Part shown: one piece after another, positions 1 to 64,000 of the stretch | Layout: every line of letters starts with the position of its first letter | How positions within the stretch are numbered: position 1 is the stretch's first letter | NCBI RefSeq assembly: GCF_001536285.1 | Contig: NZ_FAOZ01000009.1 | Location: 1-64,000, forward strand | DNA from: Parafrankia irregularis | GTDB taxonomy: Bacteria; Actinomycetota; Actinomycetes; Frankiales; Frankiaceae | DNA length: 64,000 nucleotides | Direction of reading: 5' to 3' | Program-made: the position numbers and the translations under genes | Notes under the pieces: generated by a model | What the model saw: the letters and a program-made list of their open reading frames with translations, nothing else | The model's database searches: none | Told to the model about the DNA's origin: nothing

Positions 1-410
1 AGGCCTTCGACCTGGGCGATGGTGGCTTTGGGGTAGCCGAGGAGTTCGTGGTAGAAGGCGAAGGTGCGGCGGTCGACGGCGAGGCGGCGGCGTTGGCTGG
101 GTCGGCGTCGCCGGGTGGTTTTTCCGTTGCCGGTGGTGCTGCCGTCTCCGTTGCTGTGGGGGGTCTGGTCGGTACCTTCGCCGTACCAGCCGTAGGCGTT
201 GCGCATGTCGGCGCCGGAGGAGAAGTAGCCGCCGGTGCCGCGCAGGAGGACGACCTTGGTGTCGTCGTCGTCTGCCAGTTCGTCGAGGTAGGCGGCGAGC
301 TGGTCGCGCATCGGCGGGTCGTAGGAGTTGCGCCGCTGCGCATTGTTGATCGTGATGCGGGCGATGCCGGACTCCGGCTCCCGCTCCATCAACACACGTC
401 CGTCAGTCAA
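1..410 (-). CDS. enoyl-CoA hydratase/isomerase family protein (3' end outside window)
   Basis: The reverse strand encodes the N-terminal part of a crotonase-fold protein; the remainder lies left of base 1. Visible hallmarks are an opening strand with ARITINNAQRRNSYD, then the oxyanion-hole region GGYFSSGADMRNAYGWYGEG, typical of enoyl-CoA hydratases, naphthoate synthases and related CoA-ester enzymes. The likely start is TTG at 410, giving MTDGRVLMEREPE, with a purine-rich GGGAAGAGGG element about 9 bases upstream; an ATG at 389 is the alternative. After the oxyanion loop there is a basic, low-complexity insert (TTRRRRPSQRRR). The exact substrate cannot be told from this fragment. The gene diverges from the acyl-CoA synthetase at 767, so a shared role in acyl-CoA or aromatic-acid metabolism is a reasonable inference. 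Confidence 0.75.
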   Translation of the reverse strand, partial: MTDGRVLMEREPESGIARITINNAQRRNSYDPPMRDQLAAYLDELADDDDTKVVLLRGTGGYFSSGADMRNAYGWYGEGTDQTPHSNGDGSTTGNGKTTRRRRPSQRRRLAVDRRTFAFYHELLGYPKATIAQVEG

Positions 411-766
411 CGACTCGTCCCTCTTCCCGCTACTCCCAGGTCGAGACCATCGTAATGTAAATCTATATATATTTCCAGTGAAGCCCTCGGGTGGCCCTGG
501 GCGGAGGCGGGAGGGAGGCGTCGAGTCGCCCGATCTCCGGTCGGCCGCCGGCGCCACGGTCCTGGCCGGTCGAGATCCGCTGCGGCTGGGGCGATGGCCC
601 GCTGGAAGGCGCTTGTATGCAGGCTGCCGACATCGGCGTGGTCCCAGGTGGTCCGCGGCGGCGCACTGTCGGATGGCACCTGACCTGCTCGACAGCACCC
701 AAAAGTATAGATAGATTCGGTTCCTTCGGGCGAGTTGCTGCTGGCGGAGGGGTCGGGGCCTGACAA
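411..766. promoter_or_regulatory. divergent promoter region
   Basis: This 356-bp gap separates the divergent crotonase and acyl-CoA synthetase genes. Two strikingly AT-rich patches stand out against the GC-rich background, at about 453-478 (containing TATATATATTT) and 698-722 (containing AAAAGTATAGATAGATT). They are the likely promoter cores for the two directions. A purine-rich GGCGGAGGGG at 743-752 is the ribosome binding site of the gene at 767. I see no convincing operator palindrome or RNA structure. Confidence 0.4.
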
Positions 767-2344
767 ATGACGACCACGGCGAGCGCGTCGAACGGGCCTA
801 ACCTCGGCATACCAGCAGCGGCCGCGTTCTGGTCCCTGGTCGAACGGGCCGAGGGCCGTTCGCCCGACGCGGTGATCCTCGCGGACGACCATGGTCGGGC
901 ACTGACGTCCGCCGGGCTGCGCGAGGAGGCCGAGCGGGTGGCGGCCGGTCTGTACGCGCTCGGGCTGCGGCCGGGTGACGTCGTCTCGTGGCAGCTGCCG
1001 ACCACCCTCGAGGCAGCGGTGCTGATGGTGGCGTGTGCCCGGCTCGGTCTGGTGCAGAATCCGATCATCCCGGTGTTCCGGCATCGGGAGGTCGGGTACA
1101 TCACGCGGCAGGTCGGTGCCCGCCTGCTCGTCGTGCCGGAGCGGTGGCGCGGTTTCGGCCACGGGGAGATGGCTCGTTCCCTCGGTGTCGAGGTGGTCTC
1201 GCTCGATCTTGAGAGTCCGCCGCGCAGTGGTCTGCGGCTCCCCGCCGCCGACCCCGGCACGCTGCCGGAGCTACCCGGGCTGTCCGGGCTGTCCGTGCTG
1301 TCGACCTCTGCCGGGAATTCGGCGCCTCCGGTCGGTGTCGGGGAGTGCAGGTGGATCTACTACTCGTCGGGGACGGTGGCCGATCCCAAGGGTGTGCGGC
1401 ACACCGACGCCTCGGTGATCGCGTCGTCCAACGGTGTGGTGGACGGGCTGGGTTTCGGCGCCGGTGACGTGTATCCGATCGCCTGGCCGCTGGCCCATAT
1501 CGGGGGTGTGGCGATGCTGGCGGCGGCGCTGCGCACCGGGGGCCGGCTGGTGTTGTTCGACGTGTTCGACCCGGCGACGACCCCCGGGCGGATGGCCACC
1601 CACCGGCCGACCTTCCTCGGCTCCGCCACACCGTTCTTCCTGGCGTACGTGGCGGCCCAGCGCCGGCACGGCGACACGCCGTTGTTCCCCGCGGTGCGGG
1701 TCTGCGTCGGTGGTGGGGCGCCGACCCCGGAGACCGTGAGCCGGGAGGTCGCCGAGGTGTTCGGTGTTGCGGGAGTGGTGAACTCCTGGGGGCTGACCGA
1801 GCTCCCGGTGGCGACCAGCGAGACACCGTCGGACGCCGGAGCCGGGTCGACCGTGGGCCGGCCGATGACCGGCGTGCGGGTCCGCGTCGTCGACGGTGAG
1901 CTGCGGCTGAAGGGGCCGCAGTGCTTCCTCGGCTACGTCGACGCCACGCTGGACGCCGACGCCTTCGACGACGAGGGGTGGCTGCGCACCGGTGATCTCG
2001 GCTCGGTCGACGGCGAGGGCCGGGTCCGCGTCGAGGGCCGGCTCAAGGACGTCATCATCCGCAACGCGGAGAACATCTCGGCCTCCGAGATCGAGGAGGT
2101 GCTGCTGCGTCACCCGGCGGTCGCGGACGCCGCCGTCGTCGGCGTGCCGGACGAACGTACCGGGGAGCTGGTCTGCGCCGTGGTGGTCGTGCGTCCCGGT
2201 ACCACGGTCACCCTCGCCGACCTCGGGATCCACTGCCAGGTCGAAGGCCTTGCGCGGTACAAGTGCCCCGAGCGCCTGGAGCTCGTCGACGAGCTGCCGC
2301 GTAACCCGATGGGCAAGGTCCTCAAGCGCCAGCTTCGTTTCTGA
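767..2344 (+). CDS. acyl-CoA synthetase, AMP-dependent (ANL superfamily)
   Basis: A 525-residue adenylate-forming ligase expected to activate a carboxylic acid with ATP and join it to coenzyme A in the cytoplasm. The P-loop-like motif YYSSGTVADPKGV lies near residue 197, the A5 motif WGLTE near 340, the hinge motif GWLRTGDLG near 404, and the C-terminal catalytic lysine region NPMGKVLKRQ near 514. Length is normal for medium-chain or cyclic-acid CoA ligases (about 500-550 residues). No carrier domain follows, so it is a CoA ligase and not an NRPS module. ATG 767 is supported by GGCGGAGGGG about 14 bases upstream, a slightly long spacing. It diverges from a crotonase gene and converges on a GntR/FCD regulator, a common layout for a small acyl-CoA catabolic locus. 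Substrate is not identifiable by eye. Confidence 0.85.
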   Translation: MTTTASASNGPNLGIPAAAAFWSLVERAEGRSPDAVILADDHGRALTSAGLREEAERVAAGLYALGLRPGDVVSWQLPTTLEAAVLMVACARLGLVQNPIIPVFRHREVGYITRQVGARLLVVPERWRGFGHGEMARSLGVEVVSLDLESPPRSGLRLPAADPGTLPELPGLSGLSVLSTSAGNSAPPVGVGECRWIYYSSGTVADPKGVRHTDASVIASSNGVVDGLGFGAGDVYPIAWPLAHIGGVAMLAAALRTGGRLVLFDVFDPATTPGRMATHRPTFLGSATPFFLAYVAAQRRHGDTPLFPAVRVCVGGGAPTPETVSREVAEVFGVAGVVNSWGLTELPVATSETPSDAGAGSTVGRPMTGVRVRVVDGELRLKGPQCFLGYVDATLDADAFDDEGWLRTGDLGSVDGEGRVRVEGRLKDVIIRNAENISASEIEEVLLRHPAVADAAVVGVPDERTGELVCAVVVVRPGTTVTLADLGIHCQVEGLARYKCPERLELVDELPRNPMGKVLKRQLRF

Positions 2345-2385
2345 TCGGCCTTCAGCGCTGATCCGTCCTGCGCTGTGATGCGCGT

Positions 2386-3081
2386 TCAGGCCGTCGGGGC
2401 TCGCAGCAGGGCGAGCGTCTGGTCCAGCTCGGCCTGCAGGATCTCGCTGGCACGCTCACCGTCGCCAGTGGCCACGGCCTCGACGAGGGCGGCGTGCGCG
2501 GCGTCACCGTGGTTGTGGTCGGTGGCGCGCAGGCCGAGCAGGTCGACCAGATCGATGAGCCCCCGGCGCAGCACCGGCAGGAACTCGGTGAACAGCCCGT
2601 CGAGCACCGGATTGTGCGCGGCCGCTACAACGGCGGCGTGCAGGGCGATGTCCGCGTCGACGAACGTCTCGTCGTCACCGCCGGCCGCGGCCCGTCGCCG
2701 ATCGAGAGCGTCGCGCATGGCGGTGATCTCCACCTCGGTGCGCCGCTGCGCGGCCAGCCGCACGGCCTGCACCTCCAGGAACATCCGGACCTCGTAGACG
2801 TCGCCCACCGCGGCGCGGCGCAGCGCGTCCCTCCAGTCCTGCGCCGGTTCGGTGGCGATGACGTACACGCCGGATCCCTGCCGGGCCTGCAGCAGCCCCG
2901 CTCCGGCCAGCGCGCGCAGCGCCTCGCGCACGGTGGAGCGACCCACACCCAGCGTCGCCGCGAGCGCGTTCTCCCCGGGCAGGCGGGTTCCCACCGGCCA
3001 CTCGCCGCTGGTGATCTGGTCACGCAGAAGCTGCGTCGCCTGGTCGACCAGCGACGTCGATCGCAACGCGCCGAGCGCCAT
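2386..3081 (-). CDS. GntR family transcriptional regulator, FadR/FCD subfamily
   Basis: A 231-residue DNA-binding repressor or activator. Residues about 8-75 form the GntR winged helix-turn-helix (LLRDQITSGEWPVGTRLPGE and GVGRSTVREALRALAGAGLL). Residues about 90-220 form an all-helical FCD ligand domain, including the D-x4-H pattern in DADIALHAAVVAAAHN that in this family helps bind a metal and a carboxylate ligand. The ligand is unknown; family members often sense acyl-CoA, lactate or other organic acids. It is convergent with the acyl-CoA synthetase and divergent from leuA. A short inverted repeat just upstream (TCAG-GTTGT-CTGA, about 3091-3103) could be its own operator, but this is weak. 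Confidence 0.88.
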   Translation of the reverse strand: MALGALRSTSLVDQATQLLRDQITSGEWPVGTRLPGENALAATLGVGRSTVREALRALAGAGLLQARQGSGVYVIATEPAQDWRDALRRAAVGDVYEVRMFLEVQAVRLAAQRRTEVEITAMRDALDRRRAAAGGDDETFVDADIALHAAVVAAAHNPVLDGLFTEFLPVLRRGLIDLVDLLGLRATDHNHGDAAHAALVEAVATGDGERASEILQAELDQTLALLRAPTA

Positions 3082-3134
3082 GTAAACCTCTCAGGTTGTC
3101 TGAGGAGCTGAGATGTGGAGTATGGTACCCCCCC

Positions 3135-3182
3135 GTGACGCTGGGCGTGTGGCTGCTTCTTACCCGCCGCGGCGGGGCCTGA
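3135..3182 (+). CDS. candidate leucine-rich leader peptide of leuA
   Basis: A 15-codon reading frame, MTLGVWLLLTRRGGA, starts at GTG 3135 and stops at TGA 3180-3182. It contains three consecutive leucine codons, CTG-CTT-CTT; CTT is rare in such GC-rich DNA, so the run would sense leucyl-tRNA supply well. The Leu run followed by TRRGGA resembles leader peptides described upstream of actinobacterial leuA genes. It lies 81 bp before leuA and is followed by hairpins. The weak point is its start: the nearest purine-rich site is about 14 bases upstream, and a second frame beginning at ATG 3113 has a better ribosome binding site but no leucine run. Function is inferred. Confidence 0.55.
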   Translation: MTLGVWLLLTRRGGA

Positions 3183-3224
3183 GGCGACCGGCACCCCGCC
3201 GCGGGGCCGCTGTGCCGCCGGTCG
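3163..3224 (+). promoter_or_regulatory. candidate leuA attenuator hairpins
   Basis: Two competing structures can be drawn. The palindrome CCCGCCG/CGGCGGG at 3163-3176 overlaps the end of the leader peptide. A second hairpin pairs CGACCGGC (3185-3192) perfectly with GCCGGTCG (3217-3224) around an inner CCCCGCCGCGGGG. The two GC blocks are complementary to each other, so a ribosome stalled on the leucine codons could switch the fold. No U-run follows, so translational control of leuA or pausing is more likely than classic termination. This is inference from base complementarity. Confidence 0.45.
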
Positions 3225-3263
3225 ACCACGCGCGACCGAGACCCGAAGGGCCGATCACCTCCT

Positions 3264-5204
3264 ATGCCCGATCATTCGAGTAGTCCATCTGTCGCGGCGG
3301 CGCCGGCCGCCGTCTCCTCGACACCCACCGCACCCACCGCACCCACCGCACCCTCCACATCCGCCGCCTTCCCTGCCGCCGCTGCCTTTGCCGACGCGGT
3401 CAGCTTCCCCACCGTCGTCCGTCCGCGGGGCGCGCTGCCGGCAGGTGCCGCGGCGTGGAACGCGCAACGCCCCAGCTCGATGCCGCACCAGCGGTACCTG
3501 CCCATCCACGAGCGGGTCGAGCTGCCGGCAGTCGACCCATCCAGCAGGATCTGGCCGACACGCCGCGTGGACACCGCGCCGCTGTGGGTGTCGGTGGACC
3601 TGCGGGACGGGAACCAGGCCCTGCGCGAGCCGATGGACACACCGCGCAAGCGGATGATGTTCGATCTGCTCGTCGCCATGGGTTTCAAGGAGATCGAGGT
3701 CGGCTACCCCTCCGCCAGCCAGACGGATTTCGACTTCGTCCGGCACCTGGTCGAGGACGATGCCGTCCCGCCGGATGTGACAACGGTGGTGTTCACCCCG
3801 GCACGGCGAGATCTCATCGAGCGGACCTTCGAGGCGATCGCCGGGATGCCGGCGGCCGGTGGCATGCCTCGCGTCGTCGTTCACCTCTATGTCGCCACGG
3901 CACCGGTCTGGCGGCAGGTCGTCCTGGGCCACGACCGTGCGGACCTGCTGGCGCTGGCACGCGACGCCGCGGAGCACATGGCGCGACTCGCCGAGTCCCC
4001 GCGCTCTCCCGACGTCCGCTTCCAGTTCTCTCCCGAGGTCTTCAACGCGACCGAACCCGACTTCGCGCTGGAGATCTGCAACAGCCTCAGCGAGCTGTGG
4101 GACGCCTGCCCGCAGCGACCGGTCATCCACAACCTGCCTGCGACGGTCGAGATCTCCACTCCGAACGTCTACGCCGATCAGATCGAGTACATGGACCGTC
4201 ACCTGGCGCGGCGGGAGTCGGTGATCCTGTCCGTCCACCCGCACAACGACCGCGGCACCGGGGTCGCGTGTGCGGAGCTGGCGCTGCTCGCCGGCGCGCA
4301 GCGGGTCGAGGGCTGCCTGTTCGGCAACGGCGAACGCACCGGCAACGTCGATCTGGTCACCCTCGCGCTCAACCTCTACTCCCAGGGCGTCAACCCGATG
4401 ATCGACTTCTCGGACATCGACGTCGTTCGGGAGACCGTCGAGCACTGCAACCGGGTGCCGGTCCATCCCCGGCACCCCTACGGGGGCGAGCTGGCCTACA
4501 CCGCCTTCTCCGGCACCCACCAGGACGCGATCAGCAAGGGGCTGGCACATCACGCCGCCCTCGCCGCCGCGCAGTCAGTGCCCGAGGGCCGAGCCCCGTG
4601 GGCCGTTCCGTACCTGCCGATAGACCCGGCGGACGTCGGGCGCAGCTACGAGGCGCTGATCCGGGTGAACAGCCAGTCCGGCAAGGGCGGGATCGCGCAT
4701 CTGCTGAACCTTCACTACGGCCTGGAGCTCCCCAGGGGCCTGCGGGCCGACTTCTCCCGGGTCGCGCAGGAAGCCGCTGACCGCGACGGCCGCGAGCTCG
4801 TGGCCAAGGAGCTCTGGGAGATGTTCCAGGCCCGCTATCTGGCACCGGTGCACCGCGGGCCGATCCTGCTGTCCAGTTGGCGGACCGCCGAGGCCGCACC
4901 GGGTGAGCACGAGTTCGTCGCCGAGCTGGCGACGTCCGGGGGCGAGGTGCGGACGCCTCGCCGGGGGATCGGGAACGGACCGTTGGCGGCGCTGACAGCG
5001 CTGCTCGCCGGGATCGGCGTCGAGGCGGAGATCGTCGCCTTCAGCGAGCACGCCATGGACCGTGGCGGCACCAGCCTCGCGACGGCCTACATCGAGATCG
5101 GCCTCAACGGTACGGAACGCTGGGGGGTCGGCCAGGACACCTCCGCGCTCACCGCATCGGTCAACGCCGTCATCGCCGCGGTCAACGGCCGGCTGGCCGG
5201 CTGA
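3264..5204 (+). CDS. leuA: 2-isopropylmalate synthase
   Basis: LeuA condenses acetyl-CoA with 2-ketoisovalerate, the first committed step of leucine synthesis, in the cytoplasm. The 646-residue protein shows the HMGL-like TIM barrel with [10 protein letters not shown] near residue 112, the metal-binding HPHNDRGTG near 322, and the glycine-rich [10 protein letters not shown] near 353. The last roughly 130 residues form the leucine-binding regulatory domain ending in a [10 protein letters not shown] type tail. It is longer than most LeuA proteins (about 560-600) because of an Ala/Pro/Ser-rich N-terminus with three in-frame PTA repeats. The start at ATG 3264 lacks a good ribosome binding site; the 11 bases before it, GATCACCTCCT, instead copy the 3' end of 16S rRNA. 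A leucine-rich leader precedes it. Identity is secure; the exact start is not. Confidence 0.93.
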
Positions 5205-5272
5205 ACGCCGGCCTGCGGGTCTGATTCGTCCGCGTCGCCCAGCCGGCGGCCGACCGGTGTTAGAACGATGAG

Positions 5273-5830
5273 ATGCGGCCGGATAAGACGAACACCGGTG
5301 AACTGCCGACCGAACCGGATGACGGCGTTCCCGCTCCAGACCTGGTCGCGGCGTGGCTGGTACTGGGAATGCTTCCGACGGAGCAGGTTCCAGGCTGGGC
5401 GGCGCACTGGATCGCGCGTGGTTATGACGGTGCGGCGCTGGTCGAGCTCGCCGGCCTCGATGGCAGGGATCCGGCCGCGGTCCGTGATCTGATCGAGGCG
5501 GCTCTGCGGGAATGCGGCCCGCTGGAGGTTGACGTCGCGGCGGTGGAACGAGACCACCTGCGGGCAGCTGCGCTGATGGCTTTCACCAATGTGGCTGAAC
5601 TGCTCTTTGCGGGGCGCGCGACCGAGCGATGGGTCGTCGACAGGGTTCATGAGACAGCCGGTGACCACTACTTCGACGAATCAGTGATGAATCTTCCGCT
5701 CGGTTCGTTGTTTCACCTTGCGGATGAATGGGATGCTGGCTGGGGGCGGCCGGTGCAGGAGCTTCGGAGCATTGTTCGGCAGGCTTGTCACCGGCAGCTG
5801 GAGGTGGCTTCGGTTCCCGGTCGTTCCTGA
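5273..5830 (+). CDS. hypothetical protein
   Basis: A 185-residue protein I do not recognise. It is acidic and mostly helical by composition, with no signal peptide, no clear membrane segment and no cysteine motif. The middle part (LVELAGLDGRDPAAVRDLIE, then VDRVHETAGDHYFDESVMNL) looks like a compact globular fold. Codon usage and GC content match the neighbours, which supports real coding. It begins 68 bp after leuA without a good ribosome binding site and ends before a strong hairpin at 5898, so it may be read from the leuA transcript. No function is proposed. Confidence 0.55.
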   Translation: MRPDKTNTGELPTEPDDGVPAPDLVAAWLVLGMLPTEQVPGWAAHWIARGYDGAALVELAGLDGRDPAAVRDLIEAALRECGPLEVDVAAVERDHLRAAALMAFTNVAELLFAGRATERWVVDRVHETAGDHYFDESVMNLPLGSLFHLADEWDAGWGRPVQELRSIVRQACHRQLEVASVPGRS

Positions 5831-5897
5831 TCCGTGTGGGCTTCGCGGGCTCGGTCCGGCTGGTGGTGCTGTCGGCGTCCATGGCGTCCATGGCGTC

Positions 5898-5918
5898 CCG
5901 GCCGGACGTTCCGGCCGG
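5898..5918 (+). terminator. hairpin, probable terminator
   Basis: A perfect 9-bp stem, CCGGCCGGA with TCCGGCCGG around a three-base loop, lies 68 bp after the stop at 5830. It has no T-run, as usual for actinobacterial terminators. It separates the hypothetical gene from the FHA-ABC transporter. Confidence 0.5.
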
Positions 5919-6047
5919 TGCGATGTCCGGTCATCCCACGAGATCCCGCGTCGAGGGGAGGCGGCGGATTCGCCGTACACCGGCTACTGCAGATGCGGTA
6001 GCCGGTGGCACTTTCGGGTTTCTGCGCGGTGGATATCGGCGTTGGCT

Positions 6048-9038
6048 ATGTACGGTGATGCCGTGTCCGGATGGCTGGCGGGGTTCCGAAATGTCGGTCG
6101 GGAGGAGTCGCGGCGTCGGACGTATCTAGCCGATATCGCCGTCGCGTGCGTTGCCTTTGGGCTGGGTGTGGTGATCGCCACGCAGGCCCCGGTGGATAGT
6201 TCCGGACTGAGTGCGACTTTCCTTGTTACAAGTGCGATTAGTTGTGCAGTTCTGGTGCTGCGCCGGCGCTGGCCGCCGCTGGTTCTCGGATTCGTCGCCG
6301 GGTGGTCCTGCCTCGTGAATCTCCTGGCCGGGCCACCGGGCGACGGGCCGTCGTTGCTGGCGGCCTGGGTGGCGTTCTACAGCGCCGGGGCCTACCGGCC
6401 GGCGAAGGTCGCGTGGACCGCTGCCGCCGGCGCCGTCATCCTGATCCTGCCGGCGGCGCTGGCCCGGCCGGACGCTGTGGTGCAGTCCGTCGCCGGGGTG
6501 CTCCTGTGGAGTGTCGGATCGACCTTCCTGGGGTGCCGGCTGCGGCGTGGGCGAGCGTATGTGGCGAAACTGGAGCAGCGGGCGCTGCGAGCCGAGCGAA
6601 ACCATGACGAGCGAAACCATGAACAACAGGCCCGGCGCGGGCGTGCGCGACACGACTCCGTGGCTGCCGGCGTGGACACGCGGTGGCCCGCCCCCCGGTG
6701 GGCGAGCGACGAGAACACCGTGCCGCTGGGCGTCCAGTGGCGTCGCAGCCAGGGCTCGGCTGTCCCGCAGATGATCCCCGTGGCCAGCGCCTCGGTCGGT
6801 GGCAGGCCGACCGCGTCCGGCTGGCGGCACGCTGCCACCTCCGGTCACGGCACCGCGTCGCGCTCGGCCACCGCTGTCACCTCCGGCAACGGCACCGTGT
6901 CGCTCTCCGCCACCGCTGCCACCGCCGTGGCCCCGTTCCCCGCCGCCACCGGTGCCGCCACCATCCCGGCCGGCGCCCACCACCGGCTGCACACGTTGCG
7001 TCCGGGGCGGCTGCATCTGGGCCGCTCCAGCGACAACGACATCACCGTCGGGGACCTGCTCGCCTCGCGCTACCACGCGGCGCTGGAGGTGCGGGCCGAC
7101 GGCGTGCGGATCGTCGATCTCGGCTCGGCGAACGGGACCTTCGTCAACGGCCGGAGGGTGACGGCGGCCCCGGTCGGCGAGCGTGACGTGATCGCCATCG
7201 GCCACCACCTCTACCAGCTCAAGGGCGACTGCCTCGTCGAGTACATCGACTCCGGCGACGTCGCCTTCGAGGCGCGGGCGCTGTCGGTGCACGCCGGCGC
7301 CAAGCAGCTGATGCACAACGTGACCTTCCGGCTGCCGGCCCGGTCGCTGCTCGCCGTGGTCGGGCCCAGCGGCGCGGGCAAGTCGACGCTGCTCAACGCG
7401 CTGGCCGGGTTCCGGCCCGCGGACGCCGGCACCGTCCGGTACGCGGGCCGGGACCTTTACGCGGACTACGAGGAGCTACGCCGACGGATCGGGTACGTGC
7501 CGCAGGCCGACCCGCTGCACGGCCAGCTCACCGTCCGGCAGGCCCTCGAGTACGGGGCCGAGCTGCGCTTTCCCGCGGACACCACCGCGCACGAGCGGCG
7601 CACCCGGGTGGAGGAGGTTCTCGACGAGCTCGGGCTGACCGCGCACGCCGACACCGCGGTGCACCGGCTCTCCGGTGGCCAGCGTAAGCGCACCTCGGTG
7701 GCGCTGGAACTGCTCACCTGCCCGTCGCTGCTGTTCCTGGACGAACCGACCTCCGGCCTCGACCCGGCCAACGACCAGTCCGTGATGCAGACACTGCGCG
7801 GCCTGGCCAAGGGGGCGGGGGCGAGTACGGACCGGGGCGCGGGCACGGGCCCGTCGGACGAGAACGGCCGCACCGTCATCGTCGTCACCCACAGCGTGCT
7901 TTTCCTGGATCTCTGTGACTACGTTCTCGTCCTGGCACCGGGTGGGCACGTGGCCTATTTCGGCCCGGTCGACGGGGCGCTGCACTTCTTCGGCAAGAAC
8001 GACTTCCGCGAGTTCGCGTCGGTGTTCCGCACGCTGGAGCACACCTCCGGGGCGGGGGCCGCCGCCCGGTTCCGGGCGTCGGAGTACTTCGTGCCGTCGG
8101 CCGTGGTCGCTCCGATGGCCCGCAGGCCGCCGGCGGATCTGCCCAGGGTGCGAAAACGGCCGGTCGTCGCCCAGCTTTCCACTCTCACCCGCCGCTACCT
8201 GCGGGTGATACGGGCCGACCATTCCTACCTGCGCCTGATCATCGTGTTCCCGTTCCTGCTCGGTTTCATTCCCAGAATGATTCCCGCGCCGGACGGGCTG
8301 GGCGCACTTCCGGACGCACCGAACCCCAACGCGCCGAAGGTGTTCGTCGTGCTGATCCTGTGCGGCTGTTTCATGGGTATGGCGAACTCCGTCCGGGAGA
8401 TCGTCAAGGAACGTGACATCTACCGGCGGGAACGGACCATCGGGCTTTCCCGCGCAGCCTATCTCGGTTCGAAGACGGTGGTGCTGACCGGGATCACCAC
8501 CGTGCAGTGCGTGGTCTGCACCTTCATCGGCCTGGTGGGCCGGGCACCGGCGGACGCCGTCGCGCTGGGCTCCCCGCTGGCCGAGATCCTCATCGCGATG
8601 ATCGTCACCGCGAACGCGTCGATGGTGATCGGTCTGCTGGTGTCGACGATCGTCGACACGGCGGACAAGACGATGCCCGTCCTGGTGCTGGTGACGATGG
8701 CCCAGCTCATGCTCTCCGGTGGTCTGGTGTCGCTGTCCGGCCGGACCTGGGTGGCGCAGATCTCCTGGATCGCGCCGGCGCGGTGGGGCTATGCGGCGCT
8801 TGCGTCCACCGCGGACATCAACGAGGTCTCGAAGCTGGGCTACGAGGGGCTGCGCACCGACCCGGCGGACCCGTTGTGGGAGCACAACCAGCACATCTGG
8901 ACCTTCGACATCGGCTTCGGCGTCATCCTGGCCTGCGCCACCCTCGCCCTGACCGCGGCCATGCTGCGCCGCGTCGATCCCAGGCTGACCCGCCCGACGC
9001 GCAGCGGCCCCGGCGTGGCGACGTCCGCCACCCGCTGA
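6048..9038 (+). CDS. FHA-domain ABC transporter with kinase-like membrane sensor N-terminus
   Basis: A 996-residue membrane protein with an unusual domain order. Residues about 25-165 contain four to five hydrophobic helices and a following charged coiled stretch (KLEQRALRAERNHDERNHEQ) that looks like the sensor region in front of the histidine box of actinobacterial sensor kinases; the kinase core itself is absent. A low-complexity Ala/Thr/Ser linker follows. Residues about 315-385 are an FHA domain (RLHLGRSSDNDITVGD, DLGSANGTFVNGRRV). The ABC ATPase has Walker A GPSGAGKST near 441, signature LSGGQRKRTSVAL near 541 and Walker B LLFLDEPTSGLD near 562. The last 270 residues are an ABC-2 type membrane domain with six hydrophobic segments. 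FHA-ABC-membrane order resembles mycobacterial Rv1747, whose FHA domains bind phosphothreonine. Substrate is unknown. The frame is open upstream to 5718, but 6048 (or GTG 6063) fits the first membrane helix better. Confidence 0.8.
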   Translation: MYGDAVSGWLAGFRNVGREESRRRTYLADIAVACVAFGLGVVIATQAPVDSSGLSATFLVTSAISCAVLVLRRRWPPLVLGFVAGWSCLVNLLAGPPGDGPSLLAAWVAFYSAGAYRPAKVAWTAAAGAVILILPAALARPDAVVQSVAGVLLWSVGSTFLGCRLRRGRAYVAKLEQRALRAERNHDERNHEQQARRGRARHDSVAAGVDTRWPAPRWASDENTVPLGVQWRRSQGSAVPQMIPVASASVGGRPTASGWRHAATSGHGTASRSATAVTSGNGTVSLSATAATAVAPFPAATGAATIPAGAHHRLHTLRPGRLHLGRSSDNDITVGDLLASRYHAALEVRADGVRIVDLGSANGTFVNGRRVTAAPVGERDVIAIGHHLYQLKGDCLVEYIDSGDVAFEARALSVHAGAKQLMHNVTFRLPARSLLAVVGPSGAGKSTLLNALAGFRPADAGTVRYAGRDLYADYEELRRRIGYVPQADPLHGQLTVRQALEYGAELRFPADTTAHERRTRVEEVLDELGLTAHADTAVHRLSGGQRKRTSVALELLTCPSLLFLDEPTSGLDPANDQSVMQTLRGLAKGAGASTDRGAGTGPSDENGRTVIVVTHSVLFLDLCDYVLVLAPGGHVAYFGPVDGALHFFGKNDFREFASVFRTLEHTSGAGAAARFRASEYFVPSAVVAPMARRPPADLPRVRKRPVVAQLSTLTRRYLRVIRADHSYLRLIIVFPFLLGFIPRMIPAPDGLGALPDAPNPNAPKVFVVLILCGCFMGMANSVREIVKERDIYRRERTIGLSRAAYLGSKTVVLTGITTVQCVVCTFIGLVGRAPADAVALGSPLAEILIAMIVTANASMVIGLLVSTIVDTADKTMPVLVLVTMAQLMLSGGLVSLSGRTWVAQISWIAPARWGYAALASTADINEVSKLGYEGLRTDPADPLWEHNQHIWTFDIGFGVILACATLALTAAMLRRVDPRLTRPTRSGPGVATSATR

Positions 9039-9052
9039 CGGCCGAGGGCCGT
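9038..9052. terminator. short hairpin between convergent genes
   Basis: ACGGCC-GAG-GGCCGT forms a perfect 6-bp stem overlapping the stop of the FHA-ABC gene and 21 bp from the end of the opposing ABC gene. It could act in both directions. It is short and has no T-run, so support is modest. Confidence 0.35.
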
Positions 9053-9072
9053 ACCGGGGATGCCGGCGGAGG

Positions 9073-10875
9073 TCAGCCCCGATCTCCGGCGGTGCCGGTC
9101 CGGGCGCCGGTTGTCAGCCGCCATCCGCGGGCACGTTCGCGTTCGCGCCAGAAGGCGGCGTACCGGCCATCCTGTGCGACGAGCTCCGGGTGCGTCCCGC
9201 ACTCGACGATCCGGCCGCCGTCCAGGACGGCGATCTGGTCGGCACGGATGATCGTGTCGAGCCGGTGCGCGATGACCAGGACGGTGCGGTCGGTGGCGAG
9301 CTCGGCGATGGCGTCGTGGACGGCCGCCTCGTTCTCCGTGTCGAGGGATGCCGTGGCCTCGTCGAGCAGGACGATGGGCGCGTCCTTGCACAGGGCGCGG
9401 GCGATGGCCACGCGCTGGCGCTCGCCGCCCGACAGCAGCCTCCCGCCCTCACCGACATGGCTGGCCCAGCCGTTCGGGAGCCGGGCGACGATCGAGTCGA
9501 CCTGGGCGCGTCGCGCCGCGTCGCGGACCTGTTCCTCGGTCGCACCGGGGTTGCCGAACCGGATGTTCTCCTCGATGGTGGTGTCGAGCAGGTAGACGTC
9601 CTGGAACACCAGCGCGATGTGCCCGAACAGCTCACGGCCGGTGACGTCGCGGACGTCCACGCCGCCCACGCGCACCGACCCGGAGCCGACGTCGTGGAAA
9701 CGGGCGATCAGCTTCGTGACCGTCGTCTTCCCGCCGCCGGAGGCGCCGACGAGCGCGGTGGTCCGCCCGGCCGGGACGGTGAGGTTCAGCCCGGTCAGGA
9801 CCTCGGGCCCGTCGGGATAGGAGAAGTGGACGTCGGTCAGCTCGATCCCGGCGTGGCCGATCTGCTTGCCGTCCGCGGGCTCGGGGAGCGGTTCGACCGC
9901 CAGGAGCTCGGCGATCCGCCGGGCGGAGGCAGCGCAGCTCTGCAGGATGCCGCCGAGGCCGACCAGCGCGTCGAGTGGGCGCAGCAGACTGATGCCGAGC
10001 ACGACCAGGGCGATCATCCGGCCCGGTTCGAGGCCGTCCTGCGTGGTGAGCGCGAGCCCGACGAGGAACAGGGCGGTGAGTGCCAGCTGGAGGCCGATCT
10101 CCCCGATGTACTCGCCGGGCAGCGAGCGGACGATCTTGCGCCGGGAGGCGCGGTGCTGGTCGGCCAGGGCGTCGTCCAGCGCGGCGCGACCGGCGGCGGT
10201 CTGGCCGGTGGCCCGCAGCGTCGGCTGGGCCCCCGCGAACTCGACGAGCCGGCTGCCGGCCTCGGTGGTGGCGGCGTTCTCGGCCGCTTCGGAGCGTTCG
10301 GTGAGCCGGCGGCTGACCGAGAGCGCGACCAGCACGAGCGGGACGGCGATCAGCGCGGCGAGTCCGATCCGCCAGTCGAAGCCGAGCAGGAACACGGCGA
10401 TCGTCGTGGGGGTCGCGACCACACTGATCAGGGCCTGCGCGAGGAACACGGTGGAGGAGACCCTGGCCACGTCACCGATGACCAGCTGCGGGACCTCGCC
10501 CCCCCGAGTCCCGTCGAACCAGCCCAGCGGCAGCGTCACCAGCTTGCCGCCGAGCCGGTTGTAGAGGTCTCGGCGCCAGACCGAGGACAGCCGCAGCGCC
10601 CGCGATCCCAGGTAGTAGTGCGCGAACCACCCGGCGACCGCCGCGGCGGTGAGGGGGAGCAGCCACCATGCCGCCGTGGTGGTGTCGCCGTCGAACAGGG
10701 CGGTCAGCAGTGGGAACAGCACGCCGAAGGCCACTCCCTCGCTGACGGCATAGCCGGCCACCGACGCGAGGTACCACCCCAGCGGCCGGTGCTGGCCGGC
10801 TGGGACGAGGCCGCGCAGGCTGCCCGCGACGCTGGCCGTACCCGCTGGACCCGCCGTGTTCGTCGAGGATGTCAA
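9073..10875 (-). CDS. ABC transporter permease-ATPase, IrtB/YbtQ-like half
   Basis: A 600-residue fused half-transporter: an N-terminal six-helix type IV (exporter-fold) membrane domain to about residue 310, then an ATPase with Walker A GASGGGKTT near 375, Q-loop FQDVYLLD, signature LLSGGERQRVAIARAL near 480, Walker B IVLLDEATASLD and H-loop IAHRLDTI. All catalytic residues are intact. Its start overlaps the stop of the upstream partner by 4 bp, so the two proteins are translationally coupled and probably form a heterodimer. Position beside iron boxes and a siderophore NRPS suggests transport of a ferric siderophore; IrtAB and YbtPQ are exporter-fold proteins that import siderophores. Import versus export cannot be decided from sequence. 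Confidence 0.85.
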   Translation of the reverse strand: MTSSTNTAGPAGTASVAGSLRGLVPAGQHRPLGWYLASVAGYAVSEGVAFGVLFPLLTALFDGDTTTAAWWLLPLTAAAVAGWFAHYYLGSRALRLSSVWRRDLYNRLGGKLVTLPLGWFDGTRGGEVPQLVIGDVARVSSTVFLAQALISVVATPTTIAVFLLGFDWRIGLAALIAVPLVLVALSVSRRLTERSEAAENAATTEAGSRLVEFAGAQPTLRATGQTAAGRAALDDALADQHRASRRKIVRSLPGEYIGEIGLQLALTALFLVGLALTTQDGLEPGRMIALVVLGISLLRPLDALVGLGGILQSCAASARRIAELLAVEPLPEPADGKQIGHAGIELTDVHFSYPDGPEVLTGLNLTVPAGRTTALVGASGGGKTTVTKLIARFHDVGSGSVRVGGVDVRDVTGRELFGHIALVFQDVYLLDTTIEENIRFGNPGATEEQVRDAARRAQVDSIVARLPNGWASHVGEGGRLLSGGERQRVAIARALCKDAPIVLLDEATASLDTENEAAVHDAIAELATDRTVLVIAHRLDTIIRADQIAVLDGGRIVECGTHPELVAQDGRYAAFWRERERARGWRLTTGARTGTAGDRG

Positions 10876-12695
10876 GCTCGTCCTTCCCGATCGCTCTGCT
10901 GCGCCCGCCAGAGCTGGGCGTAGCGCCCACCCGCGGCGAGCAGGTCGTCGTGCCGGCCGCGCTCGACGATCCGTCCGTCGTCGAGGACGAGGATCTGGTC
11001 GGCCGCGGTGACCGTGTACAGGCGGTGCGCGATCACGAGCAGCGTCCGGCCCGCGGCCAGCTCGGCCAGCGCGTCCTGGATGGCGGCCTCGGAGTCGGGG
11101 TCGGCGAACGCGGTGGCCTCGTCGAGGAGCACGATCGGCGTGCCGGCCAGCAGCGTGCGGGCGATCGCGATCCGCTGTGCCTCACCGCCGGACAGGTGCG
11201 CGTCCTCGCCGACGACCGAGTCGTAGCCCCGCGGCAGGGCGAGGACGCGGTCGTCGACGGCGGCCGCGCGGGCGGCGGCGCGGACCGCCTCGTCGGACGC
11301 GTCCGGGACCGCGAGGGCGATGTTGTCCCGGATCGTCCGGCGCAGCAGCACGACGTCCTGCAGCAGGAATCCGATGTGGCGGTAGAGCTCGTCGCGGTCG
11401 ATGTCGCGCAGGTCGGCGCCACCGAGGCGGATCGTGCCGGCGGTGACGTCGGCGAACCGGGCCATCAGCATCGCCAGCGTCGACTTGCCCGCCCCGGAGG
11501 AGCCGACCAGCGCGGTCACGGTGCCTGGCCGCAGCGTCGCGCTCACCCCGTGCAGGACCTCGCGACCGTCCGGGTAGGCGAAGTGGACGTCGTCGAGCTC
11601 GACGGTCGGCGGGATGCCCACGGTGCGGGCCCGGATGGGGTCGACCTCCGGCTGCCGGGGCTCGCGCAGCAGGCCACTGATCCGCCCGGCCGCGTCCTGA
11701 GCGCGTTCCCGCAGGTCCTGGGCCAGGTAGATCGGGGTGATCTGCTCGAACAGGCCGACGCCGAGGAGGATGAAGGCCACCAGATCCACCGGGTCGGTCC
11801 AGCCGGCGGCGACCAGGCCGGTCCCGACGGCCGTGACCACGAACACCACCGTCGCCGGTGCCACCGTGGCCCGCGCGACGCCGCGCGGGCGCAGGAAGAT
11901 GCGCTGGGCCTGCTCGTCGGCGTCGGCGTGCTCGGCCGCGGCCGCCGTGAACCGGCGGGAGCTCTGGTCGGCGGCGAAGGCCTTGACGACGCTGATGCCG
12001 CGCACCGTCTCCAGAACGGCCGCGGTCAGCTCGCTGTTGGCTGCCGCGATGCGGTTCACCTGGTCGGTCGCGCGCACCGCGAGCCGTGAGCGGATGGTCT
12101 GGGCCACCGCGATGAGCGCAACCGTGACCAGCGCGAGCGTCCAGTCGACCCAGAGCAGGTAGATGATCACGACGGTCGGGCCGGCCACCGCCGAGGCCAG
12201 GTCGGCGCGGGCGTGGGCGACAGCGTGGTGCAACGAGCCCACGTCGTCCTGCACCGTCGAGCGCACCCGAGCCGACACCCCGCCCGCGAACCAGCTCAGC
12301 GGCAGGGCGCTGACGTGCTCGGTCATCCGGCGGCGCAGCAGGTACGCGAGGTCGGCGTCGGCGAGATGGCTGAGCAGGCTCGCCGACGCGTACAGCACGA
12401 ACCGGGCGAGGAGCAGGCCGGCCGCGAGCCAGGCGAGCGACCACACCGACCGGCCCTCGTCGTTCAGCAGCCGCCGCGCGATCTCCACCAGCACGACCGC
12501 CGGGGCGATCGACAGCACCGCGGCCAGTGCCTGCAGCACGGCCGCGACGCCGATCCGGCCGCGGACCGCACGACGCAGCTCAGCCAGCTCGGCCGCTGTC
12601 TGGTCGGCCGCGGTCCGGTCGGCGGCGGCGTCGTCGGTGTCGGCGTCGGCCGTGTCCGCGTCCGCGTCGTGAGGCGGTGCCGTGACTTTCACCAC
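10872..12695 (-). CDS. ABC transporter permease-ATPase, IrtA/YbtP-like half
   Basis: A 607-residue partner of the downstream gene. A repetitive Asp/Ala/Thr-rich N-terminal tail (about 40 residues) is followed by a six-helix membrane domain and an ATPase with Walker A GSSGAGKST near residue 400, Q-loop LLQDVVLL, signature LSGGEAQRIAIARTL and Walker B IVLLDEATAFADPD. It lacks the flavin-binding siderophore-reductase domain found at the N-terminus of mycobacterial IrtA. The GTG start at 12695 has GGAGG about 10 bases upstream. A candidate iron box sits 82 bp upstream, so expression should rise under iron starvation. Role in siderophore transport is inferred from context and family. Confidence 0.85.
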   Translation of the reverse strand: MVKVTAPPHDADADTADADTDDAAADRTAADQTAAELAELRRAVRGRIGVAAVLQALAAVLSIAPAVVLVEIARRLLNDEGRSVWSLAWLAAGLLLARFVLYASASLLSHLADADLAYLLRRRMTEHVSALPLSWFAGGVSARVRSTVQDDVGSLHHAVAHARADLASAVAGPTVVIIYLLWVDWTLALVTVALIAVAQTIRSRLAVRATDQVNRIAAANSELTAAVLETVRGISVVKAFAADQSSRRFTAAAAEHADADEQAQRIFLRPRGVARATVAPATVVFVVTAVGTGLVAAGWTDPVDLVAFILLGVGLFEQITPIYLAQDLRERAQDAAGRISGLLREPRQPEVDPIRARTVGIPPTVELDDVHFAYPDGREVLHGVSATLRPGTVTALVGSSGAGKSTLAMLMARFADVTAGTIRLGGADLRDIDRDELYRHIGFLLQDVVLLRRTIRDNIALAVPDASDEAVRAAARAAAVDDRVLALPRGYDSVVGEDAHLSGGEAQRIAIARTLLAGTPIVLLDEATAFADPDSEAAIQDALAELAAGRTLLVIAHRLYTVTAADQILVLDDGRIVERGRHDDLLAAGGRYAQLWRAQQSDREGRA

Positions 12696-12777
12696 GCCCG
12701 AATCCTCCGGTTCCCCGTGTGCCGTGCCTTTCCCGACGGCAGAGAGGCAGAGGACGGCATATGTTCCGATGGTCTGG

Positions 12778-12796
12778 TAAAGGAAGGCTTACCTAT
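12778..12796. promoter_or_regulatory. candidate iron box, DtxR/IdeR type
   Basis: TAAAGGAAGGCTTACCTAT matches 13 of 19 positions of the DtxR/IdeR consensus TTAGGTTAGGCTAACCTAA, with the right half nearly perfect. It lies 82 bp before the divergent reverse-strand ABC operon. It is weaker than the other two boxes. Confidence 0.45.
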
Positions 12797-12941
12797 TTTT
12801 CGGATGGAGTTCCGGGGTGTCAAGTGTGCGGCTGTCGGCTCGACTGGTCGCGGTGGGTGGCCGGGCTCTGAGATCCTGTGTCACGGTCCCCAGGTCGGGT
12901 GTCGCCCGGTGCCGGCCAGCCGTGCGGGTTGACCATCGTCC

Positions 12942-12960
12942 TTAGGTTAGCTATACCTAA
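12942..12960. promoter_or_regulatory. iron box, DtxR/IdeR type
   Basis: TTAGGTTAGCTATACCTAA matches the 19-bp consensus at 15 positions, including the whole left arm and the outer right arm. It lies 128 bp before the forward ABC operon in the 393-bp divergent region 12696-13088. In this family the Fe(II)-bound repressor occupies such boxes, so transcription should be released at low iron. The rest of the divergent region shows no gene. Confidence 0.8.
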
Positions 12961-13088
12961 CAGGCGAGAAATCCACTGTCCCGCGATCTCCGATCACGCG
13001 GGGGCCGCGAGTACTCACGGCCGCCCGGACGAACGGCTTCGGTTCCGGCGGAGCGCCCGAAGCGCGGGAACGGAAGCGGTCGGACGGC

Positions 13089-14858
13089 GTGGGCACATCC
13101 GATCAGGGCGGTGCTGGGTTGGGCGCTGGGCTGCACGGCTCGACAGGACTGCTCCGTGGGCAGCTCCTGGCCCGGCGGCGTGATCTCGCCCTCGGGGGTC
13201 TGGCGACCGTCGCCCAGCAGGCCGCCATGCTGGCGCTTCCCTGGTGTATCCAACGCGCGCTCGACCGAGGCGTCACCGCGCACTCGGTGCAGGGCACGGC
13301 CACCTGGGCGATTCCGACGGCGCTGTTCGCCGTCGTCTTCATGATCGGTGGGGCCGGAGGGCTGTGGTGGTCGGGCCGGGCCGCGAACGGCGTCGCCCAC
13401 GCGCTGCGCGCCGCGCTGGTCGAGCGGGTGGCCGCCTTCGACCGCCCCGCCCTCGCCCGCTTCGGGCACGGCGACCTGGCGACCAGAGTCACCCGGGATG
13501 TCGATCTCGTCCGGCAGTGGGTGCAGAGCCTCACGATCTGGGTCCGGATCGTGGTGACCATCGTGGTGGTGCTGCCCGCCTTCGCCCTGCTCGACTGGCG
13601 GCTGCTGGTGGTGGGAGTCGCCACGATCCCGCTGGTCGTGCTCGTCAACGGCTACTTCCCCGGCCGGTTCGGCGCGGCGAACGAGAGCCTGTCGGCGGCC
13701 TTCGCCGCCCGCGCCGACGCGGTGGACGATCTGCTGTCGGCCAGTGCCGCGGTCCGCGGCCTCGGCGGTGAGACGGCACTCGTCCGCCGTCACGACGACC
13801 GCAGCGCGGTCCTCACCGACCGGACGATGACCGCCGCGCGGATCTCGGCGTCCTGGGCCGCCGTCCCACCGGCCGTGCCCAGGCTGGCGATCGCGGCCGG
13901 GCTGGCCATCGGCGGTACGGCCGCCCTGCGCGGCGACCTCACCATCGGTGGCCTGGTCGCCTTCACCTCCTGGATGACGACGCTGGCGCTGGCGGTCACG
14001 GTCGCGGTCGAGCTGCTCGCCGCTCGCGGCCAGGCCCGCGTCGCCGCGGGGCGCATCGCCGGGGTTCTCGCCACCCCGGTGACCGACGACGACTCGGCCG
14101 ATGCGGAGGTTCCACCACCGGGCGCCGCGCTGCGCGCCACCGCCCTCACCGCCCGGCGCGCTGGAAGGCAGGTGCTCGGCCCGGTCGACCTGGCCGTCGG
14201 CCCGGGCGAGCTCGTCGTGGTGACCGGCCCGACCGGCAGCGGCAAGACGACGCTCGCCCGCCTGCTGTGCCGGGTGGAGGACCCGGCGTGCGGCTCGGTC
14301 AGCCTGGGTGGCGTCGACCTGCGGCGGGTGTCCCGCCTCGAGCTCGCCCACCGGATCGGCCTGGTGCCCCAACGGCCCCTGATTCTGGCGGGCACGGTCG
14401 CGGACAACATCCGGGTCGGCCGCGAGGTCGATCTCGACGAGTTGCGCGCGGCCTGCGTGGTGGCCGCGATCGACGACTTCGTGATGAGCCTGCCCGACGG
14501 CTACGACACCGAGCTGGGGGAGCGCGGGGCGACCGTCTCCGGCGGGCAGGGGCAGCGGCTCGCGTTGGCGCGTGGGCTGGTCGGACGTCCGGACGTGCTC
14601 GTGCTCGACGATGCCACCGCGGCGGTCGACGCCGCGACCGAGGCCACGATTCTGCGCCGGCTGCGCGAGTGGTCGCCGCGGACCGCGCTCGTCGTGATCT
14701 CCCATCGCCCGGCTGTCCTGGCCGCCGCCGACCGGGTCGTCCGGCTGGCCCCTGCCCCTGCGCCGGCGCCGGCACGGTCCGTGCCGGCCGCCGAGCACGT
14801 GCCCGCCGGCTCGCGTGGCGGTGCGGGCACCGTCGGTGTGCGGGGCGGCGATGGCTGA
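13089..14858 (+). CDS. ABC transporter permease-ATPase with non-canonical Walker B
   Basis: A 589-residue exporter-fold half-transporter: membrane domain to about residue 310, then an ATPase with Walker A GPTGSGKTT near 379, signature VSGGQGQRLALARGL and H-loop ISHRPAVL. The residue after the Walker B aspartate, normally the catalytic glutamate, is Asp (VLVLDDATAAVD), which predicts a degenerate ATP site as in heterodimeric exporters. The GTG start is followed by a Gly-rich stretch and then helix 1. It overlaps the next gene by 8 bp. An iron box lies 128 bp upstream. With its partner it forms the second ABC pair of the locus; one pair may export and the other import the siderophore, which is inference. 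Confidence 0.85.
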   Translation: MGTSDQGGAGLGAGLHGSTGLLRGQLLARRRDLALGGLATVAQQAAMLALPWCIQRALDRGVTAHSVQGTATWAIPTALFAVVFMIGGAGGLWWSGRAANGVAHALRAALVERVAAFDRPALARFGHGDLATRVTRDVDLVRQWVQSLTIWVRIVVTIVVVLPAFALLDWRLLVVGVATIPLVVLVNGYFPGRFGAANESLSAAFAARADAVDDLLSASAAVRGLGGETALVRRHDDRSAVLTDRTMTAARISASWAAVPPAVPRLAIAAGLAIGGTAALRGDLTIGGLVAFTSWMTTLALAVTVAVELLAARGQARVAAGRIAGVLATPVTDDDSADAEVPPPGAALRATALTARRAGRQVLGPVDLAVGPGELVVVTGPTGSGKTTLARLLCRVEDPACGSVSLGGVDLRRVSRLELAHRIGLVPQRPLILAGTVADNIRVGREVDLDELRAACVVAAIDDFVMSLPDGYDTELGERGATVSGGQGQRLALARGLVGRPDVLVLDDATAAVDAATEATILRRLREWSPRTALVVISHRPAVLAAADRVVRLAPAPAPAPARSVPAAEHVPAGSRGGAGTVGVRGGDG

Positions 14859-16578
14859 GGTCCGGGTACTGGCCGACGACCCGCCCCTCGCAGGCACCTT
14901 CCGGCGCTTCTGGCCGTACCTGCGCCCGCACCGGGCGATCCTGGCCGCCGCGCTGCTGGCGAGTGTGGCCAGCACGGCGGCGGTGGTGGGCATCGCGCCC
15001 GCCATCGGGTGGGGAGTCGACGCCGTGTCCGCGGGCGACCGGGGCCGGCTGTGGCAGGCGGTCGTCCTGATGGTCGGGCTCGCCCTGGCCAGGATGCTCC
15101 TGCTGCGCTGGTCGGAGCTGCTGCTGTCCGCGGCCGGGGAGCGGACCATCCGCGGCCTGCGGGATCTCGTCGTGGCACGCCTCGCCCGGGCACCTCTGCG
15201 CTTCATCGAGGCCCACCGGACCGGTGACCTGCTGCGCCGGTCGACCGGCGAGATCGCCGACCTCACGCTCTTCCTGCGCGACCAGCTGCCCAACCTGCTC
15301 GGCGTCAGCCTCACGATCGCTTTGACCACGGTGTTGCTGCTGGTCTACTCATGGCTGCTCACGTTGCTGCTCGTCGTGCTGTTCCTGCCCCTGGCGATCG
15401 CGATCGTGGCCTGGTTCAACCGGGGCGCGTCGCAGGCGTACGGCCGCCAGGCCGCGGCCGACGCGGCGATGACGGCGGCCTTCACCGAGACGCTCAGCGC
15501 GCATGAGGCCCTGGTCGCCCCCGGACGACCCCAGGAGTGGATTCGCCGGTTCCGGGAGGACAACGACAGGCTCCAGCAGGTGGCGGACCGCACGCTCGTC
15601 GTGCAGAACCGGCTGGAGCTGTTCGGCATGATCGAGGGGCTGGCCACCGCCGCGCTGCTGCTGCTCAGCGTCTGGCTGGTGCGCGCGGGGCATCTCGGCG
15701 TCGGCACGGTCGTCGTCTTCGTGGTCGCGACCCGCAACCTGTTCGAAGGCGTGCTGACGTTGTCGGGACTGGCCGGCCAGGCCCAGCTGGCCCGGGTGGG
15801 CCTGGCTCGCCTGACGGACCTGCTCGACGCACTGCCGCCGGTGCCGGGCTCGGCGCCGGTCCCGGGGACAGGCCTGGCGGCCGTGCCGAGCGCCCGCGGG
15901 GGCGGCGGGGGCGGCGGCCTGCCGGCGCATGGCGACCTGGTCGCCGACGACCTCGGCTTCGGCTACGTCGACGGCGCGGAGGTGCTGCGCGACGTCTCGG
16001 TCACCTTCCCGACCGGCGACCGGGCCGGCCTCGTCGGCGTCACCGGGTCCGGGAAGACGACCCTGGCGAAGCTGCTCGCCGGGCTCTACGAGCCGGACGT
16101 CGGGGCGGTGCGCTACGGGGGCGTCGATCTGCGGGCCGTCCCGGCGCGGGAGGTTCGGGCCCGCATCGTCCTCGTTCCGCAGCAGGTGCACATCATCACC
16201 GGCACGCTGGCGGAGAACCTGGCGCTGGTGCCGGGCGCGCCGGGCCGGCCGGCGATGGAGCGGGCCGTCGACATCCTCGGCCTCGGCGACTGGGCGGCGC
16301 GGCTGGGTGGTCTCGACGCCGATCTCGGCACCCGGGGCGAACGGCTCTCCGCCGGCGAGCGCCAGATCGTCGGGTTGTTGCGGGCGGCGCTCATCGATCC
16401 ACCGGTACTGCTGCTCGACGAGGCGACGGCCGACCTCGACCCGGATGCCGCGCTCCAACTGGAAACGGCGGTCGAGCGGCTGCGACCCGGCCGGACGCTG
16501 GTCGTCATCGCGCATCGGCCGAGCACCATCGAACGCCTGCCGCGAATCGTCCGACTTGATGCCGGACGCCTGGTCTGA
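14851..16578 (+). CDS. ABC transporter permease-ATPase, canonical partner
   Basis: A 575-residue half-transporter beginning at ATG 14851, inside the end of the preceding gene (ATGGCTGA overlap), which implies translational coupling. The membrane domain covers about residues 20-310, followed by a Gly-rich linker (eight consecutive glycines) and an ATPase with Walker A GVTGSGKTT near 401, signature LSAGERQIVGLLRAAL, intact Walker B VLLLDEATADLD and H-loop IAHRPSTI. It supplies the catalytic glutamate that its partner lacks. It ends 67 bp before the iron box of the NRPS gene. Confidence 0.85.
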   Translation: MAEVRVLADDPPLAGTFRRFWPYLRPHRAILAAALLASVASTAAVVGIAPAIGWGVDAVSAGDRGRLWQAVVLMVGLALARMLLLRWSELLLSAAGERTIRGLRDLVVARLARAPLRFIEAHRTGDLLRRSTGEIADLTLFLRDQLPNLLGVSLTIALTTVLLLVYSWLLTLLLVVLFLPLAIAIVAWFNRGASQAYGRQAAADAAMTAAFTETLSAHEALVAPGRPQEWIRRFREDNDRLQQVADRTLVVQNRLELFGMIEGLATAALLLLSVWLVRAGHLGVGTVVVFVVATRNLFEGVLTLSGLAGQAQLARVGLARLTDLLDALPPVPGSAPVPGTGLAAVPSARGGGGGGGLPAHGDLVADDLGFGYVDGAEVLRDVSVTFPTGDRAGLVGVTGSGKTTLAKLLAGLYEPDVGAVRYGGVDLRAVPAREVRARIVLVPQQVHIITGTLAENLALVPGAPGRPAMERAVDILGLGDWAARLGGLDADLGTRGERLSAGERQIVGLLRAALIDPPVLLLDEATADLDPDAALQLETAVERLRPGRTLVVIAHRPSTIERLPRIVRLDAGRLV

Positions 16579-16645
16579 GCGCACCGCAGGGCCCGACCAG
16601 CTGGGCCGATCCGAACTGGTGGTTGCATTTCCGATCTCGCCTATA

Positions 16646-16664
16646 TTAGGTTAACTTCACCTAA
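16646..16664. promoter_or_regulatory. iron box of the NRPS promoter, DtxR/IdeR type
   Basis: TTAGGTTAACTTCACCTAA matches 15 of 19 consensus positions, with both outer arms perfect (TTAGGTTA and CACCTAA). It is 166 bp upstream of the preferred NRPS start and the only such site in the 252-bp gap 16579-16830. It predicts iron repression of the NRPS and labels the product as a siderophore. Confidence 0.82.
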
Positions 16665-16830
16665 TCTGTGCGAGGATAGTGCGCCTGCCTGCCAGTCAGC
16701 GGTCGTTGCCCCAGGCGGCGGCCGTCGCCTCTGTCGGTCACCGGCCGCTCACCGGCCCCTGAAGCGGTAACCCATCGGTTGCCAGTCGATGCCCCTCGTC
16801 CCGACCCCCATCACCGGAAGGACGTCCACT

Positions 16831-19800
16831 GTGGCGAGTCCCGACTCCGCGCAGCGCAGGCGCGACCTGCTTCGCCGTCAGCTGGCGGCCGAGCGGCTGA
16901 CGCGCGACCCGGTGGGTGGCGTCGGCGATCGGTCTCGCCGGAGCGCCGGCCAGGGGCATCCGGTCAGCCCGGCGCAGCGCCGCATGTGGTTCCTGTCACG
17001 GCTTGACCCCACCAGCGCCGCCTACACGATCTCGGCCGCGTTCGAGCTGACCGGCCCGCTTGACCCGGAAGCCCTGCACCGCGCGCTGATCGCCGTCGCC
17101 GGTCGGCACGAGATCCTCCGCACGACCTACCGGGCCACCTCGGACGGGCAGCTGCAGCAGGTGGTCCGGGACGACATCCTGCCGGCGTGGCACAGCGTGG
17201 ATCTCTCGGCCGAGCCGGCCGAGCCGGCCGAGCTGGCCGAACCGGCCGCGGAAGCCGACGAGCGTGCGCGCGCGATCGCGCTGGCAGCGGCGCGGCGCCC
17301 GTTCGACCTGACCACCGAGTCCCCGCTGCGGGTCACCCTGCTGCGGCACGGCCCGCAGCTGCACACCCTGGCGCTCGCCGCCCATCACATCGCCTGGGAC
17401 GACGCGTCCTGGGACGTCTTCTTCGGCGACCTGCAGGCCGCCTACGCCGGGAAGGACGGCGCGGGCGCCGGTGCCGCCGTCCAGTTCCTCGACGCCGCGG
17501 CCCCGGTCGCGGACCAGCCCGTCCCGGCGGAGGGCCTCACCTACTGGCGCGACAGGCTGTTGCCGCTGGCCGAACCCGTGCGGCTGCCGGGGCCGGACGC
17601 CGACGACCGCGGCCCCGACGACCTGCCGGTCGCCGCGGCCCCGCACCGACGTGACACCGGCCGGCAGGTCGTCCACCTCGCGGCAGGGGAGCTCGCCGGG
17701 CAGGTGCGCGAACTGGCGACCGCCCACGGCGCGACACCGTTCATGGTGCTGCTGGCCGCCTACACGGCGCTGATCCACCGGGTGACCGGGGCCACCGACG
17801 TCACCGTCGGCTCCCCGGTCGTGAACCGGGAGGGTGCCGCGACCGAGGGCGTCATCGGCTACTTCGGCAACACGATCTGCCTGCGTCTGCCGGTGGGGCC
17901 GCTGGACAGCTTCACCGACCTGCTGCGACGGACCCGTGACGTCTGCCGGGGCGCGTTCGCGCACGCTGACGTCGACCTCGCGGACGTCGTGCGTGAGCTC
18001 AACCCCGACCGGTCGGACGGCGTGTCCAGCCTGTTCACCACGATGTTCGCCGTCCGCACGCAGGCCGCCGCCGCGCTGCGCGGCGGCGGCCTGGGTGACG
18101 GTGACGGCCTGCGTGGTGAGCGCCGTCCCCTGCACAACGGCACGGCGCAGTTCCCGCTGATGGTCGTGGCCGAGATCGGTACCGGGCCGGACGGGGCCGA
18201 CTCGCTCGAACTGGAGACGACCTTCCAGCCGGGCTCGGTGTCCGGGGTGTTCGCGCGCTCCCTCGGAGCACGGCTGGAGCGGCTGCTCACCGCGGCGCTC
18301 GCCGACCCGGCCGCGGGGATCGGCTTCATCGACCTGCTCACGCCGGCCGAGCACGCCCGCCTCGCGGGGGCCTGGGCCGACCCCACGGCGGACGCTGACA
18401 CCACGGCGGACACTGACACCACGGCGGGCTCTGACATCACGGCGGGCTCTGCGCCCGGCGAGCCGTGGGTGGTGCCCTTCATGTCGTGGGCCGAGGCCGA
18501 CCCGGACCGGACGGCCCTGGTCACCGCCGAGCGTTCGGTCTCCTACGGGGAGCTGGCCACCGAGGCTGACGCGCTCGGGCGCCGGCTGGCCGACCACGGC
18601 GCCCGGCCGGGCACCATCGTCGGGATCGCCCTGCCCCGATCGATCGAGCTGGTGGTCGCGCTTGCGGCCACCGGCCGCGCCGGCGCCGCCTACCTTCCGC
18701 TCGACGTCGACTACCCACCCGACCGCCTCGCCCTGATGGTCGAGGACGCGGCGCCGGCGGTGCTGGTCACGACGCGCGAGCTGGCTCCCGGGATCCCGCT
18801 CGCGCCGGGGACCCGCCTCGTTCTCGTCGACGAGCCGGCACCGGTGCCCGAGGTGGCGCCGGAGCCCGCGTCCGCGTCCGCGCCGTGGCCGCCTGCCATC
18901 GCACCGGACAGCCCGGTGTACGTCATCTACACGTCGGGTTCGACCGGCCGGCCTAAGGGCGTCCTGGTCGGCCATCGATCGCTGGCCGGTTTCCTGGCGG
19001 AGTTCAGCGAGACCGTGGGAATCGGGCCGGCCGACCGCGTGCTGGCCGCGACCACACCGGCGTTCGACCCGAGCACGGTCGAGCTGCTGGCGCCGCTGAC
19101 CGTCGGCGCCTCGGTCCGTCTCGTCGCCAGTGAGGCGGCTCGGGACCCCTCGGAGCTCGCCCGGCTCCTGAGCGCCGGCGCGGTCACGCTGGCCCAGGCG
19201 ACACCGTCGCGCTGGCGTTCCATCCTCGCCGCCGACCCCGCCCCCTACCCCGGCGTACGGGTCCTGTGCGGTGCCGAGCCGCTGACCCTCGACCTCGCGC
19301 GGGAACTGCGCTCCCGCGCGGCGAGCCTGACCAACGTGTACGGCCCCACCGAGACGACGGTCTGGGCGACGACCGGTGAGGTGCGCGGGTCGACGGGCGA
19401 GAGCGAGCGGATCACGGTCGGCACGCCGCTGCGCAACACCCGGGCCTACGTGCTGGACGGCGCGCTGATGCCGGTGCCGCCTGGCGTCATCGGCGAGCTC
19501 TACCTCACCGGTTCCGGCGTGGCCCATGGCTACCTGGCCCGCCCGGCGCTCACCTCCAACCGTTACGTGGCGAACCCGTTCGGCTTCGGCGAGCGGATGT
19601 ACCGCACCGGTGACCTCGCCCGCTGGACCGCGGACGGTGAGCTGCTCCTCGCCGGCCGTTCGGACGACCAGGTCAAGATCCGTGGTTTCCGGATCGAGCC
19701 GGGCGAGATCGAGACGGTGCTGGCGCGCCACCCGGCGGTCGCGCGCTGCGCCGTCATCGCGCGGGAGGACGGGCCGGCGGGACGCGCGCTCGTCGCCTAC

Positions 19801-22800
19801 GTCGTCCCGGCGGCCACCCCGGCCGGAACCGGGGCGCTCACCGACCAGCTGCGTGCGCACGCCGCGTCGTTCCTGCCCGGCTACATGGTGCCGGCGGCCT
19901 TCGTGGTCCTGCCCGTCCTGCCCATCACCCCGAGCGGGAAGCTCGACCGGCGCGCCCTGCCCGCGCCCGACTTCGGTGCGGCGGCCCAGCCCGGGAGGGC
20001 ACCTGCCACCCGGACCGAGGAGATCCTGCGCGACGTCTTCGCGGCCGTGCTGAGCCAGCCCGACATCGGCGTCGACCAGGACTTCTTCCACCGTGGCGGC
20101 GACAGCATCCTGGCCTTCTCCGTGGTCACCCGCGCGGCGGCCGCCGGGGTGACGGTGGCACTCGCGGACGTCTTCGCCACGCCCACCGTGGCCGGCCTGG
20201 CCACGGCGGCGGACGCCGCGGCAGCCGCCGCCACGGATCACCTGGGCGCCGCGGGCACGGCGGCGGTCGGTTCGACGTCCGCGCTCGCGGAGCTGCCCCC
20301 GGTCGATCCGGACGACGTCGAGCGCTGGCGGGCCCGGCTGCCCGGCCTGACCGACGTGTGGCCGCTGTCGCCGTCGCAGGCGGGCATGCTGTTCCAGCGC
20401 CTCGTCGACGGGGAGGACACGCCCGACGTCTACGTCGTCCAGTTCGTCCTCGACCTGCGGGGGGATCCCGATCCCGGTCGCCTGCGGGCCGCTTCCCGGG
20501 TCCTGCTCGACCGGCACCCCCTGCTGCGCGCCGCGGTCCTGTCCGACGGCCGTGCGCCGGCCCAGGTCATCGTCGCCGAGGCGGAACCGGAGTGGACGGT
20601 CGTCGACCTCTCCGCCTGGCCGGCCGCCGAGCGGGCGGCCGAGACGGAGCGGCTCGTCTCGGCTGACCGGACGGCCCGGTTCGACCTGGCGCAGCCCCCG
20701 CTCCTGCGTTTCCTGTGGATCCGCACCGGGCCGGACAGCGCGCGGCTGGCTGTCTGCGCCCACCACCTCATCGTCGACGGCTGGTCGCTGCCGTTGCTGC
20801 TGCGCGAGCTGTTCACCCTGGCCGTGGACCCGGCCGGCCCGGCTGCTGTCGCCGCACAGCTGCCGTCGCCACGCCCGTACGCGGACTATCTGCGCTGGCT
20901 GCGGGTTCAGGACTCCGACGCCGCCCACGAGGCCTGGCGCGACGAGCTGGCCGATCTCGAAGAACCGACCCTGCTGGGCGGCCTTGCCGCCGCCGGCGGG
21001 CCGCGGGCCGGCGGGCCGGCGGCCGCCCTCGAGCGGGAGGTCGGCCCCGAGCTGACCGCCCGGCTGGGTTCGCTCGCCCGCGAGCGAGGCGTCACGCTGA
21101 GCACCATCCTGCGGGCGGCGTACGGCGTCGCGCTCGCCCGCGCGGTCGGGCGTGACGATGTCGTCTTCGGCGCGGCGACCGCGGGCCGGCCACCGGAGCT
21201 GCCCGGGGTCGAGTCCATGATCGGGCTGTTCGTCACCACCGTCCCGGTCCGGGTCACCGTGAGCGCGCGGATGACGTTCGCCGCGTTGCTGGCGGATCCG
21301 CGGGTCACCCAGGCCCGGATGTTCGCCCACCAGCATGTCGGCCTGGCCGACATCCAGACGTCGATCGGGCGAGGTGAGCTGTTCGACAGCCTGCTCGTCC
21401 TGGAGTCCTTCCCGTTCGACGCGGCGACGCTGATCCCACCGGGCGGCCCGCGGCTCGAAGCCGTCGACGGCCACGACGGAACCCACTACGCGCTGACCAT
21501 CCGGGTGATTCCCGGGGACCGGCTGCGCGTGACCTTCAGCTACTCCGACGGTGTCCTCGACGACGCCACCGTCGCCGGGCTGGCCGACCGCCTGCTCCTC
21601 CTGCTGGCGGAGATCGCGGCCGACCCGGACCGCCCGATCGGAGCCGTGACGGCCGTTCCCTCCGCCGAGCGCGGTCTCGCCGCCCTCGCTCCGGCACCCG
21701 CGGCGGTCGCGCTGACCGGCGTCCTGCCAGCTGGCGACACGACGGCCGCCACCCTGCCCGACCTCTTCGAGGCCCAGGCCCGCCGGACCCCGGACGCGGT
21801 CGCGCTGCGCTGGCGCGAGACGGAGCTGACCTACGCCGAGCTCGACGAGCGGGCGGACCGGCTGGCCCGGCTGCTGCGCCAGCGCGGTGTCGGGCCGGAG
21901 TCGATCGTGGCCGTGGCGCTGCCCCGGTCACTCGACCTGGTCGTGAGCCTGCTCGCCGTGCTCAAGGCCGGTGGTGCCTACCTGCCGGTCGACCCGGCCT
22001 ACCCCGCGGACCGGATCACGTTCATGCTGCGTGACGCGGCACCGGTGTGCGCGGTGACGACGGCGGCCACCCGTACGGCGCTCCCGGCCCGCCTCGGGGT
22101 GCCGATGGTCGTGCTGGACGATCCGCTGGTCGACGCGGCCCTGAACGAGCAGCAGCAGCAGTCCGAGCAGCAGCAGCAGTCCGGGCAGCAGCAGCAGTCC
22201 GGGCAGCAGCAGCCCGGCCCGCTCGACCCGGCCGGCCGGGCCCGGCCCGACAACCTCGCCTACGTGATCTACACCTCCGGGTCGACCGGCCGGCCGAAGG
22301 GCGCGCAGATCCCGCACCGCAACGTGGTGCGGCTGTTCGCCGACAGCCAGCGGCACTTCCACTTCGGCTCCTCCGACGTCTGGACGCTCTTCCACTCGGT
22401 CTCGTTCGACTTCTCCGTGTGGGAGCTGTGGGGCCCGCTGCTGTACGGCGGCCGGCTCGTGGTGGTCGACCACGAGGTCTCCCGCTCACCGGGGCAGTTC
22501 CTCGGCCTGTTGCGGCGGGAGTCCGTCACCGTCCTCAACCAGACCCCTTCGGCCTTCGCCACGCTGATGGACGCCGATCGCGACGATCCGGGCGCCGGCG
22601 GGCAGCACGAGCTGAGCCTGCGGCTGGTGATCTTCGGCGGTGAGGCGCTGGACACCAGCCGGCTGGCACCGTGGTACGAGCGGCATCCCGACGACGCGCC
22701 GACCCTGGTCAACATGTACGGGATCACCGAGACCACGGTGCACGTCACGTACCTGCCGCTGGACCGGGACAGCGCCGCCGGCGCCGCCGCCCGGCGCGGC

Positions 22801-25800
22801 CTGATCGGCGAGCCGCTGCCGGGCCTGCGGGCTCGGATCCTCGACCGCCACCTCACCCCGGTCCCGCCGGGCGTGCCGGGGGAGGTCTATGTCAGTGGTG
22901 GCCAGCTCGCGCGCGGGTACCTGGGCCGGTTCGGCCTCACCGCCACCCGGTTCGTGGCCGATCCCTACGGCAACCCCGGCGAGCGGATGTACCGCACCGG
23001 CGACCTGGCCCGGCTTGGTCCGGACGGCGCGCTGGAATACCTCGGCCGCGCCGACGACCAGGTCAAGATCCGCGGTTTCCGCATCGAGCCGGGTGAGATC
23101 GAGGCGGTCCTGGCCGCCGATCCGTCGGTGGAACGGGTGGTCGTCATCGCGCGTGCGGACGACGCCGGCCGGCACCGGCTGGTCGCGTACGCCGTGCCGC
23201 GGGCGGGCCACCAGGTCGACGGCCCGGCACTGCGGGCGCGGGCCGCGGCGGCGCTGCCGGACTTCATGGTCCCGTCGGCGGTCGTCGTCCTCGACGCGCT
23301 GCCGCTGACCAGCAACGGGAAGCTCGACCGGGCCGCACTGCCGGCTCCGGACCCGACCGCGGCCACCTCGGCCCGGTCGGGCGCCACCGATCTGGAACGC
23401 ACCCTGTGCGCGGTGTTCGCCGACGTGCTGGGACTGGACCGGGTCGGCGCCGACGACGAGTTCGTGGCGCTCGGTGGTGACAGCATCATCGCGATCCAGC
23501 TGGTCAACCGGGCGCGGCGCGACGGCGTGGCACTCACCCCGCGCGAGGTCTTCGTCCAGCGGACCCCGGCCGCGCTCGCGTCGCTCGTGGCCGGACGCAC
23601 CCCGGCGGCACCGGCGGGGACGTCCACCGCGGCCGAGGCAGCCGTGGCAGGCGCGCCGTCCGAGACTGCCACGCCACCCGAGACAGCCCCGGTCCCGGGA
23701 CTCCCGGGGACGGGCACATCGACCGGCGTGCTGACCCCACCGCCGATCGTGGCCCAGCTCGCCGACTGGGGCGGCGAGATCCAGCGCTACAACCAGGCAT
23801 TTCTCATCCGGACGCCGGCCGGTGCCGACGAGGCGTCGCTGCGCGCCGCGCTCGGCGCGATCCTCGCGCACCACGACGCCCTGCGGACCCGGCTGCTGCG
23901 GCCCGCGCCGGGCATCTGGCTGTTCCAGATCGATCCGCCCGCCACGGGCACCGGCGCACCGGGCAGCACGGCCGACGCCGATCTGCTGACCCGCGTCGAC
24001 GTCGCCGGCCTCCTGCCGGACGGGCTGCGCGCGGCCATCGCGGCCGCCTCGGAATCGGCCGTCGGTGGCCTGGACCCGGACGCCGGCGTGATGGTCCGCG
24101 CGGTCTGGCTCGACGCCGGCCCGGCCGAGCCCGGCCGGCTGGTGATCGTCGCCCACCACCTCGTCGTGGACGGGGTGTCGTGGCGGATCCTGCTCGCCGA
24201 CCTCGAGGCCGCGTACGCGGCGGCCAGCGCCGGCCGGCCGGCGCGGCTCGGCGGGGTCGGCACGTCGCTGAAGGCCTTCAGCGAGGTGATCGCCGGGTAC
24301 GCGACCGCACCGGACCGGCTCGCCGAGCTGACCCACTGGCTGGAGACGCTCGCGCCGGGCGGGCGCCCGTTCGGGCAGCCCGCGCCCGCGCTCACCGCCG
24401 CGGGCACCTCGGCGGCGGCCGCGCTGGGGCCCGCCGCGGTCGGGACGGCCGCCGACACCGAACGCCTCGTCGTCGAGCTGCCCACGCAGGCCACCTCGGC
24501 CCTGCTCACCGGTGTTCCCGCGGCGACCGGCACCGAGATCACCGCTGTGCTGCTCGCCGGCCTGCGGCTGGCGGTCCCGGTCCCCCCGGCCGACGACGAT
24601 CCGGCCGCTGCCCGGGATGACGCCGGCGGCGACCTTCTCGTCGATCTCGAACGGCACGGGCGCGAGGAGATCGTCCCCGGCCTGGACCTGTCCCGCACGG
24701 TCGGCTGGTTCACCAGCATCGCGCCGGTCCGGCTGGGACCGGTGCGCCAGGACGCGCGCACGACGCTCGCCGAGGTGGCGGCGAGCCTGCGGGCGACCCC
24801 GGACAGCGGTGCTGGTTTCGGCCCGCTCCGCTACGCCAACCCGCTGGCCGGGCCGGTCCTCGCCCGCGCCGGCCGGCCCCAGATCCTGTTCAACTACCTG
24901 GGCCGCTTCGGCGCCGACCAGCGCGCCGACTGGGGGCCCGCGCAGGAGTTCGACGCGCTCGCCGCCACGCCCGACCCCGGCCTGGGCGTCGGCTACCCGC
25001 TGACCGTCGACGTGGTCGGTGTGGAGACGGCCGACGGCCCGGTGCTTCGGGCGACCTTCACCTACCTGACGACCGTGCTGTCGCAGCCGCAGACAGCACG
25101 CCTCGCCACCGGTTTCCGGGACGCCCTGCTGGAGCTTGCCACGCTCGCGCCCCCGCGGCCCGAATCCGCGTCCGAGCGGCTCCCGGACCCGCCGCCCGAG
25201 ACGTCCGCCGCGCTCGTCGCGCTCGTCGCGCTCTCGGACGAGGAGCGGGAACGGATCTCCCGCGACTTCCCGGCGGCGGTCGAGGACGTCTGGCCGCTCT
25301 CGCCGTTGCAGGAGGGCCTGTACTTCCAGTGGTCCCTGGACCAGACGAGTGATGCGTACACCGCCCAGTTCTCGCTCGACTTCGACCACCGCCTCGACGC
25401 CGAGCGGATGCGCCGGGCCTGCGCGGTTCTCATGGCCCGGACCCCGACGCTGCGCGCGGGTTTCCTCAGCGACGGCCTGCCCCAGCCGGTGCAGGTCATC
25501 GCGGCTGAGCTGCCCGTCCCGGTCACCGAGGTCGACCTGTCCGGGCTGGCCGAGCCCGAACGGTCGGCCGAGGCCGAACGGATCGCCGCGGCCGACCGGT
25601 CCCGCCCCTTCGACGTCGCCCGGCCGCCGCTGTTCCGGCTGACCGTCATCCACCTGGGGGAGCGGCACGACCGGCTGGTCGTGAACCGCCAGGTGCTGCT
25701 GTGGGACGGCTGGTCGGGCGCCCTCGTCGTCGAGGGCCTGCTCGGGCTGTACGCCGCCGAGGGCGGCGCGGCGGCGCCCCCCGCGCCGCGGGGTTCCTTC

Positions 25801-28800
25801 CGGGACTATCTGGCCTGGCTGCGGGAGCGGGACACCGAGGCCACCGGGCGTGCCTGGCGGTCGGCGCTCGCCGATCTGGAGGAGCCGACGCTGGTGGTGC
25901 CGGCCGCGCGTGGCCTGCCACCGGTCGCCCCGGGCCGGATCACCGCCGAGCTGCCGGAGGCGACCGCGACCGCGGCGCGGGCAGCCGCCCGTGCCCAGGG
26001 CGTCACCCTGAACACGCTCTTCAACGCCGCGCTCGCGCTGGTACTGGCGTCGGCGACCGGGTCGGACGACATCGTGTTCGGCACGACCGTCGCCGGCCGG
26101 CCGACCGAGGTCGAGGGCATCGACGAGGTCGTCGGGCTGTTCCTGAACACGGTGCCGGTCCGGGTCCGGCTCGATCCGCGCGAGACGGTCGGCGACCTGC
26201 TGCGCCGCATCACCGGGCAGCGGCTGGACCTGCTCGACCACGAGTACCTCGGGCTCGGGGAGATCCAGCAGGCCAGTGGTCATCCGGTGCTGTTCGACAC
26301 GCTGTACGTCCTGCAGAACTTCATCGACGAGGTGGCGAACGACGAGACCAGCGCCCGGCACGGGATCACCGGCGGGACCAGCCTCGACCACACCCACTAC
26401 CCGCTGACCTTCGTGCTGTTCCCGGGCGCGCGCATCACCGCGCGGCTGGAGTACCGCTCGGACGTGCTCACGCGGGAGACCGCCCAGGGCCTGTTCGACC
26501 GCCTTCTGACACTGGTCGGCGCGCTGTCCGAACACTCCGACGCCCTGGTCGGCACGCTGGACGCCCTGCTCCCCGCGGAACGGTCCCGGCTGGAGGAGGC
26601 CCTGGCGGTGCCGCCGCGGCCGACGGGCACCGAGACCATCGCCGACCTGCTCGCCGTTTCGGCCGAGCGCCTCGACGGGCAGGTGGCACTGGTCCTGGGT
26701 GAGCAGCGGCTGACCTACCGGGAGCTCGACGACCGGGTCAACCAGCTGGCGAGGCTGCTGATCTCGCGGGGCGCCGGGCCGGAGACGGTGGTGGCGCTCG
26801 GGCTTGGCCGGACGGTCGACATGGTTGTCGCGTTGTTCGCCGTGCTGCGCACCGGCGCCGCCTATCTGCCGCTCGAGCTGGACCATCCGCCGGCACGCCT
26901 GCTGGAGATGGTGGGCGACGCGGGGGCGGCGATCCTCGTCACCACCAGGGCGACCGCCCGCTACCTGGCGGGTGTGCCAGCCGACGCGGCTGCGTCAGCC
27001 GGCGCGGACGTGCCGGCCACCTCGGACGCACCAGGCTCGGAAAGTGTCACCTGGCTGGTCCTCGACCAGGACGCGGTGGCCGCCGAGCTGGCCGCGGCCG
27101 GGTCAGGCGCGCTGTCGGACGCCGAGCTCGGCGCCTTCGCCCGTGACCGGGCGGACCGGCTCGAGCACCCGGCGTACGTGATCTACACGTCGGGATCGAC
27201 CGGCCGGCCCAAGGGTGTCGTGACGCCGTACCGGGGCCTGACCAACATGTGGCTCAACCACCAGGAGGAGATCTTCACCCCGACGGTGGCGGCGGCCGGC
27301 GGGCGCCGGCTGCGGATCGCGCACACCGTGTCGTTCGCCTTCGACATGTCCTGGGAGGAGCTGCTCTGGCTCGTCGAGGGCCACGAGGTGCACATCTGCG
27401 ACGAGAACCTGCGCCGGGACGCGGAAGGCCTCGTCGCCTACTGCGACCGGCACCGGATCGACGTCGTCAACGTGACGCCGACCTACGCGGCCCATCTGTT
27501 CGAGTCCGGCCTGCTCGACCGCGACGAGGATCCCGCCGCTCCCGAACCGGCCGGCGCCGAACCGCGTGCCGCCGGAGCGGCCCTCACCGGAGCGGCCGGG
27601 GGGCGCCATCGGCCGCCCCTGGTCATGCTGGGCGGCGAGGCCGTCCCGGACTCGGTCTGGAACCGGCTGCGCGACACGGACGGCACGACCGGTTACAACC
27701 TGTACGGGCCGACCGAGTACACGATCAACACGCTCGGTGCCGCGACGGCGGACAGCCCGACGCCGACGGTCGGCCGGCCGATCCGCAACACCAGCATCTA
27801 CGTGCTCGACCGGTGGCTGCGCCCGGTGCCCGACGGCGCCCCCGGCGAGCTGTACATCGCCGGCGACGGCCTGGCCCGTGGTTACCTCGACCGCTTCGGC
27901 CTGACCGCCACCCGGTTCGTCGCCGACCCGTTCCGGGCCGGCGACCGGATGTACCGCACCGGTGACCTGGTCATCCGCCGCCTCGACGGCAACATCGACT
28001 TCCTCGGGCGGACCGACGACCAGGTGAAGATCCGCGGCCATCGGATCGAGCTCGGAGAGGTGACGTCCGCCCTCGACAGCCACCCGGCGGTCAGCCAGTC
28101 GGCGGTGATCGCCACGGACGACCCGGCCCTGCCGGGCTCCAAGCGGCTCGTCGCCTACGTCGTGCCGGCGGAGCGGTCCGCCGCCGAGACGGCCGCGAGC
28201 GAGGACGACCAGGTCGGCGAGTGGCGCCAGATCTACAGCGACGAGTACGAGCGAATCCCGACCGCCGCGCTCACCGAGGACTTCGCCGGCTGGGACTCCA
28301 GCTACGACGGTCAACCCATCCCGTTCGAGCACATGCGGGAATGGCGGGCGGCCACCCTCGACCGGATCCGGGCGCTGGAACCCCGGCGCGTCCTGGAGAT
28401 CGGCGTCGGCACCGGCCTCCTGCTCGGCGGGCTCGCACCCGAGGTCGAGACCTACTGGGGCACCGACCTGGCCGCGCCGGTCATCGCGAAACTGCGTGCC
28501 GAGCTGGCCACCGACCCGGATCGATTCGGCCGGGTGGAGCTGCGCAACCAGCCGGCGCATGTCACCGACGGGCTGCCCGCGGGCTACTTCGACACGATCA
28601 TCATCAACTCGGTGATCCAGTACTTCCCGAGCGCCGGCTACCTGGCCTCGGTGCTGCGCTCCGCGCTCGGCCTGCTGGCCCCGGGCGGTTCGCTGTTCGT
28701 CGGCGACGTCCGCGACCTGGGTCGGCTGCGGATCTTCCACACCGCGATCGAGCTCGCCCGCTCCGGTGGCAGGCCCGCCGCCTCGACCCGGCTCACCGCC

Positions 28801-31800
28801 GCGGTGGACCGGCGCATGCTGCTGGAGAAGGAGCTGGTGGTGGCACCGGCGTTCTTCCTCGGGATCGCCGCCGAGGAGGGCCTGGAGGCGTCGGTGCGCG
28901 TCCGGCGGGGGCGCTTCGGCAACGAGCTGACCAGGCACCGGTACGACGTGGTGCTGCGGTCCGGTGTGGCCGCCGGTGACGCGGGGATCGCGTCGGGCGA
29001 TGCCGGAACCGACGCCGGAACCGTGTCGTCCGAGCCGCTCTCGCTGGCCTGGGGCGTCGACACCGGTGACCTTGCGGGCTTCGGCGCGCTGCTGGGCGCC
29101 GACGCGCCGGCGCGGGTGCGGGTCACCGGGATCCCCGACGCCCGGATCGCGGCCGAGGTCGCCGCCGCTGAGGTCGCCGCCGAGGTCCTCGCGGCGGAAG
29201 CCCCGACGACGTCCGCGGTCGCCACGGTCGAGCCCCAGGACCTGTACGAGCTGGCCGACAGCCTCGGCTACGAGGCCGCTCTCACCCCGTGCCCGGACGA
29301 TCCGGGGCGGCTCGACGGCCTGTTCGTGCGAGGCTCCGGCCCGGGGGCGCTGCCGGTGGTCCGACCGGCCGCCGACCCCGCCGACCGGCCCGCTCCGGGC
29401 GTGGTGGTGACGAACGACCCGACGGCGGCCCGCGCCGCCGCCGCGATCGTCGGTCGTCTGCGTACCGACCTCGCCGCCGTGCTGCCCGACTACCTCGTCC
29501 CGTCGGCGTTCGTGCCGCTGCCGGCGATTCCCCGCAACGCCAACGGCAAGCTCGACGTGGCGGCGCTGCCGCCGGCCGAACCGGTGGCGACAAGCTCCGG
29601 GAGGGCACCGGCCACCGAGCTGGAGCAGGCTCTGGCCGATCTGTTCGCCGACGTCCTCGGTCTGCCCGAGGTCGGGGCCGACGACAACTTCTTCGCCCTG
29701 GGCGGCCACTCGCTGCTCGCGACCCGGGTGGTCAGCCGGGCCCGGGCCACCCTCGAGATCGACCTGGCCATCCGCGACCTGTTCGACGCCCCCACGGTCG
29801 AGACCCTGGCGGCGAAGGTGGCCGGCCAGGCGCCGGCGACCACCCGCCCGCCGCTGGTCGCCGGCGAGCGCCCCGACCGGATCCCGCTGTCCGCGGCGCA
29901 GCGCCGGCTGTGGCTGGTCGACCAGCTGGCCTCCTCGGCCGGCGACGGTTCGACCGCCTACAACTACCCGATCGCCTTCCAGATCACCGGGCGGGTCGAC
30001 GTCGAGGCGCTGCGCGCGGCCGTCGGTGACCTGCTGGAGCGGCACGAGGCCCTACGCACCGTCGTCGACGTCGTCGACGGCGAGCCCTACCAGCGGATCC
30101 TCGACCCGGGCGCCACCCGGCCCCGTCTCACCGTCGAGGACTGCGCGTGGGACGAGGTGACCGCCCGCATCTCCCAGGCGGCGGCGGAGCCGTTCGACCT
30201 GACCGCGGAAATCCCGCTGCGGCTGATGGTGCTGCGCGGCGACGCCGAGGACGCCGACGACACACTGGTCGTGATCCTGCACCACATCGCGACCGACGAA
30301 TGGTCGGACCGGCCGTTCCTGCTGGATCTGGACGCCGCCTACTCCGCGCGGCGGGACGGTGCGGCGCCGGACTGGGCTCCGCTGCCCGTCCAGTACGCCG
30401 ACTACACCCTCTGGCAGACCGCTCTGCTCGGCGATCCGGATGCCGAGGACAGCCTGGCCACCCGGCAGCGCGCGTTCTGGCTGGAGGCCCTGCGCGGCCT
30501 GCCCGAGGAGATCGGGCTGCCGCTGGACCGGCCAAGGCCAGCGGTGCGCGACGGGGCGTCCGGACGGGCGGTCCGCGTCCTGCCGGGCGCGGTCGCGACC
30601 GGCCTGCGCGAGCTGTGCTCCCGGACCGGGACGAGCATGTCGATGCTCACCCATGCGGCCATCGCCGTCCTGCTGCACCGGCTCGGGTCGGGTGACGACA
30701 TCCCGATCGGCGTTCCCATCGCCGGGCGGACCGACACGGCGCTCGAACGGCTCGTCGGCTTCTTCGTCAACACCCTGGTGATCAGGTCCGACCTGGGCGG
30801 CGACCCGACCTTCCGGGAACTGCTGGCGCGGACCCGCAGCACCGACCTGGCCGCCTTCGACCACCAGGACCTCCCCTTCGAGGACGTGGTCGCCGCGGTC
30901 AACCCGCGCCGCGTGCCCGGGGTGAACCCGCTGTTCCAGGTGATGGCGGGCTACCACCACCTCGCCGAGGACGACCGGGACCTGCTCGGCGGGCCGGTCA
31001 CCTGGATCAACCCGGAGGCCGGGACAGCCAAGTTCGACCTGGACGTCACCTTCGTCGACCGGGCGGCGCGCAACGAGATCACGATTCTGGTCGAGTTCGC
31101 CACCGACGTGATCGAACCGGCCGGTGGCGCCCGGCTGGCCGACCGGCTGACCCGCCTGCTGGCCGGGCTCGTCGCCGAGCCGGACCGGCCGGTCAGCCAG
31201 CTGGAGATCGTGGACGACCGCGAGCGCGCGGCGGCGCTGCGCGCGGCGGCCGGCCCCCGGCGCGAACTGCCCGCGGGCGGTGACACGGTGGTGGACCTGC
31301 TCGAACGGGCCGTGGCCGCGTTCGGGCACCGGGTCGCGCTGGTCACCGACACGGGCCAGGCCACGTTCACCGACCTCGCGGCGCAGGTCGACCGGATCGC
31401 CGGGCTCGTGCGCGGGATCGGCGGCGGCCCGGAGGCGGTGGTCGCCCTCGCGCTGCCACGCGCGCTGATGGTCCCGGCGATCTTCGGCGTGCTGGCGGCG
31501 GGCGCGAGCTACCTGCCGCTGGACGTCGAGCATCCGCCCGAACGGCTCTCGTTCGTGCTGGCCGACGCGGCCCCCGTGGCTGTGCTCACCACGGCGGCGC
31601 TGGCCGACCGGCTCCCGCCCGCCGCCACCGAGGTCATGCTGCTGCCTGACGGCACAGCCGTGGACGACGAGGGCTCCGGCCGGGCGTTCGCCGGGAACAC
31701 CCGGCCCCTGCCGGACAGCGCCGCCAGCGTCATCTACACCTCCGGCTCGACCGGGCGTCCCAAGGCGGTCGTCGGCACCCACCGTGGCCTGGCCAACCTC

Positions 31801-34800
31801 TTCGCGTCCCACGCCGTCGACCTCATGGCGCCGGCCGAGGCGGCGGCCGGACCGGACCGCGGCGCCCAGCGTGTCCTGCACGCGGCCTCGTTCAGCTTCG
31901 ACGGCTCCTGGGAGCCTCTGCTGTGGCTGCTGGCCGGACATGAGGTCCACGTGGTCGGCGAAGCGACCGCGCGGGACGCGGCAGCGCTCGTCGACCACAT
32001 CGAGCGGGCGCGGATCGATGTGCTCGACCTGACGCCGACCTACCTCCAGGAGCTGCTGGACCACGGGTTCCTGCGCGCCGAGGGCCACCGGCCGGGCGTG
32101 CTGATGGTCGGCGGCGAGGCCACCGCGCCGGCGCTGTGGGAGCGGCTGCGGTCGACGCCGGGAATGGTGAGCCACGACCTGTACGGGCCGACCGAGTACT
32201 CGGTCGACGCCTACGGCTGGCACAGCGCCGGCACCGACCCGCGGCCCGAGCCGGCCGGCGTTCCGGAACACCCAGACCAGGACGCACCCGACCAGGACGC
32301 ACCGGGCCAGGGTCAGGGCCGGGATGTGCCCGGTTGGGCGGGGCCGATCGCGAACACGTATGCCTACCTTCTCGACGCGGCGCTGTCGCCGGTCCCGGAC
32401 GGGGTGGCGGGCGAGCTGTACCTGGCCGGTCCCGGGCTGGCCCGGGGTTACCTGGGCCGCCCCGACCTGACCGCGGGCCGCTTCGTCGCCGACCCGTTCG
32501 GCCCGGCGGGCCAGCGGATGTACCGCACCGGTGACCGGGCCCGGCGGCGGCCCGACGGCGCACTCGCCTTCCTCGGGCGTACCGACGACCAGATCAAGCT
32601 GCGGGGCTTCCGGATCGAGCTCGGGGAGATCGAGCGTGCCGTGGAGACGGTCGCCGGTGTCAGCGCGGCCGCGGTCGTCTTCCGCCCGGACGCACCGCCC
32701 GCCCTCCAGCTCGTGGCCTACCTGGTGGCCGAATCGGCCGTGCCGGCGGAGCGGGAACCGGGAGCGGGCGATCGGGCCGAGCAGGAGCTGGCAGCGCACG
32801 AGCCGGCAGAGCGCGAGCTGACCGAGAACGCTCGTGCCCACCTGGCCCGGGTGCTGCCGGTGCACATGGTTCCGCAGGCGTTCGTCGTGCTGGGGCGGCT
32901 GCCCCGCACGGTCAACGGCAAGCTCGACCGGGCGGCGCTGCCCGAGCCGGCCGCGCCGGCCCTGGCCGGTGGCCGGCGGCCCCGGGACGCCCGCGAGGAA
33001 CTGCTCGCGGAGCGGTTCGCCGCGGTGCTCGGCGTCGAGCAGGTGGGCCGGGACGACGACTTCTTCGCCCTCGGTGGCCATTCGCTGCTCGTCATGCGGC
33101 TGTGCGCGGCGATCCGCTCGACCTTCGGAGTGGAGATCACACCCCGTACGGTCTTCGAGGAGCCGACCGTGGCCGGGCTCGCGCGGCGGATGGAGGCGGC
33201 GGGCACCGCCCGCCAGCCGGTCGGCCGCCAGCAGCGGCCGGAACACCCACCGCTGTCGGCCGCGCAGCGACGCCTGTGGGTCCTGGCGCAGCTGGAGGGC
33301 CCCAGCCCGACCTACAACATCCCGATCACCTGGCGGCTGACCGGCCCGCTGGACGTGGCCGCCCTGCGCGCCGCGGTGGACGACGTGGTGGCCCGGCACG
33401 AGTCGCTGCGCACCGTCTTCCCGAGCGCCGACGGCGAGCCGTTCCAGCGCGTCCTCGATCCCGCCCAGGCACGGATCCCGTTCGACGTGGTCGACTGGAT
33501 CCCGCCGACGGGCGCGGACCACGCCGAATCAGAGCTGGAGCCGGAGCCGGGTGAGGCGGGTCTGGCGGAGATCCTCGCCAGGGCGGCGGCGTATCCCTTC
33601 GATCTCGAGCACGAGCCGCCGATGCGGGTGACCGTCGTCCGCTGCTCGTCCCGGCTGCACATCGCACAGTTCCTCGTCCATCACATCGCGGCGGACGAGG
33701 GTTCGGACCGTCCGCTGGCCCGTGACCTGTCGGTGGCCTACCGGGCGCGAGCGGCGGGTGCCGCACCGGTTTGGGCGCCGCTGCCCGTCCAGTACGTCGA
33801 CTACACGCTGTGGCAGCAGCGGATGCTCGGCGACGAGTCCGATGTCACCAGCCCCGCCGCGCGCTCGCGGGAGTTCTGGCGCGGCGCGCTGGCCGGCCTG
33901 CCTGACGAGGTGGCCTTGCCCACCGACCGGCCGCGGCCGGCGGAGCCGAGCCACACCGGCGGAATCGTCGAGATCTCCCTGGACGACGACGTCGTCGGCG
34001 CACTGCGGTCGGTCGGTCGGGCCCACAACGCGAGCATGTTCATGGTGCTGCGGGCAGCGGTCGCGACGCTGCTGCACCGGCTGGGGGCGGGGGAGGACAT
34101 CCCCATCGGCAGCCCGGTCGCCGGCCGGACCGACGACACGCTCGACGACCTCGTCGGTTTTTTCCTCAACACCGTGGTCCTGCGCACCGACCTGGCGGGC
34201 GACCCGTCGTTCGGCGAGCTGCTCGGACGGGTCCGCGCGGGTGACCTCGCCGCGCTCGACCACCAGGAGCTGCCGTTCGACCGGGTGGTGGAGGCGGTGA
34301 ACCCACCGCGCCAGCTCGCCCGCCATCCACTGTTCCAGGTCATGATCGTGTATCTCGCGGCGTCCGACGTCGTCGACGAGCTGGCGTTCGACGGCATCAG
34401 CGCACGTCCCGAACCGGTGCTGCGGGCGGACGCCAAGTTCGACATGTCCTTCGACTTCATCGAACGGGGCGGGGCCGAGGGCGGTATGACCATCGGCGTC
34501 GCCTACAGCGACGACCTGTTCGACCGCGCCAGCGTGGACCGGATCGCCGAGCGCCTGCGGGACGTCCTCGCCGCGGTGGCCGCGGATCCGTCCGTACCGG
34601 TCAGCGCACTGCGGCTGAGCTGGACGGCGATCCCCGCGGCAACCGCGCCTCGTGCCGCCCTCGTGGCCGCCGGCAGCTCCGGCAGCTCCGGCAGCTCCGG
34701 TGGCTCCGGTGGCGACGATCGCGGTGACGGGAGTGCCGCGACGGCCACCGCCGGCCGCGCGCCCGCGAACGACATCGAGGAGATCCTGGTCAACACCTTC

Positions 34801-36603
34801 CTGCAGGTGCTGGGGGTCGACCAGGTCGGCGTCGACGACGACTTCTTCGCGCTCGGCGGCGACAGCATCGTCGCGATGCGGCTGGTGAACCGGATCCGCG
34901 CAGCCGGTCTCGTGGTGACCCCGAAGCTGCTGTTCGGCCATCGCACACCTGGTGCGCTCGCGACGGTCGTGCGGCGCCGCGCGCCGCGCCCGCAGGCCCC
35001 GCAGGCCCCGCAGCCCGGCCAGGCCGCGGCGGCGCTGGTCGTCCCACCGACCCCGGCGCTGCAGTCGGCACGCGGGCGCGGGCGCACGAGCGACGGCACG
35101 GACGCGTTCACGTCCTTCTCCTCGCCGGTGCTGCTGCGCACGCCTTCCGGGCTGGACCAGCCGACGCTGACCAAGGTGCTCGCAGCCGTCGTCGACCAGC
35201 ACGACGTCCTGCGGGCCAGGCTTGTCCGCTCGGATCTGCCCGGCGGGCCGGCGCTTCCGCCGGGCGCGGCGACGGTCGGTGCGGACGGCGGTCCGGCCTG
35301 GTCGCTGGTGATCGCGCCGCCTGGCGGCGTCGACGTCGGCGGCTGGATCCGGCGGGTCGACGCCACGGACCTCGCCTCGGGCGACGGTTTCGACAGCGAG
35401 GCCGGCCGGTCGCTGATCGCGGAGCTGGCGGTGGCGACCAACCGCGAGCTCGATCCGGACGCCGGGCAGGCCATCCGGGCCGTCTGGCTGGACGCGGGCG
35501 GCGCGCTTCCGGGCCGGCTGCTGTTGATCATCCATCACGCCCTGATCGACGGGGTCTCCTGGTCGATCGTGCTGGAGGATCTCGCGGCCGCGTGGCAGGC
35601 GCTGGCGGCGGGCGAAAGGCCCCGGCTCGCGCCGGTTCCCGTCTCGTACGCCGACTGGGCACGCCGCCTGGACGACCGTGCGCGGGCCCCGGAGACGGCG
35701 TCACGGCTGCCGTTCTGGTCGGACCTGCTGGGCCGGGCCACGCCCGTGGATTGGGTCGCCCGGCCGGTGGAACCGGCGGAGGCCGGCGGGCAGACTGAAT
35801 CCGCCGGGCAGACCGGCTCGGCGGTCGGGCAGGTGAGCGCGGCCGGGCTGGCGGATGCGGCCGCGGCCGCGGCTCAGGCGGTGACGGTGAGTGTGCCTGC
35901 GGAACGGGCGGCGCCGCTGCTGTCGACGGTGCCCGCCGGTTTCGGTATCGGTGTGGACGAGCTGCTGCTCACCGCGCTGTCCCTGGCCGTCGCCGACCGG
36001 ACCCGCCCAGGCGAGAACGGGTCATCGGGGATGATCGTCGCCGTTCAGGCGCATGGCCGGCAGGAGCAGATTGTGGGGGATGTGGACCTGTCCCGCACGG
36101 TCGGCTGGATGGCGGAGATCTTCCCGTTCCTCCTCGAACGGGACGCCACCGACGGCGCCGTCTTCGGCGATCGTTCCGTGGACGCCGCGGCGGCCCGGGT
36201 GCACGCGCTCATGGCGTCCGTTCTGGACGGCGGAACCGACTACAGCATGTTGCGGTTCCTCAACCCGCGGACCGCGCCCGAGCTCTCGGCCGCACCGCTG
36301 CCCACGGTCTACCTGAACTACGTCGGCCGGTTGACACGGGGCGAGACGGCCGACTGGGCGGTCGCCGCGGAGGACGAGGAGCTCTTCGCGGACTGGAACG
36401 CCGAGCAGCCTGATCCCTTCCCGGTGAGCCTGATCGTGCGGGTTCTCGACGGTCCGGGCGGTCCAGAGCTCACGGCGCGATGGTCCCGCGGACCGGACGG
36501 CCCCGCCATGGAGGTCGTCAGCGACCTCGCGACGTCGTGGGTCCGGGCGCTGGACGCCCTCGCCGTCCTGGCATCGGGGCGCGGAACAGACGAATCCAGC
36601 TGA
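16831..36603 (+). CDS. five-module non-ribosomal peptide synthetase (siderophore)
   Basis: A 6590-residue NRPS. Approximate order: C1 43-500, A1 545-1045, T1 near 1089; C2 1165-1600, A2 1640-2170, T2, E2 2300-2770; C3 2815-3250, A3 3270-4246 with an N-methyltransferase inserted at 3796-4190 ([14 protein letters not shown]), T3; C4 4350-4803, A4 4816-5371, T4; C5 5471-5930, T5 near 6010 without an A domain, E5 to the end. There is no thioesterase. Pocket residues (positions 235-331 of the GrsA scheme): A1 DPVQLGVVW, close to the Gly code; A2 DFWNIGMVH, Thr exactly; A3 DMENMGLIN, one change from the hydroxyornithine code; A4 DGEDMGLVD, uncertain basic or hydroxamate residue. C2 has HHLIVDG, C4 HHIATDE, C5 HHIAADE, C1 HHIAWDD, but C3 has QVLLWDG. 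GTG 16831 has GGAAGGA eight bases upstream; ATG 16789 in the same frame lacks one. Iron box upstream, hairpin terminator directly after. Confidence 0.93.
22147..22212 (+). repeat. in-frame 18-bp tandem repeat coding a Gln-rich loop in A2
   Basis: About 3.7 copies of an 18-bp unit encode [12 protein letters not shown] repeats inside the A2 domain, between the A2 and A3 core motifs. The frame is kept. This is a surface-loop position, so the domain may tolerate it; copy number may vary between strains. Confidence 0.85.
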
Positions 36604-36610
36604 CGGCGCG

Positions 36611-36640
36611 CCACGGCCGCGGGATCCACCGCGGCCGTGG
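36611..36640 (+). terminator. strong hairpin terminator after the NRPS
   Basis: CCACGGCCGCGG pairs perfectly with CCGCGGCCGTGG around a six-base loop, starting 8 bp after the NRPS stop. The position and 12-bp GC stem make it a likely terminator that separates the NRPS from the stand-alone adenylation gene. Confidence 0.75.
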
Positions 36641-37044
36641 CCATCTTCTCGAAGAGCTTTCGGGCCCGCCGGCGCCGCGATTCTCGGATTCCGACGGCAG
36701 TTGTTCCGGCAAAGGCTTCGAGCTATGCCGGGAGGGCTCCTGCCGGCTGCCGGTGAATCGCCGGATGTGATGATCGCAGGGCATCGGATTGCTACCGGGT
36801 TATTTCCGTCTCACAGCTCACTGACAGGAATGTCGTGAGTCCGGGTCGGCGGTGGAAAATGCTCAACTGGCTGAGTCGTGTGGGTGTGAATGTCCTTGAA
36901 TAGAATAGATCCACTTGCTAAGGTTTCTGTTGTTCGCTTCCCGGTCGGCTGTGTCGTCCGGCTCCCCGGTAACGCCTGGGCGTCCCGGTGGTCCGGCTAG
37001 GTGCGGGCAGCGATGGGTTCCGTTTCGCCATCGACAGATGGGGC
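36641..37044 (+). promoter_or_regulatory. upstream region of the stand-alone adenylation gene
   Basis: About 400 bp with lower GC content than its surroundings. The stretch 36895-36935 (containing TGAATAGAATAGATCC and TTGCTAAGGTTTCTGTT) is the likely promoter area. CTAAGGTT resembles half an iron box but the second arm is missing, so iron control of this gene is not shown. No gene is seen here. Confidence 0.35.
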
Positions 37045-38754
37045 ATGATTGTGAGTGCGCTTTTCAGGGGTGGCGTGTCGCCGGTGCCGGCGGCGGACGG
37101 GGCTGTCGCTCTCGAATGCTGTAACGACACCAGCGCGCCCGCGGTCGTGACGACCGTGGTCGATCTTTTCGTCGCCCAGGTGCGGAGAACGCCGGATGCG
37201 CCGGCTGTCGTGGCGCCGGAAGGGCGGTTCACCTATCGGGAGCTCGGAGACCGGGTGTTCCAGCTCGCCCGGGCCCTGCGCCGCCACGGCCTCGAGCCGG
37301 AGGGTGTTGTGGGTGTCCGGCTGGGGCGATCCGCGGAGATGATCGTCGCGGTCCTCGCGGCCATGGTCGCCGGTGGCGCCTTCGTCCCGGTCGAGCCGTC
37401 CTGGCCTGACCAGCGGCGTCGGCGGGTACTGACGGACGCGGGCGCGCAGTTGATCGTGACGGGTCCGGAGACGTCCGAGGGGTCGGGGGATCCGGATGGG
37501 CCCGGCGGGCTGGTCGACGGGGTGCGAGCCGTGCCGGTCGATCTGCACGCGTGGGCCTGGGGTCACGAGTCGCCGGAACCGCTGGATCTTTCGATCCCCT
37601 TGACCGGTCTGGCCTATGTGATGTTCACGTCCGGCTCGACCGGCACCCCGAAAGGGGCGATGATCCGCCATGAGGCGATCGCCGAGCGACTACGGTGGCA
37701 GGTGACGGACCTGTTCACCTTCGGTGCGGGTGACGCTTCGCTGTTCAAGGCTCCGCTGTCGTTCGACATCTCTGTCAACGAGATCCTGCTGCCACTCGTC
37801 TGCGGGGGCCGGGTGGTCGTGGCGGAGCCGGACGGTGAGCTCGACCCGGGATATCTGGTCGACCTGATCGAGGCCGAGCGGGTCACTTTCGTCTATCTGG
37901 TGTCGTCAATGCTGGACGTCGTGCTGGAAGCGGCGGAAGGCACGCCCGCGTTGGCCTCCCTGCGGCATGTCTGGTGCGGAGGCGAGGTACTCACACCGGC
38001 CCTCTTCGCACGCTTCCGAGCTCAGGTCGACACCGATCTTTATCATGGTTATGGCCCGGCCGAGACGACGATCGGCGTTTCTCATGTGATCTACCGGGAC
38101 AGTGCTGAGCGTCTCGCCACCTCCATTGGCCGGCCCAATCCGCATACCCAGATTCACCTCCTTGACGACCGGCTGGAGCCGGTGCCGGACGGCGTGATCG
38201 GCGAGCTGTATGTCGCCGGGTTCCTGCTCGGCCGCGGCTATGTGAACAGCGGGGCGCTGACCGCGTCGCGTTTTGTCGCCAACCCGTTCTCCGGCGATGG
38301 GGCCCGAATGTACCGGACCGGGGACCTCGCGCGATGGGACAGTGCCGGCTGGCTGGAGTTCGTCGGCCGGGCTGACAACCAGGTGAAGATCCGGGGAATG
38401 CGGCTCGAGCTGGAGGAGGTGGAAGCCGCCATGTCCACCCACCCCCGGGTGCGGCGGGCGGCGGTCGTGGTGTCCCGGGACACCGCGGCGCCCCGGCTGC
38501 TCGCCTTCGTCGTTCCTGATGCCGATCGTGGCGCCGATCAGGTCGACGGCGGCTCGGCGCTTTCGGGACCGGCCGCGGACGGCGCATTCGCGGACGAGGT
38601 GCTCACCTGGTGCGCGGACCTTCTTCCTCACTACATGGTGCCGAGCGCCGTGACGGTGCTGGGCACGCTTCCCGTCACAGCTGGCGGAAAGATCGACCGA
38701 CGTGCCCTGACCGCAGCTCACCCGCCACGGGAACAGCTCGTGGGAGGGGCGTGA
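37045..38754 (+). CDS. stand-alone adenylation enzyme, predicted N5-formyl-N5-hydroxyornithine
   Basis: A 569-residue adenylation protein with no carrier, condensation or release domain. Core motifs: A3 MFTSGSTGTPKGAM, A4/A5 region SFDISVNEILLPL, GYGPAETT, A7 [10 protein letters not shown]8 NQVKIRGMRLEL, A10 GGKIDRRAL. The pocket reads D-I-N-Y-W-G-G-I-G (first residue encoded at 37765), identical to the code I recall for the formyl-hydroxyornithine domain of coelichelin synthetase. The N-terminal CNDTSAP-x-VTTVVDLF segment is like the linker between C and A domains in modular NRPSs, suggesting it was cut out of a module. It lies just downstream of an NRPS whose fifth module lacks an A domain, so loading of that T domain in trans is the simplest role. 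Start options are GTG 36988, ATG 37045 and GTG 37051; the last has the best-spaced purine site. Confidence 0.85.
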   Translation: MIVSALFRGGVSPVPAADGAVALECCNDTSAPAVVTTVVDLFVAQVRRTPDAPAVVAPEGRFTYRELGDRVFQLARALRRHGLEPEGVVGVRLGRSAEMIVAVLAAMVAGGAFVPVEPSWPDQRRRRVLTDAGAQLIVTGPETSEGSGDPDGPGGLVDGVRAVPVDLHAWAWGHESPEPLDLSIPLTGLAYVMFTSGSTGTPKGAMIRHEAIAERLRWQVTDLFTFGAGDASLFKAPLSFDISVNEILLPLVCGGRVVVAEPDGELDPGYLVDLIEAERVTFVYLVSSMLDVVLEAAEGTPALASLRHVWCGGEVLTPALFARFRAQVDTDLYHGYGPAETTIGVSHVIYRDSAERLATSIGRPNPHTQIHLLDDRLEPVPDGVIGELYVAGFLLGRGYVNSGALTASRFVANPFSGDGARMYRTGDLARWDSAGWLEFVGRADNQVKIRGMRLELEEVEAAMSTHPRVRRAAVVVSRDTAAPRLLAFVVPDADRGADQVDGGSALSGPAADGAFADEVLTWCADLLPHYMVPSAVTVLGTLPVTAGGKIDRRALTAAHPPREQLVGGA

Positions 38755-39030
38755 CACACACCGCGGGCCGCGCGCGGATATGTCGCCAGGCCGGGGTGGA
38801 GGTACCGCGTCGTCACCTCGACGGAGATGTCGATTTTCGATTGGTTCTTTTCCTTCCCACGCTTTTCGGGTGACGTGGCCACCGGCCGGAGCCGACGACG
38901 GAAAGGCCCGTTTCTCACCCGGTGCGCCGGCTTCCTGTATCGCCGGGCCGCGGATGGTGCGATGTCTGTGGACTGTTCGCTGGCCCGGAACTCCCACTCG
39001 TGATCTCGACCGAATTCTGAAGGAAATCGC

Positions 39031-39522
39031 ATGCAGCGCACTCTGCTCGGCGGGAAGATTCATCGGGCCACCGTGACCCAGGCGGATCTGCATTATGTCG
39101 GATCGATCACGATTGATCGGACGCTCATGGATGCCGCCGACATCGTCGAGGGTGAGCAGGTTCAGGTGGTGGATATCACCAACGGTGCTCGGCTGGTCAC
39201 CTATGCGATCGAGGGGCCCCGGGACTCCGGGATCATCGGCATCAACGGTGCCGCCGCCCGCCTGGTTCACCCTGGCGACCTGATCATCATCATGTCGTTC
39301 CGGCAGATGGACGAAAGCGAGGTCGGCACGTATGTCCCACGAGTCGTTCACATCGACGAACTGAATCGGATCGTCACGTTGGGCGACGATCTGTCCGCGC
39401 CGGTTCCCGGGGCGGTCAACCAGATTCCCGGAAACGGGACCGCGATCCGGTCCGGGGGCCAGGTGACCGAGAGCGAGGCGCGCAGAGGCGCTGACCTTCA
39501 GGGCGCGCTCGGCCCGTCCTAG
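39031..39522 (+). CDS. panD: aspartate 1-decarboxylase
   Basis: PanD converts L-aspartate to beta-alanine, the precursor of pantothenate and phosphopantetheine. The self-processing site G24-S25 lies in HYVGSITID, giving after cleavage a beta chain and a pyruvoyl-bearing alpha chain. Lys9 (GGKIHRA) and the conserved INGAAARLV motif are present. At 163 residues it is longer than the usual 125-140 because of a C-terminal tail. ATG 39031 has GAAGGAA about seven bases upstream. It lies 276 bp after the adenylation gene; that gap holds no clear gene or terminator. No panB or panC is near, so a link to the NRPS locus is plausible: either beta-alanine for carrier-domain cofactor supply or as a peptide building block. 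This is inference. Confidence 0.92.
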
Positions 39523-39618
39523 GTCCGTCGCACAGGTCCTTCCCCGGCGGCACGGAGGGTGCGGAGCCGTACATCGGTCGCGTCCGCACCCCGACCCGCG
39601 CGGTGATACGAGCGGCCC

Positions 39619-39665
39619 GTGCCGTGCCGTGCCGTGCCGTGCCGTGCCGTGCCGTGCCGTGCCGT
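39619..39665 (+). repeat. GTGCC pentanucleotide tandem repeat
   Basis: About 9.4 perfect copies of the 5-bp unit GTGCC lie in the 254-bp gap between panD and the TetR remnant. The unit length is not a multiple of three, so it is unlikely to be coding. It is probably a slippage-prone locus and a possible strain marker. Nothing else recognisable lies in the gap. Confidence 0.9.
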
Positions 39666-39776
39666 GGGCTGTGCCGTGCCGGGGCTGGGAGCTGGGCCCG
39701 AGGGTCCGATCCGGGTGGGTTCAGCGCCGAGCCCCGCCCGAGGCGCCGTAGCCGCGGAAGTCCCCTGGCTGCGCTC

Positions 39777-40062
39777 TCAGTCGCCGGTGCCGCCTGGCAC
39801 CGCTGTCGACCACGGCCACGCGCTGATCGCGATCAGCGCGGTGGACTCCAGCTCTCGGCGTGTCGTACCGTCGCGTGCCTGTTGGGCCATCCCCTGCAGG
39901 ACCACGCCTGTGAACACGGCCAGTGACCGCGCGTCGGTGCCTACCGGTAGCTCACCCGCGCGGATGGCGGCATCGATTCTGTGCTCGAGCGCCTCGACCC
40001 CGCTGTTGCGCAGTGCCCGCAGCGACTGCTCGACCTCGGGCGAGCCGCAGTTGACCGCGGTG
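39777..40062 (-). pseudogene. TetR family regulator, C-terminal remnant
   Basis: The reverse frame encodes about 94 residues (NCGSPEVEQSLRALRNSG, then AAIRAGELPVGTDARSLAVF and GVVLQGMAQQARDG) typical of the ligand-binding C-terminal half of TetR repressors. The N-terminal helix-turn-helix half is missing: upstream of about 40062 the frame runs antisense through an SDR gene. The protein could not bind DNA, so it is a remnant. It shares its breakpoint with the neighbouring SDR fragment. Confidence 0.72.
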
Positions 40063-40064
40063 CC

Positions 40065-40709
40065 GCCCGAGCCACGCTGACCGCGATCACCGCGGCCGGC
40101 GGCCGGGCGTTCACGCTGCGGACGGAGCTCGGGCGGGCCGGGGACGCACACGCGCTGTGGTCGGCCTTCGACGAGGGCGTCCGTGAGTTCACCGACTCGC
40201 CGCAGGTGGATGTGATCGTCAACAATGCCGGGATCGCGCTCTACGCCTCGATGAGCGACGTCGCGGACGCCAGCTTCGACGAGGTCTTCGCGGTGAATGC
40301 CAAGGCGCCGTTCTTCATTCTCCAGCACGGCCTCGACCGGCTCCGTGACGGCGGCCGGGTCATCAACATCTCGTCGGGAGCCGCCCGGCTGGCGACACCG
40401 ATGCTCGTCGCCTACGCGATGATCAAGGGTGCGCTCAACGCGCTGACGCGCACTCTCGCACTGGAGCTCGGGCCGCGCGACATCACCGTCAACTCCGTCG
40501 AGCCGGGCATCGTCGAGACCGACATCGCGTTCTTCCTTTCCGATCCCCGGATGAGTGAGCTGGCGGCGTCGTGGTCGGCGTTCAACCGGATCGGGCAGCC
40601 GGCCGACATCGCCGATGTCGTGGCCTTCCTCGCCTCGCCTGAATCACGGTGGATCACCGGGCAGACCATCGACGCGACCGGCGGCTTCCTGCTCGGTCCG
40701 GCGTTCTGA
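40065..40709 (+). pseudogene. short-chain dehydrogenase, N-terminally truncated
   Basis: The frame encodes the last about 214 residues of an SDR: RATLTAITAAGGRAF (normally about residue 40 onward), NNAG motif (VDVIVNNAGIALY), catalytic Ser in VINISSGAAR, YxxxK as YAMIKGALNAL, and the C-terminal ITGQTIDATGGF. The first 40 residues with the TGxxxGIG dinucleotide-binding turn are absent, and upstream codons run antisense to a TetR remnant. Without the nucleotide-binding strand it should be inactive. The original layout was almost certainly a divergent TetR-SDR pair. Confidence 0.75.
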
Positions 40710-40776
40710 AACCCGGAACCCGGGGCGGCCGAACGGTGGCCACGGTCGCTCAGGCCCGTGACACGGTCGCTCAGGC

Positions 40777-40827
40777 CCGTGAAACGACGCTGGGCGGGCG
40801 AGCGGACGCGATGGCAGACGGGGAGGC
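40777..40827 (+). repeat. 51-bp direct repeat, copy 1
   Basis: This copy matches 43417-43467 at 47 of 51 positions (from CCGTGAAACGA to GGGGAGGC). Copy 2 carries the ribosome binding site of the PPOX gene, while copy 1 leads into the 3' end of a TetR gene and serves no visible gene. The two copies flank the TetR-esterase-methyltransferase block. A 21-bp tandem duplication (ACGGTCGCTCAGGCCCGTGA, 40742-40783) sits just before copy 1. Confidence 0.85.
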
Positions 40828-40833
40828 GCGTGG

Positions 40834-41403
40834 TCAGGATCCGCGCATCGCGGGCAGAACCATGTCGACCAGTGCGGCGACGTCGGTGTCGGCCATCGGC
40901 TCGCCGGTCATGCCCATCCGGTGCAGCAGGGTTCCGACCACGACGTCGATGAGGAACAGGACCCGGTTCTCCGGTTCGTCGAGCGCTGCCTGGAGTGCGA
41001 GTCGATACGGGTCCTGCAGCCGCGCCGACAGGATCTCGCGCAGAGACGGGTCGCTGACGGCGTCGCTGAACACGCCGGCGAAAGCGTCACCCACCCCGGG
41101 CTCGCCGATCTTCGCCGCGATCCAGTGGATGGCCGAGGACATGATCTCGGCTCGGCTGGCCCCCTCCAGCGGCACCGGGCCGAACGCGTCCAGCAGGCAG
41201 TCCACGATCAGCTCACCCTTGGACGGCCAGCGCCGATAGATCGTCGTCTTGGCGATGCCGGCCGCCGCGGCGATGCGCTCGACGGTCGCGCGTGCGTAGC
41301 CGAGCTCGTGGACGGTGCTCAGCGTGGCGGTGAACACCGTGGCGTGGACGCCGGCGCGCGGGCGGCCGGGTGGTCTGGCGGATCCGGCCGATGCCATGGC
41401 CAC
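40834..41403 (-). CDS. TetR family transcriptional regulator
   Basis: A 189-residue repressor-type protein. Residues about 22-66 form the helix-turn-helix (ATVERIAAAAGIAKTTIYRR followed by WPSKGELIVDCLL); the remainder is a TetR C-terminal ligand domain with FSDAVSDPSLREILSARLQD. GTG 41403 has AAAAAGG about six bases upstream; ATG 41397 is an alternative. It diverges from an esterase gene, with a palindromic operator in the 69-bp gap. It probably represses itself and the esterase-methyltransferase pair. The inducer is unknown. Confidence 0.9.
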   Translation of the reverse strand: MAMASAGSARPPGRPRAGVHATVFTATLSTVHELGYARATVERIAAAAGIAKTTIYRRWPSKGELIVDCLLDAFGPVPLEGASRAEIMSSAIHWIAAKIGEPGVGDAFAGVFSDAVSDPSLREILSARLQDPYRLALQAALDEPENRVLFLIDVVVGTLLHRMGMTGEPMADTDVAALVDMVLPAMRGS

Positions 41404-41425
41404 ACGATACCTTTTTCGCTACCGT

Positions 41426-41439
41426 AGGTTTCGATACCT
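41426..41439. promoter_or_regulatory. candidate TetR operator
   Basis: AGGTTTCGATACCT is palindromic at 12 of 14 positions and lies between the divergent TetR and esterase genes. A partial copy (CGATACCTTTTTCGCTACC) is next to it at about 41404-41423. The location fits autoregulation. Confidence 0.55.
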
Positions 41440-41472
41440 TGGGTCGCGAAATTCGGTTGACGAGGAGAAGGT

Positions 41473-42468
41473 ATGAGTGAGGTTGTGGCTACGGAACGTC
41501 CGCCGGAGCCGGACTGGTTGGCGATGACGGCCGAGGAACTGCTCGCCTACCGCGACGCGGAGAACCGCTTTCGGGCGTCCAGCGCGATACGGCCGGTCAC
41601 GGGGGATCCGGACCCCGGCGCTGTGATCGACTGGCAGGAGGTGGCGCTGCCCGGCCGCGGACTCCCGGTCCGCGTCCACCGGCCGGCGGCGCACTCCGGC
41701 GAAGGAGCCGAGCTGCCGTTCGTGCTCCACGTGCACGGCGGTGGGTTCGTGGGCACCGCCGTGCAGAGCGACTGGGTCAACAGCCACCTCGCCGCCCAGC
41801 TGCCCGCGGTCGTGGTCTCCGTCGAGCACCGCCTCCTCGACCATCGAACTCCGCTGTCGGCGGCCGTCGCGGACGGCTGGGACGTGCTCCGGCAGGTGGT
41901 GCGCGACGCCGGGTCGTGGGGCATCGTCCCGGCGCGAACGGCTGTGTTCGGCGAGAGCTGCGGCGCGCTGATCAGTGCGCTGGCCGCGATCCGGGCCCGC
42001 GAGTCCGGCCTGCGGCTCACGGCACAGGTGCTGGTCAACCCCGCTGTCGACGTGACCGGGACGATGCTCGACCACGCCTCGGTCACCGAGCACGCCGACA
42101 CCCCGACCCTCGCCGTGCCGGTGCTGCGGCTGTTCCAGCGGCTCGCCGTTCCACCGGGAACCGACCCTCGCGGGCTTTCGCCGCTGCACGCCGACAGTCT
42201 GAGCGGGCTGGCCCCGGCGCTCGTGGTGGTGCCGACCCACGACCCGTTGGCCGACCACGGCCGCCGCTACGCCGAACGGCTGCAGGCGGCCGGGACGCCG
42301 ACACGGCTGGCCGAGTACGCCGGAGCGGGGCACGCGTTCCTCAGCATCCCGGGTCTGGCGCCGCAGGCCGAGGCGGCGCGGGCAGAAATCCTCGAGTTCC
42401 TCCGTGCCTCGTTCGCCGGCCCGCCGCGAGCCGCCGATGCTTCGGCGCCTGATCACGGAACGCGCTGA
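41473..42468 (+). CDS. alpha/beta hydrolase, esterase/lipase (HSL-like)
   Basis: A 331-residue hydrolase of the hormone-sensitive-lipase type. It has the oxyanion motif HVHGGGFVG near residue 92, the nucleophile elbow GESCGA (G-x-S-x-G with Ser near 159), a likely acid in the VVPTHDPLAD region near 260, and the catalytic His in GAGHAFLS near 286. No signal peptide is visible, so it acts in the cytoplasm. Substrate is unknown. It is preceded by GAGGAGAAGG and by a TetR operator, and followed seven bases later by a methyltransferase gene, so the two form an operon. It could in principle release a peptide from the NRPS, but distance and its own regulator argue against that. Confidence 0.87.
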   Translation: MSEVVATERPPEPDWLAMTAEELLAYRDAENRFRASSAIRPVTGDPDPGAVIDWQEVALPGRGLPVRVHRPAAHSGEGAELPFVLHVHGGGFVGTAVQSDWVNSHLAAQLPAVVVSVEHRLLDHRTPLSAAVADGWDVLRQVVRDAGSWGIVPARTAVFGESCGALISALAAIRARESGLRLTAQVLVNPAVDVTGTMLDHASVTEHADTPTLAVPVLRLFQRLAVPPGTDPRGLSPLHADSLSGLAPALVVVPTHDPLADHGRRYAERLQAAGTPTRLAEYAGAGHAFLSIPGLAPQAEAARAEILEFLRASFAGPPRAADASAPDHGTR

Positions 42469-42475
42469 GCACGCC

Positions 42476-43300
42476 ATGACGACCGAAGAAAAGATCGACG
42501 GTGCGGCCCTGGACGGAGTCGCTGCCACCTGCCTGTGGACGCTGCGCAACCGCGCCGAGGAGTCGATCCACCCGGGCTCGTCGTTCGACGACCCGCTGGC
42601 GGAGCGTCTCTACCGCAGGATCGACTACGACTTCGAACGCTTCGGCAGGCCCAGCCAGAGCCATCCACTGCGCGCCCTCGCCCTGGACCTCGCCATCCGC
42701 GCGTACCTGGACCGGCATCCCGAGGCGACTGTGGTCGCCCTCGGCGAGGGCCTGCAGACCACCTACTGGCGCCTGGGGCGGCCCGGCGTCGACTGGCTGA
42801 CCGTGGACCTGCCACCGGTGATCGACCTGCGCCGGCGCCTGCTGCCGCCGGAGCCACGCATGACCGCGATCCCGGTCTCGGCGCTGGACCACAGCTGGAT
42901 GGACGTCCCCGATCCGGCGCGTGGGGTGTTCATCTCCGCCGAGGGCCTGTTCATGTACCTGGAACGAGACCAGGTGATGTCCCTGATCACCGAGTGTGCC
43001 GCGCGGTTCCCCGCCGGGCAGCTGTTCTTCGACTCGATACCCCCCGCGTTCAGCAGGCGGACGATGAAGGGCTACCGCATGTCGGACCGCTACATCGCGC
43101 CGCCCATGCCCTTCGGCCTCACGGTCTCCGCGGCCGCTCGCCTGCCCGCGCGGATCCCCGGCGTGGCCACCGCCGAGGACCTGCAGCCGCCGCCCGGCCG
43201 CAGGGCATGGCGGTCGAGAACGCTCCGGAGGATCGCGGCCCTGCCCGGCCCGCGTGATCTGCGCCCGTCAGTCACCCTGCTGACCTTCGCACCCTGTTGA
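42476..43300 (+). CDS. SAM-dependent methyltransferase, TcmP/LCMT type
   Basis: A 274-residue protein of the leucine carboxyl methyltransferase-like family that includes the polyketide O-methyltransferase TcmP. Visible features are the N-terminal helix region DGVAATCLWTLRNRAEES, DDPLAERLYRRIDYDFE, the SAM-binding strand VVALGEGLQTTYWRL, the acidic VDLPPVIDLRR, and SAEGLFMYLERDQV. This family methylates carboxyl or hydroxyl groups of small molecules. ATG 42476 follows the esterase stop by seven bases; the frame is also open through that gene. It is probably co-transcribed with the esterase under TetR control. Confidence 0.82.
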   Translation: MTTEEKIDGAALDGVAATCLWTLRNRAEESIHPGSSFDDPLAERLYRRIDYDFERFGRPSQSHPLRALALDLAIRAYLDRHPEATVVALGEGLQTTYWRLGRPGVDWLTVDLPPVIDLRRRLLPPEPRMTAIPVSALDHSWMDVPDPARGVFISAEGLFMYLERDQVMSLITECAARFPAGQLFFDSIPPAFSRRTMKGYRMSDRYIAPPMPFGLTVSAAARLPARIPGVATAEDLQPPPGRRAWRSRTLRRIAALPGPRDLRPSVTLLTFAPC

Positions 43301-43416
43301 CCTACGCCGGGTGACCGCGGGCAGCTGGGCGGCGAGCCGGGTGGCGCCGGCGGGGCGGCCTGACCCGGTACAGGCACTTCGGGTCGTGGCGCTCGCCGTC
43401 TGTCCGCCGCCCAGAG

Positions 43417-43467
43417 CCGTGAAACGATGCTGGGCGGGCGAGTGGACGCGCTGACAGACGGGGAGGC
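43417..43467 (+). repeat. 51-bp direct repeat, copy 2
   Basis: Partner of 40777-40827 (47 of 51 identical). It ends in GGGGAGGC directly before the PPOX gene and includes its Shine-Dalgarno sequence, so it is probably the original copy. Confidence 0.85.
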
Positions 43468-43473
43468 ATGGCT

Positions 43474-43911
43474 GTGGCGACGATGGACGACCTGGCGGAG
43501 CTGGGCCGGGAGGAGAGTGGGCTTGCGGTCGTCTCGACGTCGCGGGCCGACCAGAGCATTCAGTCGTCCGTGGTCAATGTCGGCGTCCTGCGGCATCCGC
43601 TGAGCACGACTCCGGTCGTCGGTTTCGTCACCTATGGCCGGATCAAGCTCGCGAACCTGCGTGCCAGGCCCGCGCTGACCGTCACGGTCAGGTCGGGCTG
43701 GCGATGGGTGTCCGCTGAGGGCGAGGCGCAGCTCATCGGCCCGGACGACCCGCATCCCGACATCGACGCCGAGCGGCTCCGGCTGCTGCTGCGGGAGGTC
43801 TTCGTCGCCGCGGGCGGCACGCACGACGACTGGGCCACGTATGACCGGGTGATGGCCGAGCAACGGCGAACCGCCGTTTTCCTGGCGCCCCGGCGGGTCT
43901 ACAGCAACTAG
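43474..43911 (+). CDS. PPOX-class flavin/F420-dependent protein
   Basis: A 145-residue split-barrel protein of the pyridoxamine 5'-phosphate oxidase-like superfamily, the type that uses FMN or, in actinobacteria, coenzyme F420. Family features are LAVVSTSRADQSIQSSVVNVGVL at the start, VVGFVTYGRIKLANLRARP for cofactor phosphate binding, and the closing TAVFLAPRRVYSN. Length is typical. GTG 43474 lies seven bases after GGAGG and is preferred over ATG 43468, which is too close to it. Substrate is unknown. Similar proteins act on stress-related quinones or other small molecules. Confidence 0.78.
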   Translation: MATMDDLAELGREESGLAVVSTSRADQSIQSSVVNVGVLRHPLSTTPVVGFVTYGRIKLANLRARPALTVTVRSGWRWVSAEGEAQLIGPDDPHPDIDAERLRLLLREVFVAAGGTHDDWATYDRVMAEQRRTAVFLAPRRVYSN

Positions 43912-43978
43912 CAACCTCCGCGGCGGGCGGTCTGGGAATGTGGGCGCGGTGTCCAGGCCGCCGGTCGGCCGCGCTCAC

Positions 43979-44012
43979 GCCTGCCGTGGGACAACGCCTG
44001 CCGTGGGACAAC
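43979..44012 (+). repeat. 17-bp tandem duplication
   Basis: GCCTGCCGTGGGACAAC occurs twice in a row upstream of the methyltransferase at 44036. It lies in the promoter region, and a third partial copy (GCCCACGC) follows. No role is apparent. Confidence 0.8.
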
Positions 44013-44035
44013 GCCCACGCACTAACGTCGAGGGC

Positions 44036-44893
44036 GTGCAGAACGAGCAGATGCGGCTGACCTGGCGCGACAACGCCTCCGGCTGGGTCGCGAACGAGGC
44101 GCTCTTCGACGCCCTGTTCGCGCCGGTGACCGCGGCGATCAGCCGTGCGGCGACCATCCGGCCCGGGCAGCGGCTGCTGGACGTCGGCTGCGGCTCCGGC
44201 ACGTTGCTCGCGGCGGGGGCCGGCGCGGGCGCGAGCGTGGTCGGTGTCGACATCTCGCCGGTCATGGTCGAGGCGGCCCGGCGCAGGGTTCCGGGCGCCA
44301 CCGTCATCGTGGGGGACGCGCAGGTTCTCGACCTGGGCGGGGAGGCACCCGGCCCCCCGTTCGACCTGGTCGTCTCCCGCTTCGGTGTGATGTTCTTCGA
44401 GGATCCGACGGCGGCGTTCGCGAACATCCGCCGGGTTGTGGCGCCGGAGGGCCGGCTGGTCTTCGCCTGCTGGCGTGGCCGGGAGGAGAACACGATGTTC
44501 TCGCTCGGCTCCAGCGTGCTCGCCGGGCGGCTGGTCCCGCCGCCGGCGGATCCGGCGCCCGGCGAGCCCGGCCCGACCGCGTTCGCCGACGCCGACCGGC
44601 TGGCGGGCGTCCTGGGCGCGGCGGGCTGGTCCGACATCGCGATCAACGCGCTCGACTTCGAATGCGACTACGGGGCCGATGGCACCGACGGGGTCGAGGA
44701 ACGGCTCGCGACCATCCTGAGCACCTCCACCGGCCGGTCGGCCAGGCAGCAGCTGCAGCCGGCCCTGGGCCCGCAGGGCTGGGCGGCGCTGCTCGACGAG
44801 GTGCGGGCGGAGCTGCGTCGGCATCTCGTGCGGGGAGCGGTCCGTTTCCCCGCCGCGACCTGGCTGGTCACCGCGACGAACCCGGCTGGCTGA
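44036..44893 (+). CDS. class I SAM-dependent methyltransferase (UbiE-like)
   Basis: A 285-residue methyltransferase. SAM-binding motif I LLDVGCGSGTLL is near residue 47, motif II GVDISPVMVEAARRR near 69, and the post-motif FDLVVSRFGVMFFEDP near 110; RRVVAPEGRLVFACWR near 131 completes the fold. Similar proteins methylate small molecules. GTG 44036 gives the family-like start MQNEQMRLTWRDNAS; the frame is open further upstream but those codons look non-coding. A 7-bp hairpin follows the stop. Substrate is unknown and no pathway partner is adjacent. Confidence 0.8.
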   Translation: MQNEQMRLTWRDNASGWVANEALFDALFAPVTAAISRAATIRPGQRLLDVGCGSGTLLAAGAGAGASVVGVDISPVMVEAARRRVPGATVIVGDAQVLDLGGEAPGPPFDLVVSRFGVMFFEDPTAAFANIRRVVAPEGRLVFACWRGREENTMFSLGSSVLAGRLVPPPADPAPGEPGPTAFADADRLAGVLGAAGWSDIAINALDFECDYGADGTDGVEERLATILSTSTGRSARQQLQPALGPQGWAALLDEVRAELRRHLVRGAVRFPAATWLVTATNPAG

Positions 44894-44897
44894 CAAC

Positions 44898-44915
44898 GCC
44901 GGTCGGGTGACCGGC
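44898..44915 (+). terminator. hairpin after the methyltransferase gene
   Basis: GCCGGTC-GGGT-GACCGGC forms a perfect 7-bp stem four bases after the stop codon at 44893. It is a probable terminator. Confidence 0.55.
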
Positions 44916-45162
44916 GCCGGCTCGTTCCGGGTGGCCGCGACGCGAAGGTGGGTCGGGTGAAGGCCGCGGACTCGAAGCGCTTGTGTTACGGACAGTAACT
45001 GACGGTGTTTGTGTCGGGTTGACTCAGGGGACTATTGCCCTGTGTGCCCGGACGAATTCTCCGGGTTGGGCGCTGGGGCGGGGTGGGCATGGGGCGCAGG
45101 GTGCTGCGCTTTCCGCGGCAGTCGTCCGGTGAAACACCTTCCGGAAGGAGCACCTGATACTC

Positions 45163-45498
45163 ATGAAGATCGACCGTCGCGAGCAGAACGGTGTCACCAT
45201 CCTCGACCTGGGCGGGAAGATCGTCCTAGGTATGGGAGCGGAGCAGCTCCGCTGGGCCGTCCGTGAGGAGATGGAGAACGGCACCCGCAATCTGCTGCTG
45301 AACTGCGCCAGCGTCACCACCATCGACAGCAGCGGCATCGGGGAGCTCGTCAGCTCCTACACGGCCACGCAGCATCGCGGCGGCCACCTCAAGCTGCTGA
45401 AGCCGACACCGAAGATTCAGGACCTGCTCCACATCACCCAGCTGATCACCATCTTCGAGATCTACGACGATGAGAAGGAGGCCGTCGGCAGCTTCTGA
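45163..45498 (+). CDS. STAS-domain anti-sigma factor antagonist
   Basis: A 111-residue single STAS domain, the fold of SpoIIAA/RsbV proteins that bind and release anti-sigma kinases. The phosphorylatable serine lies in the conserved TIDSSGIGEL motif near residue 55. N-terminal strands (GVTILDLGGKIV) and the C-terminal helix are complete. The ATG follows GGAAGGAG at a rather long spacing of about 13 bases. No cognate kinase gene is present, as is common for this family. The upstream 269 bp contains GTTT followed 16 bases later by GGGGAC (about 45009-45034), a possible stress-sigma promoter, weakly supported. A short hairpin (GCCCG-GCC-CGGGC) starts at the stop. Confidence 0.88.
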   Translation: MKIDRREQNGVTILDLGGKIVLGMGAEQLRWAVREEMENGTRNLLLNCASVTTIDSSGIGELVSSYTATQHRGGHLKLLKPTPKIQDLLHITQLITIFEIYDDEKEAVGSF

Positions 45499-45577
45499 GC
45501 CCGGCCCGGGCGGCGGGAGACGTCGGTCGCCGGAGCGGGTGTTGACGCTCGATCCGGGACGGACCTACGGTGGGGCC

Positions 45578-45674
45578 TCGTGACGGCGTAAGGAAGCCGG
45601 TGGAAGTCCGGCACGGTCGCGCCACTGTGAGCCCGCGAAAGACCGCGGGTGAGTCAGATACTTCGCCGTCATGA
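45578..45674 (+). ncRNA. cobalamin riboswitch upstream of cobM-cobK
   Basis: The conserved core is visible: GGAAGCCGGTGGAAGTCCGG, then CACGGTCGCGCCACTGTGA, and the B12-box-like GAGTCAGATACTTCGCC. The closing P1 stem pairs TCGTGACGGCG (45578-45588) with CGCCGTCATGA (45664-45674), one position being a G-U pair. Downstream, CGGGGA/TCCCCG (about 45688-45707) can form an expression-platform hairpin next to an AAGGAGG. It should switch the cobM-cobK transcript off when adenosylcobalamin is plentiful. Confidence 0.9.
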
Positions 45675-45719
45675 CGCCCATCCGTTCGCGGGGACGCACA
45701 ATCCCCGAAGGAGGCTCCG

Positions 45720-45746
45720 GTGACCACCGTTCCGCTGCTTTCCTGA
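45720..45746 (+). CDS. possible 8-codon micro-ORF in the riboswitch leader
   Basis: GTG 45720 with AAGGAGG five to six bases upstream encodes MTTVPLLS and stops at TGA 45744-45746. The ribosome binding site is the best in the region and is unused by any longer gene. It may mediate riboswitch control through translation, or be the relic of a lost gene start. Support is limited to the site geometry. Confidence 0.3.
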   Translation: MTTVPLLS

Positions 45747-45812
45747 GCTCGCCGTGACATCTGTCTGGCCGGCCGTGGCACGGCCTTCCACGCCGTTCTA
45801 GGGAGCGACGCG

Positions 45813-46565
45813 ATCACCGTTCATTTCATCGGCGCCGGCCCCGGTGCCGCGGACCTGCTCACCCTGCGCGGCCGGGACCTGATCGCGGCCTCCCCGGTCT
45901 GCCTCTACGCGGGCAGCCTGGTCGACCCGGCCGTGCTGGCGCACTGCCCGCCGGGTGCCCGGCTCGTCGACACCGCTCCACTGACCCTCGACGAGATCGT
46001 CGGCCACCTCGTCGAGGCCGACACCGCCGGCCAGGACGTCGCCCGGCTCTGCAGCGGTGACCCGTCGCTGTTCAGCGCGGTCGCCGAGCAGATGCGCCGA
46101 CTGGAGGCAGCGGGCGTCCGCTACGACGTGTGCCCCGGGGTGCCCGCGTATGCGGCGGCGGCAGCGGAGCTGGGCCGGGAGCTGACCGTGCCGGGCGTGG
46201 CGCAGAGCGTCGTCCTGACCCGGACCAGCGAGAACGCCTCCGCGATGCCGGCTGCCGAGACGTTGGCGGCCCTGGGCGCCGCCCGGGCGACGATGGTCAT
46301 CCACCTGTCCGTCCAGCGGATCGAGGCGGTCGTCGAGGAACTGCTGCCGGTCTACGGCGCCGCCACCCCGGTGGCGGTGGTGGCCTGGGCCTCACGCCCC
46401 GACCAGGTCGTCCTGCGCGGCCGGCTCGACACGATCGCCGCCGCCGTGCGCGCCGCCGGGATCGGCCGGGCGGCGGTCATCGTCGTCGGCGACGCGCTCG
46501 CCGCGGCGGGCTTCCGTGACAGCCACCTGTACTCGGCGGAACGGGACCGTGCGTGCGTGTCCTGA
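45813..46565 (+). CDS. cobM: precorrin-4 C11-methyltransferase
   Basis: CobM methylates C11 of precorrin-4 with SAM in the aerobic cobalamin pathway. The tetrapyrrole methylase motifs are intact: [18 protein letters not shown] at the N-terminus, [28 protein letters not shown] near residue 70, [18 protein letters not shown] and [15 protein letters not shown]. About 250 residues is the normal length. Family members begin MTVHFIG; here the corresponding codon at 45813 is ATC, placed seven bases after GGGAG, and no ATG, GTG or TTG lies in frame between the upstream TGA and this point. The first GTG downstream (45933) would remove the SAM-binding strand. So either ATC is the start or one base is in error. 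It overlaps cobK by 13 bp and follows a cobalamin riboswitch. Confidence 0.85.
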
Positions 46566-47464
46566 TCCTCGGTGGCACCCGGGAGGCACGTGACCTCGCC
46601 GCCGCGCTCGTCGCCGAGCAGGGCATGGACGTCGTCTCGTCGCTCGCGGGCCGGGTACGCGATCCGGCGCTGCCCGCCGGCGAGACCGTGATCGGCGGTT
46701 TCGGCGGAGTCAGCGGCCTGCGTGCCTTCCTGCGGGACCGGGCGATCGACGTCGTCGTCGACGCCACGCATCCGTTCGCGGCGAGGATGTCCGCGCACGC
46801 CGTCGCCGCCTGCGCGGCCCCTTCGCCCGCGTTGGACGACGCGGGCAGCGCGCATTCAGGCAGCACGCACTCGGGCGGCACGCACTCGGGCGGCGTTTGG
46901 GCGGGCGGCGTGTGGGCGGGCGGCGCCGGTTCCGCGGTGCCGCTGCTCCGGCTGGCACGGCCCGGCTGGCAGGCCAGGCCCGGTGACGACTGGTATCGCG
47001 TCGGCGACCTGGCGGCGGCCGCCGACCGGGCCCGGGAGCTCTGCCCGCCGGGCGGCGCCGTGTTCGTCACCACCGGTCGCCGCGAGCTCGCGCCGTTCGC
47101 CGCGGACCCGGACCGCCACTATCTGATCAGGGCCGTGGACCCGCCGACGGACACGTTGCCATCGCGGCACACCGTGCTGCTCGACCGCGGTCCCTACACC
47201 GTCGAAGGGGAGACCCGGCTGCTACGAGAGCACGGCATCCGGGTGCTGGTCACGAAGGACAGCGGCGGCACGCTGACCGTCGCCAAGCTGGACGCGGCCC
47301 GGACGCTCGGCGTTCCGGTCGTCATGGTCGACCGCCCGGCGGGCGCCGGCCAGGTCCCGCCGACCTGGCCGGGCGTCGCCGGCATCCTGATCGCTCTGCG
47401 GGAGTTGGCCGCTGGCCCTACTGCCGAGTCGCCGCCAAGCAGCGCAAGTATTCGTCGTCAATAG
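46553..47464 (+). CDS. cobK: precorrin-6A reductase
   Basis: CobK reduces precorrin-6A to dihydroprecorrin-6B with NADPH. The N-terminal Rossmann turn is [14 protein letters not shown], followed by [12 protein letters not shown], the family signature near residue 67. A second half with [21 protein letters not shown] and VTKDSGG is present. The 303-residue protein is longer than usual (about 250) owing to an in-frame repeat loop at about residues 100-125 (THSGG and VWAGG units) and a Ser/Pro-rich tail. The GTG start lies inside cobM, so the two are translationally coupled. A large inverted repeat follows 33 bp after the stop. Confidence 0.9.
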
Positions 47465-47496
47465 GCACAAATGGGACGCAAGGCCATCTGGCAATA

Positions 47497-47550
47497 CGCA
47501 AGAAGTGCGGATATCGGTCGTTTCAGCAACCGAAATCCTCACTTCTTGCG
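47497..47550. terminator. 22-bp inverted repeat between convergent cobK and cobL
   Basis: The arms 47497-47518 and 47529-47550 pair at 20 of 22 positions, with the outer 11 bp (CGCAAGAAGTG/CACTTCTTGCG) perfect and a 10-base loop. GC content is lower than in neighbouring genes. Lying between two converging genes, it is probably a bidirectional terminator, though its AT-rich arms also resemble a small mobile palindrome. Confidence 0.65.
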
Positions 47551-47617
47551 AGGGATCAGTGGCCATCAGTGGAAGCCCGAAGCTCGGGGTTCCGCGAGGG
47601 GTCTGGCGTGCCAGTGA

Positions 47618-49024
47618 TCATCTGGAACCGCTTGGGGCGGTGTGGATCCACTGGGTGACCGGGAGGGCGGCGCGGAAGGCGGTGAACGAGCCGACCGGCT
47701 CGGCGTGGGAGATCGCGATCCGGCGCAGCCGGCCGCCGGCCCGCCGATGCCAGTCGACGAGAACGGCCTCCGTCTCGATCGTGACCGCGTTGACGACGAG
47801 GCGCCCGCCCGGAGGTAACGCCGCCAGGCAGGCGTCGATGACTCCGGGGATGCTCGCGCCGCCGCCGACGAACACGGCGTCCGGCGTCGGCAGACCGGCG
47901 AGCACGTCCGGTGCGCGGCCCGCGACGAGACGTAGCCGTCCGGCCCCGGCCCCGGTCCCGGCTCCAGCCCCGGCTCCAGCCCCGGCTCCAGCCCCGGCTC
48001 CAGCCCCGGTCCCGGTCCCGGCTCCAGCCCCGGCCGCGGGGTCGGCAGCGCCGGCGGGCGATGCGACGACGCCGGCGAGGCGTTCGGCGTTCGCCCGGAC
48101 GTGGGCGGCGCGATCCGCCCGCGGCTCGATGGCGACGACCCGGCAGCGGCGGTCGGCACGCAGCCATTCGGTGGTGATGCCGCCGCTGCCGGCGCCGACG
48201 TCCCAGAGCAGCTCACCGGGCGCCGGGGCGAGCGCGGCCAGCGTGATCGCCCGTACCTCCTGCTTGGTGAGCACGCCGTCGGTGGCGAACGTCTCGTCGG
48301 GCAGGCCCGGCACCTGGCTGGCGCCGGCCCGACGCTCGCCGGGCGCGCAGCGGATCGCGACGATGGCGAGCCGGTCATGCCGTGGCAGGGCGGCCGGCCC
48401 GGCCTGGTGGACATGGACGCGTTCGTGCGGACCGCCGAGGCGTTCCAACACGGTGAGCTCGGCCGCGAGGTCACGTTCGGTGACCAGTCGGCGCACCCGG
48501 TCGGCTCCGTCCTCGTCGCCGGTGAGGACCAGCACCCGGGCGTCGGCCCGCAGCTCGGGGCCGATCGCGGCGTAGGGCCGGCCGAGGGTGCTGACGACGG
48601 TGACCCCCTCGACCGGCCAACCGAGCCGGGCGCAGGCCAGGGAGATCGACGACGGCGCGGGCAGCACCCTCACCCGGCTCGGGCCGAGCGCCCGGGTGAG
48701 GGTGCCGCCGACGCCGTAGTGCATCGGGTCGCCGCTGGCGAGCACGACGAGGCGGCGCCCGGCATGGGTGTCGGGCAGCGCCGCGGCCGCGGCGGCGAGG
48801 TCGCGGGGCCAGGCCTCGGTCGTGCGCACCCGGCCGGCGACGAGGGCGAGCTGGCGGGCACCGCCGAGAACGACATCCGCTCCGGCCAGGGCTTCGCGAG
48901 CCGCGTCGGCGAGGCCGTCCCAGCCGTCCTCGCCGATTCCGACGACGGTCACACCGAAGGCGCCGGCCCGGGCGGTCGTGTGTTCCGCTGCGGGCGGTTC
49001 GGGCGATGAGGGGCTGCCTGGCAC
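47618..49024 (-). CDS. cobL: precorrin-6Y C5,15-methyltransferase (decarboxylating)
   Basis: A 468-residue fusion of CbiE and CbiT activities. The N-terminal tetrapyrrole methylase has VTVVGIGEDGWDGL, VLGGARQL, LASGDPMHYGVGGTL and PAPSSISLACARLGWP. The C-terminal class I methyltransferase has motif I LLWDVGAGSGGITTEWLR and VFVGGGASIPGVIDACLAALP. It methylates C5 and C15 and decarboxylates the C12 acetate. A long Ala-Gly tract encoded by 12-bp repeats lies inside the CbiT part. GTG 49024 and GTG 48952 are both possible starts; the second begins directly at the first strand. It is divergent from the chelatase gene, with a riboswitch in the gap that acts only on the forward strand. Confidence 0.9.
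   Translation of the reverse strand: MPGSPSSPEPPAAEHTTARAGAFGVTVVGIGEDGWDGLADAAREALAGADVVLGGARQLALVAGRVRTTEAWPRDLAAAAAALPDTHAGRRLVVLASGDPMHYGVGGTLTRALGPSRVRVLPAPSSISLACARLGWPVEGVTVVSTLGRPYAAIGPELRADARVLVLTGDEDGADRVRRLVTERDLAAELTVLERLGGPHERVHVHQAGPAALPRHDRLAIVAIRCAPGERRAGASQVPGLPDETFATDGVLTKQEVRAITLAALAPAPGELLWDVGAGSGGITTEWLRADRRCRVVAIEPRADRAAHVRANAERLAGVVASPAGAADPAAGAGAGTGTGAGAGAGAGAGAGAGAGTGAGAGRLRLVAGRAPDVLAGLPTPDAVFVGGGASIPGVIDACLAALPPGGRLVVNAVTIETEAVLVDWHRRAGGRLRRIAISHAEPVGSFTAFRAALPVTQWIHTAPSGSR
47943..48036 (-). repeat. 12-bp tandem repeats coding an Ala-Gly linker in cobL
   Basis: About seven variants of GGCTCCAGCCCC (forward strand) encode an uninterrupted Ala-Gly tract inside the CbiT domain. 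The same 12-mer recurs in the tail of cobIJ at about 62790-62830. The frame is preserved. Confidence 0.85.
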
Positions 49025-49144
49025 GGGGTGATTGTGCCGGCGCCGGGGCCGGGGCGTCACCTGGATGGCGGCGGCCGGATCGCGGGTGTTGTTAGTCACT
49101 GTTCGCGGGGCGCCCTCCCATGGCACGATTCCTGCCAGGCGAAA

Positions 49145-49239
49145 CGAGGGGAACTCCGGTGCGGCGCGCGGCGCCAAGGCCGGGGCGGTCCCGCCACTGT
49201 GAGCCGCGACCAGCTGGCGCGGTGAGCCAGAACACCTCG
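49145..49239 (+). ncRNA. cobalamin riboswitch upstream of the chelatase-cob operon
   Basis: Core elements are present: GGAACTCCGGTGCGG, then CCGGGGCGGTCCCGCCACTG and the B12-box-like GGTGAGCCAGAACACC. The outer stem can form from CGAGG (49145-49149) and CCTCG (49235-49239). It lies in the 294-bp region 49025-49318, which otherwise holds divergent promoters. It should control the long operon from 49319 to 62943 in response to adenosylcobalamin. Confidence 0.9.
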
Positions 49240-49318
49240 GCCGCCCGCCCGTGAACAGCAGTTCCTGGGCCCGTGCTAGCGGCAGGCGTGGATATCTGCC
49301 GGTGCGAGGTGGTGGCCC

Positions 49319-51598
49319 GTGCCCCCTTTTCCCTTCACCGCGATCGTCGGCGTGGACGATCTGCGCCTCGCGCTGATCCTCAACGCGGTCTCGCCCGAGG
49401 TGGGTGGCGTGCTCGTCCGTGGGGGGAAGGGCACGGCCAAGTCGACGGCGGTGCGTGCGCTCGCCGCGGTGCTCCCGCCGGTGGACGTGGTGGCCGACTG
49501 CCGGTTCTCCTGCGATCCGGGCAGTCCGGCCGAGGACTGCCCCGACGGCCCGCATCCCGCGAGCCCGGGGCAGCGGGTCCCTCCGGCGCGACGCCGGGCG
49601 ACCCGGCTGTGTGAGCTTCCCGTCGGGGCGACCGAGGACCGCCTGGTCGGCTCGCTCGACCTCGGGCGGGCGCTGACCGCGGGTGTCGTCGCGTTCGAAC
49701 CGGGGCTGCTCGCCGCCGCGCACCGCGGCGTGCTCTACGTCGACGAGGTCAACCTGCTGCACGACCATCTCGTCGACCTGCTGCTCGACGCGGCGGCGCT
49801 CGGTGTCGCCCATGTCGAGCGGGACGCGGTGTCGGTCCGGCACGCGGCCCGGTTCCTCCTGGTCGGGACGATGAACCCGGAGGAGGGCGAGCTGCGCCCG
49901 CAGCTGCTCGACCGGTTCGGCCTGACCGTGCAGGTCGCGGCCCCACGGGAGGCCGTGGCGCGGGCGGAGGTGGTCCGCCGCCGGCTGGCCTTCGACGCCG
50001 CCCCGGACGCGTTCGCGGCCGGCTACGCCGAGGCACAGCGGGCGCTGTCGGCGCGGATCGCCGCTGCCCGGGCGGCGTTGCCCGCCGTGCGGCTGCCCGA
50101 TCGGGAACTGGTCCGGATCGCCGCCGTCTGCGCGGCGTTCGAGGTGGACGGGCTGCGCGCCGACCTGGTGACCGCCCGGGCCGCCGTGGCGCATGCGGCC
50201 TGGGAGGGACGCGCCGAGGTCACCGAGGCGGACGTCCGGATCGCGGCGGCGCTCGCGCTGCCGCACCGCCGCCGCCGCAACCCGTTCGACGAGCCCGGTC
50301 TCGACCCCGACCAGCTCGACGCCGCGCTGGACGCCGCCCGGGAGCAGACCGCCGAGGAGCCGGGCGGCGAGCACCGCGCCGACGACCCGGCCCATGACGC
50401 GAATCCGGATGCCGCCGGCGGCCCGTCCGGCCCTGCCCGCGAGCGGGATGAGTCGCCCCCCGGGCCGGACGGGTCTGACGGGTCTGATGGGCCGGATGGG
50501 CCGGACGGACCGGGTGGCGGTGCTTCCGCCGACGCGGCGGAGCACGACACACCAGTCGGCGACGACGCGTCCGACCGGCCAACCCACGACGCCCCGCCGG
50601 CCACCGCCGCGCCCGCCCCCGCGGGCGCGAGCAGGGGCGCGGCACCCTCCCGGGTGGTCGCCCCGGCGGAGACGTTCCGTGCCCGGCGGCTCGAGGTGCC
50701 CGGCGTCGGCCGGGGCGTCCCCGGCCGGCGGTCCCGCGCGGTCACCGGCACGGGCGCGGTCGTCGGCGCCGACGTGCCCGCCGGCCGGCCGCGGGACCTG
50801 CACGTCGTCGCGACGATGCTGGCCGCGGCGCCGCATCAGGCGGCCCGGGGGCGAGGCGGCCCCGGGCTGGTGCTGCGGGCGGCCGACCTGAGGCAGGCGC
50901 GCCGCGAGGGCCGGGAGGGAAACCTCGTCCTGTTCGTCGTCGACGCCTCCGGTTCGATGGCGGCACGGGCGCGGATGGGTGCGGTCAAGGCGGCGGTGCT
51001 CTCACTGCTCCTCGACGCCTACCAGCGCCGCGACAAGATCGGGTTGGTCACCTTCCGTGGGGAGGCCGCCGAGCTGGCGCTGCCACCCACGTCGTCGGTC
51101 GACGTCGCGGCGGCGCGGCTCGCGGACCTGCCGGCGGGTGGGCGCACCCCGCTCGCCGACGGCCTGCTGCTCGCGCACCGCACCCTCGCCCGAGAGCGCC
51201 TGCGCGACCCGAGCCGCCGGCCGCTGCTCGTCGTGCTGACCGACGGCCGGCACACCGCCGGGCCCGCGCCGGGTCCGGCGGCCGAACTGCTCGCCCGCGG
51301 CGGGGTCGCGGCGGTGGTCGTCGACTGTGAGACGGGCCGGGTCCGGCTCGGACTCGCGGGCACTCTCGCCGGCATGCTGGGCGCCCCGCTGCTCGGCCTC
51401 GCCGAGCTGGCTGCCCCCGGCTCCGCACCGGGCCTCGCTCCCGGGGGGGCGCCGGGGGCCACAACCCGGGCCACAGCCGGCTCCCGGGCTGCGAGAGCCG
51501 ACGGGCGACGAGGCCACGGGGCCAGTCCAGGCCTGGACAGCGCCGCGGTCGGAGCCGGGCTCGCGGCCACCGTCCGTGCGCTGAGGGACGTCGCCTGA
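49319..51598 (+). CDS. ChlI/ChlD-type chelatase ATPase fusion, probable cobaltochelatase partner
   Basis: A 759-residue fusion of an AAA+ ATPase (ChlI/BchI-like) and an integrin-I/VWA subunit (ChlD/BchD-like). The N-terminal half has Walker [10 protein letters not shown] near residue 36, [21 protein letters not shown], Walker [12 protein letters not shown] near 141 and the sensor [21 protein letters not shown] long acidic Asp/Gly/Pro linker (about residues 340-450) follows. The C-terminal VWA domain has the metal-ion site DASGSM near 542 and [11 protein letters not shown]. With CobN present and no CobS or CobT, it probably powers cobalt insertion into hydrogenobyrinic acid diamide. It begins with GTG after GAGGTGG, heads the operon behind a riboswitch, and its TGA overlaps the cobO ATG. 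Confidence 0.85.
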
Positions 51599-52212
51599 TG
51601 GCGCCGCAGGGGCAGGTGACGAGCGTCCCCGACGACGGTCTGACGACGCGGCAGCGGCGCAACCGGCCGCTGGTGATCGTCCACACGGGTGAGATGAAGG
51701 GGAAGTCGACGGCCGCCTTCGGTCTGGCGCTGCGCGGCTGGAACCAGGGCTGGCCGATCGGCGTGTTCCAGTTCGTCAAGAGCGCCCGGTGGAAGGTGGG
51801 GGAGGAGAACGCGCTGCGGGCGCTCGGCGAGGTCCACGAGCGGACCGGTCAGGGCGCGCCGGTCGACTGGTTCAAGATGGGCTCCGGCTGGTCGTGGACC
51901 CAGCGCGGGCCGCTCGACGACCACGCGGCGGCCGCCGCCGAGGGCTGGGAGCGGATCAAGGCCGATCTGGCCGCGCAGACCTACGGGCTGCTGGTGCTCG
52001 ACGAGTTCACCTACGTGATCGAGTGGGGCTGGGTCGACGTCGAGGACGTCGTGGCGACCCTCGCCGCGCGCCCCGGGTTCCAGCACGTCGTCATCACCGG
52101 CCGCCGCGCGCACCCGCGGCTGGTGGCCGCCGCGGACCTGGTCGTCGAGATGACCAAGGTGAAGCATCCGATGGACGCCGGGCAGAAGGGCCAGCGGGGG
52201 ATCGAATGGTGA
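51598..52212 (+). CDS. cobO: cob(I)yrinic acid a,c-diamide adenosyltransferase
   Basis: A 204-residue CobA/CobO-type enzyme that transfers the adenosyl group from ATP to the cobalt. The P-loop is HTGEMKGKSTAAFG near residue 30, followed by VFQFVKSARWKVGEE, WFKMGSGWSWT, the Walker-B-like LLVLDEFTYVIEWGWV and VVITGRRAHP. Length is normal. The ATG overlaps the stop of the chelatase gene by one base, and the next gene begins seven bases after its own stop. Confidence 0.95.
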   Translation: MAPQGQVTSVPDDGLTTRQRRNRPLVIVHTGEMKGKSTAAFGLALRGWNQGWPIGVFQFVKSARWKVGEENALRALGEVHERTGQGAPVDWFKMGSGWSWTQRGPLDDHAAAAAEGWERIKADLAAQTYGLLVLDEFTYVIEWGWVDVEDVVATLAARPGFQHVVITGRRAHPRLVAAADLVVEMTKVKHPMDAGQKGQRGIEW

Positions 52213-52219
52213 GCGGGCC

Positions 52220-53686
52220 ATGAGAGTTCCGCGGATCGTGCTGGCCGCGCCAGCCAGTGGCGCCGGCAAGACGTCGATCGTCACCGGCCTGCTCGCCGCG
52301 CTGCGGGCGCGCGGGCTCGCCGTCTCGCCGCACAAGGTCGGCCCCGACTACATCGATCCGGGCTACCACGCGCTGGCCGCCGGCCGGCCGGGGCGCAACC
52401 TGGACCCCTGGCTCGTCGGCGAGGAACGGATCGGGCCGCTGTTCCTGCACGGCGCGCTCACCCCGCGACGAGCCGACATCGCCGTCATCGAGGGCGTCAT
52501 GGGCCTGTTCGACGGGCACGCGACCCGTCCCGGGTTCGGTTCGACGGCGCACGTCGCCACGCTGCTCGCGGCGCCCGTCGTGCTGGTCGTCGACGCGCGG
52601 GCGGCCGGCCGGTCCGTCGCCGCGACCGTGCACGGGTTCCGCGCCTTCGACCCCCGGGTACGGATCGGCGGCGTCGTGCTCAACCAGGTCGGCTCCGCAC
52701 GGCACGCCGAGATCCTGCGCGCGGCGATGGCCGAGATCGCCATGCCGGTGCTCGGCGTGGTCCGCCGGCGGGCGAGCCTGGCGACCCCGTCGCGTCATCT
52801 GGGCCTCGTACCGGCCGCCGAGCGAGCCGGGGCGGCCCGGGACGTCGTGACCGAGCTCGGTGCGGTCGCCGCCGCGGACCTCGACCTCGACGCGCTCCTC
52901 GCGCTCGCGGCGACGGCGCCCGACCTCCCCGCCGAGCCCTGGGATCCGCGGGCCGCCGTCGCCGGAGCTGGCGACAGCACTGGGGTTGGAGGCGCCGGCG
53001 CTGGCGCGATCGTCGGCGCTGCCGCGACCGCCGCCGGTCCGCGTCCGGTGGTCGCGGTCGCTGGTGGTCCGGCCTTCACGTTCGGCTACACCGAACTACC
53101 CGAGCTGCTGATTGCCGCCGGCGCCGATGTCGCCCCCTTCGATCCCACCGTGGACGAGGCGCTGCCGGGCGGGACGTCGGCGCTGGTCATCGGCGGCGGG
53201 TTCCCGCAGGTCCACGCCGGTGCGCTCACCGCGAACGCCGCCCTGCGAACCGCGGTGCGGGCGTTCGCGGCGACCGGCGCGCCGGTCGCCGCCGAGTGCG
53301 CCGGGCTCCTCTATCTCAGCAGTGCCCTCGACGGGGCGCCGATGTGCGGGGTGCTCGGCGAGGTGGCGGCGGCGATGACCCCCCGGCTCACCCTGGGCTA
53401 CCGGGAGGCGGCCGCGGCCACCGACTCGGTGCTCGCCCCGCGGGGCACGGTCGTGCGCGGGCACGAGTTCCACCGCACGGCCACCATCCCACCGGCCGGT
53501 GGCGGCGCGGTACGGGACTCGGCCCCGGCCTGGCGCTGGCGCGACGCGGCGGGCGCCGAGATCGCGGAGGGCTTCGTCCGCGGCGGCGTCCACGCCTCCT
53601 ACCTGCACACCCACTGGGCTGGGATGCCCGGCGCCGCGAGCCGGTTCGTCGCCGCCGCCCGCCAGGCGCGGGCGGTCGCGGCATGA
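52220..53686 (+). CDS. cobB: cobyrinic acid a,c-diamide synthase
   Basis: CobB (CbiA family) amidates the a and c acetate side chains using glutamine and ATP; in the aerobic pathway its substrate is hydrogenobyrinic acid. The 488-residue protein has the P-loop [15 protein letters not shown] near residue 10, [24 protein letters not shown] and, in the C-terminal class I glutamine amidotransferase domain, the nucleophile in [12 protein letters not shown] near 359. A Gly/Ala-rich linker joins the halves. It overlaps cobQ by four bases (ATGA). Confidence 0.94.
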
Positions 53687-55253
53687 CCGGCGGCGCGGGG
53701 CAGGCGGGCAGGACGGGCGACGCGCTGCTGGTCGCCGGGACCACCTCGGACGCCGGCAAGTCGGTGCTGACCGCCGGCATCTGCCGGTTCCTCGCCCGCC
53801 AGGGCGTGCGGGTGGCGCCGTTCAAGGCCCAGAACATGTCGCTGAACTCGTGGGTGACCGCCGACGGCGCGGAGATCGGCCGCGCGCAGGTCATGCAGGC
53901 CGCCGCCGCCGGCATCGAACCGGAGGCGGCGATGAACCCGGTGCTGCTCAAGCCGGGCGCCGGGCACCGCAGCCAGGTCGTGCTACGCGGCCGGCCGGTA
54001 GCCGAGACCGGCGCGCTCGGCTACCGGGAGCTCAAGGGCCGGCTGCTTACCGAGGTGCTCGCCAGCCTGGCCGACCTGCGGTCCCGTTTTGACGTGGTGG
54101 TGTGCGAGGGCGCCGGCAGCCCGGCGGAGATCAACCTGCGGGCGAACGACATCGCGAACATGGGCCTGGCCCGGGCCGCCGGCCTGCCGACGATCATCGT
54201 CGGCGACATCGACCGCGGCGGAGTGTTCGCCGCGATGTACGGCACCCTCGCCCTGCTGGAGCCCGCGGACCAGGCGCTGGTCGCCGGGTTCGTCGTGAAC
54301 AAGTTCCGCGGCGAGCGGGCGCTGCTCGAACCGGGGCTGGACATGCTGCGGGGGCTCACCGGCCGGCCCGTGCTCGGCGTGCTGCCCTGGCAGGACGGGC
54401 TCGACCTGGACGTGGAGGACTCGCTCGGCCTGCCCGCGCCCGGCGAGACCAGGGGAGACCCGGCCGGGCCGCTGCGGGTGGCGGCGGTGCGGCTGCCGTA
54501 CCTGAGCAACTTCACCGATCTGGACGCACTCGCCGCCGAGCCCGGTGTCGCGGTGCGCTACGCCGACCGGCCCGAGGACCTCGACGCCGCCGACCTCGTG
54601 GTGCTGCCCGGGACCCGGTCGACGGTGGCCGACCTGGGCTGGCTGCGCCGGCGCGGGCTGCACGACGCGCTGGCCCGCCGGGCGGCGTCCGGGCGTCCGG
54701 TGCTCGGCGTCTGCGGTGGCTACCAGATGCTCGCCGAGACGATCGTCGACGAGGTGGAAAGCGGCGCGGGGGCGGTCGACGGCCTCGGGCTGCTGCCGGT
54801 CACGGTCCGGTTCGCCGCGGACAAGACCCTCGGCCGGCCCGTCGGCGTGGCCTACGGCCAGCCCGTGCGCGGCTACGAGATCCACCACGGGGTGGCGACG
54901 GTGCACGGCGGCGAGCCGTTCCTCGACGGGTGCCGGGCCGGCGCGGTCTGGGGCACCACCTGGCACGGCGCGTTCGAGAACGACGGCTTCCGCCGGGCGT
55001 TCCTCACCGACGTCGCCGCCCGGACCGGCTCGCCATGGCAGCCCCGCGGCGAGATCTCGTTCGCCGCTGTCCGGGAACGCCGCCTGGACGCCCTCGGCGA
55101 TCTCGTCGCCGACCATCTCGACACCGGCGCGCTGCGGGCACTGCTCGCCGACGGTCCGCCGGCGGGCCTTCCGTTCGTCCCGCCCGGTGCGCCGCAGGCC
55201 GCCGGCTCCGCCGAACATCTGTCGTCGTCCCGGCCAACCCTGGGGAGCCGTCC

Positions 55254-55257
<4 letters not shown>
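53683..55257 (+). CDS. cobQ: cobyric acid synthase
   Basis: CobQ amidates the b, d, e and g side chains of adenosylcobyrinic acid diamide. The 524-residue protein has the P-loop [13 protein letters not shown] near residue 20, [34 protein letters not shown], the glutamine amidotransferase nucleophile in [11 protein letters not shown] near 345 and the catalytic-His region [12 protein letters not shown] 53683 overlaps the cobB stop as ATGA; the frame is open further upstream within cobB, but that part is not coding. It ends in a GTGA overlap with cobN. Confidence 0.95.
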
Positions 55258-59051
<3,794 letters not shown>

Positions 59052-60422
59052 ATGCCTGCGACGCGATCGGCGCCACCGGGCAGGGCCGACCGCTGCCCGG
59101 GCGCACTGGTTCTGCACGAGGCCGCGGACGGCGGCCTCGCCCGGATCCGCCTGCCCGGCGGCTTCGTCGACGGCGAGGTGCTGTTCGCGCTCACCGTGCT
59201 CGCCGGGTCGTTCGGCGAGCACGGCGCCGTCGAGCTGACCTCACGGGGCAACGTCCAACTGCGCGGCGTTCCCGCCGGCCGCCGGGCCGAGCTCGCGGAG
59301 CGGGTCGCCGAGCTGGGGCTGCTGCCCTCGGCCACCCACGAGCGGGTCCGCAACATCGTCGCCGCGCCCTTCGCCGGCCTGACCGGCCAGGACCCGGGCC
59401 TCGAGGAGCCGAGGCCCGAGGACCCGAGGCCCGAGGACCCGAGGCTCCAGGAGCTCGTGCGCGCGCTCGACCAGGCACTGTGCGCGGACCCGGAGCTCGC
59501 CGGCCTGTCTGGCCGGTTCCTGTTCGGCCTGGACGACGCGACCGGTGACATCGCGGCCCTCGCTCCGGACGCGTGGGCGGCCCCCACCGCCCGCGGACGC
59601 TGGTGGATCGGCCCGGCCGGGGTGGAGGTCGAGCGCGCCGCCGTGGTCCCGGAGCTGCTCGGGGCCGCGCGGGCGTTCCTGCGCACCGCCGCGGACGTCG
59701 TCGGCGCCGGCCATCCGGTCTGGCGGGTCCGGGACCTGCCCGACGGCGGCCGGGAGCTCGCCGCCGCGCTGCGGGCCGGCCGCCCGCAGGCCCCCCGGCC
59801 GACTCCTGGCCCCGCCCCTGCCCGGACAGTTCGACCCGGCGGAACCTCGCCCGGTGGCGCCTGGCCCGTCGGCGCCAGGCCCGCCGATGCCTGGCCTGGT
59901 GGGGCCTGGCACGGCGGTGTCTGGCAGCGCCCGGACGGCTTTCACGCCGCCGCGGTCCACGTGCCGCTCGGCCAGCTGACCCGTCCGCGGGCCGACGTCC
60001 TCGCGGCCGAGGCCGCGGCGACCGGTGAGGCGCTGCGTGTCACGCCGTGGCGGTCGGTCGTCCTGCCCCGCCTCAGCGGCGCCGGCCCGGACCGCTTCAC
60101 CGTCGCCGCGGGGCGCGTCGGCCTCGTCACCGACCCCGGCTCGCCGTGGACGCGGGTCACCACCTGCGCCGGCCGCCCCGGCTGCGCGAGCGCGCTCGCG
60201 GACGTACGCTCCGACGCCGCCCGGGCGGTCGACGCGGGCCGACTCATCCCCCTCGGCGCCGCGGCGCCGCCCGGGCCGCCCACAGCTGCTGGACCGCGGG
60301 CGCACTGGAGTGGCTGCGCGCGTCGCTGTGGCCAGCCCGCCTCCCGGCACCTGGCCGTCGTCGCCGGCCCCGCCGGCTACCTCGTCCACGACACCGGCAC
60401 CGAACCGAAGGAATGCCCGTGA
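59052..60422 (+). CDS. cobG: precorrin-3B synthase
   Basis: CobG is the oxygen-dependent monooxygenase that prepares ring contraction in the aerobic pathway. This 456-residue relative of sulfite/nitrite reductases has the N-terminal [10 protein letters not shown] and [12 protein letters not shown] motifs and the iron-sulfur/siroheme-type cysteines CAGRPGC near residue 373 and CARRCG near 419. Linkers contain in-frame repeats ([10 protein letters not shown]; Gly-Ala-Trp-rich [14 protein letters not shown]). It starts one base after the cobN stop and overlaps cobH by one base. Confidence 0.92.
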
Positions 60423-61069
60423 TGCCGACCGGCACTGATTCCCGGTACCACTACGAGCGCGACGGGGCGACCATCTACCGGCAGTCGTTCGCCACCATCC
60501 GCGCCGAGGCCGACCTCGCACACCTGGCGGCCGACCTGGAGCACGTCGTCGTCCGCATGATCCACGCCTGTGGCATGGTCGACCTGCCCGCCGACGTCGA
60601 GGCCAGCCCGGATGTCGTCGGTGCGGCCCGGGCGGCACTGCGCGCCGGCGCGCCGGTGCTGTGCGACGCGCAGATGGTCGCCAGCGGCATCACCCGCCGG
60701 CGGCTTCCCGCCGGCAACGAGATCGTCTGCGCGCTCGGTGACGAACGGGTCCCGGACCTGGCCGCCCGGCTCGGGACCACCCGTTCCGCCGCCGCGCTCG
60801 AGCTGTGGCGCGACCGGCTCGCCGGCGCCGTCGTCGCCGTGGGGAACGCCCCGACCGCGCTGTTCCACCTGCTCGAGATGATCGGCGCCGGCGCGCCCCG
60901 GCCGGCGGCCGTCCTGGGCCTGCCGGTCGGTTTCGTCGGCGCCGCCGAGTCCAAGCAGGCGCTCGCGGACAACCCGTTCGGCCTCGCCTACCTCGTCGTC
61001 CACGGTCGCCGCGGCGGCAGCGCGATGACGGTGGCCGCCGTCAACGCGATCGCCTCGGAGGAACTGTGA
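60422..61069 (+). CDS. cobH: precorrin-8X methylmutase
   Basis: CobH moves a methyl group from C11 to C12, giving hydrogenobyrinic acid. The 215-residue protein shows the conserved [14 protein letters not shown] with the catalytic histidine near residue 48, [31 protein letters not shown] and [13 protein letters not shown]. Three starts compete: ATG 60413 abuts the GAAGGA site, GTG 60419 is six bases after it and ATG 60422 nine bases after it. The last gives the usual length. It overlaps cobG and cobIJ at its two ends. Confidence 0.94.
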
Positions 61070-62943
61070 ATCCCGCACCCGGCGACTCCGCGACCACCGG
61101 CCCCGCGACGGCCAGCCCCGCGACGGCCAGCCCCGCCGTGCCCGCCGGCACCCTCTACGGTGTCGGCGTGGGCCCGGGAGACCCGGAGCTTGTCACGGTC
61201 AAAGCCGCCCGCCTGATCGGCCAGGCGCAGGTCGTGGCGTATCACGCGGCCCGGCCCGGCCGGTCGCTGGCCCGCGCGAGCGCGGCCCCCTACCTGCCGG
61301 CCGACGTCGTCGAGGAGGAGCTCGTCTACCCGGTCACCCGCGGGGGCACCGTCCATCCCGGTGGCTACCAGGGCGCGATCGACGAGTTCTACGAGCAGTC
61401 CGCCGCCCGGCTCGCCCGGCACCTGGCCGCGGGCCGGGACGTCGTGCTGCTCGCCGAGGGCGACCCGACGCTCTACAGCTCCTTCACCCACATGCAGCGC
61501 CGGCTCACCCCGCGGTTCGGGTGCGTGGTCGTCCCCGGGGTGACGTCCGTGTCCGCCACCGCCGCCGCCGCGGGCGTCGCGCTCGCCACCGGCGACGAGA
61601 CCCTCACCGTCGTGCCCGCGACGATGCCCGCCGACCGGCTGCGTGACCTGGCCGCCGCCGGGGACGGCCTCGCCCTGATGAAGGTCCGAGCCGACCTCGA
61701 CGGCGTGCGCCGGAGCCTCACCGAGGCCGGTCGGCTCGACGGCGCGCTGCTCGTCAGCCGCGCCAGCCGGGACGGCGAGCGCGTCATGGCGCTGCGTGAC
61801 CTGGCGGCAGTCGAGGACGTCCCGTACATGTCGATGGTTCTCGTACCGGCGAACCGGGCCGACCAGCCGTGCCGCAGTGCCGAGGCCGCGCAGGCCAGGC
61901 CGAGCGCTGCCGGCAACGAGCAGAGCGCCACCTGCGCCGTGGCGAGCGCTGCCGGTGCCGGTGCCGGTGCCGAGCCGACACTCGTCACGGTCGCCGCGCC
62001 CGGCGGTGTCACTGTGGCCGAGCCCGGTGGTGTCACCGTCGCCGAGCCCGGCGGTGTCACCGTTGTCGGGCTCGGCCCCGCCGGCGCGGACTGGCTCACC
62101 CCCGAGACGGCCCGTGCCCTGGCGGAGGCCGACGACCTCGTCGGCTACCAGACCTACCTGCGGCGCGTCGCCGTCCGGCCGGGCCAGCGCCGCCACCCTA
62201 GCGACAACCGGGTCGAGGCGGAACGCGCGGTCTTCGCCCTCGACCTCGCGCGGCGCGGGGCGCGCGTCGTGGTCGTCTCCTCCGGCGACCCGGGGGTGTT
62301 CGCCATGGCGTCGGCCGTTCTGGAGGCCCGGGCCGACGGCTACCGGGACGTTCCCGTCCGCGTGCTGCCCGGCGTGACGGCGGCGAACGCCGTCGCCGCC
62401 CGGGCCGGCGCGCCGCTCGGCCACGACTACTGCGTGCTGTCCCTGTCCGACCAGCTCAAGCCCTGGCCGCTGGTGCTGCGCCGGCTGCGTGCCGCCGCCA
62501 CGGCCGACCTGGTGCTCGCGCTCTACAATCCCGGGTCGCAGACCCGCCGGGCGCACATCGACGAGGTCCGCGCCACCCTGGCGCAGTGCCGGGACGCCGA
62601 TACTCCCGTCGTCGTCGGCCGAGCGGTCGGGGACGCCGGCGAGAGCGTCGAGGTGATCCGGCTCGCGGATCTGAGCGCCGACCACGTCGACATGCGCACC
62701 CTGCTCATCATCGGCTCGTCGCGGACCCGCCGGGACGCCGACACCGGCCTGGTCTTCACCCCACGCCACCACGACGGCCACCTGCCGGCACCCGCTCCAG
62801 CCCCGGCTCCAGCCCCGGAGCCCGCTCCAGCGGCAGCTACGGCAACTGTCGCAGAGCCCGCTTCGGCGGCAGAGCCCGCTCCGGCCGCAGCCCCGGGGCC
62901 GGCCCCGGTCAAGGCCGTCGTCGGAGCAGATAGACGTCCATGA
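61066..62943 (+). CDS. cobIJ: fused precorrin-2 C20- and precorrin-3B C17-methyltransferase
   Basis: A 625-residue fusion. The N-terminal CobI part (about 20-265) has [31 protein letters not shown] and [16 protein letters not shown]. The C-terminal CobJ part (about 330-575) has [54 protein letters not shown] and [11 protein letters not shown]. The linker carries three 8-residue repeats that copy the start of CobJ. The N-terminus ([10 protein letters not shown]) and the Ala-Pro tail are low-complexity. GTG 61066 overlaps the cobH stop as GTGA. The last 35 bp overlap the convergent cobF gene. Confidence 0.94.
61993..62064 (+). repeat. three 24-bp repeats at the CobI-CobJ junction
   Basis: Three tandem units encode A-A/E-PGGVTV. 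The last unit runs straight into VGLGPAG of CobJ, so the repeats look like duplications of the first CobJ strand (VTV). The reading frame is intact. Confidence 0.85.
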
Positions 62944-63721
62944 TCCAGCCCTTGCGGGCCCGCGCGGCCTGCTTCACCGCCACGATCTCCTCGCCGACCT
63001 CGGCGAGCGGGCCGGCGATCGCGATCTCGTCGGGCCCACCCAGGTAGGCACCCCAGTAGATGTCCCACCGGTCGGCGTCGGGGATGTCCCGCCAGGCCGC
63101 CGCGCCGTCGAGCAGCACGACGATCGAGTCCTGGCCCGCCACCTCGGCGGTGAGCCGCCGGCCGGTGGTGAGGTGGACCGCCCCGCCGATGCTGTTCAGC
63201 GCGATCCGGTGCCGGGCGGCCAGCGCCTGCACACTGGAGATGCCGGGGATCACCGTCACGTCGACGTCCACCAGCCCTCGCGAGCGGACGTCGTCGAGGA
63301 TCCGCAGCGAGCTATCGTAGAGCGCCGGGTCGCCCCACACCAGGAACGCGCCCCGGTCGCCGTCGGCGAGCTCCGCCAGCAGCGCCCGCGCCCACACGTC
63401 GGCGCGGGCGGCATGCCAGCGGCGCACCTCCGCCGCGTAGTCGGCGGGCGCCCGGTCGCGTTCCGGCTCGACCAGCTCGACGAGACGCAGGCCGGGCCGG
63501 GCGTACCGGGCGCAGATCTCGCCCCGCAGCGCGTTGAGGTCGGCCTTCGTGGCACCCTTGTCGACCGTGAACAGGACGTCCGCACCGGCCAGCGCTCGAC
63601 CGGCCTCGTAGGTGAGTGACTCCGGGTCGCCGACGCCCATCCCGATCAGCAGCACCGACCGCCGGGGCACCGCGGCCGGGACATCGGGAGCGCGCCCACC
63701 TGGGCCAGAACCAATCGACAC
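62909..63721 (-). CDS. cobF: precorrin-6A synthase (deacetylating)
   Basis: CobF methylates C1 and removes the acetyl group in the aerobic pathway. The protein of about 270 residues has SVLLIGMGVGDPESLTYEA, DVLFTVDKGATKADL, AFLVWGDPALYDSSLRIL, VTVIPGISSVQALAARHRI, and a C-terminal WDIYWGAYLGGPDEIAIAGP typical of CobF. GTG 63721 is chosen; the frame is open nine codons further to 63748. It is the only corrin gene of this end on the reverse strand. A 21-bp perfect inverted repeat lies 68 bp upstream of its start. Confidence 0.92.
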   Translation of the reverse strand: MSIGSGPGGRAPDVPAAVPRRSVLLIGMGVGDPESLTYEAGRALAGADVLFTVDKGATKADLNALRGEICARYARPGLRLVELVEPERDRAPADYAAEVRRWHAARADVWARALLAELADGDRGAFLVWGDPALYDSSLRILDDVRSRGLVDVDVTVIPGISSVQALAARHRIALNSIGGAVHLTTGRRLTAEVAGQDSIVVLLDGAAAWRDIPDADRWDIYWGAYLGGPDEIAIAGPLAEVGEEIVAVKQAARARKGWIMDVYLLRRRP

Positions 63722-63788
63722 CCGGCGACGATAGCGCCGTGGCCGCACCCGGCGGTAGCAGCCGTAGCCGCACCCGCGGCGGCTCGAA

Positions 63789-63832
63789 GAGTGAAGGATT
63801 CTGGTCGTCCCGACGACCAGAATCCTTCACTC
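63789..63832. terminator. 21-bp perfect inverted repeat
   Basis: GAGTGAAGGATTCTGGTCGTC and its exact complement are separated by two bases. Such a long perfect stem usually marks a strong terminator or the remains of a small palindromic element. Here it lies upstream of cobF and before the next forward gene, so as a terminator it would insulate the two promoters. Confidence 0.6.
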
Positions 63833-63980
63833 CTGCGGATGGTCAGGTGACGCTGTGGCGGCTCGGGCGGCTGGTTCGCGGTTTCGCCGGACGTCCCGCC
63901 ACCGCCTGGCTGAAGATACCGGCGACGGGTAGGCGCGACCATGCGGGAAGACCGACCATGTGGGAAGACAGGGAGAACAC

Positions 63981-64000
63981 GTGATCAAACGGATCCTGTT
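63981..64000 (+). CDS. start of a gene running off the window
   Basis: GTG 63981 begins MIKRIL with GGGAGA about five bases upstream. Only six codons are visible, so nothing can be said about function. The preceding 148 bp contain a direct repeat of GACCATG-GGGAAGAC at about 63938-63971. Confidence 0.35.

Follow-up and report, generated by a model that had tools for sequence, protein, structure and literature searches.

The 64-kb window (positions 1 to 64,000 of contig NZ_FAOZ01000009.1 of Parafrankia irregularis) contains, at 6048..9038 on the forward strand, a gene in which the membrane head of a sensor kinase is followed in frame by an FHA-ABC transporter. Translation of this stretch yields 996 residues without a stop, in line with the list of open reading frames and with a full-length relative (94% identity) in Parafrankia sp. 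EUN1f. The order of the parts is DUF7134 head, coil, a linker of ~105 residues, a single FHA domain, ABC ATPase and ABC-2 permease (Pfam scan of 6048-9035). The sequence-only reading had proposed such a single frame, with a kinase-type N-terminus joined to a transporter related to Rv1747, and translation, Pfam and the relatives bear this out. As start we take the ATG at 6048. The open frame extends 5' as far as TTG 5718, but a start further up would place the palindrome described below within the gene. Read-through across the linker region also holds: the GC content of third positions is 0.77-0.95 in sliding windows over 6530-7160, and the frame in EUN1f is free of gaps.

The transporter part, also on the forward strand, consists of an FHA domain (residues 324-385, 7017..7202, E 9.6e-16), an ABC_tran ATPase (residues 423-569, 7314..7754, E 6.5e-32) and an ABC2_membrane permease (residues 709-920, 8172..8807, E 1e-19). 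The one chain thus has the FHA, ATPase and permease order of the Rv1747-like transporters, with intact ATPase and phosphothreonine-binding residues. The other, N-terminal FHA domain of those transporters is missing, as Pfam finds a single FHA stretch, which corresponds to FHA2 of the relatives. In NCBIfam the best 25 of 186 families are generic ABC families, all of them under their cut-offs. An alignment of 22 rows shows G439-T447, L541-Q545, D565 E566 and H615, which we take to be the ATPase motifs, to be invariant. The same holds for G325 R326, S340 R341 x H343 and N362 G363 of the FHA domain; GR, SxxH and NG are also given as FHA binding residues in the accessible part of PMC1262709.

The DUF7134 membrane head spans residues 21-156 (6108..6515; Pfam E 2.5e-9, 37.5 bits against a cut-off of 27), so that the N-terminus is confirmed as that of an actinobacterial sensor kinase. 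Its hydropathy profile has five peaks and the predicted structure, of low confidence, has six helices after one N-terminal helix; the head probably contains six membrane helices. The mean pLDDT values of the structure models, 54.8 and 45.5, make them usable for helix positions only, and a Foldseek search with the head model found nothing with an E of 0.001 or lower. A kinase-type helical coil follows at residues 162-194 (6531..6629, by alignment with kinases), and carries an exact 15-nt tandem duplication (6593-6607/6608-6622). Next comes a segment of residues 195-206 (6630..6665), ARRGRARHDSVA, which in the kinase alignment is in register with TRIARELHDVVA. This segment has the best score within residues 185-312, and 47 of 20000 shuffles match that score anywhere there. 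It probably represents the H-box, surviving in register at H202-D203 as the last segment of kinase origin, and the junction between head and transporter probably lies directly C-terminal of it. In the low-confidence model one helix spans residues 141-206, which includes the last head helix, the coil and the H-box.

The earlier statement that the kinase core is absent therefore stands except for the H-box, which was probably kept. Neither HisKA_3 nor HATPase_c is among the Pfam families listed (the best 25 of 27 for the full-length scans, both of 2 for the scan of the head alone, which was run at E up to 1). Of the parts that make up a HisKA_3 sensor kinase, the gene thus has the DUF7134 head and the coil, and of the DHp domain the H-box-like ARRGRARHDSVA without the remainder; the HATPase_c core and the partner regulator are missing. 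Searches of the 64-kb window with queries from G003:C225 and G002:C120 gave no match to a kinase core or a regulator.

Residues 207-311 (6666..6980) form a linker rich in Ala, Gly, Ser and Thr. In composition it is probably disordered, and the low-confidence model shows no secondary structure in it. Residues 205-312 have a dN/dS of 1.15 against EUN1f; this long linker evolves almost without constraint. The usual layout of the transporter relatives is FHA1-linker-FHA2-ABC-ABC2, as observed in 39 of the 43 non-fusion loci that were fetched and have an FHA2 match. The remaining four comprise two loci truncated by a contig end (L096 and L054), a headless, frameshifted copy without FHA1 (L084, at G004:C293) and one with a Ser/Thr kinase in that position (L120). 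Judged by this layout, the kinase head is in the place of FHA1, and the protein has one FHA domain instead of two.

Upstream of the gene, at 5978..6007, lies a palindrome, CACCGGCTACTGCA-ga-TGCGGTAGCCGGTG, an inverted repeat with 14-nt arms that are 93% complementary. The sequence-only reading did not include it. It ends 40 bp 5' of the ATG, and its core is 56 bp 5' of the first conserved codon, in the fusion as well as in the kinase at G002:C137; in EUN1f it shows two deviations from the core. The core recurs 5' of related kinases, of FHA-ABC genes and of operons that encode an MmpL protein, a kinase and a regulator. A matrix built from 13 non-fusion sites scores 22.4 at 5976-6009, the sole site over 13 in the window, as compared to a maximum of 19.2 in 200 mononucleotide shuffles. 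Allowing at most one mismatch, 17 places were found in six genomes, 11 of which are at kinase, FHA-ABC, MmpL-kinase or fusion loci, including two loci that had been used to draw the pattern. A reversed-pattern control gave 15-37 places per genome and strand versus 0-5 for the palindrome, and a second count gave 6 versus 6 places. Since the raw counts do not exceed those of the control, the case for the palindrome rests on its location.

The MmpL-kinase-regulator operons at G000:C6 and G004:C307 were located by homology of the regulator and not by the pattern. Both fusion-bearing genomes have thus kept such an operon, and in each of them the MmpL match is preceded, at a distance of 73 bp, by a palindrome (scores 22.2 and 20.9, respectively). 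Six regulator loci out of 50 regulator matches were examined in addition to the earlier loci. No site above 13 was found at the kinase-regulator loci G000:C36 and G005:C21, nor at G003:C241 (L200), where the kinase is 75% identical to that of G001:C159 and an MmpL match is lacking. A response regulator of the NarL/LuxR type probably uses the palindrome as its operator, which the gene would have inherited together with the head. Among the possible control inputs of the fusion, a transcriptional one acting through this common palindrome has the most support.

The protein of Parafrankia sp. EUN1f has the same 996 residues in length and is 94% identical without an indel. The DNA match of the region has 11 gaps overall, which must fall outside the 996 codons as the coding alignment is free of gaps. 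The fusion is present in two of the six genomes of the genus, and with the fusion's own head as query, by which fusions with a dissimilar head would escape, no additional one was found in 35 genomes of the family nor in a class sample of 296 genomes (EUN1f was outside this sample, and would have matched there). A search by domain order covered the same 35 genomes. Among the matches to relatives of the transporter, about half were read as loci. The head (residues 1-180) differs from EUN1f by 17.5 nonsynonymous changes per 383.7 sites and 16.5 synonymous changes per 156.3 sites, i.e. a dN/dS of 0.41 (Fisher test on rounded counts, p 0.019), an estimate from two genomes with few changes. The corresponding values are 0.18 for the FHA domain, 0.17 for the ATPase and 0.28 for the permease; the nonsynonymous rates of head and linker do not differ significantly (p 0.21). 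These values point, if modestly, to purifying selection acting on the head.

The occurrence in two genomes and the modest indications of selection on the head argue for a fusion restricted to this lineage and not for an assembly error. Separate genes for the two parts, which the earlier reading had put forward as a sign of such an error or of a recent frame fusion, are indeed found in other genomes of the genus, and contigs of related genomes break within several of these paralogues. Nevertheless, the identical join in the EUN1f record, at 94% identity, rules out both an assembly error and a chance frame, which leaves this explanation with practically no credit.

At G003:C225 and G002:C120, genes for a DUF7134 kinase and a regulator adjoin an FHA-ABC gene in divergent orientation. 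At G001:C193 a kinase and a regulator are convergent with the FHA-ABC gene; this kinase is of the MmpL-operon type, without a match to the DUF7134 head. The fusion is 70-78% identical to full-length FHA-ABC relatives over about 630-680 residues, and in the tree its ABC part falls outside the kinase-linked copies, with a partial copy on a long branch (G004:C309) as sister. Inversion of a divergent pair of the G003:C225 type is not supported as an origin: the head is closer to that of the kinase at G002:C137 (54% versus 41% identity), and in the tree G003:C225 and the ABC part of the fusion fall into different groups. In the 18 kb around G002:C137, the closest separate kinase, neither a regulator nor an FHA-ABC match occurs, so that the donor locus was not seen.

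We consider it fairly probable that the gene is a selected, lineage-restricted fusion of a sensor and a half-exporter, which lost the phospho-relay and FHA1 and kept the transcriptional input. In this view a kinase of the HisKA_3 type contributed its promoter and operator together with the DUF7134 head, coil and H-box, and this segment became attached to the linker between the two FHA domains of an Rv1747-like half-transporter. FHA1 would have been replaced and the kinase core discarded in the process. The resulting protein would most likely be a dimeric half-size ABC-2 exporter, presumably ABCG-like in the domain order of its exporter part, with its N-terminus anchored in the membrane by a dimerising head of the kinase type. 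A NarL/LuxR-type regulator of a surviving MmpL-kinase-regulator operon may bind the palindrome and control expression of the fusion. Head and coil could pair or cluster two half-transporters and keep the FHA domain and ATPase close to the membrane, as FHA1 and the linker may do in Rv1747. The FHA domain may still read phosphothreonine, perhaps in the linker, which contains Thr. The cargo could be an envelope lipid or a lipid-like compound. A signal from the head to the ATPase, by which the transporter would be gated directly, is possible in this scheme and not required.

Such a signal is central to the proposal of the sequence-only reading, in which the head senses a membrane signal, the coil relays it to the ATPase and the FHA domain adds phosphothreonine as a second input of a one-component sensor-exporter. 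The predicted helix ending at residue 206, the modest constraint on the head and the conserved FHA binding residues are in line with this. It is unlikely, however, as the low-complexity linker of ~105 residues, with its dN/dS near 1.1, separates the coil from the FHA domain and leaves a mechanical signal without a rigid path, and as the missing FHA1 is the domain that binds phospho-Rv2623 in Rv1747, according to the accessible part of PMC5549992. Alternatively, the transporter may by accident have acquired another promoter and, at its N-terminus, a membrane anchor that does no harm, so that FHA-ABC works alone while the head drifts. The higher dN/dS of the head as compared to FHA and ATPase, its nonsynonymous rate, which does not differ significantly from that of the linker, and the limitation to two genomes make this conceivable, yet 996 codons remain free of stops and indels in a match with 11 gaps and the nonsynonymous rate in the head is below the synonymous one; we hold it to be doubtful. 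An internal start, e.g. ATG 6771 at residue 242, would yield FHA-ABC by itself and the head as a separate short product or not at all. The headless copy at G004:C293 offers a parallel, though a frameshifted one; inspection by eye of the 24 bases 5' of 6771 gave no clear ribosome-binding sequence, the frame of the linker is preserved in both genomes, and this explanation is very unlikely.

Sensor kinases and transporters are frequent genome neighbours. Here a kinase sensor is by nature joined straight to an exporter in place of the usual first control domain, which points to the first FHA of transporters like Rv1747 as a control module that can be exchanged. In the same bacteria this position is taken by FHA1, by a Ser/Thr kinase or by the sensor head of a kinase, so that the N-terminal slot could be a swappable input port for export. 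With lower probability, the fusion may be a two-component system collapsed to a one-component sensor-exporter, with the head acting directly on a transporter of the type that related heads control by way of a regulator, and with the regulator's operator setting expression. Action of a sensor on a transporter without a relay can rarely be tested, and the fusion is a construct for this made by evolution; sister genomes hold a similar head, the same transporter type and the same type of operator, both separate and fused. Moreover, a single palindrome connects Parafrankia two-component systems with what is probably a regulon of exporters of the envelope, both MmpL and FHA-ABC.

In the open-licence literature (titles and starts of abstracts) no publication was found that describes a fusion of a kinase sensor head to FHA-ABC, and none on DUF7134, on MmpL with two-component systems or on Ser/Thr-kinase-FHA-ABC proteins of Frankia. 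PMC1262709 mentions a 'MalT-like ABC transporter domain' attached to a kinase, with a layout that, as far as the accessible text goes, is unlike that of the fusion. Among the closest known systems is Rv1747 of Mycobacterium tuberculosis, which, according to the accessible parts of PMC9312465, PMC5549992 and PMC3908365, consists of FHA-1, a disordered linker, FHA-2, ATPase and permease and works with the kinase PknF. Binding of phospho-Rv2623 to its FHA1 is a proposed brake (PMC5549992), and phosphorylation-dependent clustering and a role in the export of envelope glycolipids have been reported or proposed (PMC5549992, PMC9312465). From these descriptions, both proteins have FHA, ATPase and permease in one chain with a disordered linker before the ATPase-proximal FHA; in the fusion, FHA1 is replaced by the kinase membrane head and a kinase-type palindrome lies upstream. 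No Ser/Thr kinase was found among those neighbours of the fusion that were run through Pfam.

The DUF7134-HisKA_3-HATPase kinases with LuxR-type regulators (G002:C137, G003:C225 and G002:C120) have the head, coil, probable H-box and upstream palindrome in common with the fusion, whereas the latter lacks the second DHp helix, the HATPase core and a partner regulator gene in the window; for the part of these kinases' profile that covers coil and H-box, DesK is a relative of solved structure. Finally, the Ser/Thr-kinase-FHA-ABC-ABC2 fusions, confirmed by Pfam at G000:C2 and G002:C2 and perhaps represented by further matches of ~53% identity with long open frames, resemble the fusion in that another signalling module stands where FHA1 would be. 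In these proteins it is not a membrane head but a Pkinase domain, which comes with a long Pro-rich linker.

The gene at 6048-9038 (+) is open throughout and by translation encodes 996 residues, in which a DUF7134 membrane head (residues 21-156) is followed by single FHA (324-385), ABC_tran (423-569) and ABC2_membrane (709-920) domains, all assigned by Pfam. The sequence-only reading had proposed a sensor-kinase-type N-terminus, stripped of its kinase core and joined in one frame to a transporter. The profile search agrees on the head (DUF7134, E 2.5e-9), and HisKA_3 and HATPase_c are absent among the Pfam families listed in the full-length scans (best 25 of 27); the head alone gave DUF7134, a weak DUF4231 and nothing else. 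The linker also reads through as the reading implied, with GC at third codon positions of 0.77-0.95 in the fusion frame (sliding windows); it dips to 0.60-0.70 over 6080-6350.

The fusion is real, lineage-restricted and kept in two genomes. A pattern scan of public genomes returned one full-length relative, from Parafrankia sp. EUN1f (94% over residues 1-996), and a second match to the ATPase part only. The two genes align gap-free over 996 codons; the whole DNA match (5183-9131) holds 11 gaps. Nei-Gojobori counts between these two genomes gave dN/dS values of 0.41 for the head (residues 1-180), 1.15 for the linker (205-312), 0.18 for the FHA domain, 0.17 for the ATPase and 0.28 for the permease. 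Since nonsynonymous and synonymous changes in the head differ (Fisher p 0.019, rounded counts), the head seems to be under constraint, weaker than that on the transporter, although few changes lie behind the estimate and nonsynonymous changes in head versus linker gave p 0.21. Upstream, EUN1f has nothing equivalent to about 2.7 kb of the window (2465-5182) in the stretch of its contig that separates the AMP-ligase gene from the fusion; these bases carry the greater part of a GntR-type regulator gene and a gene that by eye looks like an isopropylmalate synthase. Just 3' of the fusion lie ABC membrane/ATPase gene pairs at 9073-12695 (-) and 13089-16578 (+), followed by an NRPS frame of 6604 aa at 16789-36603.

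The head occurs in 5 of 6 genus genomes (1e-8), 6 of 35 family genomes (1e-10) and 6 of 296 class-sample genomes (1e-12), the new matches in the last set falling in open frames that are 434 (G176) and 420 (G215) residues long. It is joined to the transporter only in the host, a 9.5-Mb draft (G000), and in EUN1f (G004); the suggested survey of domain order thus found the fusion in 2 of the 6 genus genomes and no more in the family or class samples. A long frame (1430) on contig C17 of the host is that of a kinase preceded by a long open stretch. FHA-ABC relatives abound: 33 of the 35 family genomes have a match at 1e-150. When domains were placed by tblastn on fetched loci (FHA1, FHA2, ATPase, kinase head, kinase core, regulator), 43 loci other than the fusions matched FHA2, and FHA1 lay upstream in 39 of them; of the four without it, L096 and L054 are truncated by contig ends, L084 is a frameshifted copy, and L120 has a Ser/Thr kinase in that position. 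L074 matched FHA1 and ATPase without FHA2, and runs to the end of its contig. Head and coil take the FHA1 place in the fusion, and the transporter-side join falls within the FHA1-FHA2 linker. Besides the fusion, EUN1f holds an FHA-ABC copy without FHA1 (L084, 318-1667, at G004:C293), a decaying relative whose ATPase is frameshifted and which is preceded by the exact palindrome core.

The closest separate protein to the head is a DUF7134-HisKA_3-HATPase kinase (genome G002, contig C137; 54% in the head), and the alignment extends past the head through the coil. The coil contains an exact 15-nt tandem duplication (6593-6622), the repeated residues of which are also present in EUN1f. After a four-residue gap and this duplication the fusion has ARRGRARHDSVA, where the kinases have TRIARELHDVVA or something very similar; all seven aligned rows share H202 and D203. 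Scored against four kinases, this place is the best within residues 185-312 in both fusion genomes, a score attained anywhere there by 47 of 20000 shuffles, and the long helix of a low-confidence structure model stops at residue 206. ARRGRARHDSVA is probably, though not certainly, an H-box relic marking the junction.

Separate genes in relatives had been named as a sign of assembly error or recent frame fusion. Kinase and FHA-ABC genes are indeed separate elsewhere in the genus, and adjoin: at G003:C225 and G002:C120 an FHA-ABC gene is divergent to the genes for a DUF7134-type kinase and a LuxR-type regulator, and at G001:C193 another FHA-ABC gene faces a convergent MmpL-kinase-regulator set. 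In the latter set the kinase lacks a match to the DUF7134 head; it resembles that of the G001:C159 MmpL operon (67%), a kinase in which Pfam finds HisKA_3 and HATPase_c only. The artefact does not follow, the fusion being kept in two genomes. The donor locus was not found; regulator and FHA-ABC matches are absent from the 18 kb read around G002:C137. In the ABC tree the fusion pair falls inside the genus (a group of 14 rows, 87/91); its sister is a partial copy at G004:C309 (100/97, long branch), and it lies apart from both the copy common to G000, G001, G003, G004 and G005 (G000:C1 and kin) and the kinase-linked copies.

An inverted repeat with 14-nt arms (5978-6007), a candidate response-regulator operator, precedes the fusion. 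At the closest kinase its core, CTACTGC-n4-GCAGTAG, lies 56 bp upstream of the first conserved codon, just as it does in the fusion. Scanning fetched loci and the six genomes gave 17 places with <=1 mismatch and 6 with the exact inner core in the genomes. These counts show no excess over a reversed control (far below it, and 6 vs 6), so the argument rests on location: 11 of the 17 places and 5 of the 6 exact cores are at kinase, FHA-ABC, MmpL-kinase or fusion loci, both fusions counted among the 11. The palindrome lies upstream of kinases at G002:C137, G003:C225, G002:C120 and G001:C144 (in the last, kinase and MmpL gene are divergent), of FHA-ABC genes at G003:C225, G002:C120 and G004:C293, and at MmpL-kinase-regulator sets at G001:C159 and G003:C269; at G001:C193 it lies between the FHA-ABC gene and a gene in divergent orientation, either of which it could serve. 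The assignment covered all 17 places except G001:C130:129333, G001:C172 and G002:C69; two of them fall within other frames that were picked mechanically (G000:C21, G001:C130:47097), and none of these gene types was found at G003:C98.

With a matrix built from 13 non-fusion sites, the fusion palindrome is the single site above 13 in the window (22.4; maximum in 200 mononucleotide shuffles, 19.2), and 590,649 bases of other loci hold none above 20. Among six loci picked by regulator homology, those matching MmpL carry sites 66-141 bp before the match (G000:C6, 22.2; G004:C307, 20.9; G002:C80, 22.2/25.5); G003:C241, G000:C36 and G005:C21 have none above 13, the first despite a closely related kinase and regulator. 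Given the G000:C6 and G004:C307 sites, both fusion-bearing genomes retain a likely reader of the palindrome. On G000:C17, where an MmpL gene is divergent to the kinase, a weaker version (15.3) sits between the two genes. The Parafrankia MmpL-kinase-LuxR-regulator sets (L197 11175-11208, L198 7453-7486, L199 11146-11254, L159 10698-10731, L161 5456-5489) have a palindromic site in common ahead of MmpL and probably form a regulon of envelope exporters.

All 22 aligned rows share the ATPase and FHA binding residues, so both exporter activity and a functional FHA domain are expected of the fusion. Hydropathy by itself gives five peaks in the head; charged loops read from the translation (RRR 22-24, RRR 72-74, RPAK 117-120, RLRRGR 164-169) are consistent with six helices and both ends on the inner side, which would place coil, linker, FHA and ATPase in the cytoplasm. 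Kinase heads and half-transporters both function as dimers, so the join is geometrically sensible. Direct gating by the head, as first suggested, is possible; the ~105-residue linker, almost freely evolving, makes a tethering or clustering role more plausible than that of a rigid lever. By analogy with Rv1747, the fusion would have given up the FHA1 input and gained a membrane anchor that also dimerises, and may now stand under the candidate operator of its former kinase.

Rv1747-like transporters have two N-terminal FHA domains, whereas the fusion has one, and DUF7134 sensor kinases have the kinase core that it lacks; 'FHA-ABC half-exporter with a kinase sensor head' is therefore the most fitting name for this variant of the Rv1747-like transporter. 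For Rv1747, passages of the review PMC9312465 describe that the transporter forms clusters and that its isolated FHA-linker-FHA region condenses, more readily once phosphorylated by PknF, and part of PMC5549992 proposes that phospho-Rv2623 on FHA I restrains the transporter; in the fusion the kinase head stands in the place of that input. The FHA1 slot is filled differently in L120 (G000:C2, 5473-9243) and L040 (G002:C2, 7-3438), where a Ser/Thr protein kinase, linker, FHA, ABC ATPase and ABC-2 permease form one protein. Other FHA-ABC search rows with ~53% identity and long frames may be of the same type, which resembles PknF and Rv1747 merged into a single chain.
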